A stretch of DNA of 32,224 nt, taken from the NCBI GenBank assembly GCA_900319705.1, contig ONPL01000012.1:1-32224 (forward strand), written 5' to 3'. The DNA comes from an uncultured Pseudomonadota bacterium. Its GTDB lineage: Bacteria > Pseudomonadota > Gammaproteobacteria > Enterobacterales > Succinivibrionaceae. The position numbers were made by a program, and so were the translations under genes. Shown here one piece after another: positions 1 to 32,224 of the stretch (its first letter is position 1; each line of letters begins with the position of its first letter). Under the pieces are notes generated by a model. That model did no database searches. It was not told the DNA's origin and saw only the letters and a program-made list of their open reading frames with translations.

Positions 1-86
1 CTAATGTGCTCCCCGTGTCAAGGACAAAAGATTAATGCGAAGTAAAGAATTTAAGGATCCGTGATATACTTTGGATGCCAGCAAAA

Positions 87-123
87 GGAGGATAGGGCAA
101 CGCTGAGGAGCGACCCGAGCGCC
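87..123 (-). other. Conserved 37-nt noncoding island of IS3 copy 1
   Basis: This stretch lies between the orfB stop and the right end of the element. Read on the minus strand it begins GGCGCTCGGGTCG and ends CTATCCTCC. It matches 31888-31924 of IS3 copy 2 at 33 of 37 positions without gaps, although the two transposases are clearly diverged. It sits 79 nt from the element end (84 nt in copy 2). It could be an RNA element, a transposase site or a terminal structure; its role is unknown. Confidence 0.6.
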
Positions 124-239
124 AGCTGGCTTCCGAAGGGGCGATGCCATACGGTATCGCTCTTTTCCGTTGCATGCTTACGGATCAAAGCAATACCGGT
201 GGTTGAGCCCCTGAGGAACAAAGCGATAAACCTCGGGGT

Positions 240-1205
240 TCAAGGGGCAGGGCCCCTTGGAACTTCTATCTCCGGAGGCTTTCCAGGGAGAGGATATTCC
301 CCGGCAGTAACAAAACGGTAGTATTGACTGGGCGACAGCTTAGCCAGTTGCCATTGATACCGGTCATGGTTGTAATAATCGAACCAGTCATCAATATCGC
401 GCTTAGCATCTTCAAAGGTGTCCCAGGTTGCCATCTTGTCAGCCAATTCATCTTTCATGTGGCCATAGAAGCTTTCCTGCGGAGCGTTATCCCAGCAGTT
501 CCCCCGGCGGGACATACTTTGACGAAGTCCTAAATCGTTAACAATTTCAATAAACTTTACGCTGGTGTAATGGCATCCCTGGTCCGAATGAATCATCGTT
601 TCAGCCTTGAGCGACACACCATAGTCGCGATGCATATTCCTTACCGTTTCCAGTACGAAATCAACTTCCAGGCTGTTGCTGAGTACATTAGCCAATGCTT
701 CTTTGGTATAAGCATCCAGAATCGTTGAGAGATACAGAAAGCCATCCTGGAATCCAATGTAAGTAATATCTGTCAGCAACACCATCCGTGGACCATGCGA
801 TTCAAATTCCCTGTTCAGAAGATTGTCAGCCACATTGTTTGTCCGTAGTGCTTTAGCCATTCTCCTGTATGGATTTGCTTTTCGAATCGGGCAAAAGAGA
901 TTAAACTCATGCATGAGGCGACGAATCTTTTTCACATTCATAACGATTCCCATGTGGAGTAAACGCATATGAATGCTGCGAACACCTTTCTTGTAGCCGC
1001 GGAAACAATATGCTTCCAATACGAGTTCAAATTCTGCCTTATCATGCTCCTCTCGTTGTTTTCTGGTAGCTTCTGAATTAACCCAGTTGTAATATCCGGA
1101 TCTGGATACACCTGCAATCTGGCAAAGCTCTGTTACAGATAGCAGGGGTTCCGGAGAATGTAGGGTTTCATGAATAATGGCAAACACTTCGCTTGCTTCA
1201 TTCAT
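240..1205 (-). CDS. IS3-family transposase, catalytic OrfB
   Basis: This is the DDE integrase-type transposase subunit (rve fold) of an IS3 element, which cuts and joins the IS ends. An N-terminal HTH_21-like part (residues about 20-100, including GVSRSGYYNW) precedes the catalytic core. The DDE residues fall in LLTDITYI, MIHSDQGCHYTS and NCWDNAPQESFYGHMKDE. The 321 residues are slightly longer than usual for IS3 OrfB (about 270-300). The ATG lies two bases after the orfA stop, in the -1 frame relative to orfA. That frame is open back to an A8 run in orfA, so a fused OrfAB made by -1 frameshifting is likely the active form. The last codons overlap a perfect 8-bp hairpin at 241-259. Confidence 0.93.
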   Translation of the reverse strand: MNEASEVFAIIHETLHSPEPLLSVTELCQIAGVSRSGYYNWVNSEATRKQREEHDKAEFELVLEAYCFRGYKKGVRSIHMRLLHMGIVMNVKKIRRLMHEFNLFCPIRKANPYRRMAKALRTNNVADNLLNREFESHGPRMVLLTDITYIGFQDGFLYLSTILDAYTKEALANVLSNSLEVDFVLETVRNMHRDYGVSLKAETMIHSDQGCHYTSVKFIEIVNDLGLRQSMSRRGNCWDNAPQESFYGHMKDELADKMATWDTFEDAKRDIDDWFDYYNHDRYQWQLAKLSPSQYYRFVTAGEYPLPGKPPEIEVPRGPAP

Positions 1206-1207
1206 GA

Positions 1208-1585
1208 TTATTCTTCGTGCTTTTTCGAAGTGCCTATTTGAGAGATTTTTTTTAGAAAATCGACTTCCTGTCTCAAGTAGGATACTTCATTAATGAGCTT
1301 TGCGAATGTTTCGGGATTCGTCGGGAGAACATGGAGACCTCGTTCTGATTTTGCTTGTACTTTCGCGCCAAAGACAAGTCCATATGCACGTGATTCACCT
1401 ATGATGTCTAGATCATATCCTAACTTCTTGACAATTTGACAAGCAGGTAGCCCTTCTTCCTTCATTTTCAGTATTTCCTGTTTGGCTTCAACAGTAAGTG
1501 CAAGACGGTGTTCTGTTACACGGTAGGTATAAGGATTTGCTTCCAGTAGTTTGATTTGTTCCGGGGTGAAAGGATTCCTTTTCAT
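1208..1585 (-). CDS. IS3-family transposase, OrfA (DNA-binding)
   Basis: Small OrfA of the IS3 element, homologous to the OrfA at 30415-30837 (both open with K-x-F-T-P-E-x and A-N-P-Y). It should bind the IS ends through a helix-turn-helix and oligomerise through its C-terminal heptad-like helix (LINEVSYLRQEVDFLKK). I chose the ATG at 1585 because a GGGGG ribosome binding site lies about 11 bases upstream and because this start aligns with copy 2. A longer reading frame begins at 1660, but that part runs into the terminal repeats. The coding sequence contains an A8 run, the expected slippage site for making OrfAB. Confidence 0.85.
   Translation of the reverse strand: MKRNPFTPEQIKLLEANPYTYRVTEHRLALTVEAKQEILKMKEEGLPACQIVKKLGYDLDIIGESRAYGLVFGAKVQAKSERGLHVLPTNPETFAKLINEVSYLRQEVDFLKKISQIGTSKKHEE
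1246..1253 (-). promoter_or_regulatory. A8 slippery site for -1 frameshifting (orfA to orfB)
   Basis: On the minus strand the sequence CTAAAAAAAATC encodes L-K-K-I in orfA. A -1 slip on the A run enters the orfB frame, which is open from here through the OrfB start at 1205. This is the arrangement expected for IS3-family translational frameshifting. Copy 2 has A7 at the matching place (30777-30783). Confidence 0.65.
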
Positions 1586-1649
1586 CACAATGTGCCCCCT
1601 TGATGGATACTTGTATTCTACTGTCACTGTATTTGTTTGTCCACAATAT

Positions 1650-1705
1650 GGGATTCTCATTAATTCAGTGTCTGTAGAACGGGTTTCACATTAATTCAAG
1701 TGTCC
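1650..1705 (-). repeat. Two tandem copies of an IS-end motif
   Basis: Two similar stretches sit between orfA and the left end of IS3 copy 1: 1650-1673 (GGGATTCTCATTAATTCAG then TGTCT) and 1681-1705 (GGGTTTCACATTAATTCAAG then TGTCC). Both share ATTAATTCA followed by GTGTC. Repeated motifs at an IS end usually bind the transposase. Copy 2 carries a different but similar set of six motifs at the equivalent position. Confidence 0.6.
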
Positions 1706-1811
1706 ATTTTTCGGGGATTATTTTAAGCAAAGTATTATAATATTCGGTATGGAAAGCTTTGGAAATCGGATATCAAGAAGGTATAAATTGGATTAAGGGG
1801 GGACTTGGGAT

Positions 1812-2102
1812 ATGAAGTACCAGAAGGCAACGGTAGAAATAATAAAATTTAATGCAAATGATGTTTTTTTTGCGTTTACACCGAGCCCAAATGCAACTCC
1901 TGAACAAGCACAGGCGGCCGCAGAAGCAGCAGCATATGATTACTTTGGCGGAAAACAGTCGGACGGAAATATTAGTGTTACACATTCAGGTAATGTGTAT
2001 ACAGCATGTTGTGCGCCATATACAGGTAATAAAGCCAATAGTGGTAATTGTAATGTTTATAGTAATGGAACATGTACCATATTCTATGTGCATGACTTTT
2101 AA
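1812..2102 (+). CDS. Small Cys-containing protein with leader-like N-terminus (unknown function)
   Basis: A 96-residue protein with a strong ribosome binding site (AAGGGGGG) about 10 bases before the ATG. The N-terminus MKYQKATVEIIKFNANDV resembles the K-x-x-V-E-x-I-x-F-x-x-x-D-V start seen in many small clostridial peptides, some of which are thought to be exported or modified. It then has an Ala/Gln-rich helix (ATPEQAQAAAEAAAYDYF, residues about 28-45). The second half is rich in Ser, Thr, Gly and Asn with four cysteines (ACCAPY, GNC, GTC), ending FYVHDF. There is no classical signal peptide and no modification enzyme next door; the nearest radical SAM gene is at 11977. A terminator follows at 2156-2183, so the gene looks monocistronic. 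I do not recognise the family with certainty; a RiPP-like precursor is one possibility only. Confidence 0.6.
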   Translation: MKYQKATVEIIKFNANDVFFAFTPSPNATPEQAQAAAEAAAYDYFGGKQSDGNISVTHSGNVYTACCAPYTGNKANSGNCNVYSNGTCTIFYVHDF

Positions 2103-2155
2103 TTGCAGATAGATTTGTATCAATGAACTAAAAAGAAAAAGAATTGAGATTTGGG

Positions 2156-2183
2156 CCTCTGAGTAAGTGATCAGAGGTTTTCT
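2156..2183 (+). terminator. Rho-independent terminator after the small Cys protein
   Basis: A perfect 7-bp stem, CCTCTGA (2156-2162) and TCAGAGG (2171-2177), with an 8-nt loop, is followed by TTTTCTT. It ends the unit carrying the small protein at 1812-2102. Confidence 0.75.
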
Positions 2184-2229
2184 TATGATAATGCATTCCA
2201 AAGCTTTAGTTAAAAACAAAAAGGCGTAA

Positions 2230-2472
2230 CTATCAAAAGCCGAAGTGATACAGTTTGATGATGTTCATTTTATTGCAAATTCGATAAATCAGGCTGCAAT
2301 AGCGAATGTGTGTGGAGAAGCATTTCAAATGACGGGTGGAGATACTTTCATTTGTCCTTCTTATGGAGGATCCGTTGACTTTTCTGGTGGAGATCAGCAC
2401 GGTGTCGGGCCTGGATGCCCTAAAGTTCAAAGGAAAAAGAATGATGGATGGTACCATTGCGCAGATTTCTAA
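2230..2472 (+). pseudogene. Second small Cys-containing protein, start codon apparently lost
   Basis: The reading frame gives L-S-K-A-E-V-I-Q-F-D-D-V-H-F-I-A-N, then a Gly-rich segment with cysteines in NVCGE, FICPSYGG, GPGCPK and WYHCADF. The opening is similar in style to the protein at 1812-2102 (K-A-x-V, aromatic F, D-V), and both end in an aromatic/His then DF. Between the in-frame TAA at 2227 and the GTG at 2245 there is no start codon, yet the leader-like similarity begins before the GTG, and the GTG has no ribosome binding site. A short in-frame ORF (ATG at 2185) runs into that TAA, so a nonsense change is one explanation. It could still be translated from GTG 2245 (75 residues). Confidence 0.45.
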
Positions 2473-2645
2473 TTTATGATTAAAGTTGGCTTTGATTTTG
2501 TTGCTGATTCTTGCCATGCAAAACCAGAATAATAGGCATGGAATCCTTTAAGTCATCGGATATATTTTCCGGCGATTTTGTTATAGTGCTGATTGCATAT
2601 TACAATGACCAATATTATTATTTTTTCACCCCATTCTGGTCATGG

Positions 2646-2674
2646 TTGTTATTTCCTAAATATAATGATACAAT
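2646..2674 (+). promoter_or_regulatory. Predicted sigma-A promoter of the loaP leader
   Basis: The -35 box TTGTTA (2646-2651) and the -10 box TACAAT (2669-2674) are separated by exactly 17 bases. The predicted start, near 2681, falls just before the structured leader, which supports the call. The rest of the gene-free stretch 2473-2645 shows nothing I can name. Confidence 0.6.
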
Positions 2675-2680
2675 AAGACG

Positions 2681-2808
2681 TCTGTGCGGTTCTCGCTGCG
2701 ACGCAGTAATACCGAGGCACTTGCCGGGTTGCTGGATCAGGGCAGAGCGAGGTGTATTTTTCTATGCCTCGATGGTGAAACTCTGCCCCAAATGGGGAGG
2801 AAACAGAA
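2681..2808 (+). ncRNA. Structured 5' leader RNA upstream of the LoaP-like gene
   Basis: About 128 nt from the predicted transcription start to the ATG. Hairpin 1: CGGT (2687-2690) pairs with ACCG (2711-2714) and encloses CTGC/GCAG (2696-2699 with 2703-2706). Hairpin 2: GGGCAGAG (2740-2747) pairs perfectly with CTCTGCCC (2781-2788). Directly stacked inside it is CGAGGTGTA (2748-2756) with TATGCCTCG (2763-2771; two wobble pairs), leaving a 9-nt bulge, ATGGTGAAA, on the 3' side. A small CCCC/GGGG hairpin (2786-2797) competes with hairpin 2 and overlaps the ribosome binding site. Leaders of LoaP-controlled operons are known to carry RNA hairpins bound by LoaP. That this is such a site, or an autoregulatory element, is inference. 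Confidence 0.55.
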
Positions 2809-3312
2809 ATGTACAGTTACTGCCTGTTCTGTGAAACAGGAAAGTGCGATTATGTGGCACGGGCGGCTATGCAGGCTTTTCCCTGCCGGGCGATCTCCCC
2901 GAAACAGATCCAGCATACATGGACAAAAGGTGAAGTTGTTGACCGGGTGCATGATTTGCTTCCCGGGTATGTTTTTCTATACTTTGAAGATCCTCTTCAG
3001 TTCCCGCTGGAACTGAAGAAAGTGGACCGGATTATCCGCTGCCTTCGGGATACGAATAAGGACTATGAACTGAAAGGCTCGGACGCGGAATTTGCCGAGA
3101 TGATCTACCAAAAAGACGGAGTCATCGGCAAAACACAGGTAACCGAAACAGACGGACGCTTTGAAATCGCGGACGAAACGCTCCGGAACCTTCATGCAGG
3201 AATCCTGAAGGTGGACCGCCGAAACAGACGAATGAAGATCGAGATTCTCTTTGCAAGCAACAAAGTCCAGACCTGGGTGGAATACGAGATTGTTTCCAAC
3301 GATGCCGGATAA
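2809..3312 (+). CDS. loaP: LoaP-like NusG paralog, processive antiterminator
   Basis: A 167-residue NusG-type transcription factor. The N-terminal NGN domain (residues about 1-100) opens MYSYCLFCETGKCDYVA, in place of the usual W-Y-V-L-x-V-x-x-G-x-E, and contains the signature DLLPGYVFLYFED. The C-terminal KOW domain (residues about 125-165) is ILKVDRRNRRMKIEILF. Specialised NusG paralogs at the head of polysaccharide or antibiotic operons (LoaP, RfaH-like) bind RNA polymerase and suppress termination. Its place directly before a long exopolysaccharide operon and behind a structured leader fits LoaP better than housekeeping NusG, which normally sits beside secE and rplK. A GGGGAGG ribosome binding site supports the ATG. 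It should act on RNA polymerase in the cytoplasm. Confidence 0.85.
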   Translation: MYSYCLFCETGKCDYVARAAMQAFPCRAISPKQIQHTWTKGEVVDRVHDLLPGYVFLYFEDPLQFPLELKKVDRIIRCLRDTNKDYELKGSDAEFAEMIYQKDGVIGKTQVTETDGRFEIADETLRNLHAGILKVDRRNRRMKIEILFASNKVQTWVEYEIVSNDAG

Positions 3313-3388
3313 ACCGACATCACTTTTTATGAATAAATAACAAAAGCAGGAAACAGAAAATAATATTATAAAAAGGGAGAAAAACATT

Positions 3389-3727
3389 ATGAAATTCTAT
3401 AAGCTTGAAAACCAGATTGTTATCAGTGACAAGGCTCTCACAATAGGAGAAGAACTGACTGCCAACACGACAGACGGCGCCCATGAAAAACATGTGCCGG
3501 TCATTGAACAGGAAAACAACACCGTGACAATTAAAGTCGGTTCCGTGGAACATCCCAGCGTGGAAGCTCACTACATCGAATGGATTCTGTTGCAGACTGA
3601 ACAAGGATTCCAGATTCATTATCTGAAACCCGGCATGAAACCGGAAGCCACCTTTCAAACCGTGGAAAAAGTTCTGGCAGCGTATGAATACTGCAACCTG
3701 CACGGGCTGTGGAAAGCAGAAGTATAA
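3389..3727 (+). CDS. Superoxide reductase (desulfoferrodoxin-like) lacking the N-terminal Cys4 iron site
   Basis: A 112-residue protein of the desulfoferrodoxin / neelaredoxin family, which reduces superoxide to hydrogen peroxide at a mononuclear Fe(His)4Cys site. The ligands are visible: His35 in EKHVP, His55 in VEHP, His61 in AHYIEWI, and Cys102 and His105 in EYCNLHGLW. The catalytic-loop pair Glu33-Lys34 is present. Two-iron relatives begin with a short rubredoxin-like domain holding four Cys. Here the corresponding first 30 residues (MKFYKLENQIV...) keep the general shape but have no Cys, so the electron-relay centre is lost. It lies 76 bases after loaP with a GGGAG ribosome binding site, presumably in the same operon. 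Why it sits between an antiterminator and a capsule operon is unclear; protection in an anaerobe is an inference. Confidence 0.9.
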   Translation: MKFYKLENQIVISDKALTIGEELTANTTDGAHEKHVPVIEQENNTVTIKVGSVEHPSVEAHYIEWILLQTEQGFQIHYLKPGMKPEATFQTVEKVLAAYEYCNLHGLWKAEV

Positions 3728-3786
3728 ACTAGAAAAATGGCAAAGAGAATGGTATTTCATCTCTCGCTTAAGGAGTTGCCAGAAAA

Positions 3787-5172
3787 ATGAATGATGTAAC
3801 AAAATTAGAATACAAGAAAAAAAATAAGCTGTTTTTAATAAAAACAGCTCATTTCCTGATTTGTGCAGCATTGTTTTATTGCGCTTTTCTTCTGTTCAGA
3901 TACAGTGAGTTTCCACAGGAGCGGAAAGCCAGCTTCCGATATAATTATTTTGTTGCATTTTTATATATTTTTCTGACTGCTTTCTTTAACCGGACATACA
4001 ACTCTTACCTTTTAGGTTATTCAAGAATCAGGGGTCTGGTATCTGCCCAATTCCTATCTCAGTTTTTTTCTGTTGGAATTATCTACATTGTTGTTACAAT
4101 AGCATGGAACCGTATTCGAAGCCCTTTGATTTTTATCTTACTGTTAGTTGTTTTTGTTCCCATTAATATTATTTGGTCAATAGAAGCAAATAAATACTAT
4201 TGTAAGTTGAACCCGCCAAGAAAAACGATCTTGATTTATCGCAATCAGAGGGATAAGCGGAGATTCGGTATCATTACGGGCAAACCTACAGAACGCTTAT
4301 ATAAAATCACAAAAGAACTGCAATTTGACGGTGATTTTGATGAAATCATAGACCAGTTAGAAGGATTTGAAGCCGTCTTTGTCGCAGGTATCAATTCCCG
4401 CTGCCGCAATGGTATACTGAAGCACTGTCAGGATCATAATATTCGCGGATTTTTCCTTCCTCATGTAGGTGATGTGATTTTGCAGGGTGCAGATCATATC
4501 CAGTCCTTTGACTCTCCTGTGCTGATGGCCAGAAGAAAAATAGTTCAGCCTGAATACCGGGTTATCAAGCGGATAATGGATATCATAGGATCAGCAATTG
4601 GCCTAATTCTTCTCTCTCCTGTTTTTCTGATAACAGCTATCGCTATCAAAGCATATGACAAAGGTCCGGTTTTTTATAAACAAATGCGCCTGACCCGCGA
4701 TGGGAGAAAATTCAGAATTATCAAATTCAGAAGCATGCGGCCGGATGCTGAAAAAGATGGTATTGCACGTCTTAGTACTGGTGATCAGGATGATCGGATC
4801 ACACCAATCGGCAGAATAATCCGTAAATGTCGTCTGGATGAAATCCCACAGCTCATCAATATACTTAAAGGTGAGATGAGTATAGTAGGTCCTCGTCCAG
4901 AGCGACCGGAAATAGCTGAACAGTATTACAAGACCATGCCGGACTTCAAGCTTCGCCTGCAAGTTAAAGCAGGTCTTACAGGCTATGCGCAAATATATGG
5001 AAAATATAATTCGGATCCTTATGAAAAATTGGAATTTGATCTGCTCTATATTAATCAAATGAATATACTTACTGATTTAAGAATGATTTTTGCTACATTT
5101 GGCATTCTTTTCAGCAAAGAAAGTACTGCAGGTGTTGAAGGCATAACAGCGATGGATTACGAGGAGGAATGA
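3787..5172 (+). CDS. Polyprenyl glycosylphosphotransferase (priming enzyme of the EPS/capsule)
   Basis: A membrane enzyme that moves a sugar-1-phosphate from a UDP-sugar to undecaprenyl phosphate, the first step of Wzx/Wzy polysaccharide assembly. Hydrophobic segments lie at residues about 15-38, 50-66, 80-105 and 112-135, then a cytosolic linker, then a further membrane helix in the bacterial sugar transferase domain (PF02397, from residue about 258: RVIKRIMDIIGS). Family motifs are KFRSMRPDAE, RLDEIPQLINILKGEMSIVGPRPE and VKAGLTGYAQIYGKY. The 461-residue length is typical of the WbaP/CpsE type. AAGGAG stands 10 bases before the ATG. The transferred sugar (Glc, Gal or another) cannot be told from sequence alone. 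It is the first gene of the AT-rich block. Confidence 0.93.
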   Translation: MNDVTKLEYKKKNKLFLIKTAHFLICAALFYCAFLLFRYSEFPQERKASFRYNYFVAFLYIFLTAFFNRTYNSYLLGYSRIRGLVSAQFLSQFFSVGIIYIVVTIAWNRIRSPLIFILLLVVFVPINIIWSIEANKYYCKLNPPRKTILIYRNQRDKRRFGIITGKPTERLYKITKELQFDGDFDEIIDQLEGFEAVFVAGINSRCRNGILKHCQDHNIRGFFLPHVGDVILQGADHIQSFDSPVLMARRKIVQPEYRVIKRIMDIIGSAIGLILLSPVFLITAIAIKAYDKGPVFYKQMRLTRDGRKFRIIKFRSMRPDAEKDGIARLSTGDQDDRITPIGRIIRKCRLDEIPQLINILKGEMSIVGPRPERPEIAEQYYKTMPDFKLRLQVKAGLTGYAQIYGKYNSDPYEKLEFDLLYINQMNILTDLRMIFATFGILFSKESTAGVEGITAMDYEEE

Positions 5173-5238
5173 AGGAATTAAAAAACTTAACGGCCAAAAG
5201 AATAGGGTAAAAAATGGGGATATGTTCAACTCTACTAG

Positions 5239-5403
5239 AGAACGAAAGACTTATTTGATCTGATGTGCAAGTTTGAGCGTGACTAGGAAATTGCCAAAAG
5301 TGGTTTTACTGTTTCAGAAAAAGATAAGGTGTTTTACGTGCATCTCATCGAGAAAAGCATGAAGACCATGTACGAAATCATCATGCTCTGTGAAGTTGGT
5401 TAG
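5239..5403 (+). pseudogene. Decayed coding remnant between the priming enzyme and the first GT
   Basis: One frame reads RTKDLFDLMCKFERD, then a TAG at 5284, then EIAKSGFTVSEKDKVFYVHL and about 20 further residues to a TAG at 5401. The composition looks like real coding sequence and the frame is coherent apart from one stop and the missing start. I do not recognise the family. The rest of the gap 5173-5431 shows only a possible promoter for the next gene. Confidence 0.3.
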
Positions 5404-5426
5404 CGTTTTCTTAGATTTAGTATAAT
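5396..5426 (+). promoter_or_regulatory. Possible internal promoter before the first GT4 gene
   Basis: A consensus TATAAT lies at 5421-5426, with a weak TTGGTT at 5396-5401 (19-base spacing). A start near 5433 would place the nearby ATG (5432) at or before the 5' end of the transcript, which favours GTG 5447 as the real start of the next gene. Confidence 0.35.
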
Positions 5427-5446
5427 AGCTTATGGGAGACGGGAAT

Positions 5447-6559
5447 GTGCAAAAACAAAAAGTAATAATCATGGCAAATGACTCAACCTACACATACAAC
5501 CTTCGTAATGAGATTATTGAACGTCTTGTAGCAGACGGTTACGAGGTCATTGTTGTGTGTCAATTACTTCTGCTTCAGGACGAACTGAAGGCACTTGGTT
5601 GCCGGCTGATCAATATCGAAACAAATCGCCATGGAACCAATCCACTATCGGATCTTGGGCTTTTATTGAAGTTTCGAAAAATACTTATGGAAGAAAAACC
5701 AGCTGTAGCGCTCACATATAATATTAAGCCAAATGCATATGGTGGAATAGCTTGCCGAATGACAAAAACGCCTTATCTTCCTAATATTACTGGTCTGGGA
5801 ACAGCAGTTGAGTATCCGGGAATAATGCAAAAGATTTCAATAAAACTATATAAAGCTGGTGTTGCTAGGGCAGATTGTATTTTTTTTCAAAACAAAGAAA
5901 ACAGGCAATTCTTTGAGGAACACAATATGCTCCGAAAACGCTGCAAAACACGTCTTATTCCTGGATCAGGCGTCAGCCTCAGAATGCACAAAGCAATGGA
6001 ATATCCTGAAGATGGAAACAAAATTAATTTCTTGTTTATTGCTCGTGTTATGCGGGAAAAGGGGATTGATCTGTATCTAGGAGCAGCAAAACGTATTTAT
6101 GAAAAGCATAAAAATGTAATGTTTCATATTTGTGGTCAGTGCGATGACGAGAAGTATATTGGATTGCTGAAAAAAGCCGAAAAGAGTGGATATATCGCCT
6201 ATCACGGTGAACAGAAAGATATGGTTCCATTCTTTAAAATGGCTCATTGTATTGTGCACCCTTCCTATTATCCGGAAGGCATGAGCAACGTATTACTTGA
6301 AGCAGCAGCCCATTGCAGACCAATTATTGCTACTGATCGGGCAGGCTGCCGCGAGACTATCGATGACAATAAGAGCGGATTTATTATTCCAATCAAAAGT
6401 GAAGATTCACTTGTTGAAGCACTGGAAAAATTCCTGTCAATGACATGTGAACAGCGCCGTGATATGGGGCTTGCCGGAAGAGCAAAGATAGAGCAGGAAT
6501 TTGATAGACAGATTATTGTAAAGGCATATCTTGAGGAAATCGAGAGGATAATGCATTAA
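5447..6559 (+). CDS. GT4-family glycosyltransferase
   Basis: A cytosolic retaining glycosyltransferase of the GT-B fold that adds a sugar to the lipid-linked repeat unit. The N-terminal Rossmann domain starts QKVIIMANDSTYTYNLRNEI. The C-terminal nucleotide-sugar domain shows FLFIARVMREKGIDLYL and the GT4 E-x7-E region in HPSYYPEGMSNVLLEAAAH. The segment TYNIKPNAYGG resembles CapM / WbpL-neighbour type capsule GTs. I chose GTG 5447 because GGGAG stands about 7 bases upstream; an in-frame ATG at 5432 has no ribosome binding site. Donor and acceptor are unknown. Confidence 0.88.
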   Translation: MQKQKVIIMANDSTYTYNLRNEIIERLVADGYEVIVVCQLLLLQDELKALGCRLINIETNRHGTNPLSDLGLLLKFRKILMEEKPAVALTYNIKPNAYGGIACRMTKTPYLPNITGLGTAVEYPGIMQKISIKLYKAGVARADCIFFQNKENRQFFEEHNMLRKRCKTRLIPGSGVSLRMHKAMEYPEDGNKINFLFIARVMREKGIDLYLGAAKRIYEKHKNVMFHICGQCDDEKYIGLLKKAEKSGYIAYHGEQKDMVPFFKMAHCIVHPSYYPEGMSNVLLEAAAHCRPIIATDRAGCRETIDDNKSGFIIPIKSEDSLVEALEKFLSMTCEQRRDMGLAGRAKIEQEFDRQIIVKAYLEEIERIMH

Positions 6560-6586
6560 GGATAATACTTTGGAAGGTGTTTAGTG

Positions 6587-7501
6587 ATGGATGGTTATAA
6601 AAAAATCATTAAGAGTCAAAAAGCTAGGATGGCTATTCTGAAAGCATTAAGTTTTATTCCGGATAAAGCAATGATAAAGCTCCAATATTGGATTAAGTTG
6701 AAACGGCACCTTAATTTAGAGAATCCACAACGATATACAGAGAAACTCCAATGGTATAAGCTTTTTTATCGTAATCCGGTTATGACAACCTGTGTCGATA
6801 AAAATAAAGTACGTGATTATATAATAAAGCAGGGATTGTCAGAAATACTTCCTATTAGATATCAAACAGTCAAACGACCAGAGGAAATAAAACTGGAAGA
6901 GTTGCCTGATTCTTTTATAATCAAAACTGCAAATGGCAGTGGAACAAATATAGTTTGTAATGATAAATCAAAGATTTCATGGTTACAGACATTAGCCAAA
7001 TTAAAAGAATATATGGATCGTCCCCAAATATCAGCAGGACGTGAATGGGCATACAATGATGTTGAAAACTCGATTATTGTCGAAGAATTATTGAAAGATC
7101 CGGAAAACCCATACGGAGGTATCAATGATTATAAATTTATATGTTTTGCAGGAAATGTCTATTGTGTAGTGGTGGATGTCGGAAGATTTACGGATCATGG
7201 AAGAAACTTCTATACAACAGATTGGCAGCGAATCAACGCTGTTAGCGATCATAGAAATTTTGAACCGGACATTCAAAAACCAAAGAATCTTGAAAAGATG
7301 TTGGAGATTGCGGCAAAATTATCAAAACCGTTTCCACATGTGAGAGTGGATTTATATAATATAAATGGACGTATATACTTTGGAGAGATGACATTCTATC
7401 CGTGGAGTGGATATGTGCAGTATACTCCGGATAGCTTCGATTTTGATTTAGGTGAAAACTTTATACTGATGAGGTATTCAGATAAATATGAAAGAACATA
7501 G
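6587..7501 (+). CDS. TupA-like ATP-grasp protein of capsule clusters
   Basis: About 304 residues matching the TupA-like ATP-grasp family (PF14305), often found in teichuronopeptide and capsule clusters. Landmarks are RYTEKLQWYKLFYRNP near residue 46, a nucleotide-binding loop FIIKTANGSGTNIV, the lid/metal part INDYKFICFAGNVYCVVVDV and HVRVDLYNINGRIYFGEMTF with acidic metal ligands. Such enzymes ligate a carboxylate to an amine, so it may attach an amino acid or similar group to a uronic acid of the polymer, but the substrate is not known. The ATG at 6587 has GGAAGG upstream; GTG 6584 is an in-frame alternative. It overlaps the next gene by 14 bases, indicating one operon. Confidence 0.85.
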   Translation: MDGYKKIIKSQKARMAILKALSFIPDKAMIKLQYWIKLKRHLNLENPQRYTEKLQWYKLFYRNPVMTTCVDKNKVRDYIIKQGLSEILPIRYQTVKRPEEIKLEELPDSFIIKTANGSGTNIVCNDKSKISWLQTLAKLKEYMDRPQISAGREWAYNDVENSIIVEELLKDPENPYGGINDYKFICFAGNVYCVVVDVGRFTDHGRNFYTTDWQRINAVSDHRNFEPDIQKPKNLEKMLEIAAKLSKPFPHVRVDLYNINGRIYFGEMTFYPWSGYVQYTPDSFDFDLGENFILMRYSDKYERT

Positions 7502-8636
7502 TACAATTGCAATCAGAAAATGGGATTGGCTATTGATACTAGGAACTACATTTGCACCTATGACGCTTCTCCGCATATGGAAAATAGGGCCGGGAGAAGT
7601 GATGTGCTTTTTGTGGTCATTAAAATACTTACAGACTAGAGAGATAAAGCTTACTTTTGTATTGCGTTTTTTTCTTTTGTTCTATTCTGCTATGCTTATT
7701 GGTGCGTTTATATGTCAATATGTAGCACCAGATGAGTTGAGAAGTGTTGATCTTTATACTTGGCTATACCTTGCGGTAATTGCTTCAGTGGCATACCGTT
7801 ATTTTTCAGATGCAAGTTTTGAATACTGTGCAAAAATTCTTTTTCTATTAAGTATTACGGCCACATTATGGTTCTTTGGCCTGTACTTTTATAGTATTTA
7901 TAGATCAAAAATTATATATAATATACCTTTATGGTATCACAATTACAGATACACAGGAGGGGCTAACAATCCGCATCAGTTAGCAGCATTGAATTGTGCT
8001 TTGATTTTCTCTTTTGCATATTTCCTGATTCGAAGAGAAAAAATGATTATATCGATAGCAGGAATTATAGCAAATGGAATAATGTTAATTGCAACAAAAT
8101 CATCTACTGGATATTTATCAGTGTTTATCGGAACGATGGTTATTGCTGTTTGTCTAATATCTTCTTTTACTTCAGATAAAAGACAGAGATATGCTTCTCT
8201 CGTAGGACTATTTGGATTAGTAGTTATTCTTTGTATATTCTTTTCAAGACAAATCTATATGGTGGCTTATGAATGGATACAAAGTGATGACAATGGAGTT
8301 GGAAGACTAGAATTATTTTCAAATATCGGAGTAACGTTTTCACAAAGTCCTATCTTTGGATTAGGACCAGGCACACATTCAATTTATAATCAGGAATATC
8401 ATAATTCATATCTCGAAATATTAGCTGCAGGGGGCATTATTGGAATCAGCGCATTAATTTGGTCATCAATAGTTTTATTTAGAAAAATACTAAAGGCTAG
8501 ATTTTTAATTCCAATTGTTGTAGCACTATATGCTTATGGTCTTGCAGGATTTGTTATGAGGCGAATTATATTTTGGGTTCTTATAGCTATTGTGTGCGGA
8601 ATGGCAGAAAAGTATGTTGCTATTAGTGAATTATAA
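7488..8636 (+). CDS. Wzy-like polysaccharide polymerase / O-antigen ligase family
   Basis: A 382-residue integral membrane protein with about 10-12 hydrophobic segments spread over its whole length. The Wzy_C/O-antigen ligase signature appears late: a periplasmic-type loop then PIFGLGPGTHSIYNQ, YHNSYLEILAAGGIIG and further helices. In Wzx/Wzy systems this enzyme joins flipped repeat units on the outer face of the membrane. The start overlaps the upstream ATP-grasp gene with GAGG about 15 bases before. Very low GC and the lack of close motifs are typical of serotype-specific polymerases. Confidence 0.85.
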   Translation: MKEHSTIAIRKWDWLLILGTTFAPMTLLRIWKIGPGEVMCFLWSLKYLQTREIKLTFVLRFFLLFYSAMLIGAFICQYVAPDELRSVDLYTWLYLAVIASVAYRYFSDASFEYCAKILFLLSITATLWFFGLYFYSIYRSKIIYNIPLWYHNYRYTGGANNPHQLAALNCALIFSFAYFLIRREKMIISIAGIIANGIMLIATKSSTGYLSVFIGTMVIAVCLISSFTSDKRQRYASLVGLFGLVVILCIFFSRQIYMVAYEWIQSDDNGVGRLELFSNIGVTFSQSPIFGLGPGTHSIYNQEYHNSYLEILAAGGIIGISALIWSSIVLFRKILKARFLIPIVVALYAYGLAGFVMRRIIFWVLIAIVCGMAEKYVAISEL

Positions 8637-8668
8637 ATGAGCAAAATTAATGATTAGGCGGGATACTA

Positions 8669-9805
8669 ATGAAAAATGTATTTATGTGTGTAAATTATCC
8701 AAAGTATAATCCAGCGATAGGGATATCTAAGAAAATACATACACAAATTGAAGCATTTCAGAAAATTGGATATGATGTAACGTATTCAGCATATTCAGAT
8801 ACAGGAATAGAAATCTTTGAAAATGATAAGTTAGTGGATTCATACAGATACAAAAGCCATATACCTCCTAAATTAATAAAACTTTATCGATATACATTAT
8901 TGCTTGATGCTTGTCGGAAGTATATTGAAAAAGGGGGAAAAAGCTATGATTTGGGTTTTGTACGTTGGAATGCCTTAACAAACAAATTCATAACAATTAT
9001 GAGAGCTATGGACAGTCGATGCAAAAAGATAATAATGGACTGTCATGGTTATCATCCAAGCTATAATCCACATACTATAAAAGGGAAATATATTCAGGTT
9101 TTTACAAATCTAAATTCTGATAAAATGCATCAGTATATTGATTTGTGTTTTCTGGAAGCAAAGGATAATGCTGTATGGGGAATTCCAGCTATGCCGATTG
9201 ATACTGGTATCGATGTGGATGCATATCTTCCTCATATATATAAGGGTGAAATAAATGAAATACATATGATCTCTGTAGCAAATGAACTGTCATATCATGG
9301 ATATGACAGAATTATTAGGGGTATTTCAGAGTATAAAGGAGATCGAGAGGTTTACCTTCATCTTGTAGGTAAAATGAGCAATAAAACCATCAATCTTGTT
9401 AAGAAGTTAAAGCTTGAAGAAAAAGTAATATTTCATGGATATCAAACTGGTGAATCATTAAGACAAATATATGAAGATTGTAATATCGGTGTAGGACCGT
9501 TGGCTCCTCATAGAATTGGTGGGAAACAAGGAACAGGAATTAAAACAAAAGAATATTTTGCTATTGGTCTGCCCTACTTCTTTGCTGGGCAAGAGTTACT
9601 GGTCCCAGATGATTTCCCTTTTGTATTAAAGTGTGAATCAAATGATAACCCTATTAATGTGGAATTAATTATAAAATTCTATGACAAAGTCAAAAATCAT
9701 ATGGAAATTCAAAACATCATGAGAGAATTTGCAAGAGAACACTTTTCATGGCCAAAAACATTCTTGAAAGCAGAGTCAATTCTTTTTAGTAATGTTCAGC
9801 AATAA
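8669..9805 (+). CDS. GT4-like glycosyltransferase
   Basis: A 378-residue GT-B glycosyltransferase. The N-terminal part (MKNVFMCVNYPKYNPAIGIS) has the Gly/Ser-rich loop that precedes acceptor binding. The C-terminal half shows IHMISVANELSYHGYDRIIRG, VYLHLVGKMS, VIFHGYQTGESLRQIYEDCN and KTKEYFAIGLPYFFAG, a weak form of the usual E-x7-E donor site, so the catalytic Glu pair cannot be assigned with confidence. GGCGGGA precedes the ATG. It is probably cytosolic and part of the repeat-unit assembly line between polymerase and pyruvyltransferase; the linkage made is unknown. Confidence 0.85.
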   Translation: MKNVFMCVNYPKYNPAIGISKKIHTQIEAFQKIGYDVTYSAYSDTGIEIFENDKLVDSYRYKSHIPPKLIKLYRYTLLLDACRKYIEKGGKSYDLGFVRWNALTNKFITIMRAMDSRCKKIIMDCHGYHPSYNPHTIKGKYIQVFTNLNSDKMHQYIDLCFLEAKDNAVWGIPAMPIDTGIDVDAYLPHIYKGEINEIHMISVANELSYHGYDRIIRGISEYKGDREVYLHLVGKMSNKTINLVKKLKLEEKVIFHGYQTGESLRQIYEDCNIGVGPLAPHRIGGKQGTGIKTKEYFAIGLPYFFAGQELLVPDDFPFVLKCESNDNPINVELIIKFYDKVKNHMEIQNIMREFAREHFSWPKTFLKAESILFSNVQQ

Positions 9806-9806
9806 A

Positions 9807-9952
9807 ATGAAACAAAAAAACATTTTCACGATATCGCATATTTATTGATTATGCTACCGATCGCTATATTGATAATTCTAAAATTACCTTCTACACTTAT
9901 TATACTGATGAAAACTATTTTTCATGAGAGGATATTTAAATGTCATGAATAA
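9807..9952 (+). pseudogene. Possible small membrane peptide, frameshifted
   Basis: An ATG at 9807 opens a frame that stops after 13 codons. After an A7 run (9814-9820) the neighbouring frame reads KHFHDIAYLLIMLPIAILII and continues hydrophobic to a stop at 9950. Adding one A would fuse the two into a 48-residue single-pass peptide. A shorter version could begin at ATG 9851 (33 codons) but has no ribosome binding site. It overlaps the start of the next gene. It could be a chance ORF or a remnant. Confidence 0.25.
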
Positions 9953-11975
9953 TCCAATAATTAGTATTATAGTTCCAGTGTACAATGTGGCTATATATTT
10001 ACGAGAATGTGTAGAAAGTCTTCTTAAGCAAGATATTCCAAACTATGAAATAATACTAGTAGATGATGGTTCTTCTGATGAATCAGGAAGTATTTGTGAT
10101 GATTATTCATTAGAATATGACAATATTCGTGTGATTCATAAAACAAATGGCGGCTTGGGAAGTGCGAGAAACGCTGGCATTAATGCAGCTAATGGGAAAT
10201 ATATTATTTTTATTGACAGTGATGATTATTTAGAGACTAATTGTCTCTGTAAGTTAGTAAATATTGCTGACAGAGACAGATTGGAAATTCTTCTTTATGG
10301 AACTCGTACTTTTTCAGATGATGGAGAACTGCCTCAAAGAGATTATTATAGAAGGACAAAAGGTTTTAATATTATACAACGTGGTAGAGATGCAATAGCA
10401 GATGCACAGCGGAATAATGAATACATTACTTCTGTTTGCCTTAGAATGTATAATCTTGAGTATTTTCGGTCGTTAAATTTAAAATTCAATGAAAGTATTA
10501 TTCATGAAGATGAAGATGTTTCTTTCCTTTCTTATGCTCAAGCGGAACGGACGAAAATTATACCAGACCAATTATATAATAGGAGACACAGGGGCGGTTC
10601 AATTTTAGCAACACGCAAGTATTATAAGATACTAGAAGGACAAGGGTATGCAATTCGCCAAGTAAGTCATTTTTTCGACAATTGTCAATGGCTTATTGAA
10701 GAAAAAAAAATATGCATGAAGTATTGTGAAATCAGGATGCTTGTTCTGCTTAAACTATATAGCGAACTAGATAAAGAGGAAAGAAAAGCAAATAAGAAAA
10801 CTCTTAAAGCTCTTTTACACGAAGAAAAAAGACATAGGCAATACTATTCACCTTTAATAATGCTTGGTGAAAAGATACCGGACGTCTTTATCATATTCAA
10901 TAAAGCGCGAAATAGAGCAATTAACTTAAAACCATTGGTAGCACTAGTTGTTAAAGAACCAGAGTCATTAATTACTGCGTTAGCAATTAGAGGTACAGGG
11001 AACAAAATATATCTTATTGGAACACCCCATCATGGTAACCTAGGTGATCATCTTATTACGGAATCAGAATTGCAGTTTTTTCGGTCTCGGATTCCAGAGA
11101 GAAAAGTTGTTGAATGCTCTATGCGTTTTGCGAGAGTATTCTTATCAAAAATTAAGAAGAAAATTAAGAATGAAGATATGATTGCAATTTCGGGAGGTGG
11201 TTGGCTCGGTTCTGAATGGAAAGTACATGAAGATTTTGTCAGAAAAATAATAATTACCTTTCCTCAAAATCGAATAATAATTATGCCGCAGACTGCTTAC
11301 TATAAAAATATTGATAAATATGTTGAGAACGGGGAGAAAATATATAGGACTCATCATGATCTTTATTTTTGTGCGCGAGAAGAAAACACATATACATTTA
11401 TTAGTGAATATGGTTTCTGCATAGATAAATCACATTTACTTCTTTTGCCAGACATGGCATTGTTATCAAATCGTTATCAATATTATGAACACAGTAATCA
11501 TTCTAGATCAGGAATAGGTGTTTGCTTTCGAGATGATATAGAGACATTAGTAGATTCTAATATGTTAGACCGAATTAAAAAAATTATATCGTTATTGGAC
11601 CAAAACTACAAAATTATAGAAACCAATATTCAATCAAAAGGAATAGGCAAAAATCAACGATCGGAAGTATTAAGGAATAAAATGAATGAAATAGCAGGAT
11701 TTAAAGTGATTGTTACTGATAGACTTCACGCAATGATTATGGCTGCATTGACAGGAACACCATGCATTGCATTTGATAATTCCACACATAAAGTTCATGG
11801 AGTGTACAATTGGATAAAGAGTTTAGAATATATACATTTCCTATCTAATATTGATAATCTTGAAAAAGACATTAGAGAATTTCTAAAGAATAATACGCAT
11901 TATCAATATAAACTAGCTAGAGATGATGAATACAAGGATCGTCTTATCAGCATATTTGTTAACGAGGTGAAATAA
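9945..11975 (+). CDS. Fusion of GT2 glycosyltransferase and polysaccharide pyruvyltransferase
   Basis: A bifunctional protein of about 676 residues. Residues 1 to about 300 are a GT-A family 2 glycosyltransferase: PIISIIVPVYN, Asp40-Asp41 in LVDDGSSDES and the DSD metal motif at residues 91-93. Residues from about 350 form a polysaccharide pyruvyltransferase domain (PF04230): YLIGTPHHGNLGDHLITES, AISGGGWLG, PQTAYY, the conserved TDRLHAMIMAALTGTPCIAF near residues 591-610 and NSTHKVHGVYNW. It should add one sugar and then a ketal-linked pyruvate from PEP, giving the polymer a negative charge. ATG 9945 gives the usual GT2 beginning and has GAGAGG upstream; ATG 9924 is in frame but has no ribosome binding site. 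The next gene starts 2 bases after the stop. Confidence 0.88.
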   Translation: MNNPIISIIVPVYNVAIYLRECVESLLKQDIPNYEIILVDDGSSDESGSICDDYSLEYDNIRVIHKTNGGLGSARNAGINAANGKYIIFIDSDDYLETNCLCKLVNIADRDRLEILLYGTRTFSDDGELPQRDYYRRTKGFNIIQRGRDAIADAQRNNEYITSVCLRMYNLEYFRSLNLKFNESIIHEDEDVSFLSYAQAERTKIIPDQLYNRRHRGGSILATRKYYKILEGQGYAIRQVSHFFDNCQWLIEEKKICMKYCEIRMLVLLKLYSELDKEERKANKKTLKALLHEEKRHRQYYSPLIMLGEKIPDVFIIFNKARNRAINLKPLVALVVKEPESLITALAIRGTGNKIYLIGTPHHGNLGDHLITESELQFFRSRIPERKVVECSMRFARVFLSKIKKKIKNEDMIAISGGGWLGSEWKVHEDFVRKIIITFPQNRIIIMPQTAYYKNIDKYVENGEKIYRTHHDLYFCAREENTYTFISEYGFCIDKSHLLLLPDMALLSNRYQYYEHSNHSRSGIGVCFRDDIETLVDSNMLDRIKKIISLLDQNYKIIETNIQSKGIGKNQRSEVLRNKMNEIAGFKVIVTDRLHAMIMAALTGTPCIAFDNSTHKVHGVYNWIKSLEYIHFLSNIDNLEKDIREFLKNNTHYQYKLARDDEYKDRLISIFVNEVK

Positions 11976-11976
11976 A

Positions 11977-13083
11977 ATGGCCTTTGTAAAACCCAAAAGA
12001 TTAATAGCAGTCAGTATCCCAATGCAGGCATGCAATCTAAAGTGCCATTATTGTTATATTTCTCAACTAAATGAATGGGAAAACAACAAAAAAAGGGGGA
12101 CTCTCGATCCTGTTTTGATTGAAAAGGCTTTTTCTGTTGAACGTCTAGAAGGACCCTGCATCATTAATTTAACGGGAAAAGGAGAAACACTTATTCCCAA
12201 AGAAATACCGGATATCATTGGGAGATTATTAAGACAAGGACATTACCTTGAAGTCGTAACAAATGGGACTTTAACTAACAGGTTTGAAGAGATTGCACGG
12301 TTTCCAAAAGAATGGTTATCAAGATTGGAATTCAAATTTTCTTTTCATTATTTGGAATTAAAAAAGCATGAGTGGATAGATCGTTTCTTTAATAATGTTC
12401 AAATGATGAAAAATGCAGGTTGTTCTTTTACTGTAGAACTTATGCCAAATGATGAACTAATTCCATATATAGATGAAATCAAAAAACTCTGCATAAACAA
12501 AGTGGGTGCATTATGTCATCTTACAATTGGGAGAGATGATACTAATGGACGAAAAATACTTACTAAACTTTCTATTGATGAGTATTTAAAAACATGGGAG
12601 CAGTTTAATTCAAACATGTTTCGATTTAAATATTCTGTATTTGATATTAAACGTAGAGAATTTTGTTATGCTGGTGCTTGGTCTCTATATGTTAATTTAT
12701 TAACTGGTGAGGCGCGCCAATGCTATGGTTGTTATGCTGATCAAAATATATATAATGATGTGAGCAAACCGATTAGGTTTAGACCTATAGGAAAATGTTG
12801 CAAACAGCCATTTTGTTATAATGCACATGCATTTATGTCACTTGGTGTTATACCAGAAGTTGATACGCCAACATATGCTGAAATACGTGATAGGGTTGAT
12901 CTTAATGGTGAACACTGGTTAAGTGAAGAAATCAGACAAGCTTTTTCAATAAAATTAGTTGATCAGAATCAAAGAATTAAAGGCATAAAGTGGATAAGCT
13001 ATTATACTTATTATCCAATCTATTGGGCTAATATCATAAAAATAAATTTCTCTAAAGGAATAAAGAAGGTGCTAAAGAAATAA
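11977..13083 (+). CDS. Radical SAM enzyme with Cys-rich C-terminus, in a capsule operon
   Basis: A 368-residue radical SAM protein. The 4Fe-4S motif C-x3-C-x2-C is at Cys19, Cys23 and Cys26 (ACNLKCHYC). The Gly-rich SAM loop appears as LTGKGETLI, followed by VVTNGT. The C-terminal part carries further cysteines at 230, 249, 252, 274, 275 and 280 (FCYAGAW, QCYGCY, GKCCKQPFC), similar in spacing style to auxiliary-cluster (SPASM/twitch) domains. Its ribosome binding site (GAGGTG) lies inside the end of the upstream gene. Function is not known: sugar modification of the repeat unit is suggested by context, while peptide modification would be the norm for SPASM proteins. The nearest precursor-like gene (1812) is 10 kb away. 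Confidence 0.82.
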   Translation: MAFVKPKRLIAVSIPMQACNLKCHYCYISQLNEWENNKKRGTLDPVLIEKAFSVERLEGPCIINLTGKGETLIPKEIPDIIGRLLRQGHYLEVVTNGTLTNRFEEIARFPKEWLSRLEFKFSFHYLELKKHEWIDRFFNNVQMMKNAGCSFTVELMPNDELIPYIDEIKKLCINKVGALCHLTIGRDDTNGRKILTKLSIDEYLKTWEQFNSNMFRFKYSVFDIKRREFCYAGAWSLYVNLLTGEARQCYGCYADQNIYNDVSKPIRFRPIGKCCKQPFCYNAHAFMSLGVIPEVDTPTYAEIRDRVDLNGEHWLSEEIRQAFSIKLVDQNQRIKGIKWISYYTYYPIYWANIIKINFSKGIKKVLKK

Positions 13084-13137
13084 TGACTATTTTATCAGAT
13101 AAAAATGTCAGTACTTAAGGAAATAGGAGATTACTAA

Positions 13138-14544
13138 ATGAGTCGAGAAAAAACTCTTGTTAAGAATACGGCAATTATTGCGTTAGGCAAAATATCCACT
13201 CAATTTGTAAGTTTTCTTCTTCTTCCTCTTTATACGGCAATTCTCACGACTGAAGAATATGGCATAGTAGACTTATTTACAACATATTCAAGATTGCTTT
13301 TGCCAATTCTTACATTAATGATTGAACACGGTGCATTTAGATATTTACTAAGCGCAGAAGTAGATAAACATTCTAAAGCCGAAATTGTCACAAATTCTTT
13401 TATAGTTATTACTGGAATGAATATTTTGTTTGCTTTGGGTGAATGTGTCCTTTTTCAGGTGGTTTATATCCCTTATTCATATTACTTAGTCCCAATTCTT
13501 ATCGCATCATCATATTCATCCTGGCTTTTACAAATAGCTCGTGGCGTTAAAATGACAACATTATATTCTTTTGGAAGTTTTGTTTCTGCAACAATCCATA
13601 TTATTATGAATGTTATATTAATTGCAGTATTGCATAAAGGTGTCCAAGGGATGTTAGTTGCGACTGTGATCGGACATGTATCATGTGCTTTTTTATTAAC
13701 TTGGAGATTAAAAATCTATCGCTATATAGATTTTTCGGTTATTAGTAAGAATACTATCAAAAGGATATTGACATATTCTATACCATTGATTCCGAATGCA
13801 ATTTCTCTATGGATTATTAACTCATCGGACCGAACTATTGTTAATTACTTTTTGGGAACGGAGGCTAATGGAGTATTAGCTGTTTCTCATAAATTTCCTA
13901 CGATTTTTCAGACTGTGTTTTCGATTTTTTTATTGTCGTGGCAAGAATTTGCGACTATTCATTGGAATGATCCAGATTGGGAAAGCTTTTTTAATAGTAT
14001 TTTTGAAAAGATATTCAAAATATTTTCTGCTATATGTATTATCATTATATCTGTATTACCATTTGTATTTCCTTTGCTAGTAAATAAATCATTTAGTCAA
14101 GCATACGATACAATACCGATCTATATGATAGCGATGTTGTTAAATATTTTAATTGGTTTAATAGGTGTTGTGTATGTAGCTACAAGAAATACTAAAGAAA
14201 TTGCTAAGACAACGATTGTTGCGGGAATTATCAATGTTATCGTTCATCTTATTATTATAAAATTTTTTGGTCTTTATGCAGCTGCATTATCAACTTTTAT
14301 TGCTTATTTATGTGCGGCTATTTATAGGTTTCATGATACAAAGAGAATTATACGGATTCACATGAGTGCAAAAACTATATGCCTTTTACTTTTCTCAATT
14401 ATAATTGCAATTTTTTGTTATTATCAAAATTCTTATATATGGAATGCATTTGGTATATTTTTTACTGTTTGCTTTTGTTTGTATTTTTGTAAAGATACAA
14501 TTTGTGTCATTAACCGACTCTTGAGAAAAGTACTAAAGAAATAA
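13138..14544 (+). CDS. Wzx-type flippase (MATE/MOP superfamily)
   Basis: A 468-residue polytopic membrane protein with about 12-14 hydrophobic helices. It begins MSREKTLVKNTAIIALGKIS, followed by the early motif FVSFLLLPLYTAILTTEEYG, typical of polysaccharide flippases (PF01943). It should move undecaprenyl-linked repeat units to the outer face of the membrane for the polymerase at 7488. An AGGAGA ribosome binding site stands before the ATG. Strongly AT-rich codons match the neighbouring serotype genes. Confidence 0.92.
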   Translation: MSREKTLVKNTAIIALGKISTQFVSFLLLPLYTAILTTEEYGIVDLFTTYSRLLLPILTLMIEHGAFRYLLSAEVDKHSKAEIVTNSFIVITGMNILFALGECVLFQVVYIPYSYYLVPILIASSYSSWLLQIARGVKMTTLYSFGSFVSATIHIIMNVILIAVLHKGVQGMLVATVIGHVSCAFLLTWRLKIYRYIDFSVISKNTIKRILTYSIPLIPNAISLWIINSSDRTIVNYFLGTEANGVLAVSHKFPTIFQTVFSIFLLSWQEFATIHWNDPDWESFFNSIFEKIFKIFSAICIIIISVLPFVFPLLVNKSFSQAYDTIPIYMIAMLLNILIGLIGVVYVATRNTKEIAKTTIVAGIINVIVHLIIIKFFGLYAAALSTFIAYLCAAIYRFHDTKRIIRIHMSAKTICLLLFSIIIAIFCYYQNSYIWNAFGIFFTVCFCLYFCKDTICVINRLLRKVLKK

Positions 14545-14571
14545 AGATAGAGTCTTTATAATGTTCTGAAA

Positions 14572-15063
14572 ATGTATACGAAACTTTTTATTTCTGTTAT
14601 ATTTACTATATTTTTAATACTTCTTGTTTATAAAAGAAAGAGGTTGATTATACCAATTACAGTAGCATATTTAGCTATTGTCATATATCTTGTTGCTTTT
14701 TCAAGCGGAAGAATTGATATGGGCGGTATAAGTATTAAATTCCCATTTCCTTTTTTCCGTGCCATTCTATCCCATCAATATGGTCCAACGACAAATAGAT
14801 CGTTTTTGAATATTATACTTTTTATTCCATTTGGTTATTTACTTCCGGCAATTATCTCCCTGCCTATAGTGCAAAAAAGCAAGCCAGATAGTAAACCAAG
14901 ATGGTTGATGATTGTATTTGCGGGATTCGCTTTTTCACTCCTCATCGAAACCAGCCAATTCATTTTTCGTTTCGGTGTTTTCGAATTGGATGATCTTGTA
15001 AAAAATACTATAGGTACAGTGATCGGATACATGATTTGGAGAGGATTAGAAAGGAATCAATAG
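14572..15063 (+). CDS. VanZ-like membrane protein
   Basis: A 163-residue protein with four to five hydrophobic segments. The VanZ-like signature (PF04892) is clear: NIILFIPFGYLLP, then LIETSQFIFRFGVFELDD and the final helix NTIGTVIGYMIW. VanZ relatives are common at the ends of Bacillota capsule clusters and some reduce lipoglycopeptide binding, but their biochemical role is not known. The start has only a weak ribosome binding site (ATAGAG); it follows the flippase by 27 bases and is probably the last gene of the AT-rich block. Confidence 0.85.
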   Translation: MYTKLFISVIFTIFLILLVYKRKRLIIPITVAYLAIVIYLVAFSSGRIDMGGISIKFPFPFFRAILSHQYGPTTNRSFLNIILFIPFGYLLPAIISLPIVQKSKPDSKPRWLMIVFAGFAFSLLIETSQFIFRFGVFELDDLVKNTIGTVIGYMIWRGLERNQ

Positions 15064-15250
15064 AATGCTGACAGATGAAAATTAATACATATTTCAAAGT
15101 ATACGAAAAATATAGGGATAGGGACAAAAGGAACAAATCCGATAACGGCAATTCTTGAACTTTATCCGATTATAGCATTATTGATGACACAGAATATAAT
15201 GAAATGAAACGTTTTTTCTAGCGAGTGATATTAGTCACAAAGGGATTAGT

Positions 15251-16318
15251 ATGAAGCAGCAAATCAAAATTAACACAAAAACTATTCTTGTTGCCGGCTG
15301 TCCGGGATTTATAGGATCATATTTGGTAATGCGTCTGTTCCGGGAAATGAATTCGGGCACTGTTGTCTCTTTAGACAACATGAATGATTACTACGATGTC
15401 AACCTGAAGGAATGGCGCCTGAAGCAGGTTGAGGAAACTGCTGCTGTTTCTCCTGTAAAGCATGTTTTTATTAAAGGCTCCATCGCAGACAAAAGCCTTG
15501 TGGATGAATTGTTTGAAACCTATCAATTCGATATCGTGGTAAACCTTGCTGCCCAAGCTGGCGTTCGGTATTCCATTGACCATCCGGATGTGTATATTGA
15601 GTCGAATATCATTGGGTTCTACAATATTCTCGAAGCCTGCCGCCATTATCCGGTGGAACATCTAGTGTACGCGTCATCTTCTTCCGTGTACGGTGGAAAC
15701 AAAAAAGTTCCGTTTTCTGTCGAGGATAAAGTGGACAATCCTGTATCCCTTTATGCAGCAACAAAAAAGAGCAATGAATTGCTTACCCATGCTTACAGCA
15801 AGCTTTATAACATTCCGAGTACAGGTCTTCGATTCTTTACGGTTTACGGGCCTGCCGGACGGCCGGACATGTTCTATTTTTTCGCTACCCGGAAGCTGGT
15901 GGCCGGGGAGAAGATTCGGATCTTTAACCATGGCAATATGAAACGAGATTTCACATACATTGACGATATAGTAGAAGGAATCATCCGTGTGATGCAGGGC
16001 GCGCCGGAAAAATCTGCTGATCCGGACGGTTTGCCAATTCCGCCGTATGCTGTTTACAATATCGGCAGCGGCCAGCCGGAAAACCTGTTGGACTATATCT
16101 CCACATTGCAGGAAGAACTTGTTCGTGCCGGCATTCTTCCTGCAGATTATGATTTTGAAGGCCACCGGGAGCTTGTCGGTATGCAGGCCGGAGATGTTCC
16201 GGTTACCTATGCGGACAGTTCCGCTCTGGAAGGTGATTACGGGTTTGTCCCGAAGATCGGAATCCGTGAAGGATTGCGAAAGTTCTGTGAATGGTATAAG
16301 GAGTATTATTGCTTATGA
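15251..16318 (+). CDS. UDP-glucuronate 4-epimerase (NAD-dependent, extended SDR)
   Basis: A 355-residue extended short-chain dehydrogenase/reductase. The NAD-binding G-x-x-G-x-x-G is at Gly16, Gly19 and Gly22 (AGCPGFIGS), with Cys17-Pro18 where relatives usually have Ala-Ala. The catalytic YxxxK is Tyr168/Lys172 in LYAATKKS, and the Ser-rich strand is ASSSSVYG. The segments NMNDYYDVNLKEWRL, RFFTVYGPAGRPDMFYF and MKRDFTYIDDIVEGI match UDP-glucuronate 4-epimerases (CapI / GAE type), which interconvert UDP-GlcA and UDP-GalA. This fits the UDP-glucose dehydrogenase three genes downstream. AAGGG precedes the ATG. It ends in an ATGA overlap with the next gene, so translation is probably coupled. 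Base composition is visibly more GC-rich than upstream. Confidence 0.9.
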   Translation: MKQQIKINTKTILVAGCPGFIGSYLVMRLFREMNSGTVVSLDNMNDYYDVNLKEWRLKQVEETAAVSPVKHVFIKGSIADKSLVDELFETYQFDIVVNLAAQAGVRYSIDHPDVYIESNIIGFYNILEACRHYPVEHLVYASSSSVYGGNKKVPFSVEDKVDNPVSLYAATKKSNELLTHAYSKLYNIPSTGLRFFTVYGPAGRPDMFYFFATRKLVAGEKIRIFNHGNMKRDFTYIDDIVEGIIRVMQGAPEKSADPDGLPIPPYAVYNIGSGQPENLLDYISTLQEELVRAGILPADYDFEGHRELVGMQAGDVPVTYADSSALEGDYGFVPKIGIREGLRKFCEWYKEYYCL

Positions 16319-17490
16319 GATGCAAAGAAAGATTTTATGAAATCTACGGAAATAATCCAGAGGGTTTATCTTTTTCTCCTTATCGGATATGCCCGATCGG
16401 TGCGCACAGCGACCATAACCTTGGGAAGATTACAGGGCTGGCGATTGATAAAGGAATTCATATCGCTTTCCGGCCGAAACAGAACGGCGTCATCGAGATG
16501 AGCAGCCTCCAGTTCCCGAAACGCGCGCAGTGGCATATCCGGGAAATTGGTGAGAAGACCGGAGACTGGGCGGATTATCTGCGCGGGGCAACATGGGCGC
16601 TGAGCAAAGAGCATATGCTGTCTGTCGGATTGTGCGGGGTGATTGAAGGGTCATTGCCGATCGGCGGTTTATCATCTTCCGCTGCTGTGATTCTGGCTTT
16701 CCTGAATGCTCTGGCGAGGGTGAACCGGATTCAGCTTTCTCCGCAGGAAATGATTAACATCGCATTTGACGCGGAGAAAAACTATGTGGGCGTTAATGTG
16801 GGAACGTTGGATCAAAGCTGTGAAGTACTCAGTAAGAAGAATCATCTGCTGTATCTGGATTGTGCGGATAACCGGTATGAACTGATTCCAACAAATCCGG
16901 CAATGAAACCGTATCGGATTGCGATCTTCTTTTCAGGGTTGGAACACAGCCTGGCCGGAAGCAAATACAATATGCGTGTGGATGAGCTGCGGGCCGGTGT
17001 ATATGCTTTACAAGCGTTTGCTGGACTGGATTACGGAAAATTCAATCAGGCGAACGCCCGGGATGTGAGCTGGAATATTTATCAGAAATATAAAGAGAAA
17101 CTGCCTGCTCCATGGGCGAAACGCTGTGAGCACTGGTATACCGAGTTCCGGCGGGTGGAAGCAGGAGCGGAGGCCTGGAGACGGGGAGATATTGAGGAAT
17201 ACGGAAGACTGTCCTTTGAATCCGGTTGGAGCAGTATTCACAATTGGGAGAGCGGCGCACCGGAACAGATCCGGCTGTATGAGATTATGCGGGAGACTTC
17301 CGGAATTTACGGCGGACGGTTCTCCGGCGCGGGTTTCAAAGGCTGCTGCATGGCGCTGATTAATCCGGACAAAGCCGGGGAGATTGAGGAACAGGTGGAA
17401 AAGAAATACCTGGACGCATTCCCGGAAATGAAGGGAAAGTACAGTTTCCATCTGTGTGAATCGGCAGATGGAATTGGTGGAGTATTATGA
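16315..17490 (+). CDS. Galacturonokinase-like GHMP kinase
   Basis: A 391-residue sugar kinase of the GHMP superfamily. Motif 1 is SPYRICPIGAHSDHN (residues 21-35), motif 2 GGLSSSAA (117-124) and motif 3 GGRFSGAGFKGCC (333-345). The motif-1 form C-P-x-G-A-H-x-D-H, rather than R-V-N-L-I-G-E-H-x-D-Y, together with the DWADYLRGA and FSGLEHSL segments, is what I remember of plant galacturonic acid kinase, not galactokinase. The likely reaction is GalA + ATP to GalA-1-phosphate; substrate specificity is inferred. The ATG overlaps the epimerase stop (ATGA) with AAGGAG upstream, and the end overlaps the next gene in the same way. The neighbours (epimerase, nucleotidyltransferase, UDP-Glc dehydrogenase) all point to UDP-GalA. 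Confidence 0.8.
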   Translation: MRCKERFYEIYGNNPEGLSFSPYRICPIGAHSDHNLGKITGLAIDKGIHIAFRPKQNGVIEMSSLQFPKRAQWHIREIGEKTGDWADYLRGATWALSKEHMLSVGLCGVIEGSLPIGGLSSSAAVILAFLNALARVNRIQLSPQEMINIAFDAEKNYVGVNVGTLDQSCEVLSKKNHLLYLDCADNRYELIPTNPAMKPYRIAIFFSGLEHSLAGSKYNMRVDELRAGVYALQAFAGLDYGKFNQANARDVSWNIYQKYKEKLPAPWAKRCEHWYTEFRRVEAGAEAWRRGDIEEYGRLSFESGWSSIHNWESGAPEQIRLYEIMRETSGIYGGRFSGAGFKGCCMALINPDKAGEIEEQVEKKYLDAFPEMKGKYSFHLCESADGIGGVL

Positions 17491-18225
17491 AGTGTTTGAT
17501 ATTGGCAGCCGGATACGCGACCCAGCTTTATCCGCTGACTGAGAATTTCCCGAAGCCGTTGCTGAAGGTTCAGGACAAAACAATTCTGGACTGGCTGCTG
17601 GAAGACATTGACCGGAGCGGATGCATTGACCAATATATCGTGATCACAAATCACAGGTTTTCGGATCATTTCAGGCAATGGGCAGAGAAACATCCTCTGC
17701 CCATTACTGTGCTGGATGATGGAACAGAAACCAATGAGACAAGGCTTGGCGCGGTACGGGATGTCCAGTTTGCAATCGATGAACTGAAACTGGAAGATGA
17801 TCTGCTGGTGATTGCAGGGGATAATCTTCTGAACTTTTCCCTGACCGGATTTATAGCATACCAGAAGCGGAAGAATACGACATGTATCATGCGCTACTGG
17901 GAACCGGATATGAATAAGCTTCATAAAACCGGTGTGGCCGAGGTGGATGAGAATGACAGGATTCTACGTATGGAAGAAAAACCTGCACATCCCCGTTCCA
18001 ACTGGTGTACGCCGCCTTTCTACATTTACCCGTGCTTCCGATATTCCGCTTGTGAAGAAAGGCATAGAAGAGGGATGCGGAACAGACGCACCGGGAAGTT
18101 TCATTTCCTGGCTGTCCGCACAGACAGCTGTTCATGCTTACGAGATGCCCGGGAGAAGGTTTGACATCGGGAATCTTGCCAGCTATGAGGAAGTACAGAA
18201 CAGTTACCGCGGAATAGAAAAATGA
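17487..18225 (+). pseudogene. Sugar-1-phosphate nucleotidyltransferase, frameshifted and with an altered active site
   Basis: The first 180 residues are a nucleotidyltransferase (PF00483): MKCLILAAGYATQLYPLTEN, FPKPLLKV, DDLLVIAGDNL and RMEEKPAHPRSNW. After PPFYIY, near 18029, the frame breaks. The rest of the family fold (TRASDIPLVKKG, GTDAPGSFISWL, EMPGRRFDIGN) continues in another frame to a stop at 18223-18225. Adding back two bases (AC in a TACACC context) restores a 246-residue protein. The signature Arg of G-x-A-T-R-L-x-P-L is Gln13 here (CAG, one transition from CGG), a second hit at a catalytic position. Intact, it would have made an NDP-sugar from the product of the kinase next door. 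Left as it is, a 225-residue out-of-frame product is expected. It overlaps both neighbours by four bases. Confidence 0.8.
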
Positions 18226-18245
18226 AGGAAGGATATCATAATTCC

Positions 18246-19478
18246 ATGAATATTGCAGTTGCGGGAACCGGGTATGTGGGCCTTTCACTGGCTGCCCTTC
18301 TGGCTCAGCATAACCATGTGGTTGCTGTGGATATTGTTCCTGAAAAGGTTGACAGGATTAATGCATGGCAATCTCCGATACACGATGAGTATATTGACAA
18401 ATTCTTTGCTGAGCATAATGAAAGAAGACTGGATCTGACAGCTACGATGGATGCTGTGGGAGCGTATGCGAAGGCAGATTATGTAATTGTTGCCGCACCG
18501 ACTAATTATGATCCGCAGAAAAACTTTTTTGATACCAGTGCGGTTGAATCGGTAATTGAGCTGGTTCTTGCCAATAACGATCACTGTTCAATCGTGATCA
18601 AAAGCACAATCCCTGTCGGTTATACGGAACGTATCCGGGGAAAATACAAGTGTGACCGGATTCTTTTCAGCCCGGAATTTCTGCGGGAGAGCAAAGCATT
18701 GTATGACAATCTCTTTCCTTCCCGCATTATTGTCGGATGTGACGGAAAATGCAGGGAAAGAGCGGAAACATTCGCAAAGCTTCTTGTTGACGGCGCTGAG
18801 AAAAAAGATATAGATGTTCTGTTTATGGGGTTCACGGAAGCGGAGGCCGTAAAACTGTTCTCAAATACTTATCTTGCCCTTCGGGTTTCTTTCTTCAATG
18901 AACTGGACACATATGCGGAGATCAAAGGACTCAACACAAAGGACATTATCGAAGGCGTCGGTCTGGATCCGCGGATTGGCAGGCACTATGCAAATCCATC
19001 CTTCGGATACGGCGGTTACTGCCTTCCGAAGGATACCAAGCAGCTGCTGGCAAACTACCAGGATGTTCCGCAGAATATGATGACAGCCATTGTTGAATCC
19101 AACCGTACCAGAAAGGATTTTATCGCGGATCGCGTACTGGAAAGAGCCGGATACTACACAGCCAACAGTATGTGGAACGCAGAAAAAGAACGCCCGATCA
19201 CAATCGGTGTTTACAGACTGACAATGAAAGCCAACAGCGATAATTTCCGGCAAAGCAGTGTGCAGGGCGTTATGAAACGCATCAAGGCGAAAGGCGCTAC
19301 GGTAATTATCTATGAACCGACGCTGGAAGACGGAACGACCTTTTTCGGATCGCTGGTCGTAAACGATATTGAACGGTTCAAGCGGAGCTGTGACGCTATT
19401 ATTGCCAACCGGTATGATTCGATTCTGGATGATGTTCAGGAAAAGGTATATACACGGGACATTTTCAGACAGGATTAA
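18246..19478 (+). CDS. ugd: UDP-glucose 6-dehydrogenase
   Basis: A 410-residue member of the UDP-glucose/GDP-mannose dehydrogenase family, oxidising UDP-glucose to UDP-glucuronate with two NAD. The NAD loop GTGYVGLS starts at Gly7, STIPVGYT and [14 protein letters not shown] follow, then the central helix [19 protein letters not shown]. The catalytic Cys is Cys259 in [13 protein letters not shown]. The C-terminal UDP-binding domain ends at residue 410. ATG 18246 gives the usual beginning [12 protein letters not shown] and has AAGGAAGG upstream; an in-frame ATG at 18222 overlaps the previous stop (ATGA) and is an alternative. It supplies the substrate of the epimerase at 15251. Confidence 0.92.
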
Positions 19479-19534
19479 CATGTTTATTTGCAAAAAAAGA
19501 TTTCATATTATAGAACCTGTACAGGGGGAACAAC

Positions 19535-22500
19535 ATGAAGAGAAAAGTATTCCCGGCTTTGCTTCTGGGATTATTTATATTATTGATTAACACTGTATCT
19601 GCTGATCTGAGCACCAATCTGCAGATCCGGAAAGAAATAAATCCCAAAAATAAAAAGACCGCAAGTGTGACATATACTGACGCTGCAGGTAATCCGGTGA
19701 TTGCTGACGACAAGGGATACGCCATTGTGCGGTATGCATATACGACAGGAAACAAAATTGCAAAAACAGTATATCTGGATCCGGAAGGCAATCTGATCAA
19801 CTGTATTGATGGATATGCGCAGAAAAATTGTACTTATGGCGTAGGCGGACCGACAAAAACCGAATATCTGGACGCAGACGGACATCTTGTGAACGGGCCG
19901 GAAGGATATGCCCGCCAGGTGATCAAGTATACATACGGAAAGCATAAAAGCACCTGGGAATATGACGCGGATGGAAATCCGGTAAATCTGCACCGGATTT
20001 CGGAGCATAAGGCGGACAAGCCGGGACTCATTACCAAAGACGGCTGGTATGATACGGAAGGCAACCCGGCTGCGGGCCCGGAAGGATATGCCTGGGTGGA
20101 ATACAAATACCGCGGATCGAAGGTTTCCCGTACCGCTTATTACAACGCGGACGGAACACTGTATTACTATGCCAAGGAAGGATATGCCGTCAAGGAATAC
20201 ACATATGAAAACTCAAACATCCGGGAACTGAACTATTACGGAGCGGACGGGGAACTGATTGCCGGACCTAAAGGATACGCCCGTGCTGCTTACAGGTATA
20301 TCAGGCGCAAGAATGACCTTGCGCGATGGATCACATATTACAACGCTGACGGAAGCCTGTTTTTTACTGCCGATGGATACTGCGGTATTGAGCAGAGCCG
20401 CACCATGAAGGGGCAGGTTACAGACGAGAGGTATTACATCAGCGAGAATGAACGCGGATTTAACTCGGACGGGTACAGCCGGGTGGCCCGGAGCTATACA
20501 CAGCGCGGAAAGCTTGCCGGCCAGATCTTTTATGACGAAAAGGATCATCTGGTGGTTTCCGAATCGGAAGGATATGCCGTGATGCGGAATACATACAACG
20601 GCAATTACCTGACGAGGACGGAGTATTTTGACGAAAACAGCAAGCCGATGCCTGGCCCGGACGGATATTTCGCAATCCAGTATAAATATAAAAACAGAGT
20701 CAAGACTGAAGCAATCCTGTATGGTACAGATGGCACAACACTGGTTAACGGCAGCAAAGGATACGCCCGGATTGTTTATCAGAACGATAATAAGGGAAAC
20801 TGCATCAGCAAGTCTTATTATGACGCGGATGGAAACCGGTTTATTATCGGAAACAACGCGGATGAAATACGGTACGAATGGAAAGGGAAAAACCAGATCA
20901 GCGAGAGTTACTGGGCAAACGGGGAAGCGGTTGTAAACAATAAAGGATACCATAAGATTGAAAGGGAATATACCGGGAACGGAGATATCAGTGCGGAACA
21001 CTATCTGGACATTAAGGGCAAACCTGTAACATCAACAGAAGGCTACGCAAAAACTGAATATATCTACAATAGCAAGGGAAAGGTCATGGCTACGCTTTAC
21101 TATGATGAAGCGGGAGACCTGACACTGACCCCGGGGAAAGAATACGCGTATGTACGGACAATATCGGAAAAGGACAAGAAGCTGCTTGAGGATCCGGATT
21201 ATGTAGAAGAAGAGGAACCGGACGAAGAGGTAAGTGACGAAGACGATGAAGAAACATTCATCGATAATATAGAGGACGATGAAGATCAAAGAACCGGGCA
21301 CAGCGAGGAACCCACTGTAAGTGAAGACATGCAGGAAGAACAGCCTGCGGCAGCGGGGGTCACATATATTGAATATTATGGAACAGACAGAAAGCTGATG
21401 AACCTGTCTGCAGGATACGCGTACGTTGTACGGCGGACCGATAAAAAAGGAAACACAATAGAGCAGGCCTATTACAATACGGACAGTGAAAAAGTACTGA
21501 CAGCAAACGGATATCACTTTTTCAGACAGGAATATGACGAAAAAGATCTTCCGACAACTGTGGCCTATTTTGGGATAAACGGGGAACAGGTAATTAATTT
21601 AAAGGAAAAATATCACCGGATTGAACGGACTTATCGGGATAAAAAGCATCTGACCAGTGAAGCGTGGTTCGATGAAAATGATGAACCGATGACGATGGGG
21701 GACACCTATGTCCGAATCGAACGGGATTTTGACGCAAGAGGAAATACCACAGCGGAACGAACCTACGGAGCGGATGGAGAACTTATTGCACGGGGAAACG
21801 GCTATGACGAGGTCCGGCGGATATTCAACGAACAGAACAAGGCAATCCGGATTGAGTATTATCTGGGCGGAAAACTTTTCCGGACGGCAGGCGGATCTGC
21901 CATAGCGGAGAGAGAGTACGATGAAAAAGGCCGGATGGTCCAGGAACGGTATTATGACGAGAACGGCGAGAAGACGCTGCTTCCGGACGGATATCACGCG
22001 TATACGCAGGTATACGGAGAAGATGGATTCGTAGCTGAAACTGCGTACTACGGTGTGAACGGAGAGCGGGTCATCAACACAAAGGATAAATATCACCGTA
22101 TAGAACGGACATACCTGGATAAGGATCATATTACAAGCGAAGCATGGTTCGACGAAAACAATGAACCGATGACAATGGGAGATACGTATGTCCGATATGA
22201 ACGAGACTATGATGAGAGAAAGAACGCTATTGCAATAAGGACATACGGATTGAACGGGAAACTGATTGCGAGAAAAGACGGATATGATGAGGTCCGAAGG
22301 ATATTTAACGAACTAAACCAGGCAACCCGAATCGAGTACTATCTGGAAGGGCAGCTTGTATTGTTGAAGAATGGTTATGCTGCCCTGGAACGGGAATATG
22401 ACGGGAAGGGAAATGTCAGCCTGGAAAGATACTTCGATGAGAACGGTGAAAAGGCTTTACTTCCGAACGGATATCATGCTGTAAGACAGGTATTTGATGA

Positions 22501-25500
22501 GAAAGGGTTTCCGATATCTGTAGCTTATTTTGGAATAAACGGAGAACGTGTAAATAATAAAAACACAAAGTATCACCGGATTGAACGTACTTTTCTTGAT
22601 ATAAAGCATCTAACCAGCGAAACGTGGTTCGATGAAAATGATGAACCGATTACAATGGGGGATACCTATGTTCGGATCGAGCGGGACTTTGACGCAAAAG
22701 GAAATACCATAGCGGAACGAACCTTCGGAGCGGATGGAAAACTTATTGCACGGGAAAATGGTTACGACGAGGTTCGGCGGACATTCAACGAACAAAACAA
22801 GGCAATCCGGATTGAGTATTATCTGGGCGGAAAACTTTTCCGGATGGCAGGCGGATATGCCATAGCGGAGAGAGAGTACGATGAAAAAGGCCGGATGGTC
22901 CAGGAACGGTATTACGATGAAAATGAAGAAAAGATGCTTCTTCCGGACGGATATTACGCATATATCCAGGTATACGGAGAAGACGGATTCGTAGCTGAAA
23001 CTGCGTACTTCGGCGTAAACGGAGAACGGGTTATCAATAAAAACACGAAATATCACCGGGTAGAACGGACATATCTGGATCAGGACCACATTACGAGCGA
23101 AGCGTGGTTCAACGAGAACAATGAACCGATGACGATGGAGGACACCTATGTCCGATTTGAACGAGACTATGATGAGAGAAAGAATGTTATTGCAATACGG
23201 ACATACGGACCGGACGGAAAAGAGATAGCCCGGAAAGACGGATATGACGAGAGGAGACAGGAGTACGACGGACAGAACAGAGTGATCCGGATTGAGTACT
23301 ATCTGGGCGGAAAACTGTTCCGGATGGCAGGCGGATACGCTGCACTGGAGCGAGAGTATGATGAGAAGGGAAATATTAGCCTGGAACGGTATTTCGATGA
23401 AAACGGCGAGAAGACGCTGCTTCCGAACGGATATCATTTCTATACGCAGAAGATCGGAGAGAAAGGGCTTCCGACAAGTGTAGCTTACTTTGGTGCAAAC
23501 GGAGAACGAGTGATCCATAAAAAGACAAAGTATCACAGGATTGAGCGGACATACAGGGACAAGAACCATCTGACCAGTGAAGCATGGTTCGATGAAAATG
23601 ATGAACCGATGACGATGGGGGATACCTATGTCCGGATCGAACGGGACTTTGACGCAAAAGGAAATACCATAGCGGAACGAACTTTTGGAGCGGATGGGAA
23701 ACTTATTGTACGGGAAAATGGTTACGACGAGGTTCGGCGGACATTCAACGAACAGAACAAGGCAATCAGATATGAATACTATCTGGACGGGAAGCTGGTA
23801 TTGCGGGCAGGCGGATACGCAATTCTGGAAAGAGACTACGACGAAATAGGACGGATGATCCAGGAACGGTATTACGATGAAAACGGAGAAAAGATGCTTC
23901 TTCCGGATGGATATCACGCGTATACGCAGGTATACGGGGAAGACGGGTTCGTAGCGGAAACTGCTTACTTTGGTGTAAATGGTGAACGGGTAATCAACGC
24001 AGACACAAAATATCACCGGATAGTGCGGACATACCTGGATCAGGATCATTATACCAGTGAAGCGTGGTTCGACGAGAACAATGAACCGATGACGCTGGAG
24101 GATACGTATGTCCGTATTGAGCGTGATTATGATGAAAGGAAGAACGCGATTGTAATACGGACCTATGGAGCAGACGGAAAACTGATTGCGCGGAAAGACG
24201 GATACGATGAACTGCGAAGGACATTCGACGAACACAATCAGGCTGTCAGATTTGAGTACTATCTTGGCGGAAAACCAGTATTGCTGAAGAATGGTTATGC
24301 TGCATTGGAACGGGAATATGACGGGAAAGGAAATGTCAGCCTGGAACGGTACTTCGATGAAAACGGCGAGAAAACGCTGCTTCCGAACGGGTATCATTTC
24401 TATACGCAGGTGATTGGAGAGAAAGGGCTTCCGACTTCGGTGGCATATTTTGGCGTAAACGGAGAGTATGTAATCAACCTAAAAACAAAGTACCACCGAA
24501 TTGAGCGGACCTATCGGGATAAAAACCATGTGACCAGTGAAGCGTGGTTTGATGATAACGACGAACCGATGACGATGGGAGATACCTATGTTCGGATTGA
24601 ACGGGATTTTGACGCAAAAGGAAATACTATAGCAGAACGAACCTTCGGAGCGGACGGGAAACTTATTGCACGGGAAAACGGTTACGACGAGGTTCGGCGG
24701 ACATTCAACGAACAGAACAAGGCAATCAGATATGAATACTATCTGGACGGGAAGCTGGTATTGCGGGTAGGCGGATATGCCATCCTGGAGAGGGATTATG
24801 ACGAAAAAGGACGGGCGATCCAGGAACGGTATTACGATGAAAACGGAGAAAAGATGCTTCTTCCGGATGGATATCACGCTTATACGCAGGTATATGGAGA
24901 AGACGGATTCGTAGCTGAAACTGCGTACTTCGGTGTGAATGGAGAACGGGTCATCAACACAAAGGATAAATATCACCGGATAGAAAGGACATATCTGGAT
25001 CAGGATCACTATACCAGTGAAGCATGGTTTGACGAAAACGACGAACCGATGACAATGGGAGATACCTATGTCCGATATGAGCGTGATTATGATGAGAGGA
25101 AGAACGTTATTGCAATACGGACATACGGACCGAACAGTGAACTGATTGCCCGGAAAGACGGATATGACGAGAGAAAACAGAAATATGACGAGCAGAACAG
25201 AGTGATCCGGGTTGAGTACTATCTGGGCGGAAAACTGTTCCGGATGGCGGGCGGATACGCCGCGCTGGAGCGGGAATATGATGAGAATGGGAATATCAGC
25301 CTGGAACGGTATTTCGATGAAAACGGCGAGAAGACGCTGCTTCCGAACGGATATCATTTCTATACGCAGGTAATCGGAGAGAAAGGGCTTCCGATATCGG
25401 TGGCTTACTTCGGTATAAACGGAGAAGGGGTCATCAACAAAAAGACGAAGTACCACCGGATTGAGCGGACATACCGGGACAAAAAGCATCTGACCAGCGA

Positions 25501-26122
25501 AGCGTGGTTTGATGATAAGGACGAACCGATGACGATGGGGGACACCTATGTCCGGATCGAACGGGACTTTGACGCAAAAGGAAATACCACAGCAGAAAGG
25601 ACCTACGGAGCGGACGGAGAACCTATCGCAAGAAAGAGCGGATACGACGAGGTTCGGCGGACATTCAACGAACAGAACAAGGCAATCCGGATTGAGTATT
25701 ATCTGGGCGGTAAACCTTTCATGATGGAGGGTGGATATGCCGCACTGGAACGGGAATACGACGAAAATGGAAATATGATCTGTGAATGGTATTTCAATGA
25801 AAATCTGGAGCCTGCGCCATGTAAACAGGGGTATGAAGCAATTAAAAAGGAATATAATGACCAAAGACAGGTGGTCCGGGAAATCTATAAAAATTACACA
25901 GGTCTTCCTATGACTGATAGTAAAGGTGTGTATCAGACGGTATATGAATATAATGAAAATGGGCAAGTGATTATGGAACAGTATTATGATAAAAACGGTA
26001 ACCCAATGGCAAACAGTGATGGTTTTATTGCTGTTGAAAAACAATACAATGAAAAGGGAAAACTGAAAAGTGAAGAAGGAATTGCTCCGGAAAGCGAAGA
26101 CGAAAAACATGGGTCGGATTGA
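19535..26122 (+). CDS. Giant secreted repeat protein (YD/RHS-like beta repeats)
   Basis: A 2195-residue protein with a clear signal peptide (MKRKVFPALLLGLFILLINT, cleavage after VSA near residue 23) and an AGGGGG ribosome binding site. Residues about 30-550 hold divergent repeats of the form G-Y-A-x-x-x-Y-x-Y..., Y-Y-D-A-D-G. Residues about 552-605 are an acidic Glu/Asp-rich linker. From residue 692 a very regular array follows: five 32-residue units make 160 residues, and 160-residue blocks alternate between two types. Each 32-mer has the plan [GKT]-Y-x6-Y/F-D-x-K/R-x-x7-Y/W-F/Y-D-x-N-x-x-x. The C-terminus (residues about 2100-2195) is divergent and hydrophilic, without LPXTG, SLH or choline-binding motifs and with no toxin-like domain. 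A surface or matrix role is likely from the signal peptide and location. The family was not recognised with certainty; RHS/YD-repeat and MORN-like proteins are the nearest look-alikes. Confidence 0.85.
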   Translation: MKRKVFPALLLGLFILLINTVSADLSTNLQIRKEINPKNKKTASVTYTDAAGNPVIADDKGYAIVRYAYTTGNKIAKTVYLDPEGNLINCIDGYAQKNCTYGVGGPTKTEYLDADGHLVNGPEGYARQVIKYTYGKHKSTWEYDADGNPVNLHRISEHKADKPGLITKDGWYDTEGNPAAGPEGYAWVEYKYRGSKVSRTAYYNADGTLYYYAKEGYAVKEYTYENSNIRELNYYGADGELIAGPKGYARAAYRYIRRKNDLARWITYYNADGSLFFTADGYCGIEQSRTMKGQVTDERYYISENERGFNSDGYSRVARSYTQRGKLAGQIFYDEKDHLVVSESEGYAVMRNTYNGNYLTRTEYFDENSKPMPGPDGYFAIQYKYKNRVKTEAILYGTDGTTLVNGSKGYARIVYQNDNKGNCISKSYYDADGNRFIIGNNADEIRYEWKGKNQISESYWANGEAVVNNKGYHKIEREYTGNGDISAEHYLDIKGKPVTSTEGYAKTEYIYNSKGKVMATLYYDEAGDLTLTPGKEYAYVRTISEKDKKLLEDPDYVEEEEPDEEVSDEDDEETFIDNIEDDEDQRTGHSEEPTVSEDMQEEQPAAAGVTYIEYYGTDRKLMNLSAGYAYVVRRTDKKGNTIEQAYYNTDSEKVLTANGYHFFRQEYDEKDLPTTVAYFGINGEQVINLKEKYHRIERTYRDKKHLTSEAWFDENDEPMTMGDTYVRIERDFDARGNTTAERTYGADGELIARGNGYDEVRRIFNEQNKAIRIEYYLGGKLFRTAGGSAIAEREYDEKGRMVQERYYDENGEKTLLPDGYHAYTQVYGEDGFVAETAYYGVNGERVINTKDKYHRIERTYLDKDHITSEAWFDENNEPMTMGDTYVRYERDYDERKNAIAIRTYGLNGKLIARKDGYDEVRRIFNELNQATRIEYYLEGQLVLLKNGYAALEREYDGKGNVSLERYFDENGEKALLPNGYHAVRQVFDEKGFPISVAYFGINGERVNNKNTKYHRIERTFLDIKHLTSETWFDENDEPITMGDTYVRIERDFDAKGNTIAERTFGADGKLIARENGYDEVRRTFNEQNKAIRIEYYLGGKLFRMAGGYAIAEREYDEKGRMVQERYYDENEEKMLLPDGYYAYIQVYGEDGFVAETAYFGVNGERVINKNTKYHRVERTYLDQDHITSEAWFNENNEPMTMEDTYVRFERDYDERKNVIAIRTYGPDGKEIARKDGYDERRQEYDGQNRVIRIEYYLGGKLFRMAGGYAALEREYDEKGNISLERYFDENGEKTLLPNGYHFYTQKIGEKGLPTSVAYFGANGERVIHKKTKYHRIERTYRDKNHLTSEAWFDENDEPMTMGDTYVRIERDFDAKGNTIAERTFGADGKLIVRENGYDEVRRTFNEQNKAIRYEYYLDGKLVLRAGGYAILERDYDEIGRMIQERYYDENGEKMLLPDGYHAYTQVYGEDGFVAETAYFGVNGERVINADTKYHRIVRTYLDQDHYTSEAWFDENNEPMTLEDTYVRIERDYDERKNAIVIRTYGADGKLIARKDGYDELRRTFDEHNQAVRFEYYLGGKPVLLKNGYAALEREYDGKGNVSLERYFDENGEKTLLPNGYHFYTQVIGEKGLPTSVAYFGVNGEYVINLKTKYHRIERTYRDKNHVTSEAWFDDNDEPMTMGDTYVRIERDFDAKGNTIAERTFGADGKLIARENGYDEVRRTFNEQNKAIRYEYYLDGKLVLRVGGYAILERDYDEKGRAIQERYYDENGEKMLLPDGYHAYTQVYGEDGFVAETAYFGVNGERVINTKDKYHRIERTYLDQDHYTSEAWFDENDEPMTMGDTYVRYERDYDERKNVIAIRTYGPNSELIARKDGYDERKQKYDEQNRVIRVEYYLGGKLFRMAGGYAALEREYDENGNISLERYFDENGEKTLLPNGYHFYTQVIGEKGLPISVAYFGINGEGVINKKTKYHRIERTYRDKKHLTSEAWFDDKDEPMTMGDTYVRIERDFDAKGNTTAERTYGADGEPIARKSGYDEVRRTFNEQNKAIRIEYYLGGKPFMMEGGYAALEREYDENGNMICEWYFNENLEPAPCKQGYEAIKKEYNDQRQVVREIYKNYTGLPMTDSKGVYQTVYEYNENGQVIMEQYYDKNGNPMANSDGFIAVEKQYNEKGKLKSEEGIAPESEDEKHGSD
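21608..25927 (+). repeat. 480-bp tandem repeat array (nine blocks) inside the giant repeat protein
   Basis: The codons for Y-H-R-[IV]-[EV]-R-T recur at 21611, 22091, 22571, 23051, 23531, 24011, 24491, 24971 and 25451, spaced exactly 480 bases with no insertion or deletion. Odd blocks carry DFDAKGNTIAERTFGADGK-type text (21728, 22688, 23648, 24608, 25568) and even blocks YDERKNAIAIRTYG-type text, so the true period is 960 bp. The ninth block is complete for about four of its five subunits and then diverges. Some stretches, for example 23740-23860 and 24700-24820, are almost identical in DNA, which suggests recent duplication or gene conversion. Confidence 0.92.
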
Positions 26123-26247
26123 TCTGCGTTGCCGAACATAAAGTCGCAAATGTAATACTTATAAACATATGGATTACGAGATGAGTATGCAATTTACTGA
26201 TGCAGGATGAGGAGTTTATTCCAGGCAATCAACCTAGAAAGGAAAGT

Positions 26248-26292
26248 ATGGTTTTTGCTTCTGTAATCATCATACATGTTAACTATGGATAA
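26248..26292 (+). other. Possible short upstream ORF overlapping the next GT start
   Basis: AAAGGAAAGT directly precedes an ATG that opens a 14-codon frame (MVFASVIIIHVNYG) ending in a TAA that overlaps the start region of the next gene. The glycosyltransferase itself has no good ribosome binding site, so translation may be coupled to this peptide. The text also resembles the first strand of a GT2 enzyme, so a remnant is possible. Confidence 0.3.
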
Positions 26293-27406
26293 ACCAATCA
26301 GAATATTGCAAATGATAGGTGGATTAAATGTAGGGGGCTCACAAACAGTTGTTCTGAATACTTATAAAGCTATTGACAGAAAAAAGATTCAATTTGACTT
26401 TATTATAGACAAACCGGCAGAAAACAAACTAATTCCGATTGTCGAAGACCTTGGAGCTGCTGTTTACAAATTACCGGCATTTAATGGGACAAATATTATT
26501 GAGGTATGCAATGCATGGGATCACTTTTTTTGTTTGCATCCTGAATATAAGGTGATGCACTCACATATAAGAAGCTATGCATCACTTTTTATTCCTATCG
26601 CAAAACGCCATGGAGTAAAAACGGTAATACACAGCCATAGCACATCTAATGGACCAGGTTGTTCTGGGGTATTAAAATCAATTCTTCAGTATCCTTTGCG
26701 GTATCAAGCAGACTTTTTTCTAAGCTGTTCCGATGAAGCAGGGGAATGGCTTTTTGGTCGAAAGATAGTTTCTTCAAAGCGATATCATTGTCTGCAGAAT
26801 TCAATCGATCCTGGGTTGTATTGTCCTGACGCATATAAAAGGACTACTGTACGAAAAAAAATGGATATAGATGATAAGTTTGTTTTTATTCATGTTGGAA
26901 GGCTGCATGCAGCAAAAAATCATAATTTTCTTTTACGAGTGTTTGCAGAAATACGGAAAGAAAAAGAGAATGCAGTACTATTGCTTGTTGGTGATGGTGA
27001 GCTTCGGGACAAAATAAGAAAAGATATAACACATTTAAAACTTAATCAATCCGTCTTCATGCTGGGCATCAGGGATGATGTGCCTGATTTGCTAAGGGCG
27101 GCGGATTGCTTTCTTTTTCCATCAATTTGGGAAGGACTTCCGGTAACGGTAATCGAAGCACAGGCTGCAGGTTTGCCATGCGTTATTTCGGCAAATATTT
27201 CAGATAATGCATTTATAACGCCCCTTGCACACAAGGTTCCAATTGATCAAGGAGTACAAAAATGGATAACCTGCCTTAAGAACATGAATATGGAAAGACA
27301 AGACGTCAGCAAACAAATACGTGATGCCGGTTTTGATGTTCATGAAACGGCTGACTGGATTTCAAGGTTTTATTTATCGCTGTATAGGGGAGAAGAATTC
27401 TGCTGA
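26285..27406 (+). CDS. GT4-family glycosyltransferase (EpsF-like)
   Basis: A GT-B glycosyltransferase of about 373 residues. The start MDKPIRILQMIGGLNVGGSQ and the segment VVLNTYKAIDRKKIQFDFII are characteristic of EPS GTs such as EpsF. The donor domain shows FVFIHVGRLHAAKNHNFLL, LLLVGDGELRDKI, VFMLGIRDDVPDLL and the E-x7-E site in FPSIWEGLPVTVIEAQAAG. ATG 26285 or ATG 26276 may start it; neither has a strong ribosome binding site. It may be preceded by a weak promoter (TTGCCG 26129, TAATAC 26153). Its base composition is AT-rich again, like the 4-15 kb block. Confidence 0.88.
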   Translation: MDKPIRILQMIGGLNVGGSQTVVLNTYKAIDRKKIQFDFIIDKPAENKLIPIVEDLGAAVYKLPAFNGTNIIEVCNAWDHFFCLHPEYKVMHSHIRSYASLFIPIAKRHGVKTVIHSHSTSNGPGCSGVLKSILQYPLRYQADFFLSCSDEAGEWLFGRKIVSSKRYHCLQNSIDPGLYCPDAYKRTTVRKKMDIDDKFVFIHVGRLHAAKNHNFLLRVFAEIRKEKENAVLLLVGDGELRDKIRKDITHLKLNQSVFMLGIRDDVPDLLRAADCFLFPSIWEGLPVTVIEAQAAGLPCVISANISDNAFITPLAHKVPIDQGVQKWITCLKNMNMERQDVSKQIRDAGFDVHETADWISRFYLSLYRGEEFC

Positions 27407-27485
27407 TTCCGAAATAGTATATAGTAAAAAAGACCGGAACCCTTTTGCATCAATATGAAAAATCTCAATGAGTGGATGATTCGGT

Positions 27486-28610
27486 ATGACAAGTGTAAGG
27501 GAAAGAAAAGCAGCTATAGATTTGATATATATCTGTAAATGTGCAGTTAAAGGGATTGCGCCAAGCAAAGAATACTTAATGGATCTTGAAATAGATCTGC
27601 TTTATCAGGAAGCAAACAGACATATGCTTTCTGCTGTTGTCGGCAGTGTTCTTATTAACGCGGGAATCGAACATTATAAATTTGAAAAGGCAGTTGCTTT
27701 AGCTCAAAGAGGCACTGTTGTATTTGATTATGAGCTGGGTCAAGTTATCTCAGAATTGGAGCAAGCGGGAATATGGTATATGCCCCTAAAAGGTGCTGTG
27801 TTGAAAAACTATTATCCATGTATAGAAATGCGCGAGATGTGTGATATTGATATTTTGATAGACGCAGAACGAGCTGAAGATGTAAGAACTATCATGGAGA
27901 GGCTAGGTTATGAGACTAAAAGCTTTGGCCTGTATAACGATGATGATTATTTGAAACCGCCTATGTGTTATTTTGAAATGCATCGGTCTCTCTTCGGGGA
28001 TATGCATGACAGACAACTCTATGAATACTATAAGGATATAAAGAGCAAATTGCTCAAAGATGAAGGAAATGAGTGCGGTTATCATTTTTCTCCGGAAGAT
28101 TTTTATATTTTTATGATTGCTCATGAATACAAGCATTATAATCTTGCCGGTACAGGCTTGAGATCCCTTCTTGATACTTACATATATCTAAACGCTAGTG
28201 ATTTGGATATGAAATACGTAACTGCTGAAACTGATAAACTTGGAATTACTGAATATGAACAGAAAAACAGATCGCTGGCATTGAAACTGTTTGACGGTCA
28301 GGAATTGAGTGAAGAGGAATCCAGGATGATGGATTATATTGTATCTTCCGGGACATATGGTATATATTATCAGAATATTGGAAACAGAATAGAAAAAGCA
28401 GGGGGAACCACAAAGTATCTTTTGAGACGATTTTGGGGTCCGCTTTATAAGAATGATCAGTATTATGGATATTACAAACGGAGGTACCCATTATTTTATA
28501 AATATCCAATCATGCTTCCTTTGCTTCCCTTTTACCGCTTGTACCAGGTGATGAAAAAGAATCCTGGAAAGATTAAAGCAGAAATCAATATATTAAGGAA
28601 AAGTAAATAG
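27486..28610 (+). CDS. Nucleotidyltransferase-fold protein (PF14907-like), 3' end altered by an IS
   Basis: A 374-residue protein resembling the uncharacterised nucleotidyltransferase family often found in capsule and RiPP clusters. Landmarks are GIWYMPLKGAVLKNYYP, then MCDIDILIDAERAEDV, where the D-x-D (DID) would bind metal, then YFEMHRSLFGD, and MIAHEYKHYNLAGTGLRSLLDTYIY. No substrate is known. The last sense codon is followed by T at 28608, and the stop TAG is completed by the first two bases (AG, 28609-28610) of the IS inverted repeat. The native C-terminus was therefore lost or shifted; how many residues are missing cannot be read here. The ribosome binding site is weak. Confidence 0.7.
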   Translation: MTSVRERKAAIDLIYICKCAVKGIAPSKEYLMDLEIDLLYQEANRHMLSAVVGSVLINAGIEHYKFEKAVALAQRGTVVFDYELGQVISELEQAGIWYMPLKGAVLKNYYPCIEMREMCDIDILIDAERAEDVRTIMERLGYETKSFGLYNDDDYLKPPMCYFEMHRSLFGDMHDRQLYEYYKDIKSKLLKDEGNECGYHFSPEDFYIFMIAHEYKHYNLAGTGLRSLLDTYIYLNASDLDMKYVTAETDKLGITEYEQKNRSLALKLFDGQELSEEESRMMDYIVSSGTYGIYYQNIGNRIEKAGGTTKYLLRRFWGPLYKNDQYYGYYKRRYPLFYKYPIMLPLLPFYRLYQVMKKNPGKIKAEINILRKSK

Positions 28611-28627
28611 TGTCTGCTCAACAACTC
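28609..28627 (+). repeat. Left terminal inverted repeat of the outer IS
   Basis: AGTGTCTGCTCAACAACTC is matched exactly in reverse complement at 32123-32141. It also supplies the AG of the upstream gene's stop codon. Confidence 0.9.
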
Positions 28628-28743
28628 TGGAGGTGTTGAAAACAAAGGCGTAGAGGTCGGTTTTTGGCGAACAAAGTGCAAGGTGATTTAAGCTATTTTG
28701 ACGAATTTATTGGTTTAGAGGCTTGCACTTGGGGGCGAAAACC

Positions 28744-30102
28744 GTGTACAAATCCACAGAATCCGAACACCTGCAGCTGAGCTTTTTCCAGTTTAATGCA
28801 TCGTGTGGGATGCAACTGGACGGTCAAAACGAATGGGTGAAAGATGCGAACCGACTGCCATGGAGAGTGTGGGAATCACAGTATTCTGCCATATTCATGA
28901 CCACGACGGGTAACGTGGCAAAACCTTCCAGAATGGTCATTGGTTCGCTCATCATCCAGCAACGAATGGGATTCTCAGATCGGGATCTGGTAAAACAGAT
29001 CCAGGAAAATCCGTACTACCAGTACTTCATTGGGCTTGAATCATTCCAACACGCGCCTCCTTTTGCCCCGACCTTGCTTGTGGAATGGAGAAAACGAATC
29101 GATGTTTCCTTCGTTATCAAAGTCAACGATGAGCTTTGTGACGCAATGCCGAAGAACCAGAAAAGCAGAAAAAGCTTTGGACTGCACAGCAGAGGAACCC
29201 TTGTTGCAACGCAAGTCTGCGACGCCACCGTAGCACCTCAGAACATTCGGTTTCCGCAGGATACTTCTTTGCTCAACGAAGCCCGGACGAAACTCGAAAA
29301 GACGATTGACTGGTTCTGTTCCCAGTACGGACTGGAGAAACCTCGCACATATCGGAAGGTTGCGCACAAGGAATACTTGGCGTTTGCGAAGTCCAAGAAA
29401 CCTTCCATTGACCGGATCAGGGCAACGATTCGTCAACAGATTGGGTACGTTTACAGGGACCTGAAATATGTTGACGGTTTCATCCAAAGCGGATACGAGT
29501 TGGACAGCAAATACCAGGAATATCTGGAAACGATCCGAATAGTCTACGAGCAGCAAAAGTATATGCTCGAAAACAACACCCACAAGGTTGCGGATCGGAT
29601 CGTCAGTATTAGTCAGCCATACGTTCGCCCGGTAGTGCGCGGTAAAGTCAGTAAACCGACAGAGTTCGGAGCTAAACTTCATCTGAGCATTGACGAATTG
29701 GGCTTTGCCCGAATCGAGTATCTTTCATTCGACGCTTACAACGAAGGGCCAATGCTCATTCAGGCGCTGGAAGCTTACAAGTATCACCATGGTTGTTATC
29801 CCGAACGAGTTCTGGTAGATCAAATCTACCGAACAAGGCCCAACATTGCATTTTGTCAGAAAAACGGGATTCGGATCAGCGGCCCGAGACTTGGAAGACC
29901 AGCAAAGAACGAAGAAATCCGGAAAAAGGATGCAAAGACTGCTGCACAAGACAACACTGATCGGATTCAGATAGAACGATACTTCAGCACTGCTAAGCGG
30001 CGGAATGGAATGGGACTGATCACGAAGAAGAGGGAAGATACTTCATTGACCACGATTGCGTTTTCAGTCTTGGTTACCAACATTTTAAACTGTACCCTGT
30101 AA
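28744..30102 (+). pseudogene. DDE transposase of the outer IS, C-terminus replaced by an IS3 insertion
   Basis: A transposase of the IS4/IS5/IS1182 superfamily: an N-terminal DUF772-like domain (SRMVIGSLIIQQRMGFSDRD, ENPYYQYFIGL) and a DDE core with Asp in VCDATVAPQNIRFPQD, Asp in RVLVDQIYRTRPNI and Glu in IQIERYFSTAKRRNG. GTG 28744 has GGGGG 8 bases before it and is the likely start; a TTG at 28723 extends the frame. After L-N (30090) the frame enters the IS3 left end and stops after T-L (30102). Removing the IS3 element and one ACT restores the frame: 21 further residues, beginning FIFGSFK and ending DSSTTE, are encoded with 32012-32076, giving 470 residues. All three catalytic residues remain, so the truncated protein might still act. 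Confidence 0.85.
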
Positions 30103-30361
30103 ATCGGACAGTTAGGGTTTTGAAAAATCCGACTGGCCGACAGGCGATTATCCTGAGATTCGGACAACGATTTTAAGTAAGAGCCCATCAAATCGGACAA
30201 CGAGTTTCAAGAATCACCAGAAATGACAAAACGGGAGATGAGGCGAGGTAATCAAAACCGATACGGTCAACGAAAAAAACGGGTTTTCAGCGAAATCAGA
30301 GGATCCCTGATTTTCGGACAGGTGTTATCACCGGAAACCCCAATCTTCGGACAAAGAGTTT
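30102..30361 (+). repeat. Six dispersed TCGGACA motifs at the IS3 left end
   Basis: The gene-free stretch before orfA holds repeats of the form TCGGACA-ac-GATTTTAAG at about 30104, 30135 (variant GGCCGACAGGCGATTATC), 30158, 30192, 30313 and 30346. The pair GATTCGGACAACGATTTTAAG (30157-30177, shown here as GATTCGGACAAC plus GATTTTAAG) and AATCGGACAACGAGTTTCAAG is the closest. The motif is the same as the terminal GGACA, so these are probably transposase binding sites. Confidence 0.65.
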
Positions 30362-30414
30362 GCCTCCAATTCAGCTGCGTATTACAATTAACACAATGAA
30401 TTGGAGGAAAAGCC

Positions 30415-30837
30415 ATGGCCAACAAGAAATTCACGCCGGAAGAGATGGCAATCCTGAAAGCAAATCCCTACGTTCTGGAAGTAACAGAGGATATCATCCA
30501 TTTTTCAGCTTCATTCAAGTCCTCTTTCTGGGATCGGCTGCAGAATGGTATGAAGCCGCCGGATATCTTCCGGGAACTGGGAATCGATCCGAATCTTCTT
30601 GGCACCGGAAGAGTCTCTGGATTTAAAGGCATGCTAAAGCATGAAGTGCTTGCCGGCAAGGGGTTCCGTGATCTCAACACCTGCAAGGAATACTACGCCA
30701 AGAACATGACTGCCGCTCAGCGTATTGCATACCTGGAGCAGCAACTGGAATACAAAGACCAGGAGATTGAATTCCTAAAAAAATTGTGTCTTTGCACCAG
30801 GGCGGCAAGGGATAATGAGCATTCCGGCAAGTGCTAA
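30415..30837 (+). CDS. IS3-family transposase, OrfA (copy 2)
   Basis: A 140-residue OrfA with an ATTGGAGGAAAAG ribosome binding site. It begins MANKKFTPEEMAILKANPYV, parallel to copy 1. The helix-turn-helix part (residues about 20-60) recognises the ends, and a C-terminal coiled-coil-like helix AQRIAYLEQQLEYKDQEIEF precedes LKK. An A7 run at 30777-30783 replaces the A8 of copy 1. With A8 the protein would end LKKIVSLHQGGKG and the following TAATG would hold the orfB start; as it stands orfA runs on to C-K-C-like text (SGKC) and overlaps orfB by 23 bases. Confidence 0.85.
   Translation: MANKKFTPEEMAILKANPYVLEVTEDIIHFSASFKSSFWDRLQNGMKPPDIFRELGIDPNLLGTGRVSGFKGMLKHEVLAGKGFRDLNTCKEYYAKNMTAAQRIAYLEQQLEYKDQEIEFLKKLCLCTRAARDNEHSGKC
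30777..30783 (+). promoter_or_regulatory. A7 run at the IS3 frameshift site (copy 2)
   Basis: CTAAAAAAATTG encodes L-K-K-L. With A7, orfB is in the +1 frame relative to orfA instead of the -1 frame of copy 1. The orfB frame is open back to 30779, so slippage that adds one A, or a +1 shift, would make the fusion. Either a one-base deletion or transcript slippage on the run could explain it. Confidence 0.55.
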
Positions 30838-31765
30838 GTATGCCATTATCCGGGAAATGACCATGCGGGACAACAACCGTCTGAATCTCTCCTGGCTATG
30901 CGAAACAGCCGGTGTTTCCCGTTCCGGATACTACAGTTACCTGGAAAGCGAGGATCTGCGGCAACAGCGGGAACAGCATGACCGAGAAGAATTTCTCAAG
31001 ATTCTGGAGGCATATAAGTTCCGGGGATACAGTAAAGGCGCCCGCGGCATTTATATGCGGCTGATTCATCTGAAACCGCCAGTAGTCATGAACCTGAAGA
31101 AAATCCGGCGGCTCATGAAGAAGTACAACCTGCGCTGTCCGATCCGGAAGCCAAATCCCTACAGGCAGATTGCAAGGGATATGAGAACAGATTATGTGGC
31201 ACCGAATCTGGTTAACCGGGAATTCGAGAACTACGGTCCCCGAAAGATCCTGCTGACAGATATTACCTACATTATTAACCACAAGGCACCACGTTGCTAC
31301 ATGTCCACGATTATTGATGCTTTTACCAAGGAATTGTTGGCATGGCAGCTGTGCGAATCAATGGAAGTCGATTTTGTTCTCGCCACTGTGAATCAGCTGA
31401 TTGCTGAGTATGGTGGTGAATTACTCAAAGCGGAAACTATTATTCATTCGGACCAGGGTTCCCACTACACCAGCATTAAGTTTATCCAACTGCTGAAAGA
31501 CAGCGAGCTGCGCCAATCCATGTCCCGTCGGGCTAACTGCTGGGACAATGCACCTCAGGAATCATTCTTTGGCCACATGAAGGATGAAATTGATATTTCA
31601 GGATGCACCACTTACAAGGAAATCCTGGCGGTAATCACGGACTGGACAGAGTATTACAACAATGACCGGTACCAGTGGGATCTTGCCAGGCTGTCGCCGC
31701 GGGAATATTACCAGTATGAGATGACAGGCGTTTATCCGATTAACTGGGACAGTCGAAAGAAGTAA
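30815..31765 (+). CDS. IS3-family transposase, catalytic OrfB (copy 2)
   Basis: A 316-residue DDE transposase, clearly homologous to copy 1 OrfB but diverged. N-terminal HTH_21-like region with GVSRSGYYSYLES; catalytic motifs ILLTDITYI, IIHSDQGSHYTS and NCWDNAPQESFFGHMKDE; late DRYQWDLARLSPREYYQY. The ATG has AAGGG close upstream and is part of a TAATG junction in the -1 frame of orfA. It may be made by re-initiation or as an OrfAB fusion. Confidence 0.93.
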   Translation: MSIPASAKYAIIREMTMRDNNRLNLSWLCETAGVSRSGYYSYLESEDLRQQREQHDREEFLKILEAYKFRGYSKGARGIYMRLIHLKPPVVMNLKKIRRLMKKYNLRCPIRKPNPYRQIARDMRTDYVAPNLVNREFENYGPRKILLTDITYIINHKAPRCYMSTIIDAFTKELLAWQLCESMEVDFVLATVNQLIAEYGGELLKAETIIHSDQGSHYTSIKFIQLLKDSELRQSMSRRANCWDNAPQESFFGHMKDEIDISGCTTYKEILAVITDWTEYYNNDRYQWDLARLSPREYYQYEMTGVYPINWDSRKK

Positions 31766-31773
31766 GTTCCATA

Positions 31774-31792
31774 CCGGGGGCTTTGCCCCCGG
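31774..31792 (+). terminator. Perfect 8-bp hairpin after orfB
   Basis: CCGGGGGC (31774-31781) pairs with GCCCCCGG (31785-31792) across a TTT loop, just after the orfB stop. IS3 copy 1 has an equivalent 8-bp, 3-nt-loop hairpin (CAAGGGGC/GCCCCTTG, 241-259) at the same place with different bases. There is no U-tract, so it may be a structural or mRNA-stability element and not a true terminator. Confidence 0.5.
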
Positions 31793-31887
31793 ACCCCCAA
31801 GGTTTATCGCTTTTGTTTCCAGGGGAGACAGTGATAGCCAAGCAAAAAGGAGACGCATTCAGATCGTCTCCCCCGCAAACCCGGCAG

Positions 31888-31924
31888 GGCGCTCGAGTCG
31901 GTCCTCATCGTTGCTCTATCCTCC
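31888..31924 (+). other. Conserved 37-nt noncoding island of IS3 copy 2
   Basis: It begins GGCGCTCGAGTCGG and ends CTATCCTCC, and matches 87-123 (minus strand) at 33 of 37 positions. A second short island, AGGTTTATCGCTT, is also shared just after the orfB hairpin. The sequence around the islands is not alike in the two elements, so the islands appear to be under selection. Confidence 0.6.
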
Positions 31925-32011
31925 CTGGCGGTAAAGCATTTTCAGTATACGGGAATATCCAGCTGATGGTAAAGCCCTAAAACTCATTTTGTCCTTGACA
32001 TGGGGTACACT

Positions 32012-32076
32012 TTATTTTCGGTTCCTTCAAACTTGCAGTTGAGGAACCGGAATCGGACTCATCAACAACGGAGTAA
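32012..32076 (+). pseudogene. Separated 3' end of the outer IS transposase gene
   Basis: Read together with T30091, this stretch gives 21 codons ending GAG TAA. They continue the frame interrupted at 30091 by the IS3 element. The upstream part is the pseudogene at 28744-30102. Confidence 0.8.
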
Positions 32077-32122
32077 TGCCTTGTGGTTTAAGCGCTCGAA
32101 GCTCCATTTTTCTGGAAAAAGG

Positions 32123-32141
32123 GAGTTGTTGAGCAGACACT
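32123..32141 (-). repeat. Right terminal inverted repeat of the outer IS
   Basis: GAGTTGTTGAGCAGACACT is the exact reverse complement of 28609-28627. The next base, G32142, starts the group II intron. Confidence 0.9.
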
Positions 32142-32224
32142 GTGCGCCCAGCGAAGGGCATGACATACAAGCGGGTGGAAATCCCGTCCGGAAAGGTACG
32201 AGCCATACCACCGGTAGCAACCCT
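32142..32224 (+). ncRNA. Group II intron, 5' end of domain I (partial, cut by window end)
   Basis: It opens with GTGCGCCCAGCGAAGGGC: the conserved 5' GUGCG followed by the first stem GCCC/GGGC, then GGGTGGAAATCCC and GGTAGCAACCCT, as in bacterial group II introns. Its reverse transcriptase/maturase and domains II-VI would lie beyond the window. It begins immediately after the outer IS inverted repeat. Confidence 0.65.

What the first reader, a model, noticed from the sequence alone, without database searches (positions are those of the whole stretch)
19535..26122. Three-tier repeat architecture in a 2195-residue secreted protein
Seen directly: 32-residue units in groups of five give 160-residue blocks. 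The blocks recur every 480 bases exactly, nine times, with no indel. A and B block types alternate, so the highest period is 320 residues (960 bp). Sequence-level regularity this strict over more than 4 kb, in a protein with a signal peptide inside a capsule locus, points to a long filament- or solenoid-like surface molecule. I do not recognise a named family; RHS/YD repeats are only a resemblance.
Basis: partly seen in the sequence, partly recalled or inferred. Interest (0 to 1): 0.78.

Follow-up and report, generated by a model that had tools for sequence, protein, structure and literature searches.

The report
Secreted YD-like ribbon in capsule locus
A gut/rumen bacterium's capsule gene cluster encodes a very long secreted protein built from about 60 copies of a 32-residue beta-hairpin; the same uncharacterised repeat also forms the outer part of many bacterial immune-type receptors, so it looks like a widespread but unnamed surface building block.

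Summary
ORF 19535-26122 (2195 aa, signal peptide, good ribosome site) holds nine 160-residue blocks (aa 610-2049) in exact register, five 32-residue units each, A/B alternating. Copies differ by at least 12% in DNA, share no exact repeat over 88 bp, and have dN/dS 0.10-0.30 with dS 0.46-1.4, so this is an old array under purifying selection, not an assembly artefact. AlphaFold gives a confident (pLDDT 94.5) continuous beta-strip, two strands per unit; the best solved matches are Rhs/teneurin YD shells (Z 10-12), but not superposable as a closed shell (TM 0.1-0.3). No Pfam/NCBIfam model fits this protein; simpler relatives pass the RHS/YD-repeat cut-offs. A genome scan found 43 related loci in many phyla: a secreted class, mainly rumen/gut Clostridia, repeatedly beside capsule regulators (CpsB, Wzz/BY-kinase, LytR-CpsA-Psr), and a receptor class with the repeats behind TIR, nSTAND1 or kinase domains. 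Best reading: an extended, non-toxin YD-like ribbon exported with the exopolysaccharide as matrix or surface scaffold/adhesin. New variant of a known kind; function inferred. The contig may be mis-binned: Bacillota-like inside a Pseudomonadota bin.

The parts
19523..19529 (+). ribosome-binding site AGGGGGA, 5 nt before the ATG
   Evidence: read in the sequence
19535..26122 (+). 2195-aa secreted repeat protein
   Evidence: open frame; single copy in its own genome
19535..19603 (+). signal peptide aa 1-23 (KRK n-region, hydrophobic core, VSA|DLS)
   Evidence: sequence; the only hydrophobic stretch of the protein, aa 5-23; same 'A[ED]LSTNLxxRKEINP' start in rumen Clostridia relatives
19622..21169 (+). 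N-terminal strip, aa 30-545, irregular diverged repeats
   Evidence: AF2 pLDDT mostly over 90, paired strands; 58-60% identical to L064 paralogues
21182..21361 (+). acidic disordered linker, aa 550-609
   Evidence: pLDDT 24-34; net charge -25 over aa 546-609; same position in relatives
21362..25681 (+). regular array, nine 160-aa blocks, aa 610-2049
21362..21841 (+). block A1
21842..22321 (+). block B1
22322..22801 (+). block A2
22802..23281 (+). block B2
23282..23761 (+). block A3
23762..24241 (+). block B3
24242..24721 (+). block A4
24722..25201 (+). block B4
25202..25681 (+). block A5
25682..26119 (+). C-terminal diverged units aa 2050 to about 2177 and a short acidic tail; no toxin or anchor domain found
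3787..5172 (+). priming sugar transferase (Bac_transf)
5432..14544 (+). EPS genes: glycosyltransferases, TupA-like ATP-grasp, Wzy-type polymerase, GT2 + pyruvyl transferase fusion, radical SAM, Wzx-type flippase
14572..15063 (+). VanZ-like membrane protein
15251..19478 (+). sugar-nucleotide genes: NDP-sugar epimerase, GHMP (galactokinase-like) kinase, nucleotidyltransferase, UDP-glucose dehydrogenase
   Evidence: the epimerase is 69% identical to the one near the repeat gene in L067
26276..28610 (+). GT4 glycosyltransferase and NTP_transf_5 protein downstream

Best explanation
It is a Sec-exported, non-toxin relative of RHS/YD-repeat proteins that forms a long continuous single beta-strip (two strands per 32-residue unit; an N-terminal strip of about 16 units, a flexible acidic linker, then about 49 units) and is made together with a Wzy-dependent capsule/exopolysaccharide. 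Outside the cell it most likely stays in or on the polysaccharide layer as an extended scaffold/adhesin ribbon, its open sheet offering repeated aromatic and charged side chains to glycan or to other ribbons. Length is tuned by duplication or loss of whole blocks, so frame and sheet geometry are kept. Shown: the array, purifying selection, predicted fold, signal peptide, recurrent linkage to capsule regulators. Inferred: export, location, glycan association, scaffold role.
For: Array and selection. Fold: pLDDT 94.5 and Rhs/teneurin best matches; N half the same. Signal peptide and no other membrane segment or recognisable anchor. Capsule genes around it and around independent relatives: L065 CpsB+Wzz+BY-kinase+LCP, L067 epimerase+Wzz+BY-kinase+LCP+CpsB, L079/L080 Wzz/BY-kinase+DegT+priming transferase, L090 BY-kinase+LCP+Wzz. 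Whole-block turnover: L065 has one 160-aa block followed by 126-127-aa blocks with the same unit order minus one unit; L068 and L072 use 127, L069/L071/L075 64, L064 160. Conserved N half against variable array.
Against: No experiment. Capsule linkage is seen in only 5 of 20 secreted-class loci (several are truncated; L064, L066, L069, L072, L078, L084 show none in the DNA held), and p is only 0.016-0.035. No known glycan-binding module, no LPXTG or SLH anchor found. TM to Rhs shells is only 0.1-0.3, so the global shape is uncertain. The receptor class shows the repeats need not have anything to do with capsule.
Confidence: 0.48

Rival explanations
1. Recognition module: the ribbon is a ligand-binding surface (for glycan, phage or neighbour), as in the TIR/nSTAND/kinase proteins; the secreted form is a soluble receptor or decoy.
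For: The same repeats follow a single membrane helix behind TIR (at least 16 loci), nSTAND1 (3) or kinase (2) domains, so some 32-residue ribbons very likely work as sensor ectodomains.
Against: No positional hypervariability was seen: blocks are under purifying selection. No signalling partner is encoded in the window.
Confidence: 0.25
2. EPS assembly factor: the protein acts at the membrane or wall to guide polymerisation, export or LCP-dependent attachment of the polysaccharide and is not a structural part of the matrix.
For: Gene order with Wzz, BY-kinase, CpsB and LCP in L065, L067 and L090.
Against: 2195 residues of near-identical strip with variable length does not look like a stoichiometric enzyme partner; many relatives lack these neighbours.
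Confidence: 0.12
3. RHS-type polymorphic toxin carrier (closed shell around a C-terminal toxin).
For: Fold similarity to Rhs shells.
Against: No RHS core or C-terminal toxin domain found by Pfam or NCBIfam; the ORF ends in a short acidic tail; the secreted relatives inspected end without a toxin-sized extension.
Confidence: 0.03
4. Assembly artefact or decaying array.
For: A MAG contig; relative L064 does show broken junctions.
Against: Block DNA identity at most 88%, longest exact repeat 88 bp, uninterrupted frame, dN/dS 0.10-0.30.
Confidence: 0.02

Closest known systems
Rhs/YD-repeat proteins (T6SS Rhs effectors, Tc BC shells, WapA-like)
   Same: Tandem YD-type beta-hairpins forming a long continuous strip; best structural matches; relatives pass the RHS_repeat and YD_repeat cut-offs
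   Different: 32-residue unit with higher-order blocks, no hit of P0001 itself to those models, no RHS core, autoprotease or toxin found, secreted by a signal peptide, TM to closed shells 0.1-0.3
Teneurins and teneurin-like protein (TLP)
   Same: YD strip; N-half model aligns to TLP 9ifo over 314 residues at 6.3 A, Z 10.6; teneurins are type 2 membrane proteins (PMC5898268), the topology also predicted for the TIR class here
   Different: No EGF, NHL or Ig-like domains recognised; bacterial; the secreted class has no membrane anchor
OspA-type single-layer beta-sheet and MORN repeats
   Same: Open sheet of hairpin repeats; L072 reaches the MORN_2 cut-off
   Different: Weaker structural match (OspA Z 5.2 at best with the array model); different unit length and consensus

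Membership tests
RHS/YD-repeat superfamily | Sequence match to RHS_repeat (PF05593) or YD_repeat_2x (TIGR01643) | tested here: not met
   P0001: neither among the hits at E <= 0.01. Relatives with the same unit exceed the cut-offs: L070, L074, L085, L098 (TIGR01643), L069, L070, L074, L086, L088, L098, L106 (PF05593)
RHS/YD-repeat superfamily | Continuous beta-hairpin strip of the YD type | tested here: met
   Array model: Z 10-12 to Rhs/teneurin chains over 343-410 residues, rmsd 11-20 A; N-half model Z 9-11, for example 221 residues at 4.6 A to Tse15
RHS/YD-repeat superfamily | Strip closed into a shell | tested here: inconclusive
   TMq at most 0.28 to shells; coordinates not available for inspection
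Rhs polymorphic toxins | RHS core domain and C-terminal toxin domain | tested here: not met
   No such hit in Pfam or NCBIfam; short acidic C-terminus
Wzy-dependent capsule locus component | Recurrent linkage with capsule genes in independent genomes | tested here: met
   Window, L065, L067, L079/L080, L090
Cell-wall anchored surface adhesin | LPXTG, SLH or other anchor | tested here: not met
   No such Pfam hit; C-terminus lacks LPXTG by reading
Anti-phage defence proteins | Match to PADLOC models | tested here: not met
   P0001: none; TIR and nSTAND relatives: weak hits, mostly in the effector domains
Extracellular protein | Protein found outside the cell | not testable with these tools
   Signal peptide only

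The most novel reading that the evidence does not exclude
One 32-residue YD-like ribbon is a general extracytoplasmic recognition/assembly part of bacteria: plugged behind a membrane helix onto TIR, STAND or kinase domains it makes single-pass receptors across phyla, and exported with capsule it makes giant matrix ribbons, possibly meeting the receptor ribbons edge to edge or through the same ligand. This would be a bacterial parallel to teneurins and Toll-type receptors.
Probability: 0.15. Interest if true: 0.82.

Novelty: new variant of a known kind. Interest (0 to 1): 0.52.

Why it matters
Giant secreted capsule-linked proteins of uncultured rumen Clostridia are mostly unannotated, and YD/RHS repeats are usually read as toxin shells. 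Here the same kind of strip, without a toxin, is tied to capsule operons and, in other bacteria, to TIR/STAND/kinase proteins with one membrane helix. If right, it gives a fold and testable functions to a repeat found in many bacterial phyla and lacking a profile of its own, and it offers candidate ectodomains for bacterial TIR receptors, whose ligands are an open question.

Tried and rejected
PDB sequence search of P0001 and of profiles A4 and A2: nothing below E 0.04; teneurins appear at E 0.05-0.4 with A2. Plasmid, phage and IMG/VR searches: no relatives. First genome-contig scan with the single protein found none; the three-sequence alignment A3 found 43. Pfam hits MRP-S27 and TFR_dimer and NCBIfam nigerythrin on P0001 are taken as chance (no stretch passes alone). 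Assembly artefact rejected. Toxin carrier rejected for lack of core or toxin domains. Literature searches for TIR plus YD/RHS repeats or capsule plus RHS repeats returned nothing relevant in the open-access library; this does not exclude papers outside it. Wzz, epimerase and NTP-transferase matches in L068, L086, L103, L105, L106 were too short or generic to count as capsule markers. Whether the strip closes into a tube could not be settled because model coordinates are not exposed.
Full report
OBSERVATION. The frame 19535-26122 is open for 2195 codons, starts behind a good ribosome site and encodes a signal peptide followed by no other hydrophobic segment. Self-comparison gives 82-83% identity at lags of 320 and 640 residues, 66-67% at 160, 480 and 800 and 17% at 32. 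Nine 160-residue blocks fill aa 610-2049 (21362-25681) without an indel; A and B types alternate.

NOT AN ARTEFACT. The best DNA identity between blocks is 88%, the longest exact repeat is 88 bp, dN/dS among like blocks is 0.10-0.30 and dS 0.46-1.4. Synonymous sites are well diverged while block length is unchanged: an old array whose length and protein sequence are held by selection. By contrast the closest relative's array (L064) is broken at junctions where pieces of the repeat are skipped, which looks like mis-assembly of more similar copies.

FOLD. AlphaFold on four blocks with 22 window/locus sequences gave pLDDT 94.5, pTM 0.68, all beta, two strands per unit, no break. Strand starts are spaced 32, 33, 32, 32, 31, and one hairpin per block has longer strands (8+8) and a two-residue turn, so the five-unit period has a structural counterpart. 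The N-terminal half has the same strip up to aa 545, then disorder at 550-609. Foldseek ranks Rhs effectors first (E 5.7e-23) but with TM 0.14-0.28; VIA-align gives Z 10-12 to Rhs and teneurin chains over 343-410 residues at rmsd 11-20 A, against 5.2 for OspA. The N half aligns to TLP over 314 residues at 6.3 A and to Tse15 over 221 at 4.6 A. So the strip is of the YD kind; its global curvature is unknown. For repeats the tool warns that Z under about 13 may mean only a common arrangement; the support is that Rhs and teneurin chains fill the top of both lists and that relatives match YD profiles in sequence.

FAMILY. No Pfam or NCBIfam model fits P0001. The scan with a three-sequence alignment found 43 loci: Clostridia (many from rumen or gut), Planctomycetes, Lentisphaeria, Bacteroidales, Spirochaetes, Proteobacteria, Chlorobi, Coatesbacteria, WOR-3. 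Consensus of 228 32-residue units: GYA-x5-YDExGNxIxEx-YFDxDGKPV-x4 (the unit set was picked by pattern, so it is approximate). Simple members exceed the RHS_repeat and YD_repeat_2x cut-offs. Hence a diverged YD branch.

TWO CLASSES. (a) Secreted: signal peptide plus array. The rumen Clostridia share an A-E-L-S-T-N-L-x-x-R-K-E-I-N type start after the signal peptide with the window protein. The N-terminal half corresponds along its length (58-60% identity to L064's two copies); the array differs in super-period: 160 (L064), 127-128 (L065-L068, L072), 64 (L069/L071/L075). L065 shows one 160-aa block followed by 126-127-aa blocks of the same units less one: blocks are gained and lost as wholes. 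(b) Receptor-like: TIR, then exactly one predicted membrane helix, then repeats; also nSTAND1 (with C-terminal PDZ in L096, L098) and kinase forms.

CAPSULE LINK. The window carries a Wzy-type EPS set plus UDP-sugar genes. Independent secreted-class loci sit next to CpsB, Wzz, BY-kinase, LCP, DegT or priming transferase genes: L065, L067, L079/L080, L090. 5 of 20 secreted-class loci against 0 of 23 others, p = 0.016, or 0.035 counting L079/L080 once. The first count I made (15 against 27, p = 0.0035) used a looser division of the loci and is superseded. The window was left out because it prompted the test.

WHERE THE CONTIG BELONGS. The bin's order includes a gammaproteobacterium (G319 = JABXHY010000050.1), but no other genome of the family searched carries the repeats, the UDP-glucose dehydrogenase is 70-73% identical to Bacillota plasmid copies while the bin holds a second one at 58%, and the IS5/IS3 elements match mainly Bacillota plasmids, not the family. 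The epimerase has equally close relatives in both groups (69% in Clostridia; 71% in the family), and the family also has a UDP-glucose dehydrogenase at 68%. Mis-binning or a recent transfer from a rumen clostridium is likely; the tools cannot decide. It matters because a Gram-positive cell would release the protein straight into the wall or capsule.

MECHANISM. My best reading, 0.48: a non-toxin YD-like ribbon exported together with the polysaccharide, serving as an extended scaffold/adhesin in or on the capsule, its length adjusted by block turnover. Array, selection, predicted fold, signal peptide and linkage are shown; export, location, binding and role are inferred. The recognition-module rival (0.25) rests on the receptor class and can be true at the same time.

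Noticed in passing
L070, L073, L074, L076, L077, L081, L082, L083, L085, L086, L088, L091, L094, L097, L100, L101, L102: TIR domain, then one membrane helix, then the same 32-residue repeats, with a conserved 'YYxDYVxxxGVPxGIxxL' stretch after the helix; several with a C-terminal PDZ-like end, several in tandem paralogues (L073, L101).
   Followed up: partly
L096:5451-10103, L098:4053-9563, L099:5865-10088, L103:5171-9019, L104:6672-9782: The repeats behind nSTAND1 NTPase domains (with PDZ in L096, L098) or Ser/Thr kinase domains.
   Followed up: partly
window 1-32224: The contig looks Bacillota-like (IS elements, UDP-glucose dehydrogenase, repeat gene) inside a Pseudomonadota genome bin; probably mis-binned or recently transferred.
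   Followed up: partly
L065:3929-6190, L066:4291-6699, L067:10974-13173: Next to the long repeat gene there are a small secreted protein of about 170-200 aa and a short repeat protein with a long Pro/Thr linker: a possible three-gene secreted module.
   Followed up: no
window 27486-28610; L064:2-4068 and 11134-11475: NTP_transf_5 protein in the window; L064 has radical SAM, an HPrK-like protein, a signal-peptidase-like protein, an ABC transporter and PqqD around the repeat genes; L080 has a similar HPrK-like/ABC pair. A peptide-modification-type cluster may accompany the repeat genes.
   Followed up: no
window 14572-15063; L068:3345-4805: A VanZ-like gene in the EPS locus; in L068 a VanZ domain is fused behind the repeats.
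   Followed up: no
L064:5086-11137: Array broken into several frames at junctions that skip pieces of the repeat: probable MAG mis-assembly of very similar blocks.
   Followed up: yes
window 22610-24397 and 24479-26149, minus strand: Long antisense open frames (595 and 556 aa) inside the array; L065 shows one of 1517 aa. Most likely a side effect of repeat codon composition.
   Followed up: no
window 11977-13083: A radical SAM protein inside the EPS genes next to the GT2-pyruvyl transferase fusion; substrate unknown.
   Followed up: no
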